DNA of 44,796 nucleotides from a virus, in the IMG/VR virus record IMGVR_UViG_3300035670_000404, positions 1 through 44,796 of that record; one strand, 5' to 3'. A program made the translations under genes and the position numbers. The notes under the pieces were generated by a model. It saw only the letters and a program-made list of their open reading frames with translations, was not told the DNA's origin and did no database searches. How positions within the stretch are numbered: position 1 is the stretch's first letter; each line of letters begins with the position of its first letter. Shown here one piece after another: positions 1-44,796 of this stretch.

Positions 1-74
1 GCCTTGTGGACCGCAAAAAGGTAGTACCTAGGCCAAAATGGCACGCCATAACGACATAGCGAAACGCAACACTG

Positions 75-287
75 TCAGAATGGCGCGCACGTTGTGTCTA
101 TATGCGTATTTGCGCAATAGCGCTTGGCTTTTTCCGCTGCCAGTTTTTTCTCCAGTTGTTCCAGTCTGTCCGCTGCCATGAGTATCGTTGCTATCGAAAG
201 CCCTTCTTCATCTATCAGCGAGCTCGCGATAGCGCGAAGGGCAGAGACGATCGTAGCTGTTGGTACGCTGTCTGGATGAGTGTCCAT
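75..287 (-). CDS. Small hypothetical protein, 70 aa
   Basis: A short acidic protein that I do not recognise. It is mostly predicted helix, with a Leu/Glu/Lys-rich second half (around residues 38-58, including LEQLEKKLAAEKAK) that could form a short coiled coil. The ATG at 287 has a GGAG eight bases upstream. It lies three bases downstream of the 77-aa gene and is the last gene before the left edge of the window. No function is inferred. Confidence 0.55.
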   Translation of the reverse strand: MDTHPDSVPTATIVSALRAIASSLIDEEGLSIATILMAADRLEQLEKKLAAEKAKRYCANTHIDTTCAPF

Positions 288-290
288 CTT

Positions 291-524
291 CTATTCTCCT
301 CGGTCACGTTCATCGGCCCGCAGGCCTGCCCTGCGCTTGGCATTACGTTTGTTGTCTATTCTCCTGTCTTTCTCTCTATCCTTCTTGAGTTCTGCGCCGT
401 AGAAGTCTCGAATGAATCTATCCTTTGCTTTAGCTGCTTCCCGCTCCTCACTGTGGTATGCGCCACACTTTTTGAGAGGATATCTGTTCTCTGGCCCGAA
501 GATATCGCTATCGTCGTCGTTCAC
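291..524 (-). CDS. Small charged hypothetical protein, 77 aa
   Basis: A very hydrophilic protein with an acidic N-terminus (MNDDDSD) and a strongly basic C-terminal half rich in Lys, Arg and Asp. It starts with GTG, preceded by GGATAGGATACA. No family is recognised. If the window is a circularly permuted genome, this gene and its neighbour would sit just upstream of the large terminase, where a small terminase is usual, but the sequence itself shows no HTH that would support that role. Confidence 0.5.
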   Translation of the reverse strand: MNDDDSDIFGPENRYPLKKCGAYHSEEREAAKAKDRFIRDFYGAELKKDREKDRRIDNKRNAKRRAGLRADERDRGE

Positions 525-599
525 TGTATCCTATCCTGTCCACATATGCTGCGCCAGCGCCTGGCTATGGTAGGCCATGCGCGCTGGCTGGGTGATGCG

Positions 600-1073
600 T
601 TATGGTTTGTAGATATAGCTTGAGAATCCCATGGTTTCAAGAAACCATTCGATTGCTTGCTTGAGTTGCATTGGATGCAACCTGCAGTCAACCCATTTCC
701 CAGAGTTTTCGCTATTGATAGAACGATGCTCTTTGATGTGCAATGCGGATGCATCATTGAACAAGTATTCGGAAACTGTGCAGTTGTCTGCATCTATATC
801 GTTGTCTGTGTTGTCCACATTGTGCTCACATAAGAAGACGATTGTCGGGCATCTATGGTTGCACACCAGACGCCTCAACGCTGTCCTCTGCCCATATGAC
901 ATTGGGGCGTCGTCATGTTTGAGCTCGATGAAGATAGCCAATTGCCCGTCAAACTCAAGATATCCGTCGATATCTGTTGGAGTGACCTTCCCGTTTGCCT
1001 TGAACCGCAGGTTTGCGAAAGACTTCACTTGTTGTGCGCGTTTTCTGTTCAGGATAACTCCAGGCTGTCCCAC
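600..1073 (-). CDS. PD-(D/E)XK superfamily nuclease (VRR-NUC/resolvase-like), 157 aa
   Basis: A small single-domain protein with the catalytic layout of the PD-(D/E)XK fold: acidic residues D34 and D36, a strand ending in I-E50-L-K52 (the ExK motif), and a conserved-type QRTALRRL helix after it. Phage VRR-NUC and Holliday-junction-resolvase-like nucleases have this size and pattern, so structure-specific DNA cleavage during replication, recombination or packaging is likely. The GTG start at 1073 is chosen because GGAG lies six bases upstream. It is nine bases downstream of the ParB-methyltransferase gene and probably co-transcribed. The fold is read from motifs; the substrate is inference. 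Confidence 0.7.
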   Translation of the reverse strand: MGQPGVILNRKRAQQVKSFANLRFKANGKVTPTDIDGYLEFDGQLAIFIELKHDDAPMSYGQRTALRRLVCNHRCPTIVFLCEHNVDNTDNDIDADNCTVSEYLFNDASALHIKEHRSINSENSGKWVDCRLHPMQLKQAIEWFLETMGFSSYIYKP

Positions 1074-1082
1074 GTATAACTC

Positions 1083-2210
1083 CTATCGTACCACAGCGCA
1101 GAAGCCATAGCTCTTGAACTCTTTGATGAAAGCTTCGATATTCTCGCAATTGTCTTGCGCGCCATACAGAAAGGCTTGCCCCTGCAGAGGCGCGCCTTTT
1201 TCTCCGCTCGGTGATTCGAATCTGATTCTCCCTCTTGGGAAGCAGATGCATGAAGATACGGAAACCAAAGCGTTGAACCATTCGGTTTCGGTTGCATTAT
1301 TGACCAGAACGATGAAACTGTCAACCATGCCTGCGTTGAACTCCTCGACAAGCTTGACGCAGAACTTGCCGATGAGGTCTTTGCTGTATGGTGGATTCAT
1401 CCACACATTTCCTCGCCAGTCTTGCGCTAGACCGTTATCGTCGATTGAGAAAAATCGCTTGGCTTGCACATTCCCGTTTGCAAGAGCACTTGATGCCGGA
1501 TCCAAGTCGATAGTGCCCATGACAACACATGCAGATTCGATGTATGTGGCTGGCGTGTACCATTCGTTTTCGCCGCTGTTGTGGCATACGTGCGGCTTCT
1601 TGCCTTCGATGATGGCCTTGGCTTGTTCTGGGTTGGCTTCCACCACAGATGCTGCTTCAACGATATCTTTGCGAGATGGTGCATCGCCGGCAGCGATTGC
1701 TTTCGGCAAGTCAGGCGCCACATCGGCGAGCTTCTCCACAGCTGCGGCGAACTGGCCCGCGCGCTTGACGGTTTCTCGTGAGACGCCGTATTCGTCCGCC
1801 AGCTGTTCGGCGGTGTTCTGGTGAGGCTCACTTTGAGCCTCACCTCCTATGGTATATTGATTCTTGCCGCAGTGCGCCGCCTTCTTCGCCCTGTTGTACC
1901 TTCGCCCAACGACCAGCGCGCGATATTCCGGGTTTATGTTCCGCCGGCCCAGCTGGTTAGCGTCCATCCAGTCCATCGCGTCTTCTCGGCTTGCAAACTC
2001 CATGCTCACCGTCTTGAACGTGATGCCGTGCGCCTGGCAGATATCGTAGCGGTTGTGGCCGTCAACCAGGATATCGCCCCACAGCACGAGCGGATCCCGG
2101 CAGCCTTCGGCGATGATGTTCTTTTCGAGCTGTTCGCGCTCCTCTGGCTGCAGCGGCGGGATGATGCCCTTGAACTCAGGGTCGATGCGAATTGCTTTCT
2201 CGTTCTCCAC
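1083..2210 (-). CDS. ParB-like nuclease domain fused to phage DNA N6-adenine methyltransferase, 375 aa
   Basis: Two modules are visible. Residues 5-200 resemble a ParB/Srx domain: the DGHNR box at 50-54 is the ParB signature, and an HTH-like helix pair (AEQLADEYGVSRETVKRAG) follows near 134-152. Residues 210-375 match the phage Dam N6-adenine methyltransferase family: WYTP at 217-220, LDPAS at 236-240 and the catalytic NPPY at 272-275. It probably methylates adenine in phage DNA, for protection or to mark sites used in replication or packaging. An upstream reading frame exists, but the GTG at 2210 has a perfect AGGAGG six bases before it and is taken as the start. It follows the 71-aa zinc protein and probably shares the promoter at 2613-2641. 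Confidence 0.85.
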   Translation of the reverse strand: MENEKAIRIDPEFKGIIPPLQPEEREQLEKNIIAEGCRDPLVLWGDILVDGHNRYDICQAHGITFKTVSMEFASREDAMDWMDANQLGRRNINPEYRALVVGRRYNRAKKAAHCGKNQYTIGGEAQSEPHQNTAEQLADEYGVSRETVKRAGQFAAAVEKLADVAPDLPKAIAAGDAPSRKDIVEAASVVEANPEQAKAIIEGKKPHVCHNSGENEWYTPATYIESACVVMGTIDLDPASSALANGNVQAKRFFSIDDNGLAQDWRGNVWMNPPYSKDLIGKFCVKLVEEFNAGMVDSFIVLVNNATETEWFNALVSVSSCICFPRGRIRFESPSGEKGAPLQGQAFLYGAQDNCENIEAFIKEFKSYGFCAVVR

Positions 2211-2269
2211 AGTTTGCCTCCTGTGCTCATGTCCTTTGACTTGTCCACGCGCCCCGCGCGCATGGTTCA

Positions 2270-2485
2270 CTATACCACATATCTCCGCGCTTTGATAGTC
2301 TTGCTCCAGCAATCTTGGCAGAGGCGCCACAGGTCTTGGCGCATGTGGGTTGTTTTCAGAAGTCCACAGCCTTGGCAGTAGCAGCGCTTGGCTTCGTCGT
2401 CCTCGGCGCGGGGGAGAGAGTAAGCTCCTTCAGCGTATTGAGACGGCGTCTCAATAAGGCGAGAGAGAGAAAAAGAGGCAGCCAT
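2270..2485 (-). CDS. Small zinc-ribbon protein, 71 aa
   Basis: The C-terminal half holds two CxxC-type knuckles, CYCQGCG and CQDC, spaced as in a small zinc ribbon; the N-terminus is Ser/Leu-rich. The function is not recognised. Two starts in the same frame are possible: ATG at 2485 with AGGA seven bases upstream, chosen here, or GTG at 2527 with GAGGAG nine bases upstream, which would add 14 residues (MCVYVHGQIRKDKP). It is the first gene behind the promoter-like sequence at 2613-2641 and has a leader of about 120 bases. Confidence 0.6.
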   Translation of the reverse strand: MAASFSLSRLIETPSQYAEGAYSLPRAEDDEAKRCYCQGCGLLKTTHMRQDLWRLCQDCWSKTIKARRYVV

Positions 2486-2567
2486 TGGTTTATCCTTTCG
2501 TATCTGGCCATGCACATACACACACACTGCGTTTTACTCCTCTTTTTTGGAAATGCGCGATATTGGC

Positions 2568-2775
2568 TGGACAGATGGACAGATAGACATTAACACCTAA
2601 GAAAACTCTCTCTATATATAGTAAATTACGTGGTTTTTCAAGTTCAAGTGCCAATTCCTATCTGTCCAAAATCTGTCCCTATCTGTCCAATCTGTCCAAG
2701 AATTCCTTTTCCGCCCCCTTCTTCCAGCCTTTTCTTGGACAGATAGGGACGGATTTGGACACCTCTTGGACAGAT
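2568..2775. repeat. Iteron-like cluster of TTGGACAGAT repeats, direct and inverted
   Basis: The unit TTGGACAGAT or its complement ATCTGTCCAA recurs in this non-coding stretch. There are two tandem plus-strand copies at 2568-2588 (the second degenerate), about four minus-oriented copies at 2660-2699, and plus-oriented copies at 2735-2744, 2747-2755 (degenerate) and 2766-2775. The two inner clusters form an imperfect inverted repeat: TCTGTCCAAGAA at 2691-2702 pairs with 2732-2743, and the pairing continues outward if one 10-base unit is looped out. An AT-rich stretch (2605-2638) lies inside. The block touches the stop codon of the primase-helicase gene. A replication origin or a protein-binding array is likely; this is inference from layout. 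Confidence 0.6.
2613..2641 (-). promoter_or_regulatory. Sigma70-type promoter for the 71-aa gene and ParB-methyltransferase
   Basis: On the minus strand TTGAAA (2641-2636) is followed after 17 bases by TATATA (2618-2613). It lies in an AT-rich island and points toward the gene starting at 2485. It is embedded in the repeat cluster, so a protein bound to the repeats could control it. Only sequence match supports it. Confidence 0.5.
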
Positions 2776-2777
2776 TC

Positions 2778-5120
2778 TCACTCGCTTTTCTCGCTTGTCA
2801 GCCTGAACCCATCTACCGTTTTCCTCTTCCCCTGGATCTGGCACTCCTCGATCCGCTCTTGCTTGCGCAGCGTATCGATAACGCGCACCCAGTCCTTCTC
2901 GCCCCGCAGGAGGCGAATCAGGTCGCGCTTGGTCGCGCTGCCGCCATGTTCCTTCATGTGGCGAATGACCTTCAGCTGCGACTTGCCGAACGGCGTATCG
3001 GCGAGGTGGCCATGTATGTGGTAGAGCATACGGGCGTTGACGGCCTCCACGAACGCAATGGCCCAGGAGGCCGCAGGCGCGTCGATAGAGAGCGCCTGGG
3101 CGTTTGGACGGGCGACGCTCGCCGCGTACAACAGAGAGGCTTTCTGCGCTGTCTGCGCGGCCCTAGAGAGCACGGCGCTGTCCACCTCGTGGCAGTCCTT
3201 ATCGCCGAGCTTTGTGGTGCATGTGCTTCTGAACGCAGCCAGCATCTCGCGCGCCTGGGCGCTCGGTTCGATAACCAGCGGATGTGGAAAGACGCTCTGC
3301 ACGTTGCCTTCAGGCGACCATTCGTACCAAGAGCGCGCGTGGGCGAGCACGTTGTCCGGGATGGGCCGCATAGAGCGAGCCTCCTGCTCGCGGCGGATGT
3401 TGGGTATGGGGAGGATGGTGCAGCGCGAGAGCAGCCCGTCTTGCACCTGCGAGCTTGTGATGCTTTCGAGGAAGGCTTTGGGCGTAGCGCTGGCGTGCAT
3501 AACCAAGTGTGGTTGATGGATGATGGCCGCTTCCTCGATGTCGTCTCGCTTGGCCCGCGCGCGCACGCGGCATGGCACAGGCACATGTGGGGATGTATAG
3601 AACGTGCGCAGCTTCTTCGAAAGCGCTTCCCACCTGCCGTTGCCTTGTCCATCCTCGCGGCTCATGTTGCGCATGACGACGTCGAATTCGTCCGGTTGCC
3701 ACAGTGCGCATGGGTGAGAGTAGAGAAAGTCTTCCATACCTTCGGCCGTCTGGATATCTTCGGCGTAGCAGCCCATGGCGCCGAGCTCATGCATGAGCAG
3801 CATATTGGCTTCGCGCGGGGCGTTCTTTCCGATGCCGCTGCGGCCGATGCTGATAAAGTAGAAGTTGCTCCGGCAGTCTCCTGGGTTGGTTATCTTGCGG
3901 CCGGTGAGCCACGAGAGCATGGCGAGCGCGCCGCCGAACGTGGCGACAGGGCAGGGCGACGCGGCGCGCGACGTCACCCATTGCATGTAGTCTGTGACGA
4001 AGCCAGGCACGTCGAAGAGCGCTTCAGGGAAGTCTCCCGGGTCGGCCTGGTCGGTAGGATCGGCGCTTTCGGCGTCCTCGACAACGATGACCGACTGTTC
4101 GGCCTTCGGTATATTGCTCGACAGGGTGCCGCCGCTGGCCAGCATGTCTTCCATGTTGCTGACCGATGCCTTGGCCTTGTTGATAGTGCGCGCCAGATAG
4201 TCTGGGCGGTTAGCCTTGCCGCTGTTGGCGGAATATATCGAGCGGTTGACGGCGATGAGAGAAGCTATCTCGTCGTCCGTCCACGCGCACCGGCTCTGCG
4301 TGAGCAGCGCAAGCGTGGCGATAGCCATGTCGTATGCGCTCTGGCTTGTGTCGACCATATCCGTTCGCTCATGCTTCCATGTATCGGCGAACCTTGGCGA
4401 GTATTCGATGGCGGCCGCGAGCTTCTCGGCGTTCACCGGAGCCAGGCTGTACCTGGCCGCTACCTTCGCCTCTTCTGCGGTGTCGTACATGTATTCTTCG
4501 AAGTCGCTTTGCAGATACCGGAAGCTGTTCATCTCGATAAGGGCCACTTGCGGTGTGTTGTCTGGGTTCTTATAGTTTATGGTGCCTGGCACGCGCAGCA
4601 CGCGGGCTAGGTCGCCGCAGTTTTCCATGTGGTATCCGTCTTCGCGCATCTTGGCGCAGAGCAGTCCATGCCAGCCCTTGGCCATGGCGGCTGCCTGGGC
4701 GCGCTCTTCGGCGCACTCGAAAAGCCACGGCTCTTTGAGTATCCAGTAAGCATGGAGCCCGTGGCCGCTGTCCACGATGGCGCTTGGTAGGAGTGGCATA
4801 GACGAGCGCAGGATCTGGAGCGCGCGCTCTTTGGTTGGCAGATTCTTGGTGTTGCGCACGTCATCGAGACAGTCCACATCAGCCCATAGGGCGCCGATGG
4901 CGAGGGCGTCGCTTGCCTTGCCGCGGGTGGAGATATCGGCCGGCATGAGGGCGAGCCCGAAGTAAGCGTTTGAGCGGATGCTGATAGTCTTGGCGTATGT
5001 GGCAGCGTCGGCGATAGAGCTGAACTTTCTGTCCTTCATGCCTTTCTTGTTCTGCGCGCAGATAACGATATTTCTGTGTTCGTTGACTGCGTCTCCGAAT
5101 ATAGCTTCTAGCAGGTTCAT
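2778..5120 (-). CDS. Primase-helicase: AEP-type primase plus DUF3987 ATPase domain, 780 aa
   Basis: The N-terminal ~330 residues look like an archaeo-eukaryotic-type (RepB/prim-pol) primase: ADVD at 80-83 (metal-binding DxD), SGHGLHAYW at 118-126 (the sxH motif) and DLARVLRVPGTINYK at 170-184. From about 365 the protein matches DUF3987-type phage/plasmid helicase domains, with a Walker A-like GRSGIGKN at 426-433 and an acidic Walker B-like QPDEFD at 475-480. It should lay primers and unwind DNA at the phage origin. ATG at 5120 has AGGAG five bases upstream and overlaps the 66-aa gene by four bases. Its stop abuts the TTGGACAGAT repeat cluster, which fits an origin beside the initiator gene. 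Confidence 0.8.
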   Translation of the reverse strand: MNLLEAIFGDAVNEHRNIVICAQNKKGMKDRKFSSIADAATYAKTISIRSNAYFGLALMPADISTRGKASDALAIGALWADVDCLDDVRNTKNLPTKERALQILRSSMPLLPSAIVDSGHGLHAYWILKEPWLFECAEERAQAAAMAKGWHGLLCAKMREDGYHMENCGDLARVLRVPGTINYKNPDNTPQVALIEMNSFRYLQSDFEEYMYDTAEEAKVAARYSLAPVNAEKLAAAIEYSPRFADTWKHERTDMVDTSQSAYDMAIATLALLTQSRCAWTDDEIASLIAVNRSIYSANSGKANRPDYLARTINKAKASVSNMEDMLASGGTLSSNIPKAEQSVIVVEDAESADPTDQADPGDFPEALFDVPGFVTDYMQWVTSRAASPCPVATFGGALAMLSWLTGRKITNPGDCRSNFYFISIGRSGIGKNAPREANMLLMHELGAMGCYAEDIQTAEGMEDFLYSHPCALWQPDEFDVVMRNMSREDGQGNGRWEALSKKLRTFYTSPHVPVPCRVRARAKRDDIEEAAIIHQPHLVMHASATPKAFLESITSSQVQDGLLSRCTILPIPNIRREQEARSMRPIPDNVLAHARSWYEWSPEGNVQSVFPHPLVIEPSAQAREMLAAFRSTCTTKLGDKDCHEVDSAVLSRAAQTAQKASLLYAASVARPNAQALSIDAPAASWAIAFVEAVNARMLYHIHGHLADTPFGKSQLKVIRHMKEHGGSATKRDLIRLLRGEKDWVRVIDTLRKQERIEECQIQGKRKTVDGFRLTSEKSE

Positions 5121-5317
5121 GTGGTCTCCTTCAGCTTGTCTATGGTTTTCTTGACTGTTCCAGACTCCTCCACCACTCTATTCAAGAGATACACGATGCG
5201 TTCTGCGTTCTTTTCGTTGACTGTGTTTCCCGGCATCAGGTTTAGAATGCAGGCTTGGCCTAACGAGATGGTGCGTGCGAAGCCTTGTCCGTCTCTTTCG
5301 ATATGGAATCTATGCAC
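5117..5317 (-). CDS. Small hypothetical protein, 66 aa
   Basis: Unrecognised small protein; the C-terminal half is helical and charged (VVEESGTVKKTIDKLKE). It starts at GTG, with GGAG six bases upstream, and overlaps the stop of the preceding 69-aa gene. Its own stop overlaps the ATG of the primase-helicase, so it is translationally coupled to replication genes. Confidence 0.6.
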   Translation of the reverse strand: MHRFHIERDGQGFARTISLGQACILNLMPGNTVNEKNAERIVYLLNRVVEESGTVKKTIDKLKETT

Positions 5318-5519
5318 CGCTTTTCTCCTTCATGAGCGCAAGGGCGATATCTTCGATGGCATGGGCGAGGCAATAAAGCGCGTATTCTGTTTTTTGTGCG
5401 CCTTCTGGACACTTGATTCTTCCGTCCAGCGCATCGCTCGCGATGCGGCAGTTCATGGTTGCTCTGTATAGTTCAGGATATTCTGCGAGTTTGCTTCTGG
5501 GTTCTTTGTCTTTCATCAT
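5310..5519 (-). CDS. Small hypothetical protein, 69 aa
   Basis: Unrecognised, mainly helical, soluble protein. Two ATG codons in a row open it, preceded by GGAGGAG. It overlaps the 95-aa zinc protein upstream by four bases and the 66-aa gene downstream by eight, so it sits in a continuous chain of coupled genes ahead of the primase-helicase. Confidence 0.6.
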   Translation of the reverse strand: MMKDKEPRSKLAEYPELYRATMNCRIASDALDGRIKCPEGAQKTEYALYCLAHAIEDIALALMKEKSGA

Positions 5520-5803
5520 TCTCCTCCTTCCATGAGTTCGTTGAAGATACGTTCGGCGTATATCATTCCATCTTCGCTAGGCGTTTGCAGTTCATCGAGC
5601 AGGTCGAGGATGACGGCGAGCAGCTTCTCCTTTTTGAGCGCCGCCGGGAAGAGTATCCCGCCGCACTCGCACTTGCCAAACTGTGGGCAGAACGAACATG
5701 CGCCGAGGGTGGAGCCGATCGCCTGGCATCCTTCGCATCGGTTATGTGTGTAGACTCTTTTTCCGCAGCTTGCGCACAAACAGCGCTGCTTGCTAGGCCT
5801 CAT
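5516..5803 (-). CDS. Cys-rich zinc-binding small protein, 95 aa
   Basis: The first half contains a dense series of cysteines: CLCASCGK, CEGC, CSFC and CECGG, arranged as two probable zinc ribbons. The second half is helical (LLAVILDLLDELQ). It may be a DNA- or protein-binding accessory factor; no named family is recognised. ATG at 5803 follows GAGGAG and overlaps the stop of the D12 methylase gene. Confidence 0.65.
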   Translation of the reverse strand: MRPSKQRCLCASCGKRVYTHNRCEGCQAIGSTLGACSFCPQFGKCECGGILFPAALKKEKLLAVILDLLDELQTPSEDGMIYAERIFNELMEGGE

Positions 5804-7047
5804 GCGTTTTCTCCTCGTTCATCATCTCCGAACAGCGACGCGCTTTTCGTCTTGGGTTCTGTTTTCGCGCCTGGCACAAGGCATTGTGGCGATGCCCAGA
5901 GGCGTTCTTTGTGTTGTTGGCTTGTGCCGTCGATATTGCCCATGCCTCCGGTTAGGTGGCCTTTTTTATACCATTCGTAGACTCGCCAGCCCATGCTTTC
6001 CAGGATGTTGTGTTCGCCGTCGAATCCTGCGAGCACGATGCGGTATTCCGGGTCGTTGCCGTTTTTGATGCACCATTCGCGGACTTCTTCGGCGAGCTTG
6101 GTGCAGTCGCACATATAGAGGTCTGCGCTGCGGACGTCGAAGCTGTAGGGCGGGTCGATGAAGATGCCGGCCGGGCCATGTCCTTGGCGTACTGGCAGAG
6201 TCTTTGCGGCACCTCCTGTGGTAACTCGTTTCCAGTCGCCGTTGACGATGCGTACGTGGCGGATGCGGGCGGAGAGTAGTTGCATCCATCGAATGATGCC
6301 TGGCATGGTGTGGTCGTGGAAGGGGTTTGTGGAGAATATATCGCTTGCGGACGTATCGCTTGCGAAGGATATGCGTTGCACGCCGACTTCGCGCATCCCT
6401 GCGTGCTCGACGCCCTGGCCGTCGTTGCCGAGGTGCGGCAGGCCGCGCAAGACGCCTGTTCCGATTTGATCTTCGTTATCTGTATCATCTTCCCACTCGC
6501 ACGCCGGCATATAGACTGATACGATTTTGCTATCGTCGCGCAGCTCACGCCAGTCCGGCCCATACTCTCCGGCGATGTCCTTGATTTTGCGGATGCGCCC
6601 AGTCTTCGGGTCGGCAGTCCACGGCCCGCCAAGCCCGCCTATCTGGCAAGCGACACCATAGAGCCACCACCCGGCCATGACCGGGTCGCACCAGTCTGGA
6701 CTTCCGGCCAGAAGTGCGAGCGTATCTTCACTCACCCAGCGCTTCATGGCGATCTGCCGCGCTTGCTTGTCGGCTTCGGACACTGGCCAGCTCGCCGCGC
6801 GCGCCGTCTCGATCGGATACCACTGGATAGCGCGCCATGCGTTCACAAGCAGTCCATCCTTATCGCATACAGTCTCGCTGTAGTACGGGCGGTTGCATGT
6901 GTGCGGGCGGTTGAGCAAAACTGCCATGCCGCCACAGAATGGCTCCACATAATGGTGCACATCACCGATAAGCGACCACACCGTATCGGCAGCCTTCGTC
7001 TTCCCGCCGAACCACGGGAAAGGACACTTTTTCTCATCTTGTGCCAT
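5800..7047 (-). CDS. D12-class DNA N6-adenine methyltransferase, 415 aa
   Basis: PFPWFGGK at 9-16 and VEPFCGG at 34-40 match the SAM-binding region of D12 (Dam-type) adenine methylases, and IDPPYSF at 297-303 is the catalytic DPPY motif. It transfers a methyl group from SAM to adenine N6 in DNA. Compared with E. coli Dam (278 aa) it is longer, with an insert between the two motifs (roughly 85-245). It begins at ATG with GAGGAG six bases upstream. It is the second adenine methylase in the window, beside the ParB-linked one, and lies between the SF2 helicase and zinc protein genes. Anti-restriction is the simplest role, but this is inferred. Confidence 0.85.
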   Translation of the reverse strand: MAQDEKKCPFPWFGGKTKAADTVWSLIGDVHHYVEPFCGGMAVLLNRPHTCNRPYYSETVCDKDGLLVNAWRAIQWYPIETARAASWPVSEADKQARQIAMKRWVSEDTLALLAGSPDWCDPVMAGWWLYGVACQIGGLGGPWTADPKTGRIRKIKDIAGEYGPDWRELRDDSKIVSVYMPACEWEDDTDNEDQIGTGVLRGLPHLGNDGQGVEHAGMREVGVQRISFASDTSASDIFSTNPFHDHTMPGIIRWMQLLSARIRHVRIVNGDWKRVTTGGAAKTLPVRQGHGPAGIFIDPPYSFDVRSADLYMCDCTKLAEEVREWCIKNGNDPEYRIVLAGFDGEHNILESMGWRVYEWYKKGHLTGGMGNIDGTSQQHKERLWASPQCLVPGAKTEPKTKSASLFGDDERGENA

Positions 7048-7060
7048 GCATTTCTCCTCG

Positions 7061-8815
7061 TTAGAACGGTATCTGCTCGTAGTCGTAGTCTTGCACGCCT
7101 ACGATAGCCCTGATATCAGCCGCCGCCGTCATCGCCTCTTGCCTATCGAAAGGCGCAGCGACGATCTCCACATCATCTTCCATGCCAGGCTCTCGCGGGC
7201 ATGGCTTGTGGATCTGGTTCCCTTCGTCGTCCTTCCATGAATAGCCAGTTATCCGATCGTATTTTCCCTCCTTGCCAACGGTTATCGCGTATGGCTCGCG
7301 GAAGACGCCGGCCTCTCCGGCGCTCACAGCTGACACCACGCTGCCGGGCAGCGCATACTCTGTCCGCTCTTTCATCCATGCCACAGCCTTCGCCTTTGCG
7401 AAGCCAGTGTGCTCGACACATACCCATTCGGAGAATTGCTGGAAGCCGCAACGATAGTTGACGCGCATGGTAGGCGGTGCGTCCGGGTTGTCTCTCTTGG
7501 TGTGGCGAGTGTATGAGACGCTGTCGACGCGGATCCACGAATCGTTTGCGCCGGAGATGATATCGACTTCAGCCGGCTTGTCCACATGTTTCGGAGCGGG
7601 CGGAGGGAACGGCGTTCCGCAGTCTGGGCATAGGTCATACGCGATATCGACAAGCAGCCCACATTGCGGACAAGCCTTGCACCTGTTCGGCTCTTTCGAT
7701 GAGCTCGACGAGCCGCCGCCGCCGCGAGCGATAGGCTGTAGCCTATCGACTGGCCCTAGGCGCTCGACGTTGCCGGCGAAGTCGAGCACAAGGCAGTCAG
7801 TCTTGCCTTCTGCCTTTCGGAAGCCGCGGCCGACCATCTGGTAGTAGAGGCCCGGTGACGCTGTGGGGCGTAGCAGGGCCACGCAATCGACTCCAGGCGC
7901 GTCGAAGCCTGTGGTCAGCACGTTGACGTTGGCGAGATACTTGAGTGCGCCAGCGCGAAAGCTATCCAGTACCTCTGCGCGCTTGTCGGCAGGCGTCTCG
8001 CCAGTTACTACTTCGCACTTGCCGAACGGCCACATGGTCTGCGCCACATGTTGGGCGTGGGCGACGCTGGCGCAGAAGATAAGGCAGCTGCGCCTGTCTT
8101 TGGTGCGTCTGGCGAGCTCGGCGCAGGCGGCGTTGACAACGTCTTCGGTATCGACAAGCGCCTCTACCTCCTGCTCGATATACTCGCCGCCGCGGATGTG
8201 GAGCTTGGCAGTATCGACGCTGCCGCCCATCCTGCTTACCAGCTTCGAAAGATAACCGGCCTCGATGAGCTCGCGCACGCCGATTTCGTAGCAGATGTGG
8301 TTTAGGATGCCGTCTTTGGTGCATATCTCGCCGCTTGTCAGTCGATACGGCGTGGCCGTCAACCCGACAACGCGCACGCGCGGATTGATAACCTTGGCAT
8401 CGGCGAGAAACTCTTGATACATACCATCACCGGAAGGCGGTATCATATGGGCTTCGTCAACGATGATAACGTTGAAGGCGCCGAGGTCGCACGCGCGCTT
8501 GTAGACAGACTGGATGCCTGCGACAACGACGGCAGCGCTGGCGTCCCGGCTCTTGAGCCCGGCGCTGTATATGCCGACGTCGAGCGTTGGGTCCATAGCG
8601 GTTATCTTCTCGTGGCTTTGCTGGAGTAGCTCTTTTACGTGGGCGAGCACAAGAACACGGCCGCCCCATCGGGCGACCGTGTCTTTGCACATCTGGGCGA
8701 TAACAGGTGTCTTGCCGCCGCCGGTAGGGATAACGACACATGGGTTATCCGAGCGCGTTCTGGCGTGGTCGTAGACGGCCGCCACGGCGTCTGCCTGATA
8801 TTCTCTCAGTTGCAT
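7061..8815 (-). CDS. Superfamily 2 DEAH-box DNA helicase with zinc ribbon, 584 aa
   Basis: Classical SF2 motifs are present: Q-like LREYQ at 3-7, motif I TGGGKT at 31-36, motif II DEAH at 120-123, motif III GLTATPYR at 151-158, and motif VI YYQMVGRGFR in the second RecA domain. A four-Cys zinc ribbon (CKACPQCG...CPDCG) follows, then a C-terminal domain of about 170 residues. This architecture is common in phage replication helicases resembling RadD/UvsW. The ATG at 8815 is preferred because MQLREYQ is a typical beginning; an alternative ATG at 8827 adds MGIA. Two bases separate it from the HAD gene upstream. Confidence 0.85.
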   Translation of the reverse strand: MQLREYQADAVAAVYDHARTRSDNPCVVIPTGGGKTPVIAQMCKDTVARWGGRVLVLAHVKELLQQSHEKITAMDPTLDVGIYSAGLKSRDASAAVVVAGIQSVYKRACDLGAFNVIIVDEAHMIPPSGDGMYQEFLADAKVINPRVRVVGLTATPYRLTSGEICTKDGILNHICYEIGVRELIEAGYLSKLVSRMGGSVDTAKLHIRGGEYIEQEVEALVDTEDVVNAACAELARRTKDRRSCLIFCASVAHAQHVAQTMWPFGKCEVVTGETPADKRAEVLDSFRAGALKYLANVNVLTTGFDAPGVDCVALLRPTASPGLYYQMVGRGFRKAEGKTDCLVLDFAGNVERLGPVDRLQPIARGGGGSSSSSKEPNRCKACPQCGLLVDIAYDLCPDCGTPFPPPAPKHVDKPAEVDIISGANDSWIRVDSVSYTRHTKRDNPDAPPTMRVNYRCGFQQFSEWVCVEHTGFAKAKAVAWMKERTEYALPGSVVSAVSAGEAGVFREPYAITVGKEGKYDRITGYSWKDDEGNQIHKPCPREPGMEDDVEIVAAPFDRQEAMTAAADIRAIVGVQDYDYEQIPF

Positions 8816-8817
8816 GG

Positions 8818-9390
8818 CTATGCCCATTGACCATAGCAAGGATTCGGGAAGATAATGGCGTTGTCAACGCACCTGTGATTGATATCGCCGTCGTTATCGT
8901 CCACGGCGAGCGCGATACGGTATTGCTTGGCGAGCGACTCGAAAGCTTCCAGCTTGCCTTGCTTATTTTCGCAACAGAGCACATGGTCAACGACCGGATA
9001 TCCGGCTTTCTCCAGGTTTGCCACCGTGGCGTTGTGGAGCTCCTGGTTGCGCCTCGATACGAAGTAGACTGGCACGCCCATATTGTTGGCCGTTGCGGCG
9101 AGAGTGAGCACCTGCGCGAAAGGCGGCATATCGGCTCGTGCGCACCATTGCTTCCAGTAGAATGGATAGGTCGATTGATTCTTGACCAGGAAGCGCATGT
9201 AGTCTGTAGTGTCTATGGCGCAGTCATCGATATCCACAGTGATGCACTTCTGGCCGGTTTTCTTGTCTTGCGACAACAGGCGCAGCGCATATGCGATAGC
9301 CTGTGTGCGGAGCATGTTGCATTCTTTGCTTCGATAGTATTCAAGCGCGTATGCAAGCCTGATGACATACTCTTGGTTCTCTTTATCCAC
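8818..9390 (-). CDS. HAD-family phosphatase (class B acid phosphatase / 5'-nucleotidase-like), 190 aa
   Basis: Contains the HAD nucleophile loop VDIDD (D53, D55), a middle YFVSRRNQ motif where such enzymes carry the Ser/Thr of motif II, and a late acidic VDDNDGD motif IV. The closest look is to the class B acid phosphatase / lipoprotein e(P4) group, but with no signal peptide, so it is cytoplasmic. With thymidylate synthase and ribonucleotide reductase just upstream, a role in nucleotide dephosphorylation or degradation of host nucleotides is likely. The GTG start has GGAG six bases upstream. Confidence 0.7.
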   Translation of the reverse strand: MDKENQEYVIRLAYALEYYRSKECNMLRTQAIAYALRLLSQDKKTGQKCITVDIDDCAIDTTDYMRFLVKNQSTYPFYWKQWCARADMPPFAQVLTLAATANNMGVPVYFVSRRNQELHNATVANLEKAGYPVVDHVLCCENKQGKLEAFESLAKQYRIALAVDDNDGDINHRCVDNAIIFPNPCYGQWA

Positions 9391-9586
9391 CGGTGTCTCC
9401 TCGATACTTGGCCATATCCATGATACGATAATACATCTCGATGGACCTGGCCCGGTTCTCTTTGTTGTGTGGCTGGTGCAGGGCGTCGCCGAGGGCGTAC
9501 AGTATAGCCATTTGCTCCTCGTTCATGCCGCTCTGCAGCAGCCCTTTGAGCCGTTTGATTTCTGCCATGGCTTCCTCGATATCCAT
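9383..9586 (-). CDS. Small hypothetical helical protein, 67 aa
   Basis: An all-helical, charged small protein (EEAMAEIKRLKGLLQSGMNEEQMAIL...). ATG at 9586 is taken as the start because AGGAGG lies five bases before it; a GTG six bases upstream is too close to the ribosome site. It overlaps the HAD gene by eight bases and follows the ribonucleotide reductase gene by nine. The function is not recognised. Confidence 0.6.
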   Translation of the reverse strand: MDIEEAMAEIKRLKGLLQSGMNEEQMAILYALGDALHQPHNKENRARSIEMYYRIMDMAKYRGDTGG

Positions 9587-9595
9587 GGCCACCTC

Positions 9596-11494
9596 CTAGT
9601 CAGAGAAAGGTCTAGCTTGGCATGATCCGCCCTTGCAGTCCGCGTGGGCGGTGTCTGCGCGGTGTCCAACCGCTTCGGCCATGCGCTCATACTCTGCCTT
9701 TGTGATGCGCTCATACGGCATTTGAGAGAATTGTCCGTTGCATGTCGGTAGCATGGTTGTTCCTTTGAGCCGCGGGCCATAGTCGTGGATAGCTCTGGCG
9801 ATATCGTCTACGCTGTATTTGTCTGGGTTGAAGTTGACGGTATAGCTGATGCTGTTGTCGGCATACGTTGCCTGGACTTCGGCTTGCAGTTCCAGTTGCT
9901 GCTCGATCGACAGATCTTCCGCTGTCACGATAGACTCCACAGTATCGAGTATTTTGGCCTTGCACGGGAACTCGACAACGCTGCTGTGGGCAGCGCATGT
10001 GGATTTCTCGATATAGTAGCCCTCCTCGCGGAGCCTGGCGAGCGTATCGTTGTCATTGTCGAAGATAACGCGGCGGATAAAGTAGTCATACAGGTGCGGC
10101 TGCATACCTTCGCTGCAGCCGGCGAGCTTGGACATGGTGCCGCACGGCGGGACGCAAGTCACTTTGATTGGGTGGCTGATGCCGAGCTTGTCGCAATAAA
10201 CGTCAGCGGCGATTGCTACTGCATTGCGCCACTTGTTGAGATACGGTCGCAGAGCGCGCGTATTATCGTATGCGATTCCGCGCTTGGCCATGAAGTCTGC
10301 AAGGCCAGTAAAGCCGACGCCGATGCGGCGCTGCAGATCAATAACGCTCTGTGTTTTGCTATCCTGCGCCTTGAACATTGTGGCGCGGATGAGAAATCTG
10401 GTAGCGATGCGGAACAGGTTTTCGATATCCTCTCTTTCTGTGTTCAGGTTGACACTGGCAAGGCAGCATGAGCCGAACTCAGGCAGGTAGAGCTCTCCAC
10501 ATGGGTTCGGCGAGAAGATAGGTTGCGTCTCTCCGTCGCAAACTGTTGGCCATGTGCATATGCCAGGGTCTCCGACCGTGTACATGCCTTCAGCTACAGC
10601 CTTGACCATGTCTTGCGCTAGATAGAACCGCTGATCTGTGGCAAGTGAAAGGTTGATAGTGTAGACTTCGGGGTGATTGCGTTTGAAGTTGATAAAATCC
10701 ATAGCGTCGCTGTCTCGCCAGTCCTTCACCGCGATTTGAGCGCTGCGCCGGCTGTTGCCGGCCATAACGCCCTTGGCTATCGCGTGGCTGATAAGCATGG
10801 CCATGATAGAGTCTGGCTTGTTTTCCCTGATAGCAGTTGCGATATCGAGGAAGATCTGGTGCAGCGCCGCGGGCCCGCTGGCCTTCCCGCCGCTACCGGC
10901 GATATCGCTACCGCGCGGGCGAACGGTCCCGTAGTCAAATGCGATATGGATAGGATTGGAGCTTTCGGCCGCGAGCAGGAGTTGTTCAAGGGCGTATGCC
11001 CACCCTGATCTGGAGTCTCCGACCCGAACAATTCCGCAATTTGGCAGGTTGCCGATATTCTCTACGCCGGCGATCTGTTTATAGTCTGGATGCATGTGGT
11101 GGCATACGGCATGAACGATAGGGGCTGACAGTTTGGGCGGCAGACGCATGAGCGCGTTGCTATAGTTACTGCCGACGCCGCCGCCCTCCATGAGGCGCAG
11201 GAACATGAACCGATAGTGCTCAATCCATCCTTGCGACCATCCGGTTGCATAGCAGTTTGAGATGAACTCTTTGCCCTCGGCTCCTGTCGCCCACAGGTGC
11301 CGGCCGCCGGGCAGAATATCCATTCCGAGAAGCGATTTCCTCAGCTCCTCGCGTTTGTAGTCTGTGCACGTATTGTCCATGCGCGTATTTCCGCGCACGA
11401 CGCGATCTACAGTCTCTTCCCACGTCTCATTCTGTCCGTTCGGCTTCTTGCGGCTGTACGTCCGCTCAAAGATAGCCTGTGATATAGCGTCCAT
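9596..11494 (-). CDS. nrdJ: Adenosylcobalamin-dependent (class II) ribonucleotide reductase, 632 aa
   Basis: Reduces ribonucleotides to deoxyribonucleotides for phage DNA synthesis. The active-site set is visible: C81 (SNCYATG), N330-P-C332-G-E334 (the NxCxE radical/proton site) and C343 as partner cysteine. The C-terminal C620-x4-C625 pair resembles the thioredoxin-reactive tail of the Lactobacillus leichmannii triphosphate reductase. There is no neighbouring small subunit or glycyl-radical activase, which with the motif order supports class II; the protein is monomeric-type and somewhat shorter than the 739-aa L. leichmannii enzyme. ATG at 11494 follows AGGAG. No cobalamin riboswitch fits in the eight-base gap to the upstream gene. 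Confidence 0.88.
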   Translation of the reverse strand: MDAISQAIFERTYSRKKPNGQNETWEETVDRVVRGNTRMDNTCTDYKREELRKSLLGMDILPGGRHLWATGAEGKEFISNCYATGWSQGWIEHYRFMFLRLMEGGGVGSNYSNALMRLPPKLSAPIVHAVCHHMHPDYKQIAGVENIGNLPNCGIVRVGDSRSGWAYALEQLLLAAESSNPIHIAFDYGTVRPRGSDIAGSGGKASGPAALHQIFLDIATAIRENKPDSIMAMLISHAIAKGVMAGNSRRSAQIAVKDWRDSDAMDFINFKRNHPEVYTINLSLATDQRFYLAQDMVKAVAEGMYTVGDPGICTWPTVCDGETQPIFSPNPCGELYLPEFGSCCLASVNLNTEREDIENLFRIATRFLIRATMFKAQDSKTQSVIDLQRRIGVGFTGLADFMAKRGIAYDNTRALRPYLNKWRNAVAIAADVYCDKLGISHPIKVTCVPPCGTMSKLAGCSEGMQPHLYDYFIRRVIFDNDNDTLARLREEGYYIEKSTCAAHSSVVEFPCKAKILDTVESIVTAEDLSIEQQLELQAEVQATYADNSISYTVNFNPDKYSVDDIARAIHDYGPRLKGTTMLPTCNGQFSQMPYERITKAEYERMAEAVGHRADTAHADCKGGSCQARPFSD

Positions 11495-11502
11495 CCTGTC
11501 TC

Positions 11503-12270
11503 CTATTCTTCGCCAACCATGTTGCGCAGCTGTTCAGTCGTCCACGTTCTGTCGCTCATATCGCTTCCTCTTCCATACGCGAGCTCGACAACTCGATGGG
11601 CGAGGTGCCAGTCTTTGCCGTTGACGTGGTAGTCGTCGCTCGTGTCAATGCACCCGCCGGCGGCGATGTGGTCGCCTGTCTTGCGCGCCAGGTCATGCGC
11701 CATCATCTCGACCAGCGCTGCCAGGCCGAACAGATTGTTGAAAGCGGCGTTGATAGCGTCGCGAGCTCGCCAGTGGAGATACATGTTCAGCTCATACGGG
11801 TCTTTGCCGGAAAGCTCGAACCCGATATGGCGCAGGCAAGGGATATGCGTTCCATCTCCGTCGCCGATGCTGTCAAGCGCTGGGTTGGCGAGCGCGACGA
11901 TAGCCTTATGGCTTGTGCGCTTTCGCGCCAGGCAGCGCAGCGCATATTTGAACTGGTCCACAGTATGCGTATCGTCGGCCCATTCGAATATGCGTTCGTG
12001 ATATGTGTATTCCCACGCTCGTTGACTGCCGAACATGATCTCGTTGCGATATTCTAGAAGGTCTTCCGGCGTGCAGGTGAATCCCCTGTGCACCATGGGT
12101 TCGGCAAGCATGCGCTCGATACGGATAGTCATCTGGGCGTTGCGGCCGAATGGCGTCCCTTCGCGCCAGTATCGGCCTGGGTACGCTTGTCCGAGGTCGC
12201 GCAGGGCGATGATGCTGTTTTCCCACGCTTCAGGCAGCGTGGAGCCGTGAGCGTAAAGGCATGGTTTCAC
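11503..12270 (-). CDS. thyA: Thymidylate synthase (ThyA-like), 255 aa
   Basis: Matches the ThyA fold family: catalytic Cys in IPC145LRH, then R168 and D171, then N179. The spacing of the last three equals that of E. coli R166, D169 and N177. Asn at the N177 position fits dUMP; dCMP hydroxymethylases carry Asp there. The residue after the catalytic Cys is Leu instead of the usual His, and overall the protein is divergent. A longer reading frame extends upstream, but the GTG at 12270 has AAGGAG seven bases before it and follows the resolvase stop by two bases, so it is preferred. It acts with the ribonucleotide reductase just downstream in dNTP supply. Confidence 0.8.
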   Translation of the reverse strand: MKPCLYAHGSTLPEAWENSIIALRDLGQAYPGRYWREGTPFGRNAQMTIRIERMLAEPMVHRGFTCTPEDLLEYRNEIMFGSQRAWEYTYHERIFEWADDTHTVDQFKYALRCLARKRTSHKAIVALANPALDSIGDGDGTHIPCLRHIGFELSGKDPYELNMYLHWRARDAINAAFNNLFGLAALVEMMAHDLARKTGDHIAAGGCIDTSDDYHVNGKDWHLAHRVVELAYGRGSDMSDRTWTTEQLRNMVGEE

Positions 12271-12272
12271 GA

Positions 12273-12716
12273 TCAGACTCCTTGTCCAGGTAACATGTCC
12301 CAGCATACCGTCAACATCGCCAACGCATCTGCTGTCGCTAGCGTTACGTTGACTGCAGGGTATGTGGCTTTCATGAGCGTTTTGATATGATTCTTGCGCT
12401 CGCTTTTCGGCATGCTCTCGATGCCGAGCTTTGCTATCCATGCTTTCGGTTTGCAAAGGGTGTATGGGGTACAGAACGCCTGTAGCGCACCAAGTATGAT
12501 TCCAACGCCGCGGGCGAACGTTGCACTTGCCTGGGCGTTGTTCCCCTTCACGTGATACCCGACGTCTTCGACGATGACGTATGTTATGTCTCTTCTTGCT
12601 TCTCGGATCTGCTCGACGGGATTTTTTAGCTTGTCTGCATAAACGCTACCGTCCCTGGACCTCCATGCTATGCCTCCGTTTGCCCCAGGGTCGATCGCGA
12701 TAAGCGTGATTGGCAC
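12273..12716 (-). CDS. RuvC-like Holliday junction resolvase, 147 aa
   Basis: RNase H-fold motifs of the RuvC family are visible: IAIDPGANGG (D9), the second-strand VIVE50D, and a late acidic TADALAML helix. Such phage enzymes resolve branched DNA before packaging. GTG at 12716 is selected because GGAGG lies six bases upstream; the longer frame from 12734 has no ribosome site and begins inside a hairpin. It sits between the clamp gene and thymidylate synthase. Confidence 0.8.
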   Translation of the reverse strand: MPITLIAIDPGANGGIAWRSRDGSVYADKLKNPVEQIREARRDITYVIVEDVGYHVKGNNAQASATFARGVGIILGALQAFCTPYTLCKPKAWIAKLGIESMPKSERKNHIKTLMKATYPAVNVTLATADALAMLTVCWDMLPGQGV

Positions 12717-12733
12717 ATCTAGCCTCCGTGCCA

Positions 12734-12756
12734 CCGGGCGCGTTTGTAGCGCCCGG
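12734..12756 (-). other. GC-rich stem-loop between clamp and resolvase genes
   Basis: CCGGGCGC (12734-12741) and GCGCCCGG (12749-12756) form a perfect 8-bp stem with a 7-base loop. No T-tract follows on the minus strand, so it is not a typical intrinsic terminator; it may slow or shield the 3' end of the clamp message. Confidence 0.55.
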
Positions 12757-12771
12757 CAGCGTATTTGAAAG

Positions 12772-13893
12772 TCACTTTTCGCGATAGACAGGCATGATTA
12801 CTTCTCGATACTTGCCCATGCGGAACAAGCATGGCGTCTTGCTGCCGACGTTCATGATCTCCACCACGTCGGCATCAGTAGCAGAGAGCATCTCAACCAA
12901 GTAGTAGCCGCAGATACTCGTCTCGGCGAATATTTCTCCGTCCGATTCGATGTCAGTCGATACGCTCTGGCCATCTTGCGTTGTGGCTGAAAAAGATATG
13001 AAGTGCTCTGTGGCAGAGATAGCTACTGAACAGTCGGTAGATTTGACGCCGATACTTTGTCCGGCGAACGGCGTCATAGCCTTGGCGATATCGAGAAGCT
13101 CTTTACGCTTCTCGACGCGGCACATGGTTTCTGCCGGTACGATATCCTTGTAGCGCGGGAATCGCCCTTGCACTAGGATGGTTTGCGCGCTTCCGTTGTC
13201 ACCTTCCACGGTCAGAGAACTGTCGCGCAGAGTCAGCTTGACCGAGCTGCCGAAGTCGATGCAGAGTGCGGTAAGGGCGAAGCCAGGCACAACACATTCG
13301 CCTGTGCCGTCGATCTCGGCGGGAACAGCTTCGAACCCAAGGCGACGGGTATCTGTTGCCGCCACAGTGATGCCTGCCTCGCCGAAAGCGAAGTGCAGGC
13401 CTGTCATCGCATATTGGACGGCATGTTGCGCGATACAGTGTTTCGCATGGCCGATTGCCACGCGCAGACTCTCTGCGCATACGCTGGTGGAGCAGATAAT
13501 GGCGCCATTATCCGCGAGATCGCCTTCGCTGCGGTGCGGGTGAGAGAGTGGGTCGACGCCGATAACGTTGGCTTTGGTGTTTGCGCCGTCATTTCCGCCG
13601 CTGACGTGAATCTTGTACCCTTCATCGATACTCAATTCCACATGTGTTCCGCGGACCGCTTTGACGGCGCTTTCAAGTGCTCGAGTGGTGCACATGCACA
13701 TCTCGTTGCCTTCGGTTGTCGAGCACGGGATGCGCAAAACGAGTACCGTGTCGAGATCTGTGGCAACGAGCTGCATGAGCCCGTCTCTGGCGTAGATTTT
13801 CACGCACTCGTTCACGTTATTTCTGGCATGTTTGATAGATTTGCTTGCGTTGCCGACGGCGTCGAGCAGCGCTTTCTTTTCCACTCGGATCAT
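12772..13893 (-). CDS. dnaN: DNA polymerase III beta subunit (sliding clamp), 373 aa
   Basis: Length and sequence fit a bacterial-type beta clamp with three repeated domains: a start like MIRVEKKALLDAVGNASKSI, an internal domain with the LHFAFGEAGITVAATDTRRLGF pattern typical of domain 2, and the usual MPVYREK-like C-terminus where bacterial clamps end in MP(M/V)R. It tethers a polymerase to DNA. ATG at 13893 has AGGAG six bases upstream. No polymerase gene is recognised in this window, so the clamp probably couples host Pol III to phage templates (inference). Confidence 0.85.
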   Translation of the reverse strand: MIRVEKKALLDAVGNASKSIKHARNNVNECVKIYARDGLMQLVATDLDTVLVLRIPCSTTEGNEMCMCTTRALESAVKAVRGTHVELSIDEGYKIHVSGGNDGANTKANVIGVDPLSHPHRSEGDLADNGAIICSTSVCAESLRVAIGHAKHCIAQHAVQYAMTGLHFAFGEAGITVAATDTRRLGFEAVPAEIDGTGECVVPGFALTALCIDFGSSVKLTLRDSSLTVEGDNGSAQTILVQGRFPRYKDIVPAETMCRVEKRKELLDIAKAMTPFAGQSIGVKSTDCSVAISATEHFISFSATTQDGQSVSTDIESDGEIFAETSICGYYLVEMLSATDADVVEIMNVGSKTPCLFRMGKYREVIMPVYREK

Positions 13894-13902
13894 GCTTTTC
13901 TC

Positions 13903-14412
13903 CTACCAAGGGTTCTTTTCTGTCGCCTGGGTGTTCGCCTTCGGCGTCCCAGGCTGTGTCGGTGCGCTTGCCTGCGCAGGCACCGCCTGCGCCTGCGCCA
14001 TTGTCTTCTTGGCGTTGCGGTGCTGGTACGTCTTGATGCGCGATACCATGTCATCAGTATCCTTGCGCTTCTCGACCTTGACGACGATGTAGATAGGGAT
14101 TCCGTGCAGCTCAGCTGTGTCCCTGATAGTTGTGGTGCCGCACGCTTCGCAGATAGTAGCCAGGACGCGCTTGGCGATATCACGAGCTTGCTCATTGGAT
14201 GCGTGCCACAGGTTGCACCGCTCATACATGCGGCGTCCTTTGTACTCGCCTTCGGTGATTTGGAAGATGAACTCGACGTAGTCGGATACGCCGTCTTTCG
14301 CAGTTTTCTTTTCGCTTCCGATGATAGCTGCGAGATAGGTTCCGTTTGGAATGGGCGAATATTCACCCATCTTCTCATGTTCGTTTGCATTGAACGTTCC
14401 GATATTAGCCAT
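13903..14412 (-). CDS. DUF669-family phage protein, putative ssDNA-binding protein, 169 aa
   Basis: The pattern F-N-x-x-E...YSPIPNGTYLAAI...FIFQITEGEYKGRRMYERCNLWHASNEQARDIAKRVLATICEACG is characteristic of DUF669 proteins, which accompany Sak4-type ATPases and are thought to bind single-stranded DNA. The last 45 residues are low complexity (Ala/Gln/Pro/Thr), like an SSB tail. It overlaps the Sak4-like ATPase by eight bases and precedes the clamp gene. The family match is clear to me; the ssDNA role is from family knowledge. Confidence 0.75.
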   Translation of the reverse strand: MANIGTFNANEHEKMGEYSPIPNGTYLAAIIGSEKKTAKDGVSDYVEFIFQITEGEYKGRRMYERCNLWHASNEQARDIAKRVLATICEACGTTTIRDTAELHGIPIYIVVKVEKRKDTDDMVSRIKTYQHRNAKKTMAQAQAVPAQASAPTQPGTPKANTQATEKNPW

Positions 14413-15127
14413 TCTGCGTCTCCTTGTGCATGATAGCCGCCCACGAGAGCGGGATGTCTTCAGTCAAGCCCATGCGGTTCTTTGCCGTAACGCGCGGGCC
14501 ATCGGTTACCTGGATAGTGCGGGCGTCTCCGGCGATAGAGACATATCCCACCATGTCCGCCCATTCGATGAACGTTTCGAGGAAGCCGTCCATGATGTCC
14601 GGGGCGGCCTTCTGGATACCGCGAGCGTTGGTTTTCTTGACCGCTACACCCTCGTCAGTCACGTTGGCGAGGCGAGTGTGGGCGGTGAGCAGCACACAGA
14701 TCTTGCGCTCTGTCAGCTTATCGAGCAGTGGCAGGAGCTGCTGGTAGACCACGTTGCGCATAACCAGTCGGCCGTTGCCATATCCGCCGTGGGCGCTTTG
14801 CAGTGTCTTCTCCGGGCGCTCGTTGTCGGCGCCGCTCACATGTTCCTCGATACGCCGCAGGAGCCAGTCAAGCGAGTCGATAGCCACAGTTGCGTAGTCG
14901 TGCTCATCGTTGGCCAGCGCCTGGAGCCAGACTCTTGCCGCAGGCCAGCTGGCAAGATGCGGCGTTCTGGCGCACTGTACGTTTCCAGCGCCGTTTTCTG
15001 TGTCGAGCAGCAGTACGTTTGGCCCGCTCGCGGCGAAGCTGGTCTTGCCAACTCCTGGGGGCCCGTAGATCATGATCTTCGGCGCTCTCGCGCATCGTCC
15101 GGTGATCGCATTGTTCAAGATACTCAT
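14405..15127 (-). CDS. Sak4-like AAA/RecA-fold ATPase (recombination), 240 aa
   Basis: Walker A GPPGVGKT at 22-29, an LLLDTENG strand at 39-46, and a Walker B-like VAIDSLDWLL define a single RecA-fold ATPase of the phage AAA_24/Sak4 type, which promotes annealing and recombination. An upstream in-frame extension to 15373 lies over the exonuclease gene and reads as shadow sequence. ATG at 15127 (MSILNN) with GGGAG nine bases before it is the start. Neighbours are the exonuclease upstream and DUF669 protein downstream, a standard exonuclease-recombinase-SSB set. Confidence 0.8.
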   Translation of the reverse strand: MSILNNAITGRCARAPKIMIYGPPGVGKTSFAASGPNVLLLDTENGAGNVQCARTPHLASWPAARVWLQALANDEHDYATVAIDSLDWLLRRIEEHVSGADNERPEKTLQSAHGGYGNGRLVMRNVVYQQLLPLLDKLTERKICVLLTAHTRLANVTDEGVAVKKTNARGIQKAAPDIMDGFLETFIEWADMVGYVSIAGDARTIQVTDGPRVTAKNRMGLTEDIPLSWAAIMHKETQNG

Positions 15128-15167
15128 AATAGATAGCTCCCATATCCTTTCCTTTTCTGGGCGCGGG

Positions 15168-15950
15168 CTAGCCTTCCAGCACGCGCGTGACCTCGAAGCC
15201 GCTTGGCCACACGTTATTGGCCATGCAGTCCTTGTACTGTTCAAGGGCGTCCCTGATGTGTTCGTCTTCATGGGAAAGCAGTATATTGGCGAGCTTCCAC
15301 GTGCCGCAGCGGTATGGTTGGCTTTTCTCCACAGCGATAAGATAGCACGCCATGGATGGCTTGTCCACTCCATACGTTTGGGAGAGCAGCGCGCGGTAGA
15401 ATGCCAGCTGGAGCGGATACTGGTAGCGAATGGCTTGCTTCTCGAACTCGTCCAGGCTGTCGCACGTTTTCAGGTCGAAAAGAGAGCTGGCTTCCACATG
15501 CCCGTCCACCCGGCCGCGGCATTCGACGCCGTGGATAGTCCCAGTGACGGTGACCTCGGCCGAGCACTGTAGGATAAGCTGCGCTGCCGTTTCGTTGTGG
15601 TTCACGGCATCTGCCATGGCCTCGATAAGCTGGAAGTCTGTGTCGGATACCACAGGCTTGCCGATTTCCGCCGCCCATGCTTCGAACGCCTTGGTTTCTG
15701 TTCCGTATGGGCGACCTGTCTTCGGGTTGATAGGCCCTCCAACGGCATATTGCTCGTTGAAAGCCAGCTCGCCTTCCAGGATATAGGTGTGGATCGCGCG
15801 GCCGAAGTCGAAAGCTCTCGATTCTCTGGCCGCGATTTTCCCCTCGCGTTTGAGCTTGTAGATAAGCGGGCAGCGCATGAACTCCATGAGCCAGTGTGCG
15901 CTCATGGGCTTTCGCGCTGCATACAGTTCGTATGGTTCAGATATCAGCAT
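15168..15950 (-). CDS. Exodeoxyribonuclease VIII / DUF3799-like PD-(D/E)XK exonuclease, 260 aa
   Basis: RecB-like nuclease motifs: FGRAIHTYIL (H54), GRVDG with D149, and the catalytic FDLK (D159, K161) followed by a Q-containing helix (AIRYQYPLQLAFY). This is the layout of phage recombination exonucleases that resect double-strand ends. ATG at 15950 is preferred because GGTG lies six bases upstream; a GTG at 15959 would add MNS. It overlaps the HTH gene and precedes the Sak4-like ATPase by 40 bases. Confidence 0.78.
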   Translation of the reverse strand: MLISEPYELYAARKPMSAHWLMEFMRCPLIYKLKREGKIAARESRAFDFGRAIHTYILEGELAFNEQYAVGGPINPKTGRPYGTETKAFEAWAAEIGKPVVSDTDFQLIEAMADAVNHNETAAQLILQCSAEVTVTGTIHGVECRGRVDGHVEASSLFDLKTCDSLDEFEKQAIRYQYPLQLAFYRALLSQTYGVDKPSMACYLIAVEKSQPYRCGTWKLANILLSHEDEHIRDALEQYKDCMANNVWPSGFEVTRVLEG

Positions 15951-16239
15951 GGAATTCACCGTCTATTCTTTTCTGCGCCGCGTCGAGCACGTCAAGGAGC
16001 TCATGCACGACTGTGGTGCAGCGCTCCAGCGCCTCGCGCGTCTGGGCCAGGTCTGTTCTGGTTTGCGAAAGTTCTTCCGTCAGTTTGGGGGCGGTTGACT
16101 GTCTACCTTTCGGCCGTCCAACCTGTTGTTTATGGCCGGTTTTCTCAAGGATGCGGCGGGCGACCGGCTGGCTGCAGCCCAGCACCTCGGCGAGCTCGCG
16201 CGCGGTGTACGGTTGGTTCCAGAATTCTTCGTAACGCAT
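15937..16239 (-). CDS. HTH and coiled-coil protein, 100 aa
   Basis: An N-terminal helix-turn-helix (TARELAEVLGCSQPVARRILEKTG, about residues 12-35) is followed by a basic linker (GRPKGRQS) and a long helical segment with heptad-like Leu spacing. It could be a DNA-binding regulator or an architectural partner of the exonuclease; a small terminase with this arrangement is also conceivable. ATG at 16239 follows AGGAGG closely. Confidence 0.6.
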   Translation of the reverse strand: MRYEEFWNQPYTARELAEVLGCSQPVARRILEKTGHKQQVGRPKGRQSTAPKLTEELSQTRTDLAQTREALERCTTVVHELLDVLDAAQKRIDGEFHADI

Positions 16240-16260
16240 ATGGCCTCCTTTCTTGTCCTC

Positions 16261-16686
16261 CTATGCAGATGGCTCCCCACCGGCGTTTCCTACGCCTATG
16301 GTCGTTATCATCTCTTGCAGCTCGCGCAGATATTCGAGCTTGTCCCATCCTTCCAGTTCGCACACTTTGAGGTCGATCATGATGTCTTTGAGTATGTGCG
16401 TTTTCAGCTGCTCGCGCGAGAGGCGGTTCAGCGCTCGCCGGCAGTCTTCGTCCACAGGTTGCCGCGGCGGTGCCTCTTGCGGCGCGCAGGGCGCCTTCGG
16501 ATGTGGCGGCTGGACTTGTGGAGCAGGCTGTGCTTTCAGGCGCAGCAGCGCCCTCTCTTGGCCGCCAACTGCGCTCTTGCCGTTGGTGATAAAGACGCAG
16601 TCATGCAGCGGCGAGCCGGCCAAGTTGTCCACCACCCATCCTGGTGGCAGATCGTCCATGATATCCCACCAGCGATACTTTTCCAT
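16261..16686 (-). CDS. Hypothetical protein with Pro-rich linker, 141 aa
   Basis: Residues 1-50 form a small compact-looking region (EKYRWWDIMDDLPPGWVVDNLAGSPLHDCVFITNGKSAV), followed by a Pro/Ala/Gln-rich linker (~58-85) and a charged C-terminal helix pair. I do not recognise it. ATG at 16686 has AAAGGAG five bases upstream and is chosen; the frame stays open to an ATG at 16788 (34 more residues) with a much weaker ribosome site. It heads the recombination group. Confidence 0.6.
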   Translation of the reverse strand: MEKYRWWDIMDDLPPGWVVDNLAGSPLHDCVFITNGKSAVGGQERALLRLKAQPAPQVQPPHPKAPCAPQEAPPRQPVDEDCRRALNRLSREQLKTHILKDIMIDLKVCELEGWDKLEYLRELQEMITTIGVGNAGGEPSA

Positions 16687-16873
16687 ACAGTCTCCTTTGT
16701 TGTTCATATAGCTCACGGATGCGCGCAGTAGAGCACGATCCTGGCTAATCTTCGACCAATCTCTTGACGTGTCGTCTCTTCTGTCCATGTAGTCTTCCGT
16801 CTCCCGATAAACGCGCGCCGGCCGTTGCCCCGATCGCGGTGTGGAATCAATCCAACCGGCGCGCCACGGTTTT
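16687..16873. other. 187-base intergenic stretch with a strong inverted repeat
   Basis: Between two gene blocks. Apart from the in-frame upstream extension of the 141-aa gene and the hairpin listed separately, I see no convincing gene, and no clear sigma70 promoter. Confidence 0.4.
16813..16864 (-). terminator. GC-rich hairpin, possible terminator after the ParB-like gene
   Basis: GCGCGCCGG (16813-16821) and CCGGCGCGC (16856-16864) form a 9-bp perfect stem, extended by TTG/CAA after a small bulge. The loop is about 30 bases and the 3' side reads GTTTAT on the minus strand, a weak T-tract. It starts nine bases beyond the stop of the gene ending at 16874 and may end the early operon, fully or partly. 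Confidence 0.45.
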
Positions 16874-17626
16874 CTAGAGCTTGAGGTTTCCCATCTGTTT
16901 TCCGTCTAGATGTGCTTCTGTAGCTTTGATAGTCTTATTATATTTGATCATGGCGTCTGCTCTTCCAGCTTCTTTACCTCTATTGACAACATAGTTTCTG
17001 AGATGGTATGCAGGCATAGTTCTATTCAGGTTTTCGCCGTCTTCGACAGACTTGATAAACGATACAATATCAGCAGATGCATAAGGCCTTTGTTTCATAA
17101 CGCGCACAAACCCTGCAAGATGCGGCGCTGTATATGTATCTCGATTACTAGGCGCACAAGTAACAGCTTCGATTTCTTGCCAGTATTCGGTAAGGATGTT
17201 GTTTGATTCGTGCACGGAAGGTGCCCTTCTGTGGCCGTCTGCATACCACAACACATTGCAGATCGCTGGGCTATTGTACGATACGCGCTTATTGTATGCA
17301 AAACAAAGTGCGTCTCTGATGCTTCGTTTTGCATGTTGATCCACCACAGCTCTTGCCTCATTGGTAAGACCTCTGACGACCAGGATCTGTAGCGGCGGAT
17401 AACCGCAGTTTCTCATGGCTTGTAGTCTATGCTGTCCGTCGATCAGCATCCCGTCTTCGCCGACGCTGATTCCTTGCCCTGTTAGATGCCAGTTGCCTGT
17501 TGCAATATCATGCTCATAGCGAGCTACCACTGCAGGCCTTATATTTCTATTGCCTTCATTTGCAGCCAGTAGACCGTCTACTAGCTTCTTTGTTGCGACT
17601 TCGATTGTAGCCGTAACATGCCCCAT
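16874..17626 (-). CDS. ParB-like nuclease domain protein, 250 aa
   Basis: The segment MLIDGQHRLQAMRN (DGQHR at 63-67) is the ParB/Srx signature, preceded by a strand-rich region (GNWHLTGQGISVGEDG). The C-terminal ~150 residues are helical and unfamiliar. ParB-like domains can be CTP-dependent DNA clamps, nucleases or modification partners; the specific role here is unknown. ATG at 17626 has AAAGGA eight bases before it. It ends the block of small genes behind the duplicated promoters and is followed by a hairpin. Base composition is more AT-rich than its neighbours, which may mark separate acquisition. Confidence 0.7.
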   Translation of the reverse strand: MGHVTATIEVATKKLVDGLLAANEGNRNIRPAVVARYEHDIATGNWHLTGQGISVGEDGMLIDGQHRLQAMRNCGYPPLQILVVRGLTNEARAVVDQHAKRSIRDALCFAYNKRVSYNSPAICNVLWYADGHRRAPSVHESNNILTEYWQEIEAVTCAPSNRDTYTAPHLAGFVRVMKQRPYASADIVSFIKSVEDGENLNRTMPAYHLRNYVVNRGKEAGRADAMIKYNKTIKATEAHLDGKQMGNLKL

Positions 17627-17630
17627 TTTC

Positions 17631-17735
17631 TTAATCCTTTCTTACGCTTTGTGCTCCTTGCCACAGGCTGTGCACCTGTGCCTTGGCTTCGATGCTGAAA
17701 TATGCCATCCCGCTGTGCACTGTCTTTGTAGTCAT
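17631..17735 (-). CDS. 34-aa peptide, truncated paralogue of the 175-aa gene product
   Basis: The first ~16 residues (MTTKTVHSGMAYFSIE) closely resemble the start of the protein at 18285-18812 (MNTTKTVYSGQSYISIEV), after which similarity ends. The ribosome site and start context (GAGGAGAGACGGCG-ATG) are also shared. It is best read as a duplicated and cut-down copy, or a real micro-protein of that family. A longer frame to 17828 runs through the leader and is not favoured. Confidence 0.5.
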   Translation of the reverse strand: MTTKTVHSGMAYFSIEAKAQVHSLWQGAQSVRKD

Positions 17736-17836
17736 CGCCGTCTCTCCTCGCCGCGCGCTCTTGGCGCGCATCCTGCCATGGTTGGCGCCGACCAACATAG
17801 CCGGCGCCGGAAAACTTGTCCTAGTCACCTAGACAC

Positions 17837-18247
17837 CTAGTCGCACTCCAACCTATTTGCCCAGTCTTCGACGAACCCGAGGCTGTCGTACGCGTCGCAG
17901 TCCGCCGCGAGCAGAACGCTGAGCGTTGCATGGATGCGCTCCTTGGCGATGAGCAGAGGCAGCCGGAGCGACTCGATGATAACCAGATGGTCGACGTCTC
18001 CGACCTTGTCGTATGCCACCTCGAAAGCCTCTTCTGCCCACTCGCTTTCTTTGGAGAGCATGTGCGCGCGCTCGAGCGCTGGCCCTTGCGGGATGTCTTC
18101 GTCGCTCATGCTCTGGCTCTCGATCCTGCGATCTTCCTCAATGATCATGGCCTCGATGATCGGCAGCTCGTCTGCGAGCAGGTGCTCGATGTGTTCGCTG
18201 CGCTCCTGCAGTTCCTTGGTACGTTTGTTCAGCGCTCTCTTGCCCAT
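17837..18247 (-). CDS. Hypothetical acidic helical protein, 136 aa
   Basis: Mostly charged helix (RTKELQERSEHIEHLLADELPIIEAMIIEEDRRIE...), probably with a coiled-coil N-terminal half and a compact C-terminal helical bundle. No family is recognised. ATG at 18247 follows AGGAG. It belongs to the run of small early-looking genes, each with a near-identical GAGGAGA ribosome site. Confidence 0.6.
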   Translation of the reverse strand: MGKRALNKRTKELQERSEHIEHLLADELPIIEAMIIEEDRRIESQSMSDEDIPQGPALERAHMLSKESEWAEEAFEVAYDKVGDVDHLVIIESLRLPLLIAKERIHATLSVLLAADCDAYDSLGFVEDWANRLECD

Positions 18248-18284
18248 GTCAGTTCTCCTCGCGATATTGTCCTAGATACCTAGA

Positions 18285-18812
18285 CTAGCCCAGATGCTGC
18301 TTCCTGGTGTCCCAGGAACCATCCCAGCACTGGACGTCGTATTCTGCCCCGAAGGGCAGACCTGCATCGTACGCTGCCTGCATGCAGGCGTTCGCATCAT
18401 GCTCGTCGCCGTAACCAACATAACGAGGCTCTTCTGTATGCTTTTTGGTGGAGATTTCGCCTTCTGGAGTTGACACCAAGATATGATAGCATCCGTCATC
18501 CGTTCCTTCAAGAATCTGCATGGCCATGCGCCCGGTTTTGTTTGCATGTTCTGCCACCATTGGCGCTTTGACAGCCCAAGCCGCTTGGGTGTAGCAGTCT
18601 CCGTCGTCTAGCAACTTGATGCGGCTGTATGCAGGAATATTCTTCCCGATGTAGACTGGGAATGAGAACTCATACCAGCGCCCACACTCGACATCCATGA
18701 TGTAATTATAAGGGTTCTGGCACGAACGGAAGCCTTCCGGCGCCCCCTCGTGGTCCTTGACTTCGATGCTAATATAGCTCTGGCCGCTGTACACAGTTTT
18801 TGTCGTATTCAT
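18285..18812 (-). CDS. Hypothetical protein, 175 aa
   Basis: A soluble protein that begins MNTTKTVYSGQSYISIEVKDHEG. Its middle (YEFSFPVYIGKNIPAYSRIKLLDDGDCY) looks beta-rich and its end (EPRYVGYGDEHDANACMQAAYDAGLPFGAEYDVQCWDGSWDTR) is unusual. No family is recognised. The N-terminus is duplicated in the 34-aa peptide at 17631-17735. ATG at 18812 is chosen for its GGAGAGACGG ribosome site; the longer frame to 18890 covers the leader. Confidence 0.6.
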   Translation of the reverse strand: MNTTKTVYSGQSYISIEVKDHEGAPEGFRSCQNPYNYIMDVECGRWYEFSFPVYIGKNIPAYSRIKLLDDGDCYTQAAWAVKAPMVAEHANKTGRMAMQILEGTDDGCYHILVSTPEGEISTKKHTEEPRYVGYGDEHDANACMQAAYDAGLPFGAEYDVQCWDGSWDTRKQHLG

Positions 18813-18899
18813 AGCCGTCTCTCCACGTTTGCGCCATGCAAGGCGCATCCATTTGAACGGCGCTCGCCACATTGGTTTGCGCCTCGCCATGTCTGGCCC

Positions 18900-19205
18900 C
18901 TACTTCTTCGGGGCCAGGATCCACATCGTTTCTTTTCCCGCGGCCGCCAGCGCCAGGATACGGTGCCGGCCGTCCGCAATTTTTCCGTACTGGATCAGCG
19001 GCATCTCAACTTTGCCGCTCTCGATCGCCTTGGTCGCCAACTCAGCGCTTTCCGGCCGAAGGCTCTTCATTGCGATCGCGTCGATCATCGCAACCGCGTC
19101 TGCAACCTTGACCAACTTCGGGGCGTGCTTGGGATTGAGGCGAGCGTAACGGTTGGCTGTGTATTCGATTCCTTCGGCTGTCTTCGTCGTGGCTGTCTTT
19201 TTCAT
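18900..19205 (-). CDS. Minimal ParB-like domain protein, 101 aa
   Basis: The C-terminal third carries GKIADGRHRILALAAAGKE with a DGRHR box at 78-82, matching the ParB/Srx core, preceded by a helix-rich N-terminal part. At 101 residues it is close to a bare domain with no DNA-binding module. It is the first gene behind the promoter at 19253-19280. It could bind a partner such as the larger ParB-like protein at 16874; this is inference. Confidence 0.62.
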   Translation of the reverse strand: MKKTATTKTAEGIEYTANRYARLNPKHAPKLVKVADAVAMIDAIAMKSLRPESAELATKAIESGKVEMPLIQYGKIADGRHRILALAAAGKETMWILAPKK

Positions 19206-19250
19206 CGGTTCTCTCCTCGTTCTTTGCCGCGCTCTTTGTTCCTCACACCA

Positions 19251-19360
19251 GCACTATACTCTCTATCGGCCGTTTGTCAAATAAAAAAAGTGTCGGTTTA
19301 TGTCGATTTCTCCAAAGTGACGTATTTTACTGGACTTCAGAGCCTAAAAATCCGTATCGA
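19251..19360 (-). promoter_or_regulatory. Duplicated sigma70 promoter, copy 1
   Basis: On the minus strand TTGACA (19280-19275), a 16-base spacer, and TATAGT (19258-19253), with an A/T tract directly upstream. About 100 bases are shared with the copy at 19856-19960, including a conserved block around GTGACGT and TTTTACTGGACTTCAG upstream of -35 that may be an activator site or operator. It drives the 101-aa ParB-like gene and the genes after it. Confidence 0.8.
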
Positions 19361-19423
19361 GTTGAGAAAGGTTCTTTGCGGCGCCGCGTATGCCGCTGCG
19401 CAATCGATCTGCTTGCTTGTCAT
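19337..19423 (-). CDS. Possible 28-aa coupled peptide
   Basis: ATG at 19423 overlaps the stop of the 124-aa gene (ATGA) and has GGAG seven bases upstream; the peptide MTSKQIDCAAAYAAPQRTFL... ends inside the conserved upstream block of promoter copy 1. Its leader (GGCGCCAACCATGG) repeats that of the 34-aa peptide gene. It is either a real micro-protein or the stump of a duplicated gene. Confidence 0.35.
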   Translation of the reverse strand: MTSKQIDCAAAYAAPQRTFLNSIRIFRL

Positions 19424-19794
19424 CGCCGTTCTCCTCGTTCTCTATCTACCATGGTTGGCGCCGCCCCGCTGTGTAACCAATATGGTTCTCCCATCTTCTC
19501 AATGATAGCCCTGGCTCTCGGGCGCCATTCATCGAGAAGCGCCTTCTTCTTGGCATCTTTCTCGATGTAGCCGTTCGTAGTGAATGGCAGATCGGCGATG
19601 CCGATTCCATAACCGCCGTGTGGCCCGTCGATTACCCAGGATGCGAGAGGCTCTCCGTCGTATTCTGGGTCGTAGGCTTCCGGCGGCCCAATACTGCCGT
19701 CGTCATATAGACGACGCATTATAGACACCGTCGCATCGGCGCCGTACCGGATAAGAACGTGAATCCCGACCTGATCACAGTCTGTGTTTTTCAT
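19420..19794 (-). CDS. Hypothetical protein, 124 aa
   Basis: Begins MKNTDCDQVGIHVLIRYGADATVSIMRRLYDDG and ends with a charged helix (KDAKKKALLDEWRPRARAIIEKMGEPYW). No family is recognised. ATG at 19794 follows GGAGAGACGGAG, the same ribosome site as its neighbours, and is favoured over a longer frame to 19866 that overlaps the promoter -10. It is the first gene behind promoter copy 2. Confidence 0.6.
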   Translation of the reverse strand: MKNTDCDQVGIHVLIRYGADATVSIMRRLYDDGSIGPPEAYDPEYDGEPLASWVIDGPHGGYGIGIADLPFTTNGYIEKDAKKKALLDEWRPRARAIIEKMGEPYWLHSGAAPTMVDRERGERR

Positions 19795-19830
19795 CTCCGT
19801 CTCTCCTCGTTCTCTTTTCCTCGACTCGGT

Positions 19831-19850
19831 TGAGCGCTCCGTTGCGCTCA
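19831..19850 (-). other. Leader hairpin
   Basis: TGAGCGC and GCGCTCA (19831-19850) form a 7-bp stem with a 6-base loop near the expected 5' end of the transcript from promoter copy 2. It may protect the mRNA end; the second copy of the promoter lacks it. Confidence 0.45.
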
Positions 19851-19855
19851 TACAT

Positions 19856-19960
19856 GCACTATACACTCTATCGGCAAGTTGTCAAATAAAAAAATAGACG
19901 GTTGTGCGTTTTTCGCTGAAGTGACGTGTTTTACTGGACTTCAGGGCTAAAAGTTTTCGA
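19856..19960 (-). promoter_or_regulatory. Duplicated sigma70 promoter, copy 2
   Basis: On the minus strand TTGACA (19885-19880), 16 bases, TATAGT (19863-19858), with an A/T-rich UP-like tract. Upstream, CTGAAGT and ACTTCAG (15 bases apart, about 19915-19943) form an inverted repeat that could be an operator. It starts transcription just past the terminator of the late operon. Confidence 0.8.
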
Positions 19961-19980
19961 TAGAAGTTGTCTTCAGGCAT

Positions 19981-20011
19981 AAAAAACGCCGTCGGAAACG
20001 ATCCAACGGCG
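19981..20011 (-). terminator. Rho-independent terminator of the late operon
   Basis: On the minus strand a 9-bp stem (CGCCGTTGG with CCGACGGCG, one G-T pair, 7-base loop) is followed directly by TTTTTT (19986-19981). It lies 32 bases beyond the stop of the last glycosyltransferase gene. Confidence 0.88.
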
Positions 20012-20043
20012 CCCGCAGGAGGCAGCTGCGGCGAGGAGAACTT

Positions 20044-20775
20044 CTACGCTTGGCTCGGCCCTCCAGGATCACCCCAAACGCTTGGAGCCCATGGAGTTTG
20101 CCTTGCCATATTGTGCCCATGCATGGCCGGATTGATATCGTCTCTGCCCCAGTGGTCGCGCCGCGCGCGCCGGTGCTGCGGACCTGCCGCGTGCGCGATG
20201 TGGCAGACCATGAACGAGCGCGCCACATCCGCATATGCGCAAGCTCGCCGATAGGCGTCGCCGTCCTCGACGCCATAGCCAACCATACGCTCATCGTATC
20301 CGCGCATGGAAGCCCACGCGCCCACAGGTAGGCCTAGCGTGCCCCTGGTTTGATTCCACGGCACCGACTGCTCCATGTGTGCGCGCGCCTGCTCGTATGA
20401 GCTGCACATCATGTATGTGGGACATACGCCGCGGCGCTCGCCGATGCTATCGAGCATAGGCTGCAGCGCGCCGGCAAACCAGATATCCGGATCCGTCTTG
20501 AGTATCGCGACACATCCGGCCTCGATAGCGGCGCGTATGCCAAGATTGCTTGTCCATGAGAGGCAGAATGGCCGCTCAGCCGAAAAGTCGTACTCCGCGC
20601 GCACCACAGTAAGCCACCTGGGTGTATCGAGCACATCGAGGCGCGCCGCGGTATCAGCGTCGGCCACAAGCCACGCATGCGCGCCCGAGCTCGATATCTC
20701 GCCAGCGTTCCAAGCTAGCCAGTCGGACACGCGCTGCATAGGTAGCCGATAAGCTGTGGTAACTATTCCACACAT
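20044..20775 (-). CDS. GT-A fold glycosyltransferase, single module, 243 aa
   Basis: A stand-alone copy of the module found twice in the preceding fusion protein: IVTTAYR opening strand, TSNLGIRAAIEAG helix, metal-binding D95-P-D97, then GYDERMVGYGVEDGD (like the C-terminal galactosyltransferase motif of the GT2/GT7 type) and a CHIAHA segment. It should transfer a sugar from a nucleotide donor to an unknown acceptor, in the cytoplasm as no signal or membrane segment is seen. ATG at 20775 overlaps the fusion gene by 13 bases; a frame running to 20802 is less likely. It is the last gene before the terminator. Confidence 0.72.
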   Translation of the reverse strand: MCGIVTTAYRLPMQRVSDWLAWNAGEISSSGAHAWLVADADTAARLDVLDTPRWLTVVRAEYDFSAERPFCLSWTSNLGIRAAIEAGCVAILKTDPDIWFAGALQPMLDSIGERRGVCPTYMMCSSYEQARAHMEQSVPWNQTRGTLGLPVGAWASMRGYDERMVGYGVEDGDAYRRACAYADVARSFMVCHIAHAAGPQHRRARRDHWGRDDINPAMHGHNMARQTPWAPSVWGDPGGPSQA

Positions 20776-23306
20776 GCCAAGCCCCATTCGTCTCTTGCCC
20801 ACGCACCGGCGATAGCTTTGTTGTGCGCCACGCGCAACGGGTTGAAGCTCCGGTTGTGCCTGTCGGCTCGGTTGTGTTGTGCTGATTCGCTATGCGCGAT
20901 ATGCACCACAGATACATCTCTGCTGATAGTTATGCCTGCGTCTTGCGCACGTTGAAAAAGATCGCTGTCTTCGTATCCATAGCCTACCATGCGCTCATCG
21001 TATCCGCATAAAGTAGACCAGTCGACCCATCGCATAGCAATACAACCCTTGCTTTGATACCAAATTTGGCCGCCATTGCCTTGCGTATTTGCCATCCTGT
21101 AAACAGGGCATACGGCATGGCAATTCCGAACGGATCCAACAATATCGAAAAATTCGTCCGACAGCACAAGGTCGATATCCGCCTTGCAGATGGTGCCACG
21201 GCCAACTCGTCTGATGCCGTAATTGCTTGTCCTGGAAAGCGAAAACATCTCCATTTGAGACGGATAAACAATCTCAACAACCCACGCCGGCCAGCTGTTG
21301 TCTTGCAAAGCTTTGTCAGTAACCAGGACAAGTCTTGCTCGGGCGGTTTCCATGACTTCTGTGTTGATATCTACAAATCTCTTAACAACTCGATGGTCGA
21401 TGCGGTATGCCGATACCACAACTGCGATATCTGAATAATCCCTCAGCCCCCAATGCTCTCCAGTCGGCTGTGCATGATCGAGCTGCCGATTGTTGACGAA
21501 GTTCTCTGGGTTGAACCCGCTGTCGCGGTTCCAGTGATCGATCCTTGGGTTTTGGCGATCGAATTCTTTTTGAGGCGTGCCTTCGATATGCGCGATGTGG
21601 TAAATAGCTTTGGCTCTCTCGACAGAATATCCACAGCGCTTGATCTGTCGCATGAGGATGCCATCGTCACACCCATAGCCCACACATTCCTCGTTGAAGT
21701 GCGCCGCTTGCCAGCATTCGGAGCGCATGCATATGGTTCCAGTTGCGTTCGGGGCGTCGACATAGCCTTGTTCTCTGTCCTTGTAGCTCGACGCCATACG
21801 ATACATCGGGATTCTAGCGGAGTGAGATTTCACTCCGAACATCCATCCCAGTCCGCCATCGAACACCATGTCAGCATCTGTCTTCACGATAACGTCATGC
21901 CCGGCTGTGATAGCATGGCGAATACCAAAATTGCTGGTCAGCGCAAGATTGAACACAGGCATTTCACCGGGATAAACTAGGCACCTAGCATACTCTGGCA
22001 CATCGTATTGTCTGTCCGCCACAACAAACACTTTGGTGCCGGCCGCCAGGTATTCTGATTCATTCCATGCAAAGTGCTCGCGCAGTCGCTTCTCCGGGAT
22101 TTTGTAATGGACAAAAACAACTGCGCGCGAGTCTCCTGGTTTGATATATGAGTCAACAACGTGAAGCTCGTTCATGCGCACCCTGATCAAACGCCTGCCA
22201 GCGGCGCATGCTCCAGCGTCGGTAATAGCTCCAAGCTTATCGTGCCGAACGATATTCAAGATCCCGACTTCTTCTTTATTGCGATTGATTGGAACTTCCA
22301 GGATGGCTTCGTTTGGATGCAGCGATAGAGCCTCTTTCACCGGCCCACATAAAGTCTGATACGGCTTCAGTGCAACGCAGAAATAAGCGTTCTTTCTCGT
22401 CGCTATCGAGTATGCGTCGCTGGCGTCCTGCGCCACATACACCTTGCCCACGTTTTCATGATGCCTGATCCATGACGGGCTTGGCTCTCCAATGCAGACG
22501 ATAAGCAGACAGCAAGAGCTTGATTCGGAATTTACGGCTTCGAAGACAGGCTCTGCGCAATGCGCCTCGGCCTGCGCTGCTATCTCCGGCACGAAAGAGC
22601 TAATCTTGTTGTGCCTCGTTCCACATGACAAGCAGCGCTCCGGGGCGGTATCTAGCATGCGCCGCCCAGATATGCTGTTACGGATGTTGCGCCAGCGGTC
22701 AACGATATCGGACAAGTCCGAAGTCTTGACGTTTCCGATACCTACCTCACCGAGCCAATCATGACAGCACAGGTGCACGTTGCCGTAGTAGTCAACGACA
22801 AGCTCGACGAAAGGCCTTTTGCACGGCGCAAAACCGTTGTTCCGTGGGATGTGTAGGCGAGCGTCAAACGCCGCCTTCATCACTTTCAGATTCTTGGCAT
22901 GAGACGATATCAAACCAATCTGCGGGGCGTATTGCGAGCCGTAGTCGGTGACCATTACATAGTCGTGCGCCTCGATACACGCCGGGTTGATATCGATACC
23001 GTGACCGCCGTTTGTCCACAGCACAAACCTGGCTTCAGGTACGCGCTCTTTGATTTCCTTGGCAAGTATAAGAATGCGTTCCTGGCTCAACAGAGGCTCG
23101 TTGTAGTAGTGCCAGCCGATACAGCCTCTGAATCCGTGCCGCATATACATTTCTGCGGCGATATCGACGATCTCTTTATCGGTCAACGGGCCGCTGGTAT
23201 CGAGTAGCCTGTAACGATCTGCATGCTTGTTTGGACATGCAGGATGAACGTCTCCGAGCTGGCATTTGTCGCTTATCTCGAAAATCAAGAACTGCGTCAG
23301 ATTCAT
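20763..23306 (-). CDS. Atypical radical SAM/SPASM domain fused to two GT-A glycosyltransferase modules, 847 aa
   Basis: Residues 1-240 form a radical SAM-like unit: an unusual cluster motif C15-x5-H21-x2-C24 in place of CxxxCxxC, GWHYYNEPLL (64-73) as the SAM-binding strand, WTNGG (97-101), and a SPASM-type Cys set C162, C180, C181, C225, C228. Residues 262-393 are an unassigned domain. Residues 395-620 and 625-845 are two related GT-A modules with DAD at 477-479 and DID at 710-712, TSNFGIR/TSNYGIR, and VGYG(C/Y)(D/E)D motifs. ATG at 23306 has GGAGG eight bases upstream and overlaps the preceding radical SAM gene (ATGA); the frame to 23348 is not needed. It likely couples a radical reaction to glycosylation; the substrate is unknown. 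Confidence 0.72.
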   Translation of the reverse strand: MNLTQFLIFEISDKCQLGDVHPACPNKHADRYRLLDTSGPLTDKEIVDIAAEMYMRHGFRGCIGWHYYNEPLLSQERILILAKEIKERVPEARFVLWTNGGHGIDINPACIEAHDYVMVTDYGSQYAPQIGLISSHAKNLKVMKAAFDARLHIPRNNGFAPCKRPFVELVVDYYGNVHLCCHDWLGEVGIGNVKTSDLSDIVDRWRNIRNSISGRRMLDTAPERCLSCGTRHNKISSFVPEIAAQAEAHCAEPVFEAVNSESSSCCLLIVCIGEPSPSWIRHHENVGKVYVAQDASDAYSIATRKNAYFCVALKPYQTLCGPVKEALSLHPNEAILEVPINRNKEEVGILNIVRHDKLGAITDAGACAAGRRLIRVRMNELHVVDSYIKPGDSRAVVFVHYKIPEKRLREHFAWNESEYLAAGTKVFVVADRQYDVPEYARCLVYPGEMPVFNLALTSNFGIRHAITAGHDVIVKTDADMVFDGGLGWMFGVKSHSARIPMYRMASSYKDREQGYVDAPNATGTICMRSECWQAAHFNEECVGYGCDDGILMRQIKRCGYSVERAKAIYHIAHIEGTPQKEFDRQNPRIDHWNRDSGFNPENFVNNRQLDHAQPTGEHWGLRDYSDIAVVVSAYRIDHRVVKRFVDINTEVMETARARLVLVTDKALQDNSWPAWVVEIVYPSQMEMFSLSRTSNYGIRRVGRGTICKADIDLVLSDEFFDIVGSVRNCHAVCPVYRMANTQGNGGQIWYQSKGCIAMRWVDWSTLCGYDERMVGYGYEDSDLFQRAQDAGITISRDVSVVHIAHSESAQHNRADRHNRSFNPLRVAHNKAIAGAWARDEWGLACVE

Positions 23307-24283
23307 GCCCAGTTCCTCCGACAAGCGCACAACCTGCATTCCGCACACATGGTGTCTTCGCGCTCAACGCTTTTGCGAAATACCTGCGCTTTTTCCCCGA
23401 TCCATATCGAACCCAAGTCTTCCGTCTTCAAAGAACCAACAGGGGACGAACGGACTCTACAGCACGGAAGAACATCGCCGCTAGCAGTAATAAACGCCAC
23501 TTCATGCGGAACCAAGCAAAGTGTCGGCGCCGTTACCACGTTGTTGCGGAACTGCTCCACAGGCCAGCCTATCTCTGCTGCGGTGTCTGTGGTGACCTCG
23601 ATACGCAGGCCGTTCCGCCGCCCATATTCCAGCACGTCGTCAAGGTCGCGCTTGAGAGATTTGCGGATACCACACAGGCTTTCCGCGTCCAGGTGCCGCA
23701 TCTCTGGCAGATCGGGCCACACATGCAGATCGCTGACCTGCAGACAGTCTGCACCCCACGCCACGGCCTTCTGTGCGACTTCTCGCAGCTGATGCCAGTT
23801 GTGCTGCATCGCTACATACTCAATAGTCAGCGCAGGCTTCTTGCCCGAGTAAGCTCGATAGGCCGAAAGGTTGGTATCGAGCCTGGAGAATGGAGCGCCG
23901 CGAATGCGCTCGTACGTCTCCCCGATACCGTCGCAAGACACTTTGACGCGCGCCCAGTATCCTGGCGCCGAGCACATGATCTTGAGTAGTTCCGGCGTGA
24001 GCAACTGCCCGTTGGTCTGAAATTCGACAGCTCCTGACCGTGTCATAGCTCCTCTAAAAATCTTACCCCAGTTGGAATGAGTCAAAGGCTCTCCGTGCCC
24101 AGACAGTATAACCAGAGGCCTAGACTCTTTCATCTTTCCGAGGAGAAGTTTGAATACATCGTAACTCATCTCCTCGCCTCGATATGCCGCGCTGCGAATC
24201 TGACAGTGGTAGCAGCGCAGGTTGCACTTGGTTGTTATCTCACAATGCAAAACCTTCAGATGCGTGAAATCTTCTATTTTCAT
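23303..24283 (-). CDS. Radical SAM/SPASM enzyme, 326 aa
   Basis: Canonical radical SAM signature C20-NLR-C24-YH-C27, SAM-binding GHGEPLTHS, TNGQLL, and a C-terminal SPASM region with C-x-VPHE, GDVLPCCR and MCAECRLCAC for auxiliary iron-sulfur clusters. SPASM enzymes commonly modify peptides or, in some clusters, sugars and cyclitols. ATG at 24283 is chosen for AGGAGG five bases upstream, giving a four-base overlap with the GT29-like gene. It is immediately followed by the atypical radical SAM fusion, so the two may act as a pair. Confidence 0.85.
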   Translation of the reverse strand: MKIEDFTHLKVLHCEITTKCNLRCYHCQIRSAAYRGEEMSYDVFKLLLGKMKESRPLVILSGHGEPLTHSNWGKIFRGAMTRSGAVEFQTNGQLLTPELLKIMCSAPGYWARVKVSCDGIGETYERIRGAPFSRLDTNLSAYRAYSGKKPALTIEYVAMQHNWHQLREVAQKAVAWGADCLQVSDLHVWPDLPEMRHLDAESLCGIRKSLKRDLDDVLEYGRRNGLRIEVTTDTAAEIGWPVEQFRNNVVTAPTLCLVPHEVAFITASGDVLPCCRVRSSPVGSLKTEDLGSIWIGEKAQVFRKSVEREDTMCAECRLCACRRNWA

Positions 24284-24876
24284 ACCCACCTCCTGCCGTC
24301 CCATACTCCGTATCTCATAGCGGAATATAAAGCCTTCTCCGCCTCCGGCGAATGTGCTAATATAGCGTCCGGTTCGTCACTCCAATAGTGGTGCTGTGGA
24401 GCCTCGAAAAACGAAAATCCGTATGTATCCACGCCGTTCAAGTTGGGGTCTGGTAGACGGTCAAAGTATAGCCAAGCCAAAAATAGAATGCCAGCCGAGC
24501 GAATCAGCACCCTGTCGATAACCGCCCACGGTATCAATGACATATTGCCCGTGCGCATGTATCTGGCTATCTGTTTCCAGTCCGGCCAATCGTGCTCTTC
24601 TTGCGGCGCCATGTTGAGTATAAAGCGTTCGTCAAATACAGGAGTTGTACAATACGTATGGCAATACATGCTGATGTCGCGCGCCCTCACATCAGGATAT
24701 CCGTTATATATCCAATGCGTTGTTTTTACCCCGTAGTCTTCTCGATATGCATCCGATATCTCGTAGTTGTTGCAACGCACTACGACGTCATGCGAGTCTA
24801 TCTCTGCGCCTTTTCCACGACCTATCTCGTTCGGGCCGTTGCCAACAATGGCTATGCTCAATTCACGCGATAGCAT
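24280..24876 (-). CDS. GT29 (sialyltransferase-like) glycosyltransferase, 198 aa
   Basis: All four sialylmotifs can be traced: L, IAIVGNGPNEIG...GAEIDSHDVVVRCNNY (8-38); S, IRSAGILFLAW...NGVDTYGF (125-153); motif III, HHYW (162-165); VS, H175-x4-E180. In animal GT29 enzymes L and S bind CMP-sialic acid and the acceptor, and the VS His is catalytic. Here the protein is a short soluble core with no membrane anchor. The donor may be sialic acid or another nonulosonic acid; no CMP-sugar synthesis genes are in view. ATG at 24876 follows GGAG and overlaps the upstream gene by 14 bases. Confidence 0.75.
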   Translation of the reverse strand: MLSRELSIAIVGNGPNEIGRGKGAEIDSHDVVVRCNNYEISDAYREDYGVKTTHWIYNGYPDVRARDISMYCHTYCTTPVFDERFILNMAPQEEHDWPDWKQIARYMRTGNMSLIPWAVIDRVLIRSAGILFLAWLYFDRLPDPNLNGVDTYGFSFFEAPQHHYWSDEPDAILAHSPEAEKALYSAMRYGVWDGRRWV

Positions 24877-25537
24877 GGGCGAACTCCACTATTTTCTTGA
24901 ACGCCGCAAACGCTCTCTCCCGGGCCGTCTCCAGGTTGAACCAAGGCTGCTTCCAACACGGGTCGGCAAACTTCCCGCGGTGTCCGACCAACACCACTTC
25001 CCGGCCTAGCAGAGACGCCCAATACGCCCCATGATAGCTCGACGTGATGACAGTCTCGGCGCTTGCCAGGAATGATATCGCATCCTCCATGCTTATACAA
25101 GTATTGGATTTCTTCGGACTGCCTGGTTCGCCAGGCAATGGCAGTATATCCACATTCTCATACCAGCACCGCTCATGCCTTGTCTCATACTGTCTGTCGA
25201 ATAGGTCGCTCATGCATGAAGGGCACGGCACTGCATCCAGTCCATGTCTCCACATAACGCTGTGGCTCATGTGCTCTTCTATGTTCCGGCCAACTCCAGC
25301 GTAAAGCACTCTTTTGTGACGATCGAGCTCGGCGCTCATGAACGGATACCATTTGGAATCTGGAGCCAGACCGCCGCCCACGACAATACTGTGGAAGCCC
25401 GACAGGTCGGTATGTTCCGCCTCGCAACGGTCGAGGCATAGGCATCTGGCGTTATCGAACTCAAACCATAACGGCCAGCCGCTGTGGCGGTCGCCAACGT
25501 TGTTTGAGCTCAAGCGCCATAGAAATGCGGTCGTCAC
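24863..25537 (-). CDS. Polysaccharide pyruvyl transferase-like protein, 224 aa
   Basis: Shows the family pattern of a GT-B-like fold: SSNNVGDRHSG at the N-terminus, SIVVGGG around residue 50, and the C-terminal TSSYHGAYWASLLGREVVLVG nucleotide-side motif. Family members add pyruvate ketals to surface sugars, but close homologues can act as glycosyltransferases. At 224 residues it is shorter than typical members (about 300-380), so parts of the acceptor domain are reduced. GTG at 25537 follows AGGA; start and stop both overlap neighbours, making it part of a coupled cassette. Confidence 0.7.
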   Translation of the reverse strand: MTTAFLWRLSSNNVGDRHSGWPLWFEFDNARCLCLDRCEAEHTDLSGFHSIVVGGGLAPDSKWYPFMSAELDRHKRVLYAGVGRNIEEHMSHSVMWRHGLDAVPCPSCMSDLFDRQYETRHERCWYENVDILPLPGEPGSPKKSNTCISMEDAISFLASAETVITSSYHGAYWASLLGREVVLVGHRGKFADPCWKQPWFNLETARERAFAAFKKIVEFAHAIA

Positions 25538-25794
25538 TTGCTTTCCTCGATACCAAGCTTATCGCACTCTTTCTGAACCAGTTTGGACATAATCATATGG
25601 GCTTCGCATGCGTCGTCTGCGTCTTCGCATATGGGTCCAGAGAACCCGCACTCGCATACGCACTGCATACCAACAGACAAGAAAAAAAGCCCTTCCGTGT
25701 CTTCATATCCTTCAGACAGATCCTCGTCATCGCACGGCTCTATAGCCTCGATAATGGATATGGCGCCGCCGCAGTAATAACAAGTCAGAGCCAT
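25534..25794 (-). CDS. Small Lar-like zinc protein, 86 aa
   Basis: CYYCGG near the N-terminus and CVCECGFSGP in the middle, followed by a helix with AHM..., recall the restriction alleviation (Lar)-type zinc fold, although the central acidic stretch (PCDDEDLSEGYEDTEG) is not typical. It might modulate a host nuclease, or support the cassette that follows. ATG at 25794 has AGGGG upstream. The assignment is tentative. Confidence 0.5.
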   Translation of the reverse strand: MALTCYYCGGAISIIEAIEPCDDEDLSEGYEDTEGLFFLSVGMQCVCECGFSGPICEDADDACEAHMIMSKLVQKECDKLGIEESK

Positions 25795-25805
25795 GCAGTC
25801 CCCTA

Positions 25806-26150
25806 CTATTTTTCTCTTTCCTTATACTTCGAGCACCGCTGCGCATTGCAGCGCTTACTCGGTAGCCTCATGCCAGCGCAGATAGGGTGCTGGCAGATAA
25901 CAAGCTTGCCCATGCATGGCTTGCCGGCCATGAAAAATTCTTCACGGACTTCTGCATGAGCGCATGTGGTTTGCGCGGTAGGTTGCGCTGCAGCCCGAGC
26001 AGAAGGCGCAATAGGCCCTGGGAGCGCGTCGCCGTTGCCGTGCGGACATTCTATCGGCGCACCAACCGCGGCGCGCCAGGAGGCGTCCGCGCGGCATGTG
26101 CGGCAATGCACTCGGGATAGGCAATGCGAGCTCTCAATAAATCGCCTCAC
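25806..26150 (-). CDS. Cys-rich hypothetical protein, 114 aa
   Basis: Begins MRRFIESSHCLSRVHCRTCRADASWR, a Cys/His pattern often seen at the end of phage structural operons, then an Ala/Pro-rich linker and a second Cys group (CMGKLVICQHPICAGMRLPSKRCNAQRC). Both ends may bind zinc. GTG at 26150 overlaps the stop of the 208-aa gene (GTGA). No function is assigned. Confidence 0.55.
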   Translation of the reverse strand: MRRFIESSHCLSRVHCRTCRADASWRAAVGAPIECPHGNGDALPGPIAPSARAAAQPTAQTTCAHAEVREEFFMAGKPCMGKLVICQHPICAGMRLPSKRCNAQRCSKYKEREK

Positions 26151-26773
26151 GCCTCACTCCATGAAAACTGGACGTCCATGCCAGATACTGCATCCGTATA
26201 AGCCCCTTCAACATTATCTTCGTATCCACTAGGGAAATTGATATCTCCAAAGAACTCTCCAGACACGTCTTCGTCGCATGTAACGACAAACTGTTCGCCG
26301 ACCCCTAAGTCTCCATAGCATAAATAAGAAACGTTTGCTCCAGTGTATAGCATCTTCCACCAAGTACCGTCGTCGAACGACACTTCAAGGATTTGCGTTG
26401 CTGCGATATACCCAGTGTATGGATAACGGCTAGACTCTCCGCAGATGTACGCTGAACCATAAGGCAACCCCCATGATATATATAAAAAGTTTTGAGACCC
26501 TAACTCTGGCCTAGAAGATACCCAGTTGATATTGCTTGTCCATGCGCAATCGCTCTGCCACTGCATACTATATGCGCCGTTGAATTGTGCAAAGATACCT
26601 TCCCATCCGCTAAATACTAGGTTGTAGAATTGCTTGACCTCTCCACAACCACAGCCTCCTATAACAATAGGATTTTGGTTGATCGTAACTACAACGCCGC
26701 CGGGAGGGCCAACGCCGCCTGACGGAGGACACAAGCATATCTTTCCGTTGACAACGCATACTCTGGCAGACAC
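26147..26773 (-). CDS. Putative virion-associated protein, 208 aa
   Basis: An N-terminal Cys/Gly/Pro-rich part (CVVNGKICLCPPSGGVGPPGG) is followed by a Trp/Tyr/Gly-rich, probably all-beta region. No family is recognised. It follows two unassigned tail genes with three bases spacing, and its base composition is more AT-rich than most of the window. Position at the end of the tail module suggests a tail-tip or fibre-related component. The GTG start has GGGAG seven bases upstream. Confidence 0.5.
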   Translation of the reverse strand: MSARVCVVNGKICLCPPSGGVGPPGGVVVTINQNPIVIGGCGCGEVKQFYNLVFSGWEGIFAQFNGAYSMQWQSDCAWTSNINWVSSRPELGSQNFLYISWGLPYGSAYICGESSRYPYTGYIAATQILEVSFDDGTWWKMLYTGANVSYLCYGDLGVGEQFVVTCDEDVSGEFFGDINFPSGYEDNVEGAYTDAVSGMDVQFSWSEA

Positions 26774-26776
26774 ATG

Positions 26777-28003
26777 TTAGCTCCCGCTGCATTCCGGATC
26801 CATCTCGAAGATAACGACTCGAGTTTCTATACTGACAGACCGAAGCATGCCAAGCCTGTCAAATGTGAATGTACGATAGAACCCGTAGTACTTCAAGTCT
26901 TCTGTAGACCAATAAGTCCTGACCAACATGGGTATTTCTAGGTCTTTATCAGACGGCCTGGTCCATGAATTGGTGTCGTCTGGTTCCTTACCAAAAGTAG
27001 ACCCATCAAGGTCTAGCGTGCTAGTTGCGTTCCCAATTGGCAAGACCTTGTTCTCTGATTCTACCGATACATCCGCGATAACTCCAGTATTTGTTATTTT
27101 TGTAAGTCTGCGAACTCCATATAGCGCATGATTGGTACTATCCCAACGCAACCTGTAGTGCTCAACGTTTGCGCCGTCATAGGTCTCTTCCGCTTCGAGC
27201 TGGTTCCATGTATCTGAAGATAAGTCAGCGTTTTCGAAAACATAAAGAGACTGCGGCGTTACTACGCTGCCGTAATTGTCGACGATAACCCATCCTCTTG
27301 CGCTATCATAGATAGCCGTAACAATGTTCCCCGTGTAGTACGGGATCGCGTTTTCTGAATACGCAGAAAACGATTCGCCATATGGCTGTTTCTGAAAAAT
27401 ATCGAACTGGCGTAGAATGTAATCCCTGGAAGAACTAGCCTGGTACGATTCAACATACGCGACCACGGGGGATGTGAACCCGCCACCGCCAACCGGCCAT
27501 TGCACGATAGCCCATTGTTGCCCCGTGCCGCCCTCTCTGTCGAGCATCAAAGCTAGTCCGCTAGATCCGCTTTCGAGGTATCCGGTCACTCCATCTACTG
27601 GATTGGCATACACGTGCGTCTCGTTCGTCACATTCACCGTGCACTGACATATGCCATAGCAATAGGCGTCTGCTACCTCGCCGTCCGATACACCGTCAGG
27701 ATATATCGCAAAGCTCGCGACACTGGCGTCCGGCTTGTTGCCTGTGATAATGCGCCGCGACAGGTCGCTTCCGTCGCTCGACAGCACCTGCTCCCCGAGT
27801 GCCACGATAGACCTCGGCGGCAAGTCTCCGCCTGTGTTATTCCACACGCTGGCCTTCTGCGCAGGCTCTTCAGCGGCAGTCCCGCCGCGAACGCCGCGCT
27901 CTACCTTGGCGAGCCGGATGCGCAATGAGCGCAGCTCATCGAGTATGGCGTTGTGGTCGCTCGCCCGTATCGCGTCACCACGTGTCACGTTTGCCGGTAT
28001 CAT
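26777..28003 (-). CDS. Putative tail-tip/virion structural protein, 408 aa
   Basis: Begins with a helical segment of coiled-coil type (ASDHNAILDELRSLRIRLAKVERG, about 13-36) followed by a long beta-rich, Gly/Ser/Asp/Thr-rich region, typical of trimeric tail or fibre proteins that start with a short stalk. No named family. Located between the 318-aa protein and the 208-aa protein at the distal end of the tail module. ATG at 28003 has GGGAG seven bases upstream. Confidence 0.6.
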   Translation of the reverse strand: MIPANVTRGDAIRASDHNAILDELRSLRIRLAKVERGVRGGTAAEEPAQKASVWNNTGGDLPPRSIVALGEQVLSSDGSDLSRRIITGNKPDASVASFAIYPDGVSDGEVADAYCYGICQCTVNVTNETHVYANPVDGVTGYLESGSSGLALMLDREGGTGQQWAIVQWPVGGGGFTSPVVAYVESYQASSSRDYILRQFDIFQKQPYGESFSAYSENAIPYYTGNIVTAIYDSARGWVIVDNYGSVVTPQSLYVFENADLSSDTWNQLEAEETYDGANVEHYRLRWDSTNHALYGVRRLTKITNTGVIADVSVESENKVLPIGNATSTLDLDGSTFGKEPDDTNSWTRPSDKDLEIPMLVRTYWSTEDLKYYGFYRTFTFDRLGMLRSVSIETRVVIFEMDPECSGS

Positions 28004-28006
28004 AGG

Positions 28007-28963
28007 CTAGCTCCCACTCGGCGTCGCCGCGTTGGTTACCACAAGACCGGCGTTCAGACCGAGCAGCGCGAAGTTGCCGGAAGGGTAAACGGTCGAGACA
28101 TAGACGCCTTTTACCCTGCGCTGCAGACTAGACCCGTCGCTAGACTCACCCTGCAATGCCCACAAGTATTGGTGCCCGAGCTTGCCGCCAGTTACTGTAA
28201 TCAATTCGCTTGGAGTGCCACCAGAACCTACTCCGCCCATGCCTTGGAATGTAGGAAGATCACTCACAGTTTGGTTCTGCCGATACGAAAAGCGGAATAC
28301 CACCTGCGTCGGGTCAAGCGTTGTCAACGGGGGATCTATCGAGTAACCAAGGAACAGCATAGAGCCGGCCGGAAACCCCTTCCATGATGCGTTATTCACG
28401 TGCTTTCTGATGCTGCCCCACACCGCTAGGTTGGCTACCACATCGTCATAATCGAGCCACGTCATACATGTGAACTCGCCGCTTGTATCGAGCACGTCTA
28501 CGCCATCCACTTTCCCGTCTTCTCTCACCCCTATCAGGTTTGAGTTCACAGGCGCCTTCTCTCCATACGCCACCTGCGAATAGCATACCTCGATATGGGC
28601 GTTTTCGTCTCTGTCTGCCCATGTCCATTTCTCGTCACCCGCGCGCGGGTCGCCTGGCTTCAAGCGACTCTTGCTATATGTCACAGTCACCACATAACAC
28701 AGCTCGTCTTGCCGCTTGTACTGGCGAGAGACGACCTTCTCGACAACCTTCATCTTGTCTTCTTGTGCACCTGTCTGATTTGGATATTCCTCACCTCGAT
28801 CAGGGATACTCTCATTCGCCCCGAGCTCGTTGATACCGGTCGCCGTCAGCGCCGCATATGCGTTGGCAACGCCGCGCACGACGTATTTCTCTTTGAGCGT
28901 GGTGCCCTCATCGTTCTCGACGCACTCCACGTCTGTCTCTTGTTTGTAGACATAGACAACCAT
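28007..28963 (-). CDS. Putative minor tail protein, 318 aa
   Basis: Unrecognised, beta-rich protein directly after the tape measure gene, where distal tail or baseplate proteins are normally encoded. It has an acidic N-terminus (ETDVECVENDEGTTLKEKY) and no membrane segments. The ATG overlaps the tape measure stop region. The function is inferred from position only. Confidence 0.55.
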   Translation of the reverse strand: MVVYVYKQETDVECVENDEGTTLKEKYVVRGVANAYAALTATGINELGANESIPDRGEEYPNQTGAQEDKMKVVEKVVSRQYKRQDELCYVVTVTYSKSRLKPGDPRAGDEKWTWADRDENAHIEVCYSQVAYGEKAPVNSNLIGVREDGKVDGVDVLDTSGEFTCMTWLDYDDVVANLAVWGSIRKHVNNASWKGFPAGSMLFLGYSIDPPLTTLDPTQVVFRFSYRQNQTVSDLPTFQGMGGVGSGGTPSELITVTGGKLGHQYLWALQGESSDGSSLQRRVKGVYVSTVYPSGNFALLGLNAGLVVTNAATPSGS

Positions 28964-30567
28964 CAGTCGAACCCTCCCCCGCCCATAACGTTTTCAAGGA
29001 TAGACTCGACTGCCGTGGCAGTCCGCTCTTGAACTGATAGCTGCTTCTGCATCACATCGCCGATGTGCCCACCGCCGAACATGCCGGCAGCGCCACGCGC
29101 GCTGAACGTCCCGGTCACCTGCTCGGGCGTGGCTGCGGGCGGTTGCGTCCCGACGCCTCGCATCATATCCATCAGAGACTTCGACTTTCCGTTTATTCCG
29201 GCGGAAAGCGCAGACGCTTGCGCTGAAAGCGCTGCAGGCTCTGGCAGCGCTGCATATTTCTCGATAACGTTGCGCGCCACCTCGTCGTTGATTTGGTCAA
29301 CCTCCGCCTGCGTCAAAGATTTTCCACCTCGAGCCGCCTCAATTTGCCGGCGATCCACCTCTGCCTGTTGTTCCTCGAGTATCTCCGCCTGCATGCCTGC
29401 AGATAGCAGCGCGTCGCCTGCCCGCGTGTTGACCAACAGAGACTGCAGCGCCACCCAGGCATCCTTGACGCGCATGGTGGAGCCGAACAAGGCGAGCATG
29501 CGGTCAACCAGACTGGCTATCGCAGCATTCGTTTTGTCGAACCCTACAAAGATGCCAGACACCACATAAGCAAGCGCCGCAAGCGCGATTGTGGCAGCTA
29601 TGACAGGTATGACAAATGGGGCCATAGCCGCGATGGCTGCGCCGAATGCAGGTATGAGCGTCGCCGTCAGGAACGTGGACACAGATGTGCCGCTGAATAT
29701 AATCGCTGTGGCCACGGCAGAGACAACCGTTCCGAACGCCAGAAGAGCCGCGCCAGCAACTGCTGTGGCGCCAACGATCCACCGGTTACGGTCCACGAAC
29801 TTCGTCACCGCACCGATGAGAGAAGCGAGATGCTTGACCACAATCTCAACGACCGGCGCCAGCGCGTTGCCTATAACGTTGGCCACGCCCTTGACTGCAT
29901 ATGCCAAGTCCGTCATGCCGTCAACCAGCGCCGCCCCGTTGGCCGCCATCTCCGGCGTGATAACTCCGCCGAGCTCGCGAACCCTGTCATTCAAAGCGCC
30001 GCCGTTCGCGCGCCATTCCTTGAACATGGGTATGAGCATGGTTCCAGAACGACCGAAAATACGCATGGCATACGCGGCCTGCAGAGCGGGATCCTCCAGG
30101 TTGGCGATAGCTATCCCGATAGTCTGCATCCTGTCTGCCACGCTCTGCTTTGATAGTTCGTTCATGGACAACCCAAGGTTGTCGAATACCTCGGCGAACA
30201 TTTTTGATCCGCTGGCAGCCTCTGTCATAACCCGACCCATGTTGCGCACGCCTATCTCCACAGCCTTGATATCCGCCCCGCTGCGTTCTGCAACAAAGCC
30301 CAGGGTAGATAGCTGGTCAGCGGCGATACCTGTACGCAGAGACGCCTTATCAATGGCGTCGCCGGCCTTGGCGAAGTCAAGCACAGACTGTTGGATAAAC
30401 CCTAGCACGGCTTTTCCGGCAGACGACAACGCCTCGCCTATCTGGGATATGTCGCCGGCGAACTTCTTGACGCTCTCGCTTGCGGCGTCAAGACCGGCTT
30501 TAGCTCCGGCGTCGCGCGCGCCGATCTCAATCATAACGCGGCTCAGTACGTTGCTTCCAAGAGCCAT
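28963..30567 (-). CDS. Tail tape measure protein, 534 aa
   Basis: The N-terminal ~190 residues follow the phage tape-measure pattern (GAKAGLDAASESVKKFAGDISQIGEALSSAGKAVLGF..., ...AYAMRIFGRSGTMLIPMF). Long hydrophobic helices follow around 260-350 (ATAVAGAALLAFGTVVSAVATAII; FVIPVIAATIALAALAYVVSGIFV), as usual for this family. It sets tail length during assembly and is ejected with DNA. At roughly 0.15 nm per residue, 534 residues predict a tail near 80 nm, short for a siphovirus. It follows the chaperone pair, the standard order. Confidence 0.85.
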   Translation of the reverse strand: MALGSNVLSRVMIEIGARDAGAKAGLDAASESVKKFAGDISQIGEALSSAGKAVLGFIQQSVLDFAKAGDAIDKASLRTGIAADQLSTLGFVAERSGADIKAVEIGVRNMGRVMTEAASGSKMFAEVFDNLGLSMNELSKQSVADRMQTIGIAIANLEDPALQAAYAMRIFGRSGTMLIPMFKEWRANGGALNDRVRELGGVITPEMAANGAALVDGMTDLAYAVKGVANVIGNALAPVVEIVVKHLASLIGAVTKFVDRNRWIVGATAVAGAALLAFGTVVSAVATAIIFSGTSVSTFLTATLIPAFGAAIAAMAPFVIPVIAATIALAALAYVVSGIFVGFDKTNAAIASLVDRMLALFGSTMRVKDAWVALQSLLVNTRAGDALLSAGMQAEILEEQQAEVDRRQIEAARGGKSLTQAEVDQINDEVARNVIEKYAALPEPAALSAQASALSAGINGKSKSLMDMMRGVGTQPPAATPEQVTGTFSARGAAGMFGGGHIGDVMQKQLSVQERTATAVESILENVMGGGGFD

Positions 30568-30570
30568 AGA

Positions 30571-30861
30571 TCACCCCCTGCGCCTGTGGAAAGGATGTAG
30601 GTCGCGCGCCGTCTTCTTGCCGCCCCCGAAAGCCTCAAGATAGGCGAACAGCTGAGCCCACTTATCTAACTCGCTGTCCGCCATCCATACCAGCTCTCGA
30701 AGCGTTAGGTTTGACGGATCGACGCCAACTGTTCCCGCAAGTCTGTAGACATCTCGCCATCCCCACGACGAGCCTGTTCCAGGATGATGTTTGCCAGCCC
30801 ACGCCTTTCCTCGTGGGATAGCTTCCTGTTGCCCCGCAGGGAAAAATTTATGAGCGCACAC
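30571..30861 (-). CDS. Tail assembly chaperone, -1 frameshift extension (GT-like)
   Basis: This frame overlaps the end of the 150-aa chaperone in the -1 phase and ends LTLRELVWMADSELDKWAQLFAYLEAFGG, a pattern common in the C-terminal part of gpGT-type chaperones just ahead of the tape measure. It has no convincing start of its own. A slippery heptamer A-AAT-TTT (30849-30843) in the overlap allows ribosomes to enter this frame, giving a fusion of about 105 plus 91 residues. The tail of such fusions binds the tape measure protein. Confidence 0.7.
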   Translation of the reverse strand: MCAHKFFPAGQQEAIPRGKAWAGKHHPGTGSSWGWRDVYRLAGTVGVDPSNLTLRELVWMADSELDKWAQLFAYLEAFGGGKKTARDLHPFHRRRG

Positions 30862-31157
30862 TGCGCGGCCTCAATCGCCTCAACAACGTTCTCGTCGTTC
30901 AGCGATTCCAAGAATGCCTGCTCGCTTTGCTTATGCTTCGCAAACCACATGTATCTCGTACCAATCTCCGCGATCGTGAGCAATATATGCATGGGTAACG
31001 AAATCTTGAGCAAGTCCTGGAGCGTCAGGCTATGCCGCCGGCTCACCTCCTGCAGCACGATAACATTGACGTGGATGACATATTCCCGACCGTCTCGATC
31101 GTGGAATACGGTCGGCAAATACTCTTCGCCCCATGGACTTTGTTTGTCATCTGCCAT
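30705..31157 (-). CDS. Tail assembly chaperone (G-like), 150 aa
   Basis: A helical protein of the right size and position (after the tail tube, before the tape measure) for a lambda gpG-like chaperone. The sequence contains HVNVIVLQEVSRRHSLTLQDLLKISLPMHILL and ends in a charged helix. It is expressed alone or, through -1 slippage at 30849-30843, as a longer fusion. ATG at 31157 follows AGGA. It is called from context rather than strong sequence family. Confidence 0.72.
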   Translation of the reverse strand: MADDKQSPWGEEYLPTVFHDRDGREYVIHVNVIVLQEVSRRHSLTLQDLLKISLPMHILLTIAEIGTRYMWFAKHKQSEQAFLESLNDENVVEAIEAAQCALINFSLRGNRKLSHEERRGLANIILEQARRGDGEMSTDLREQLASIRQT

Positions 31158-31159
31158 GG

Positions 31160-31582
31160 TTAGCTTCCTACCACAGCGGTGAGCCGGATAACAATGTCTG
31201 CCTGCGCGTACTCACCTGGGTTGCCGCTGATATTGAACTGCTTCACACGGCCGTTGTAAGACGTACCGCTATCGAGAGCGTCCCACGTAATCTTGACCGC
31301 TGTCGCACCGGTAAGCTGGACGTTCGTAGTGTATGCCGTCTCCACGGCGTCATATGCGGTATTCGTTTCGCCGTAGTCTGGCACCGGACAAGTGCAGTTC
31401 AGCTCTACCTCGCGGTCAAGAGGCTGCTCGTCTCGCGTGCCTGTCTGCTGCAGAAAGTAGTCTGTGGTGATATCGCTTGTCGTCCGGCTGTCATTGATAG
31501 TCTTGTCGGTGCACTCGAGCACGGCAGTTCCTATCTTGACGATAAAGTCCCTGCCCTTCTGTGCCGTATAAGCTTGTGGCAT
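31160..31582 (-). CDS. Major tail tube protein, 140 aa
   Basis: The opening MPQAYTAQKGRDFIVKIG, a beta-rich body and the late segment TSYNGRVKQFNISGNPGEYAQADIVIRLTA follow the phage tail tube (TP901-1/gpV-like) pattern: N-terminal arm, beta barrel and paired strands at the end. Many copies stack to form the tail tube. ATG at 31582 has GGGGAG six bases upstream; a longer frame to 31630 lies over the upstream gene. It is located just ahead of the chaperones, as expected. Confidence 0.78.
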   Translation of the reverse strand: MPQAYTAQKGRDFIVKIGTAVLECTDKTINDSRTTSDITTDYFLQQTGTRDEQPLDREVELNCTCPVPDYGETNTAYDAVETAYTTNVQLTGATAVKITWDALDSGTSYNGRVKQFNISGNPGEYAQADIVIRLTAVVGS

Positions 31583-31601
31583 TTCGTTCTCCCCTTCCGT
31601 T

Positions 31602-32183
31602 CTATATCCTTGACCCACCTGGGCCGACAACAGACCTGTCAGGCCCTAACGCACTACGATAGTCCTCTGGAAATTTCCGCAAGAAGTCGCTCTTGCTTTT
31701 CTGTACCGCTGAGTCAAGATAGCTCCTCTTCGGATACTTCACTGTGATAACCTTGGCATCAGATATCCGCTTCGGATACTTTGCTTTCAGCTTCTCGAAA
31801 GCCTCCTGCTTCACAGGTGCTGCCTCGATATACTGCCATTCTCCGCCCACTCTCTGCCGCCACTTGAAAGCCACGAGCTTGCGCTCTCCGCCGTGCTCAT
31901 GCAGCTCGAATATCCGCAGGTCGCCAATGCGCGGATATATCCGGTACGTCCCGGTGGCAGCGTCAAGCTCGACAAACATCGCCTCCTTGAAAAACCCTGT
32001 CTGCGTATGCACAGGGGCGCCAGGGCTGGACGGCTTCTTGCGGCGCTTGATACCGGAGCGCACACCTCGGTAGATGAATCTAGCCATATTGCGCAGCGCC
32101 CGTACGCGGGCTTTATCGAGCCGCTCCAGAACGGCTCTGCTGTTCAACAGCGTATCGTAGATCACGCGCAAAGATAGGTTCAC
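31602..32183 (-). CDS. HK97 gp10-like tail/neck component, 193 aa
   Basis: The stretch RALRNMARFIYRGVRSGIKRRKKPSSPGAPVHTQTGFFKEAMFVEL matches the pattern of the HK97 gp10 family (helix, SxPGxPPxxxTGxLr turn, then beta strands with ELHEHGG). These proteins sit at the neck or tail completion site. GTG at 32183 overlaps the stop of the upstream gene; a longer frame to 32234 is not preferred. Basic C-terminal half. Confidence 0.65.
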   Translation of the reverse strand: MNLSLRVIYDTLLNSRAVLERLDKARVRALRNMARFIYRGVRSGIKRRKKPSSPGAPVHTQTGFFKEAMFVELDAATGTYRIYPRIGDLRIFELHEHGGERKLVAFKWRQRVGGEWQYIEAAPVKQEAFEKLKAKYPKRISDAKVITVKYPKRSYLDSAVQKSKSDFLRKFPEDYRSALGPDRSVVGPGGSRI

Positions 32184-32617
32184 ACCGTACCCCCGTACGA
32201 CACCTGGACTCGAATCACGCTCATGGCAACACACTGCTCGCGCAAGCGCGGACCGTCATACACAGGATCGATATCAACAGCCTGGACGTCGTAACTGTTG
32301 GCGTCGCTCTGTAGCGGCCATAGCCGCCGGTATATCTCGTCAACCAACTGCATGTGCGCGTTCATGTCCGTCGTGATAGTCGTGGATGATATCTTCTTAG
32401 CTATCACAACCTGGAACGAATACCTTTCGGATATCCGAAGTTCAGTATACTGCACAAGCTCGGCGTCCTGCGGAGTTACCAGCACCACATAGCTGGTTAG
32501 GTCGGCAAGCGCTTTGTCGTGTAGATACCCATACGCCGCGGCGAAAGTTTGAGAGTACGTACCGGCGTTGATATATGTGGCGATAGCGCTGCCAATAGTA
32601 TTCACAGGTGATGCCAT
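32180..32617 (-). CDS. Putative tail terminator/completion protein, 145 aa
   Basis: An alpha/beta protein: N-terminal helix (NTIGSAIATYINAGTYSQTF), strands including ISERYSFQVVIAKK, a helix (NAHMQLVDEIYRRLW) and a terminal strand SVIRVQVSYGG. This order resembles the gpU/HK97 gp10-next tail terminator fold, and the position next to the gp10-like gene supports it. ATG at 32617 has GGAG upstream. The call is tentative. Confidence 0.55.
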   Translation of the reverse strand: MASPVNTIGSAIATYINAGTYSQTFAAAYGYLHDKALADLTSYVVLVTPQDAELVQYTELRISERYSFQVVIAKKISSTTITTDMNAHMQLVDEIYRRLWPLQSDANSYDVQAVDIDPVYDGPRLREQCVAMSVIRVQVSYGGTV

Positions 32618-32626
32618 ATCGAGCTC

Positions 32627-32986
32627 CTACTTTTCGTCAATGTCGCGCAGGCATGGCCTATTGCGCATCTCTCGACAAAGGATAGCCATCGCAGCAGCCT
32701 GCTTCTCGCCGGCCGTTGCCGCCTCGCGGACAAGCTCGACAAGTATCTTCTCATGAGTCTCAAGAGACCGGCTCATGCGCTCCTGTGTCCGCCACATGGC
32801 CATGAGCAGGATGGCCGCAACTGCCGCTATGCCGTATTTGTCCAGTTGTGCCGGCAAACTGAAATCGTGCTGTTCATGCTCTCTGGTCTTTGCCTCTTCG
32901 GCCATGATCAACACATTGGCCGAGCATACTACGCACAAGATAATAGCCAAGGCAATCAGGCCGTCCGAAGTATGGCTCCAGCGCAT
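32627..32986 (-). CDS. Two-pass membrane protein (holin- or spanin-like candidate), 119 aa
   Basis: Two hydrophobic segments are clear: LIALAIILCVVCSANVLIMA (about 10-29) and YGIAAVAAILLMAMW (about 50-64), followed by a charged helical cytoplasmic-type tail with an EKQAAAMAILCREMRNRP end. It may act in lysis or as a membrane anchor. ATG at 32986 with GAGGA just upstream is the start; the 163-codon frame to 33118 overlaps another small gene in a different phase. Confidence 0.55.
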   Translation of the reverse strand: MRWSHTSDGLIALAIILCVVCSANVLIMAEEAKTREHEQHDFSLPAQLDKYGIAAVAAILLMAMWRTQERMSRSLETHEKILVELVREAATAGEKQAAAMAILCREMRNRPCLRDIDEK

Positions 32987-32987
32987 T

Positions 32988-33143
32988 TCATCCTCGCTTT
33001 CGTTGGGATTGCTTCCATTGCGAAACGGCAACAGCCATGCGCTGCGCAATATCAGGATACTCTCTCGCCATGCTCGGCGAAGACATAAACCGCTCAATGA
33101 ACGCATCTCTGCTTTCACCGCTATGCGGCTCCGGCATGGGCAT
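32988..33143 (-). CDS. 51-aa protein with a conserved GESRDxFIxRFM...R.A...SQW motif
   Basis: Reads MPMPEPHSGESRDAFIERFM, then a segment ending AQRMAVAVSQWKQ. The pattern KPxxGESxxxFixRcMs...Fpd..qR.Av..sqW recurs in many phage proteins, often as a tail on the prohead protease or as a separate small gene; its function is unknown to me. Here the usual Cys residues are replaced by Phe and Val. Its ATG overlaps the stop of the 105-aa gene (TGATG) and its TGA ends two bases before the next ATG. Confidence 0.7.
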   Translation of the reverse strand: MPMPEPHSGESRDAFIERFMSSPSMAREYPDIAQRMAVAVSQWKQSQRKRG

Positions 33144-33460
33144 CAGTCGACCTCCGTCCCCATCGAAAGCGCGCCAGTCATCCGCCGCGCAAGATCGACA
33201 TCATGAGGCATGACCGATGCGATAGCCAGGCACAGCCACAGCTTGGTTATCTGCACAGCCTCGATCTTCCTCTGCACGTTGTCTGTACACAGTTTAGCAG
33301 GCATGGGCGGCAATTGCAAAGAATCGACTGCGATTTTGAGTTCTCCACTGGGCAGAAGCCCGATGCGTGGCACCGAGACTCGGCCGGCCACGAGTGGGCT
33401 ATTGCAGACTGAAGCTATGAGCGACTTGACAGTATCGACATAGCCATAGTCTGCATTCAT
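33143..33460 (-). CDS. Hypothetical protein, 105 aa
   Basis: Starts MNADYGYVDTVKSLIASVCNSPLVAGRVSVPRIG. A mixed alpha/beta soluble protein with no family I recognise. ATG at 33460 has GAGGAG six bases upstream and overlaps the stop of the lipoprotein gene (ATGA). The open frame continues far upstream to 34036, but that part is shadow of the two genes before it. Confidence 0.55.
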   Translation of the reverse strand: MNADYGYVDTVKSLIASVCNSPLVAGRVSVPRIGLLPSGELKIAVDSLQLPPMPAKLCTDNVQRKIEAVQITKLWLCLAIASVMPHDVDLARRMTGALSMGTEVD

Positions 33461-33714
33461 CGGCTGCTCCTCGCGTCCGGCTTCAGCTCCGGTTCCAGGT
33501 CGCTCGGCCGGTCGATCACCACAAACCCCGCCGGAACAACTACTCTTCTCGACGGCCCACCGTTCATCGGCCGAACCAGTACACTCTGGTCTTTGGCAAG
33601 TTGCACCGGTGTCTGATTCGCCTCTAGATATCTGCCCGGACAACATCCTGCGGCGCACATGGTCATGCATGCGCCGGCGCATATCGCTATCAGCCATCGG
33701 CAAAGGCTCCTCAT
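33457..33714 (-). CDS. Small lipoprotein, Rz1/o-spanin-like candidate, 85 aa
   Basis: N-terminal MRSLCRWLIAICAGACMTMCAAGCC is a signal sequence ending in a lipobox-like AAGC. The remainder is hydrophilic with Pro and Val strands (PVQLAKDQSVLVRPMNGG). Small lipoproteins beside membrane proteins in phage late operons are often outer-membrane spanins, which would imply a Gram-negative host; here this is only an inference. ATG at 33714 has GGAGG eight bases upstream. Confidence 0.55.
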   Translation of the reverse strand: MRSLCRWLIAICAGACMTMCAAGCCPGRYLEANQTPVQLAKDQSVLVRPMNGGPSRRVVVPAGFVVIDRPSDLEPELKPDARSSR

Positions 33715-33729
33715 CACAGTGCCCTCCAA

Positions 33730-33987
33730 TTACTCCAGCGACCGCGGCAACTCCGGCTCCGACTGCGCCGGCAGCTGCGCCGGCTGCCCGAAAGGGACTG
33801 ACGCAACCTGCCCGATCGCCGAGCGCAAAGCCGCCAGTCCACCGAACCCTAGAAGGTACAGGACGAATTCGTAAATGCCGTCTGGAATCAGCGCTAGCTG
33901 TGGAATCATACCTGCCTGGCCTGCCGCCCGCATGCCTAGCACAACAACGGCAGCACTCGCACATAGGTACGTTTTCCATCCGCTCAT
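33730..33987 (-). CDS. Small membrane protein, holin candidate, 85 aa
   Basis: Two hydrophobic segments (TYLCASAAVVVLGMRAAGQAGM, about 6-27; IYEFVLYLLGFGGLAALRSAI, about 38-58) and a Pro/Glu-rich soluble C-terminus. Size and topology fit a class II-type holin or another small phage membrane protein. ATG at 33987 follows AGGAGG. It is the first protein gene after the tRNA. Confidence 0.55.
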   Translation of the reverse strand: MSGWKTYLCASAAVVVLGMRAAGQAGMIPQLALIPDGIYEFVLYLLGFGGLAALRSAIGQVASVPFGQPAQLPAQSEPELPRSLE

Positions 33988-34004
33988 AGTCTGCCTCCTT
34001 TATT

Positions 34005-34078
34005 TGGTTGCGGGGGCGGGAATCGAACCCGCGCATCTGGCTTATGAGGCCAGCACGCTACCGCTGCGTCACCCCGCG
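34005..34078 (-). tRNA. tRNA-Met (CAT), initiator-type
   Basis: A 74-base cloverleaf on the minus strand: acceptor CGCGGGG with CCCCGCA, D stem ACGC/GCGT, anticodon stem CTGGC/GCCAG around loop CTCATAA (anticodon CAT), T stem GCGGG/CCCGC with TTCGATT, discriminator A and encoded CCA. The first pair is C1-A72, unpaired, which is the hallmark of bacterial initiator tRNA and excludes an ordinary elongator or Ile2 assignment. Anticodon-stem pairs 29-31 are all G-C, though 31-39 is C-G instead of G-C. Position 11-24 is C-G where bacterial initiators have A-U. It sits between the peptidase-like and holin-like genes. Confidence 0.9.
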
Positions 34079-34091
34079 ATAATGTATGAGC

Positions 34092-34113
34092 ATCCCGAAA
34101 TCTGTTTCGGGAT
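34092..34113 (-). other. Stem-loop upstream of the tRNA
   Basis: ATCCCGAAA (34092-34100) and TTTCGGGAT (34105-34113) form a perfect 9-bp stem with a 4-base loop, just ahead of the tRNA 5' end in the transcript. There is no T-tract, so it may be a processing signal or a weak terminator after the peptidase-like gene. Confidence 0.55.
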
Positions 34114-34144
34114 CATAGGCGGATCCTAGGCGCCGGAGCCACCA

Positions 34145-34960
34145 TCACATAAGAATCAGGCTCGGCGTCCAACCCCGCGCCCGCCTCTCCGCCGGAGTCT
34201 GCAGTAGCCCGGTTTGCGGCTCTATCAACACCGGGCCGGCATCTCGAGTAACGGCAATCCCAAGCGCGTGCCCAGGCCCTTGCGTATACCCCCAAGAGCC
34301 TCCTGACAGTCCAGGCTGATGCATCCAACCAACCCAGGCAAACGCAAAGTCGTCACAATCATGGTCGCCAGAATACTGACGCTGCTGAATACCTGTGATC
34401 GCAGCCAGGTAACGAACCATGCTCAAATCTGGAACCAAATAAGACCCGTCAGACAAGACTGCGTTGATAGTCTTTTCCGGCCATGCGCCTCGCAAAGACT
34501 CCAAAACAGCAGCCTTTTCCCAGCGTTCACAGTTCTGAACAACGTCGAGCTTTATGTCGGCATCGATCACTATACTCGCCGCCCTCTTCCTCTCTTGGTC
34601 AAGCTGCTGCATAAGTAGCGTAGCAGCAACATCTCTGTTATATATCCCAAACTTGCAAGAGCCAACCTGTTTGTCTGAAGCATCACAGCCTAAAGCATAA
34701 TACACACCGATCGGAAGTGCGTGAGATACGTCGAAGCTGTCAACGATAACCACGCTTGGGTAGACCTTGTCGGCAGTCAACAATATCTTTGAGTACTCAA
34801 ACCCGTTGACCCTGCCTGTCCACCACACTTGCTTCCCATCTGTCAGCTGAATGCTGATAGAGTATTGCTCGCTTTGGGCATCAGGCACGAGGGCCGCCCA
34901 CAACGTGATCCTGGACCCCGGGTAGTATGCATTGCAGCGCGATCGGATCCGGATCTGCAT
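34145..34960 (-). CDS. Papain-like cysteine peptidase-type protein, 271 aa
   Basis: The N-terminal ~130 residues look like a beta-sandwich (SISIQLTDGKQVWWTGRVNGFE...). The C-terminal part has GDHDC202DDFAFAW, GPGH231ALGIAV and LIE247PQT, a Cys-His-Glu order like the protease domain of Marasmius oreades agglutinin-related proteins seen in phages. It might cut host or virion protein, or act in lysis, since no endolysin is otherwise recognised. ATG at 34960 has AGGAG six bases upstream. The family link is from memory of the motif and is tentative. Confidence 0.55.
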   Translation of the reverse strand: MQIRIRSRCNAYYPGSRITLWAALVPDAQSEQYSISIQLTDGKQVWWTGRVNGFEYSKILLTADKVYPSVVIVDSFDVSHALPIGVYYALGCDASDKQVGSCKFGIYNRDVAATLLMQQLDQERKRAASIVIDADIKLDVVQNCERWEKAAVLESLRGAWPEKTINAVLSDGSYLVPDLSMVRYLAAITGIQQRQYSGDHDCDDFAFAWVGWMHQPGLSGGSWGYTQGPGHALGIAVTRDAGPVLIEPQTGLLQTPAERRARGWTPSLILM

Positions 34961-34972
34961 GACACACTCCTG

Positions 34973-37477
34973 TCAGTTGCCCTGCATGATAACCCAGTTG
35001 CTTCCGTCTGACACCAGCGTCGCCCACTTACCTGCCGTCGCTGCGAGAATGGCAGTTCCGGCGCTGCCGCCGACAAGAGGCACAACGTTGCTTGCGTTGC
35101 TGATGACTTCGTTTGCCGTGATAGTCTTGATCATAATTTCGCGACCGGTGAATGAGCTTGCGGCCGGAAGCGTCACCGTGCAGGTGCCCGCATAGTTAAC
35201 GATGATCCAGTTATTGGTGGCAGCAACTGTATGAGTTGATCCGGTTACAGAAACAGGAGCGTTGCGCGCCAAGTTGTATAGCGCCTGAATCGTTCCGGCG
35301 TCCGTTATACGAACAACTTCTGCACTCGTCGTAGACGCCTTTGGAGTGGTGTAGAACCTGATCTCGCAACCGTTGTTAGTAGCAGACCAAAGCTCGGAAG
35401 CCACAAGGTAAAATCCACACTTCGCTCCGGTATATCCAACCCCAGTATGCCCAAACCCAAGTACTCCTCCCATAACAACCGTCGTTGGCGTTGCTCCACC
35501 AGATGCGCTAGCTCGGTAAGTTTTGAGAACAGGGTTTGTGCTTCCGCTATCGCTATTGGTGTAGATCTTGTATGAAGGGGCGGCGCCGGTTATTTCTATG
35601 TCCCCGTTGCTATCAACCGCGAACACCTCGACACCGTCGCTATCCTTGGCAGTGATGCAGTCGGTAGATCCGTCGTTGGTCGTCGCCTTTACGAACGAGC
35701 CAGACAGCGTACCGCCGTCCCCAGCGTCGCCGGTGTGGTCGTGGTCGATAAGCGGCGCGGTCGCGATAAACCCGCTCGGCAAGCTCGACGCCGTGCGATA
35801 GTCCACATACTCCTGGAACTCACCATTCCCGCGGAATATCACCTTGTAGAGCAGCTTGATTTCGGGTACCAGGTTGAGACCCGCCAGCGCAGGAGGAGTC
35901 TCTGCCCGCGCCGCATTCAGCGTTCCGTATGCCGCGGCGGCCTGCGTTGGGATGATGTAAATCGGACGATCCTGGTCCAGCGTGGCATAGTACCAATACG
36001 CAGCGTATTCGTTAACGCCGACATTCTTGAGCGTATAATCATCCGTATCGAGCCATTGCGGTTGGCCGCTAGTCCCGGTATACGGCAAAGTTCCGTTTGC
36101 CCATGTGTAGACACCGCTGCTAACCTGATATGCGTATCTGCATGTAGTGCTTTGCGGTATCTCCTGGAAAATATCCTCGTCTGCGATATAGCCAGTCTCG
36201 ATCTGCAGGAGCGCATCATTGGCCGCGTTCGGATAGGTCAGATCGAGCCCGTTATAGTACCTGGTACCAATAGTCAAATGCGCGTTCTTGTGCCATTCCA
36301 GATCCCGGCGGAATGTGTGCTTCTCATTCTGGATGGCGCCGGCAGAACCGTTCCACCACACAATCGCGACAGGTACCTCGGTGAGGATATCCCACGCCGT
36401 CGCCTTGGCTTTGAGCGTGCCGGCCGAGCCGTCAAAGTAGAAGAAATAGATCGTATTGTCGGCCAGCGTCACATAACTATCCAGGTCACAGGTGATGGCG
36501 TTTGCGGTGCTGTATCGCGCGCCTTTATACCAGTAAGTATTGGTATCCGCCGCGATAGTAAAAACGTGGGTTGAATCGTTGAAGCTGAACGCGCCCATAC
36601 TCTCAATGCCATGCAGATAATCGGCTCCGACGTTAACCGGGGCGTGGGCGGTGTAGGTCTGCTGCGTATGCTCGTCGAGCTCCACCTGGTTGTCAGGCGA
36701 TACATAAATGGAGCCGTTCCCGTTGTTCTTCACAGCGATAGTGCCGACCCTGCACCGGAAGTTCGGCGCGCTAGGTTCGGTCGACGTCCACCCGCCGGCC
36801 GTCGTCGGAGATACCCAGATATTGTCGCCAGCTGTATATGAGTTGGTATCGAGACCGCGCACAAGACCACGCGTCGTCACGATACCGGAAGACCCATCGT
36901 TGATATTCATAGTGGCGACGCCGATAGTTCCGTCAAGGTTCGCAGCGCTGTTGGCCTGTGCCTTGGTCACCCGGATCCGCTGCCCACTAGAACCAGAGAT
37001 GCGCACAACATCGCCATTCAGGATGTTGGCACCTGAATCGTTCGATACCTTGATGCTCGTCTCTTGCCCGAGCTGATACGTCACATCGGTGTAGGCAGTG
37101 TCAACCTCGATAGTTCCATCCGTATCATTCCAACGCATCCGCCCAGGAGTATGCGTCGCGCTCAGGTCGCTGGCAGTAGTGGCAACGTCAACAGCCTGCG
37201 CAGCCACTACGCCCTCGCTAGAACGCAACGCGAGACGGCTCGCTGTGGCCGCTGTGGTGCCAATAACCCCGCCGTCTCCGGCGTCGCCAGTATGGTCATG
37301 GTTCGGCACCGCATCGCTGATAGCGATATCTTCCCATGCGTTACCAGCTGCATTCACCACATAGTATTTATTGTCCGTTGTTAGATAGTAAATGGTGCCT
37401 TTCAGACTAGCACTGGCAGAAGGCAGCGCGTCGACAGGTGTCGAGCTCCTATCCGGCATCCATTCTGTAATAGCCAT
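34973..37477 (-). CDS. Long fibre/appendage-type virion protein, 834 aa
   Basis: A beta-rich, Gly/Thr/Asn/Ala-rich protein with the signs of a phage fibre. Two copies of HDHTGDAGDGG (near 75-90 and near 585-600) probably bind metal or mark repeat junctions. The C-terminus (GTCTVTLPAASSFTGREIMIK...WATLVSDGSNWVIMQGN) is a widespread phage fibre/collagen-like end motif. It probably binds receptors or decorates the head or neck, as it sits among head genes rather than after the tail tip. ATG at 37477 overlaps the upstream stop (TGATG). Confidence 0.7.
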   Translation of the reverse strand: MAITEWMPDRSSTPVDALPSASASLKGTIYYLTTDNKYYVVNAAGNAWEDIAISDAVPNHDHTGDAGDGGVIGTTAATASRLALRSSEGVVAAQAVDVATTASDLSATHTPGRMRWNDTDGTIEVDTAYTDVTYQLGQETSIKVSNDSGANILNGDVVRISGSSGQRIRVTKAQANSAANLDGTIGVATMNINDGSSGIVTTRGLVRGLDTNSYTAGDNIWVSPTTAGGWTSTEPSAPNFRCRVGTIAVKNNGNGSIYVSPDNQVELDEHTQQTYTAHAPVNVGADYLHGIESMGAFSFNDSTHVFTIAADTNTYWYKGARYSTANAITCDLDSYVTLADNTIYFFYFDGSAGTLKAKATAWDILTEVPVAIVWWNGSAGAIQNEKHTFRRDLEWHKNAHLTIGTRYYNGLDLTYPNAANDALLQIETGYIADEDIFQEIPQSTTCRYAYQVSSGVYTWANGTLPYTGTSGQPQWLDTDDYTLKNVGVNEYAAYWYYATLDQDRPIYIIPTQAAAAYGTLNAARAETPPALAGLNLVPEIKLLYKVIFRGNGEFQEYVDYRTASSLPSGFIATAPLIDHDHTGDAGDGGTLSGSFVKATTNDGSTDCITAKDSDGVEVFAVDSNGDIEITGAAPSYKIYTNSDSGSTNPVLKTYRASASGGATPTTVVMGGVLGFGHTGVGYTGAKCGFYLVASELWSATNNGCEIRFYTTPKASTTSAEVVRITDAGTIQALYNLARNAPVSVTGSTHTVAATNNWIIVNYAGTCTVTLPAASSFTGREIMIKTITANEVISNASNVVPLVGGSAGTAILAATAGKWATLVSDGSNWVIMQGN

Positions 37478-37797
37478 CAGATACCCTCACGCCACCCAGA
37501 AATGCGTATATTTGCCACAGTGCCGCCGGCAGGAACCCAGATGGATATGCACTGCAAACGCCCCCCGACGCCAAGGTCAACGGCCCGCGACAGCGAACCA
37601 GCATCATCTAGGATGCGTAGCTGGTAACCGCCCGACAAAGCAGTGGCTGCACTGCCGTCAAAGCGACAATACAGGTCAACCCCGACATTCAAGTTGTCAA
37701 TCATAATGGTATCGACAGAAGACGGAAAATTCCAGATGCCTGCAGTCGTTCCGGCTACCGGAGCAACAGTCTCTGTGGCAGATAAAACAGCGCTCAT
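37477..37797 (-). CDS. Hypothetical virion-region protein, 106 aa
   Basis: A small beta-rich protein (TIMIDNLNVGVDLYCRFDGSAATALSGGYQLRILDDAGS) ending ISGWREGI. No family is recognised; its location between the head-tail joining protein and the fibre gene suggests a structural role. ATG at 37797 has GGAGG five bases upstream and overlaps the upstream stop (ATGA). Confidence 0.6.
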   Translation of the reverse strand: MSAVLSATETVAPVAGTTAGIWNFPSSVDTIMIDNLNVGVDLYCRFDGSAATALSGGYQLRILDDAGSLSRAVDLGVGGRLQCISIWVPAGGTVANIRISGWREGI

Positions 37798-38159
37798 GTC
37801 GTCCTCCGAACCGCATAAACACGAATCCACACCCCCTGCGGATCCTCAAGACGATAAACCCAACTCTCTCCGCCAGGCTCTTGCACCTCGTAAACCGAGC
37901 CGCCAGACAACGTGATCGTATCCCCGCGCTGCGGCAAAGCTGCCGACCCAGACAATACCAGATCGGCACTCGCGATGATAAAAGACGACCTTCCAAACCT
38001 CATGACCATGGAAGGCTCACCCACCACAAGCTCGTTGTCTGCGACTTCGATAGCATTCACAACCACAGATGCCGCACCGCGCGCGTACGTCACAGACTCG
38101 CCGAACGCGGAATGCTGCGCAGACAAGGCATTAGCCCATGCAGTAGAGAAGGTCGTCAA
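37794..38159 (-). CDS. Head-tail joining protein (gpFII-like), 121 aa
   Basis: The sequence follows the joining-protein pattern: FGESVTYARGAASVVVNAIEV, then SSFIIASADLVLSGSAALPQRGDTITLSGGSVYEV, and a final RLEDPQGVWIRVYAVRR strand. Such small beta proteins seal the head-tail interface. TTG at 38159 with AAGGAG seven bases upstream is the most likely start; the frame to 38204 overlaps the cement gene and is basic, shadow-like sequence. Confidence 0.65.
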   Translation of the reverse strand: MTTFSTAWANALSAQHSAFGESVTYARGAASVVVNAIEVADNELVVGEPSMVMRFGRSSFIIASADLVLSGSAALPQRGDTITLSGGSVYEVQEPGGESWVYRLEDPQGVWIRVYAVRRTT

Positions 38160-38176
38160 AGCATCAACTCCTTCGG

Positions 38177-38575
38177 CTAGCTGCCGTTCTCGTTCTCTTC
38201 GCAAGGATAGAAGAACACCATGGCAAAAGATTCTGTTGCCGCGTGAGACTTGACGAAATGCCCGATGCGGCAGTTGCCTGTGCGGATATCGGTAACGGCG
38301 CCAGTGCTGGCAGTGCCGTTCACAGGGTTTCCGTCAAAGTCCATATACGCAGGCTCGCCAGCCGTGATAGTCACCGCCGCCATCGGGAACTGCTTACAGC
38401 CCACAATCTGAATCGAACCAACTGCGTTGGCCGCGATATCGCTACTCGCTACGCCGATCATCTCGTCATTCAGACTGACAACCTGACCACCAGTCACGGC
38501 AGTCGCAGGAGTGTGGTCGACGCTAAACCCCCAGGTGTAATCGCCAACACTCTTGACGCTCATCGTGAAAGCCAT
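38177..38575 (-). CDS. DUF2190-like capsid cement/decoration protein, 132 aa
   Basis: Matches the pattern of DUF2190 proteins: a Val/Ala/Thr-rich small barrel with VTGGQVVSLNDEMIGVASSDIAANAVGSIQIVGCKQFP and AGEPAYMDFDGNPVNGT. Family members decorate and stabilise capsids. ATG at 38575 follows AGGAG. It is directly downstream of the capsid gene, the normal place for such a protein. Confidence 0.72.
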   Translation of the reverse strand: MAFTMSVKSVGDYTWGFSVDHTPATAVTGGQVVSLNDEMIGVASSDIAANAVGSIQIVGCKQFPMAAVTITAGEPAYMDFDGNPVNGTASTGAVTDIRTGNCRIGHFVKSHAATESFAMVFFYPCEENENGS

Positions 38576-38594
38576 TTCGCAACTCCTTATCTAT

Positions 38595-38616
38595 GCCCGG
38601 CAGGCAACCGCCGGGC
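38595..38616 (-). other. Stem-loop between capsid and cement genes
   Basis: GCCCGGC (38595-38601) and GCCGGGC (38610-38616) form a 7-bp GC stem with an 8-base loop, close to the ribosome site of the cement gene. No T-tract; possibly an mRNA stability or processing element adjusting the ratio of the two proteins. Confidence 0.5.
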
Positions 38617-38647
38617 ACCATGCTTTATCGAACCACATGAGAACCAA

Positions 38648-40639
38648 CTAGACACCGGCCACCTTGACCATGGCGCGAGGATCCTGGAGCGCTGCCCCAA
38701 AGTCGAGATACGAACGCCACGCCGTGCCGAGCACCTCGCTACGGACATCCACGCTCTCGATCACGGGCGCGCGCACATTGTTCAGCCATGCCAACTGAAC
38801 GCCCTCGATGATGGCCGGATTGCAGGCCATGTAGTAAGCAGTAGTGCTGTAACCAGTCAGAGTAGACAGGCTCAAATAGGGCGAAACCAGGATGTTCATG
38901 CCGCGGAACTGGTTGTATGTGGGGACGCTATACTGATCCGTATCGCCGGCAATAGCCAGCATCTCGCTAGAAGCAAGCCGGATCGCATACGTCTCAAGCT
39001 CGGGCGGCACCAGGCAGATGGTCGGCGACAGGTTGATAGGTTCGCCGAAGTGATCCTTCTGCAGTCGCATCTTGAGACGAGCAGCTTCCCACCCGGCCCA
39101 GCCCGTGGTGATAGCCAGAGCATAACTCGAACCGGTCAGCAGGTTGCCCCATGTCGAGCTGAAAAATGCCGCAGTCGAAGACGCCGGAACACCCTGTGCG
39201 CTCAAGGTCTTGTCGGTCACGTTGCCGTTGGCCAGCAGCAACTTGACAACCGTCTTCTCGACACACTGCGCGCCGCCCTGGCCGAGCTTGCGCGGAACGC
39301 TGGCGAAGTAGTCAAGATCGTCGTTGATGAGCATCTGGCGAGTGAGCTGGATATACTTGCCGTAGGTGCGCGCCTGGTTGCTCATGGTGTTCTCGCTGAA
39401 GCTCACACTCTTCAGCTCGCCGTCGGCGCCGACCTCCTCGAACTCCATGCTCTCGTTGGGGCGGTAGCTATAGACCGCTTTGAAGTCGCTCACTGCCTTA
39501 TGGCCGCAAACGCCCATAACCACGCCCATGCTCTTCTCATACTCGCTCAGGAGGATCTTGTTGAGAACGTTGCCCAGGATACCAGGCAGGCTGATCGAGC
39601 TCGCGGTAGCCTTGAGCTTGTCGCCGTGCCAACCAAACGTATCCGGCAGGCGCACGCTGTCGAGCTGACAGGCCTTGATAACCGCGCCCTGGAGGCCGAT
39701 GCCGGCCATCTTGTGAGCCTGCTCCATGTCGCGTTCGCTGTACTGCGCCGCAATTTTGCTTTCGGGCATGCCAGCGCTGGCGAGAAGGGCGGCCTCGATA
39801 GCCTGCGCGGTGATGACTGGCTTCTGATGCACAGCCGGAGCTGCAACGTCTTCAGCCTTCGGGGCCGAGCTGCGATACTGTGCCAGAATGAAATCCTTCA
39901 GCTGAACCAGGCTAACCTTGCCCTCGATAGCTTCCTTGCGCTTCTCCGCGAGGTCAAGCTTCGCATGCTGCGCGCATACCTCGTCGATCTCTGCGATGCG
40001 CTTGCGCTCGACCTCCAGCGCCTTGGCAACAGCCTGCGCCGTCATACTCTCGACCGCTGCCTGGTCGACCTGACCAGCAGCCACAGGTTCTTTCTCCATT
40101 GTCATATCTCCCTCTGCCTGCTCATCAGGCCACTGTGCCACACAAACGCTTGTTTGGCTATCTGCTCCGAACGGTACCAAAGATGTCTCGTACAGTTCTC
40201 CACCGCGCACGATAGCGACCGGGCCTTCCACAGTCTGCCCGTTCACTATAGCCGTGTCGCCGCGCTTCACCGGCTCCATCGAAAAATCCCGAACGCCGAT
40301 ACTTGCCTGGAACGGATACCCTCTCTTCGCTGTCTCGGCAAGGTCTCTGGCATAACCGTGCGCAGACGATACAACGCCATTTACCACAACCTTGCCGTTT
40401 TCCACCGATGCCTCTCCATGCCCAACAATCCCATTGGTGCTGTTGTCGTGATCCGCCAGGATGGCTATTTTTTTCGGGATCCGAATGCTGTTCAGGTCCA
40501 CCACAACTGCTCCGCGGTTGGTTACCATTTTCCCGCCGTTGTAGGCGATGATGCGCATGGTAGGGAAAGAGCCTTCCGGCTCGGAAAACGTCACATTTTC
40601 GCTTCCGCAAACCATGAAAAGCCTGTTGTCAACCGTCAT
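38648..40639 (-). CDS. Fused prohead protease, scaffold and Mu GpT-like major capsid protein, 663 aa
   Basis: Residues 1-165 are an HK97-type (S78) prohead protease with H64 (ILADHDN) and S113 (FQASIGV), matching HK97 H65 and S114. Residues ~180-270 are a charged, coiled-coil scaffold-like region. Residues ~285-663 match the Mu GpT-type capsid, including ARTYGKYIQLTRQMLINDDLDYFASVPRKLG. An internal ATG (residue 181, position 40099) has GAGGGAG eight bases upstream, so a separate 483-aa scaffold-capsid product may also be made. The start at 40639 has GAGGTG upstream and overlaps the portal stop; the longer frame to 40795 is shadow of the portal gene. Confidence 0.85.
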   Translation of the reverse strand: MTVDNRLFMVCGSENVTFSEPEGSFPTMRIIAYNGGKMVTNRGAVVVDLNSIRIPKKIAILADHDNSTNGIVGHGEASVENGKVVVNGVVSSAHGYARDLAETAKRGYPFQASIGVRDFSMEPVKRGDTAIVNGQTVEGPVAIVRGGELYETSLVPFGADSQTSVCVAQWPDEQAEGDMTMEKEPVAAGQVDQAAVESMTAQAVAKALEVERKRIAEIDEVCAQHAKLDLAEKRKEAIEGKVSLVQLKDFILAQYRSSAPKAEDVAAPAVHQKPVITAQAIEAALLASAGMPESKIAAQYSERDMEQAHKMAGIGLQGAVIKACQLDSVRLPDTFGWHGDKLKATASSISLPGILGNVLNKILLSEYEKSMGVVMGVCGHKAVSDFKAVYSYRPNESMEFEEVGADGELKSVSFSENTMSNQARTYGKYIQLTRQMLINDDLDYFASVPRKLGQGGAQCVEKTVVKLLLANGNVTDKTLSAQGVPASSTAAFFSSTWGNLLTGSSYALAITTGWAGWEAARLKMRLQKDHFGEPINLSPTICLVPPELETYAIRLASSEMLAIAGDTDQYSVPTYNQFRGMNILVSPYLSLSTLTGYSTTAYYMACNPAIIEGVQLAWLNNVRAPVIESVDVRSEVLGTAWRSYLDFGAALQDPRAMVKVAGV
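40108..40114 (-). promoter_or_regulatory. Internal ribosome binding site within the protease-capsid gene
   Basis: GAGGGAG on the minus strand, eight bases before an in-frame ATG at 40099-40097 (another ATG lies at 40105). It is placed exactly at the protease-scaffold junction, as in phages where scaffold-capsid is also produced by internal initiation. Confidence 0.55.
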
Positions 40640-42203
40640 TTTCCACCTCGCTATCGGTGTTTTCAGCGCCCTCTTCGCCCTCTTCTTCGCCATTTTCTTC
40701 CTCATTTTGGGCGGCAGAAGGCTTGTTTTCTTCCACAATTTGCACATCAAAACCATACTTTGCCGCCAATTCGCGGCGCAATTTCTCTTCTTCAAACGCC
40801 AGTTCGATCTGCAAACGCTTCACCTTGCTCGCCGAGCGCAGCTCTTCTTCATAGTCAAGGCCCTTTTCCGCGTACAGGCGCTCCAGCGTTGTCGATCCGT
40901 TCTCCAGGTCTATCTTGTCCGCGTTCGCTTCCTTCTGCGGGTCGGCATGCTTATGCCCGTCCCAGTTGAAAGTCACACTCGAGACGCTTTCGCGCGGGGC
41001 GACTAGTCCCAGAAGCTGCGCCTCGATATACCACTTCTCGAACAACGGTAGCAGCGCATCCGCCCGAAGCCATTCATGGTCGATATCGAGCGACTTCCAG
41101 AATGTTTGATGGTCAAGCCGGCCCGATGCGTAGTTGTACCCCGAAGAGTTCAGCATGGCGATATTGAGAGGCAGTTGGATGCACCTGGCTATCTCGTTCA
41201 GTTGGATCTTGGTGAACATCTCATGGTTGATAGACGGATGGGCAGGCTGCACCTGCGAATACTGCCAACCCTTCGGCGCTACCATCATCTGTCCAGGCTC
41301 ATAGTCCACAGTCTCAAACGGCAGAGCAGGATCCGGGTCGTCACTATTGCTCGTCAGCATGCCGGCCATATTGGCAGCGCTCTCCGCCGCGATAATGGTT
41401 GATAGGCTAAACCTCCGCAGCAGCGCGAACAATGGCAACGCGGGCGTGATAGACGGTATCCCTCGCCGCTGACCAGGGCGTATCCGGCGGAACAAATGGA
41501 TCATGTCTTCCGCCGCAACAGTCACATAAGCGCCGTTCGCATACGAATCCCCAGGATGGCTCTTCATCACATCATATGAGACCGGCTCGCCGTCCGCAGC
41601 ATACTTGATGCCGTCCTCGTAACCAGCAGAGTTGTCGATGCTCGTCTTATCACTCGGCGTCGTTACGTTGTCAGGCTCCACAACAATCAGGTGCAACGCC
41701 GGCAGCCCGTCCCCAAAGTCCTTGCTTGCGCAAACGATAAACGCTTCCCCGCTATCGCCGTCAACCTGCTGCATCGCCAACAACAATTTCTGCGCCAAAC
41801 GCTCGCGATGAGCCCACCTGCGCCACACAGTCTCAACGTTTGATGCCGTCTCTCTATCCGAACTGACAACCTGTGGCCGCGGCCCTGTCCCAACGATGTA
41901 TTGCGCCTTGGTATCAATCATGCCGCGCGCCCAGGAATTGTTCCGCAGCTCATATCGAGCTCGGTTGCGGATCGTCTTGCGCAGCCCAGGATACAACTCG
42001 GCATTGGCGCTCTTCTCACTCACCCCGCTCGAATAGTAGTTTTCAAGCCAGCGCGTATCTTCGGCCGCGTCGTACCCCGACGCCGCGTTGATACGGTCGA
42101 TGAGCCGCTTGTATGCCGCGCTATACGCATCACGGCTCGGCTCACTGGCGCCGCTATCAGCGCTTGGCCATACGGCATTGTAAAGACGGCGCAGCAAGCT
42201 CAT
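40629..42203 (-). CDS. Portal protein (lambda gpB family), 524 aa
   Basis: Typical family features: WLENYYSSGVSEKSANAELYPGLRKTIRNRARYELRNNSWARGMIDTKAQYIVGTGPRPQ near the N-terminus, then QVDGDSGEAFIV, EPDNV, AEDMIHLFRRIRPGQRRGIPSITPAL, and GYNYASGRLDHQTFWKSLDIDHEW. It forms the dodecameric DNA gate at one capsid vertex. The last ~60 residues are Lys/Glu-rich, low complexity (EENGEEEGEEGAENTDSEVEN). ATG at 42203 overlaps the gpW-like gene; a longer frame to 42239 is less likely. Confidence 0.9.
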   Translation of the reverse strand: MSLLRRLYNAVWPSADSGASEPSRDAYSAAYKRLIDRINAASGYDAAEDTRWLENYYSSGVSEKSANAELYPGLRKTIRNRARYELRNNSWARGMIDTKAQYIVGTGPRPQVVSSDRETASNVETVWRRWAHRERLAQKLLLAMQQVDGDSGEAFIVCASKDFGDGLPALHLIVVEPDNVTTPSDKTSIDNSAGYEDGIKYAADGEPVSYDVMKSHPGDSYANGAYVTVAAEDMIHLFRRIRPGQRRGIPSITPALPLFALLRRFSLSTIIAAESAANMAGMLTSNSDDPDPALPFETVDYEPGQMMVAPKGWQYSQVQPAHPSINHEMFTKIQLNEIARCIQLPLNIAMLNSSGYNYASGRLDHQTFWKSLDIDHEWLRADALLPLFEKWYIEAQLLGLVAPRESVSSVTFNWDGHKHADPQKEANADKIDLENGSTTLERLYAEKGLDYEEELRSASKVKRLQIELAFEEEKLRRELAAKYGFDVQIVEENKPSAAQNEEENGEEEGEEGAENTDSEVENDG

Positions 42204-42418
42204 CGAGTAGCCCCATGTGTAAGCTTGTAAATCTGGCAAGACCCCGTCCCAGCAGTCTCTTTGGCCACCTGCTCGGAAAAGTATTTCAACGCCTTGATAA
42301 TCTGGTCCCTAGACTCATACTTCATCATCGCCCCGTCAGGCGCGCGGATCTCTGTCAACCCGCTGTGGTTCTGCAGCGCCGTCTGCAGCACAGTGACCAT
42401 ATCACTCGCAAAGCTCAT
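42200..42418 (-). CDS. gpW-like head completion protein, 72 aa
   Basis: A small protein with the gpW pattern: N-terminal helix (FASDMVTVLQTALQNHSGLTEI), a short beta turn (APDGAMMKYESRDQIIKAL) and a C-terminal helix. Lambda gpW (68 aa) joins head and tail and is always encoded beside the portal, as here. ATG at 42418 has GGAGG six bases upstream. It is the first gene after the promoter at 42445-42472. Confidence 0.78.
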   Translation of the reverse strand: MSFASDMVTVLQTALQNHSGLTEIRAPDGAMMKYESRDQIIKALKYFSEQVAKETAGTGSCQIYKLTHGATR

Positions 42419-42444
42419 ATCTGGCCTCCAGTCGCTCTATTGGC

Positions 42445-42472
42445 AGTCTAAACCATAGAAAAGGCTTGTCAA
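42445..42472 (-). promoter_or_regulatory. Sigma70-type promoter for the virion operon
   Basis: On the minus strand TTGACA (42472-42467), a 16-base spacer, and TAGACT (42450-42445). Spacing equals that of the duplicated promoters near 19.3 and 19.9 kb, and a GTGACGT motif occurs upstream here too (42519-42525). It drives gpW, portal and later genes. Confidence 0.65.
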
Positions 42473-42480
42473 GTATACAC

Positions 42481-42509
42481 AAAAAAGGCCATGCTACATG
42501 TAGCACGGC
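42481..42509 (-). terminator. Rho-independent terminator after the terminase block
   Basis: An 11-12 base-pair palindrome (GCCATGCTACATGTAGCACGGC, read in two halves around ACATGT, 42488-42509) is followed on the minus strand by C and then TTTTTT (42486-42481). It lies 30 bases past the zinc-ribbon gene stop. Confidence 0.85.
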
Positions 42510-42539
42510 ATTTATGATGTGACGTTATTTGCGTATGTT

Positions 42540-42731
42540 TCAAAGTTCGATTTTGGCCACACTCCAGAAAGAATGCTTGCAGTTACGGCACAAATGCCTT
42601 CGGCGAACAGCGTGAGGGATGCGTTTGGTGTGCGTTGTCTCGTAATGCCGACACCCACAGCGGGGGCACGATATGCCTTGCGCGGCGCGCTTGCGCTCTT
42701 CTCTCTCGTCTCTCTCCTCGTCTTTGGTCAT
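42540..42731 (-). CDS. Zinc-ribbon protein after terminase, 63 aa
   Basis: Starts with a charged helix (MTKDEERDEREERKRAAQG) followed by CPRCGCRHYETTHTKRIPHAVRRRHLCRNCKH, a CxxC...CxxC zinc ribbon resembling Ogr/Delta or transcription-factor-type ribbons with the basic RRRHLC feature. It may bind DNA or regulate late transcription. ATG at 42731 overlaps the terminase stop (ATGA) and follows GAGGAGG. A longer frame to 43061 is shadow of the terminase gene. Confidence 0.7.
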   Translation of the reverse strand: MTKDEERDEREERKRAAQGISCPRCGCRHYETTHTKRIPHAVRRRHLCRNCKHSFWSVAKIEL

Positions 42732-44752
42732 ACGCCCCTCCTCGCCCTCTGCATGTCCGAAAAGCTCATCGGCACAACCTTCCGCTTGGCCGGAGTGTCT
42801 CCAATTTCCAGCTCGCAACCCAGGTGCTTTGCCCCCACTATACACCCTACAGCGCAGTCCCACCAGTGCACCTCCTCGCCAGGCACCACATCCCACGTGT
42901 CGACCACCACAGTCCCATCCTTGACCAGCACAGGCTCCCGCTTCTCGCCGCTCAAATGCCGGCAAAGCTCGCGATGCTGATACTTGTTCCGGCCGAATAT
43001 CGCCATGCGCCCGCGCGCCCCCATGGGGCAGCGAAGCCGCTCGAAAGCGAATGATTTCCACATGCTCGAATAGTACTCTATCTGCCGCATCGTCTTGAAT
43101 GCCGGATCTTTGGCCTGAACCACGCGAATGCCGCTACCCTTCTTGCTCGATCCCTTCGGATACAGGAAGTCTGAACCAGGCGGAACTGGTATGCCGCGAG
43201 AAGCTATCACATTGCTCCGGGCCGACTCCTTCAAGGCTCGATAGACAAGCTGCGCCTTCCAGCCCCTGTCAACCATGCATATGCCGGTGACGTGCTCCGT
43301 ACCGTCTTCGCATACCCACAAACGGCAACACTTGCCCATGGCAGCCTGCACCGCAGCATACACAGACTCCTCGCTTCCAGACTCGCCACCGCCCACGCTC
43401 ACCCGTCCGTAGTCGATGATCGAGCCAGTGAAGTCGTTTGCCCATGCGCACACCATCCAGTGCACATGCGATAGGCTGCCGACGTCCACAAACGCCGTGA
43501 CGTGCTGGTGGCCGCCGGGCACAATGCCGCGCTCGACAACAGACAGTCGCTGCATGAGCGTTGTCGGATCGAGTCGCTTACCCTGCTCAAGCTCTTCGTT
43601 GACCGGATCGTTCTGGTATTCGCTGCGGAAAGCGTCAACGCCGTCCGCCGCTATCTTCCAATAGCAGAACTCAAGCGTGCTGTCAAACATGCGCGTTCCG
43701 TCCGGCAGTTCTGTCGTGTCGTGAATGTGGTGGAGCAGCACATCCGCCCCCAGGTCCATCTCCGCCCTGTTGTCGAGATAGAATCTGTGCGCCTCGCGCC
43801 AATACTTGTCCTTCGCAGCGTCTCTGTCTCGAATCAGGTCAACGTACTTTTCCCACATGTCTTGCCTGACAGGCTGCTGGACAAGGAGCCGGTCCCTGGC
43901 TCCACACCACACCGGCTGCTGCCGTACGTCGCTGAACTGGTCTGCTGTGCAACCAACGTTGATGATACTCCCGAGCATTACCATACCTAGCCCTCGGCCT
44001 TGCCCAGATAACGCCGCGAGCCCGCGCGTGATGAGCTTCGTCTTCGCCTTCTGCTGCACCGCGCTGCCGGCGCTCTCATCGCCATCCGGGTCGTCAATCA
44101 CAACGAAATCAGGGCGCCCAGACTGCAGCACCACGCCTCGGACGCCCTCCTTCATGCCGGCCACGCGCACAACGGCGCCGCTGGCTATGCTGCCTGATAT
44201 AGTCGGGAAGGTCACACTATCGCACGTCCACTCGATACGGGTCGGAACGCCGTTGTGCGTTTGGTAAGCAGCACGCTGTGCGCGGCCGTCAAGCGCTCGG
44301 ATCGGAGCGCATACCTCCGGGAAGTCTTCGGCCAGCATATCGTTGGTCTCGAAGTCGAGCTTGATGAGCTCTAGGCGCTCCATGGCAAGACGCTTATTCT
44401 CACAGATATAGACCACAACCCGGACACGCCCAGAAAGCAGCGCCCACGGTATCGCGGCCTTCACGAGCAGGCTCGTCTTGCCCATGCTCCGCGGCCCTAC
44501 CCTGCAGCGCCTGACCTTATACTCCAGCGCCTCGCGGAAGGCCTGGAACATGTCGTCATGAGCCCGCTCGAACGGGTTGTAGAACCAGTGCGCATGATAC
44601 GTCTCGGCGAAGTTGCGCGGCGATAAGAGCGCGTATGCGCGGCGCTCCTGGTTGGCCACGGGCGGAAGATCGCCGATATCTGCCTTGCGAGCCCGCTCCT
44701 GGCGCCGATAGTCGCGCTGCTTTTCGAGCTTGGCATTGTTGTCGTCTTGCAT
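42728..44752 (-). CDS. terL: Terminase large subunit, 674 aa
   Basis: The packaging ATPase/nuclease. Walker A-type GPRSMGKTS at 86-94, an RVVVYICENK strand, and Walker B FVVIDDPDGDE (216-226) form the ATPase. The C-terminal half holds VTAFVDVGSLSH, a likely RNase H-like nuclease start, followed by other acidic residues (VCEDGTE; VDRGWK). It pumps DNA into the prohead through the portal and cuts it. ATG at 44752 has GGAG five bases upstream; an extension to 44788 is possible. No small terminase is recognised in the window. Confidence 0.88.
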   Translation of the reverse strand: MQDDNNAKLEKQRDYRRQERARKADIGDLPPVANQERRAYALLSPRNFAETYHAHWFYNPFERAHDDMFQAFREALEYKVRRCRVGPRSMGKTSLLVKAAIPWALLSGRVRVVVYICENKRLAMERLELIKLDFETNDMLAEDFPEVCAPIRALDGRAQRAAYQTHNGVPTRIEWTCDSVTFPTISGSIASGAVVRVAGMKEGVRGVVLQSGRPDFVVIDDPDGDESAGSAVQQKAKTKLITRGLAALSGQGRGLGMVMLGSIINVGCTADQFSDVRQQPVWCGARDRLLVQQPVRQDMWEKYVDLIRDRDAAKDKYWREAHRFYLDNRAEMDLGADVLLHHIHDTTELPDGTRMFDSTLEFCYWKIAADGVDAFRSEYQNDPVNEELEQGKRLDPTTLMQRLSVVERGIVPGGHQHVTAFVDVGSLSHVHWMVCAWANDFTGSIIDYGRVSVGGGESGSEESVYAAVQAAMGKCCRLWVCEDGTEHVTGICMVDRGWKAQLVYRALKESARSNVIASRGIPVPPGSDFLYPKGSSKKGSGIRVVQAKDPAFKTMRQIEYYSSMWKSFAFERLRCPMGARGRMAIFGRNKYQHRELCRHLSGEKREPVLVKDGTVVVDTWDVVPGEEVHWWDCAVGCIVGAKHLGCELEIGDTPAKRKVVPMSFSDMQRARRGV

Positions 44753-44796
44753 CTGTTCTCCACGCTGTTGACTATGACTAAGTTGCACAATCCGAC

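Follow-up and report, generated by a model that had tools for sequence, protein, structure and literature searches.

Organization of the locus

The genes described here come from a tailed phage represented by an uncultivated IMG/VR contig, analyzed over its whole stretch of 44,796 nucleotides (the window). Five ORFs, g1 to g5, all on the minus strand, span positions 25537 to 20044, their starts having been picked by Shine-Dalgarno sequences, ATGA junctions, and the N-termini of homologues. These genes, the small ORF ahead of them, and the features discussed below are as follows.

25534..25794, minus strand: g0, an 86-aa cysteine-rich ORF with the look of a zinc ribbon in its sequence
24863..25537, minus strand: g1, 224 aa, weakly polysaccharide pyruvyl transferase-like (PF04230)
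24280..24876, minus strand: g2, 198 aa, GT29 sialyltransferase-like (PF00777 and motifs)
23303..24283, minus strand: g3, 326 aa, canonical radical SAM/SPASM protein (PF04055 and PF13186)
20763..23306, minus strand: g4, 847-aa fusion of a BtrN-like twitch radical SAM domain, a linker, and two GT-A domains
23235..23264, minus strand: g4 cluster motif CQLGDVHPAC (C15-X5-H21-X2-C24), from the alignment
23094..23111, minus strand: g4 HYYNEP, occupying the place of the SAM-binding GGEP motif and aligned with HFYGEP of BtrN
22623..22823, minus strand: g4 twitch region with Cys162, Cys180, Cys225, and Cys228, from PF13186 and the BtrN alignment
21471..22127, minus strand: g4 GT-A domain 1, with DAD at aa 477 and GYGCDD at aa 543
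20766..21434, minus strand: g4 GT-A domain 2 (Glyco_transf_7C), with DID at aa 710 and GYGYED at aa 775
20044..20775, minus strand: g5, 243 aa, a free GT-A and a paralogue of both g4 GT domains
19981..20014, minus strand: intrinsic terminator 3' of g5, a hairpin with a U tract

Successive genes from g1 to g5 overlap by 14, 4, 4, and 13 bases, and g0, which had no match in Pfam, PHROG, or NCBIfam, overlaps g1 by 4 bases (GTGA) and is probably co-transcribed with it. The terminator folds with −26.8 kcal/mol over a 56-nt stretch (z = −3.5); a simple pattern scan did not pick it up, possibly since G-U pairs allow the stem to run on into the T tract. Terminase, portal, head, fiber, and tape-measure genes precede the cassette on the same strand, and the cassette forms the end of this virion operon, with promoter-like sites for the early region coming after it. 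The preliminary description of this DNA had likewise reported five consecutive genes overlapping by 4 to 14 bases, a strong terminator at their end, and a position at the end of the virion operon, all of which we confirm. The GC content of the cassette is 54.2% against 55.9% overall, a gap too uninformative to argue for a foreign origin by composition, and this idea was set aside.

Enzymes encoded by the cassette

The match of g1 to PF04230 (PS_pyruv_trans; E = 4.7e-5) scores 23.9 bits, below the curated cut-off of 25.3, and is confined to 40 aa (residues 147 to 186), so g1 does not show the above-threshold profile match along the domain by which polysaccharide pyruvyl transferases are recognized. 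No PDB relative of g1 was found. Assignment of g2 is firmer, with a match to PF00777 (GT29) at E = 8e-13 and to mammalian ST3Gal1 structures at E = 4e-7 through the L motif. The sialyl motifs L, S/III, and VS are all represented (L by profile, HHYW at 162, and HX4E as HSPEAE at 175), the S-motif match being weak; unlike ST3Gal1, g2 is phage-borne and only 198 aa long.

In g3, matches to PF04055 (Radical_SAM, 2e-15) and PF13186 (SPASM, 2e-11) accompany a canonical CX3CX2C cluster motif, CNLRCYHC, placing it among radical SAM/SPASM proteins. A weak, partial match of g3 to the pVip viperin defense model (3e-7, 28 bits) is at the level expected between radical SAM families, and g4 had no match to this model; this was the sole signal of its kind, and a defense role for the cassette was set aside as unlikely.

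Both GT domains of g4 and, from its sequence, g5 carry the DXD and G[YW]GxD/ED motifs of GT7/GT2-like GT-A enzymes. Glyco_transf_7C matches g4 at 3e-11 and g5 at 0.0017, the latter below the cut-off; g5 is nevertheless 34–35% identical to the g4 GT domains and matches the GT profile at E = 5e-88, a value from a profile that includes the g5 sequence itself. The tandem GT region of g4 is similar to K4 chondroitin polymerase (E = 2e-16). It shares its motifs with this enzyme, with other bifunctional GT-A copolymerases, and with GT7 beta-1,4-galactosyltransferase, as well as the tandem GT-A arrangement, but sequence identity is low (about 13%), and the two g4 domains are recent paralogues fused to a radical SAM domain.

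Among the families that had been named earlier, GT29, radical SAM/SPASM, the radical SAM-GT fusion, and the free GT-A (g5, through its paralogy with g4) stand, the pyruvyl transferase falls below its cut-off, and the single GT ascribed to the fusion is replaced by two. The earlier description had overlooked the second GT domain of g4 and its non-canonical cluster motif.

A radical SAM domain with an altered cluster motif

The Pfam Radical_SAM profile gives no match to g4. In place of CX3CX2C, or of a known three-Cys variant, by which the radical SAM superfamily is recognized, the N-terminal domain of g4 has CX5HX2C, with His21 aligned to the middle cluster Cys of BtrN. Other features of the superfamily are present, namely a partial TIM barrel and a GGEP-like motif whose NEP aligns with GEP of BtrN. 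An auxiliary cluster of twitch/SPASM type, sought as C-X(9-15)-G-X4-C followed by CX2C, is found as C162-X12-G175-X4-C180 and C225-X2-C228, and Pfam SPASM matches g4 at 3e-8.

When the radical SAM profile of the g4 group was compared with the PDB by sequence, BtrN was the only match (E = 1e-18), and the alignment brings the twitch cysteines, GEP, and the cluster motif into register. Structure prediction agrees: the domain was modeled with pLDDT 93, its nearest PDB fold is BtrN (E = 6e-10, TM 0.64), and SpeY, another twitch dehydrogenase, comes next but one, with MoaA and viperin also among the best matches. The full-length g4 model has a pTM of 0.39 and a partly disordered linker, and individual domains alone were used. 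The fold similarity to BtrN is moderate, and the same fold does peptide chemistry elsewhere. The g4 domain is thus distantly related to the sugar dehydrogenase BtrN, within a mostly viral group that had not been described before.

BtrN, from the butirosin pathway, oxidizes a secondary alcohol of an aminocyclitol (PMC9012708). With BtrN and SpeY (spectinomycin) the g4 domain shares the fold, the GEP and TNG motifs, the four auxiliary-cluster cysteines, and a sugar or cyclitol context. It differs in having CX5HX2C rather than CX3CX2C, and HYYNEP, and the g4 group differs in having a GT fused or adjoining and in occurring mostly in phages rather than in antibiotic gene clusters.

All 26 aligned sequences have the Cys, His, and Cys without exception, spaced as CX5HX2C in 23 and as CX5HX3C, with one extra residue, in the other 3; this motif was outside the search pattern used to find relatives. 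HYYNEP is invariant too, a result biased by the exact HYYNE pattern that drove the search and would have missed relatives without it. When 291 clostridial-class genomes were searched by profile, the only match besides the seed was the distant relative L055, and because this protein has a canonical CX3CX2C (CNRKCSYC), the altered motif is, as far as seen, specific to the HYYNEP group.

If the loss of one Cys from the normally indispensable set of three in the cluster motif had abolished radical chemistry, the domain would serve the GTs as a scaffold that binds SAM or metal, and only the GTs and tailoring enzymes would be active; pseudo-SAM/SPASM proteins are indeed an annotated class (TIGR04347). 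A dead site should drift, however, whereas the Cys/His/Cys, HYYNEP, and the first three auxiliary-cluster cysteines are invariant among sequences only 27–44% identical to the window copy, and we regard a scaffold as improbable. In the reading that we prefer, His21 would be a ligand of the SAM cluster.

Relatives and gene neighborhoods

The g4-type radical SAM domain occurs in 23 further viral contigs and 5 bacterial contigs, and a re-scan with a larger alignment returned the same 23. A GT is fused to it or lies beside it in 24 of 25 non-redundant records. These GTs are of at least five types, and the pairs lie mostly within phage structural-gene regions; six phages (L003, L004, L005, L011, L012, and L013) have the order TerL-[cassette]-portal, and no structural gene was identified near several others (L007, L010, L016, L024, L025, and L026). 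One relative (L002) matches g4 over its full length, with 41% identity over 873 columns. The distances of the radical SAM and GT parts were weakly and not significantly correlated (Mantel r = 0.27, p = 0.07), and co-evolution of the two was accordingly dropped.

Genes for sulfotransferases and GT29 often lie nearby, as do further radical SAM genes. The exact five-gene set, whose recurrence had been proposed as a check, does not recur: among 19 other viral records, 2 have GT29 and one (L012) has a close g3 relative, directly behind the radical SAM-GT fusion, and a g1-like gene is seen in this record only, below the cut-off. What recurs is the radical SAM-GT core, and the homologues are not merely unrelated single genes, as would be expected were there no dedicated glycan-type cassette. 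When g4, g3, and the protein encoded at 28007–28963 were each used singly for a pattern search of viral contigs, no relatives emerged, such searches detecting close ones only. A set of 50,697 phage records contained nothing similar to the locus DNA, g4, g1, or the radical SAM proteins of two relatives, and 72,556 plasmids contained nothing similar to g4.

Many SPASM proteins are peptide maturases, to many of which g3 is weakly similar, and with the small Cys-rich g0 ahead of the cassette one could imagine that a small ribosomal peptide is made or modified here, as a glycosylated RiPP. We think this very unlikely, given that no conserved small ORF was noticed beside the core pair across loci (among ORFs of 60 aa or more), and that the g4 radical SAM domain lacks an N-terminal peptide-binding extension and is closest to a carbohydrate dehydrogenase.

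GTs and radical SAM enzymes are also known in some phage DNA hypermodification pathways, and the window contains a thymidylate-synthase-like gene (11503–12456). Decoration of phage DNA bases with sugars fits poorly with sialyltransferase and sulfotransferase partners and TerL/portal neighbors, though; the cassette is distant from replication genes, comparison with the PDB at E ≤ 0.01 brought up no relative of the thymidylate-synthase-like protein, and we give this explanation very little weight.

A proposed pathway and its target

We put it at about an even chance that g1–g5 form a late-expressed cassette that builds and edits a glycan with a virion protein as its most likely acceptor. In this pathway, the N-terminal domain of g4 would act as a BtrN/SpeY-like twitch radical SAM enzyme abstracting hydrogen from a sugar, leading to oxidation or epimerization of a ring carbon; by homology, a BtrN-type, SAM-dependent oxidation of a secondary alcohol may be its reaction. 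Cys-His-Cys would hold the SAM cluster and four Cys an auxiliary cluster that takes up electrons. The fused pair of GT-A domains may transfer two sugars in the manner of chondroitin-synthase-type bifunctional polymerases, g5 would add another, and g2 would add a host-supplied, CMP-linked nonulosonic acid, with g1 perhaps adding a pyruvate ketal and g3 performing a second radical step. No donor-sugar synthesis genes were recognized among the scanned ORFs, which are part of the window's ORFs.

A virion protein is favored as acceptor because many unrelated phages have the core cassette among their head and tail genes and because none of the six cassette proteins has a clear transmembrane segment. 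The virion as target is suggested by gene position, and proximity to virion genes may instead reflect late timing. Surface polysaccharides are the usual substrates of GT29, pyruvyl transferase, sulfotransferase, and GT2-type enzymes, and the tandem GT region of g4 resembles capsule polymerases, so that the cassette could instead alter a glycan of the host surface (LPS, capsule, or a teichoic acid precursor) late in infection, blocking superinfection or freeing progeny from receptor-bearing debris. We consider this a possible but rather unlikely target, since superinfection exclusion would call for early expression, and the cassette lacks, along with membrane segments, a flippase or membrane protein of the serotype-conversion (Gtr) type.

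Glycosylation of the virion has precedent in mycobacteriophages, in which phage-encoded enzymes are described as O-glycosylating the capsid and/or tail (Freeman et al. 2023, cited in PMC11652166). In that account, these systems make use of no radical SAM enzyme, sialyltransferase, or sulfotransferase; for the present phage, decoration of the virion is a prediction. Marine T4-like phages carry radical SAM genes, up to 12 per genome, and the passages on them report neither a radical SAM-GT fusion nor an altered cluster motif (PMC5332604).

Implications

Our broadest proposal, which we advance tentatively and think rather unlikely, is of a mainly viral radical SAM family with His as one of three protein ligands of its [4Fe-4S] cluster, editing sugars in direct coupling with fused GTs and so giving phage particles an undescribed glycan. 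Standard profiles miss this family, and the combination of CX5HX2C and HYYNEP offers a searchable marker for phages with glycan genes inside the head-gene operon. In g4, predicted radical chemistry and glycosyl transfer are joined on one polypeptide, a discrete and cloneable system, and if His is a ligand, the definition of the radical SAM cluster motif would change.

Organisation of the cassette

The recognised genes of the window, which is an entire IMG/VR virus record (44,796 bases, classed as linear) and in which no terminal repeat of at least 12 bases was found, all lie on the minus strand, with the cassette (g1 to g5) placed after the tape measure and before the early region:

42728-44788, minus, terminase
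40629-42239, minus, portal
38648-40795, minus, head-protease/major capsid fusion (phrog_4523, E = 2e-67)
34973-37477, minus, fibre-like protein
28963-30567, minus, tape measure
24863-25537, minus, g1
24280-24876, minus, g2, a GT29 protein with sialyl motifs
23303-24283, minus, g3, a canonical radical SAM/SPASM protein
20763-23306, minus, g4, a radical SAM domain in which Pfam recognises SPASM only, then a linker and two GT-A glycosyltransferase (GT) domains
20044-20775, minus, g5, a third copy of the g4-type GT (34-35% identity)

All five genes of the run proposed in the preliminary description are present, and the overlaps of 4-14 bases claimed between them amount to 14, 4, 4 and 13 bases once starts are corrected; the starts of g3 (24283) and g4 (23306) match homologue N-termini and strong Shine-Dalgarno sequences. 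The terminator claimed at the cassette end is also there (z = -3.5), and after it two promoter-like sites, with 11 of 12 matches each, open a transcription unit. The name pyruvyl transferase for g1 is a guess, since the match behind it covers 40 residues and is sub-threshold.

Several features around these genes are worth recording. Copies of a 25-base repeat, TGAAGTCCAGTAAAAYACGTCACTT, at 19919-19943 and 19315-19339 (minus) each lie a short way upstream of a near-consensus promoter (at 19885 and 19280, minus) and probably serve early transcription as operators or enhancers. Translationally coupled to g1 is a small Cys-rich protein (25534-25794; CxxCGG...CxCxCG) that is, by eye, reminiscent of Lar-type zinc ribbons. 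The linker that joins the radical SAM part of g4 to its GT part (residues 248-393, about 22565-22128) is partly structured, common only to the related contig L002, and possibly a degenerate domain. Within the virion operon, a tRNA-Met (CAT; 34005-34078) overlaps the start of a same-strand ORF (33143-34036). The early region encodes a Sak4-like protein, clamp, ribonucleotide reductase, helicase, primase, methyltransferase and a thymidylate-synthase-like protein (11503-12456), the last with a PHROG match at 6e-11 and no PDB relative at E<=0.01.

An altered cluster motif in a BtrN-like domain

At the place of the general radical SAM motif CX3CX2C (PMC9012708), the N-terminal domain of g4 carries C15-X5-H21-X2-C24, a motif not found in the open-licence literature searched. 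Queries with the three GT domains of the cassette first recovered contigs L002-L004, whose radical SAM domains led to 23 viral contigs (three being L002-L004 again; 24 with the window); searching with these radical SAM domains also found five bacterial contigs. None of the 26 aligned sequences deviates at C15, H21, C24 or P25, nor at H66-P71, C162, G175, C180, C181 or D183, and three of them have one extra residue between the His and the last Cys. Because the search patterns ([GA][WF]HYYNE and D[YH][YF]GNVH) included HYYNE, the invariance of HYYNEP is partly selected, whereas no such selection acted on the His. Of the two cysteines in the CX2C pair, the first is conserved wherever the region was aligned, and the second is Tyr in L028.

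BtrN was the sole match (E = 1e-18) when PDB was searched with the 26-row profile, in which the family His aligns with the middle cluster Cys of BtrN, NEP with its GEP, and the twitch cysteines with cysteines of its twitch region. When an AlphaFold model of the domain (mean pLDDT 93.1, pTM 0.91) was compared with PDB folds, BtrN was the top match and SpeY the fourth. The reaction catalysed by BtrN is the oxidation of a cyclitol alcohol, in which the auxiliary cluster of the enzyme probably accepts the electrons (PMC9012708). A clostridial relative, L055, has the canonical CNRKCSYC, which suggests that the His variant derived from a canonical BtrN-like ancestor. This clostridial-class protein, with HFFGEP, adjoins a gene that by eye is glycoside-hydrolase-3-like. 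H21 is a putative iron ligand of the SAM cluster; a literature search for histidine ligation among radical SAM proteins led to NifB, in which a His binds the K1 cluster and the canonical three cysteines hold the SAM cluster (PMC7145814).

Partnership with glycosyltransferases

A GT is fused to the radical SAM domain or neighbours it (as the adjacent gene, or no more than about 0.65 kb away) in 24 of 25 non-redundant records, the exception being L028.

Glycosyltransferases paired with g4-type radical SAM domains
GT7-like, fused: window, L002, L010, L011, L012
GT7-like, neighbouring: L003, L004, L005, L006, L013, L016
GT2_4/GT92-type, neighbouring: L007, L016, L022, L023, L024, L027, L017-L019 group
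GT2, neighbouring: L025
GT25, neighbouring: L026
GT17, neighbouring: L021
GT2 match, weak to clear: fused in L020, L031, L032; adjoining in L030

Sulfotransferases are frequent near this core pair (L002, L003, L004, L005, L010, L016), GT29 occurs near it in L004 and L016, and a g3 relative lies directly downstream of the fusion in L012. A second, canonical-type radical SAM gene lies within about 2.5 kb in 7 of 20 viral records. Beside the core pair, L016 encodes a B12-binding-type radical SAM protein (12041-13579), with related proteins next to that pair in the tail-sheath-bearing phages L022 (6752-8188) and L023 (5486-6925).

Genomic place and proposed function

Large terminase and portal genes flank the cassette on its two sides in L003, L004, L005, L011, L012 and L013 (the portal of L003 and L004 being called from similarity plus position). 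It is downstream of tail genes in the window and L002; portal, head or tail-sheath genes lie within about 5 kb of it in L019-L023 and a baseplate gene in L027. Given these neighbours, the cassette is one that turns up repeatedly in structural operons, in phages otherwise little similar to the window. In L004 the terminase-portal interval also holds, at 6398-9337, HAD_SAK_2, sulfotransferase, GT29, RraA-like and TylF-type O-methyltransferase genes.

Most likely, the cassette would couple radical chemistry on a sugar to the transfer of sugars, with extra capping enzymes that differ between phages and a virion protein as acceptor; the main rival is that it modifies a host surface glycan. Every part of the cassette has known relatives, and the combination was not found in the open-licence papers searched. 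There is a substantial chance that the g4-type radical SAM family holds new cofactor chemistry.
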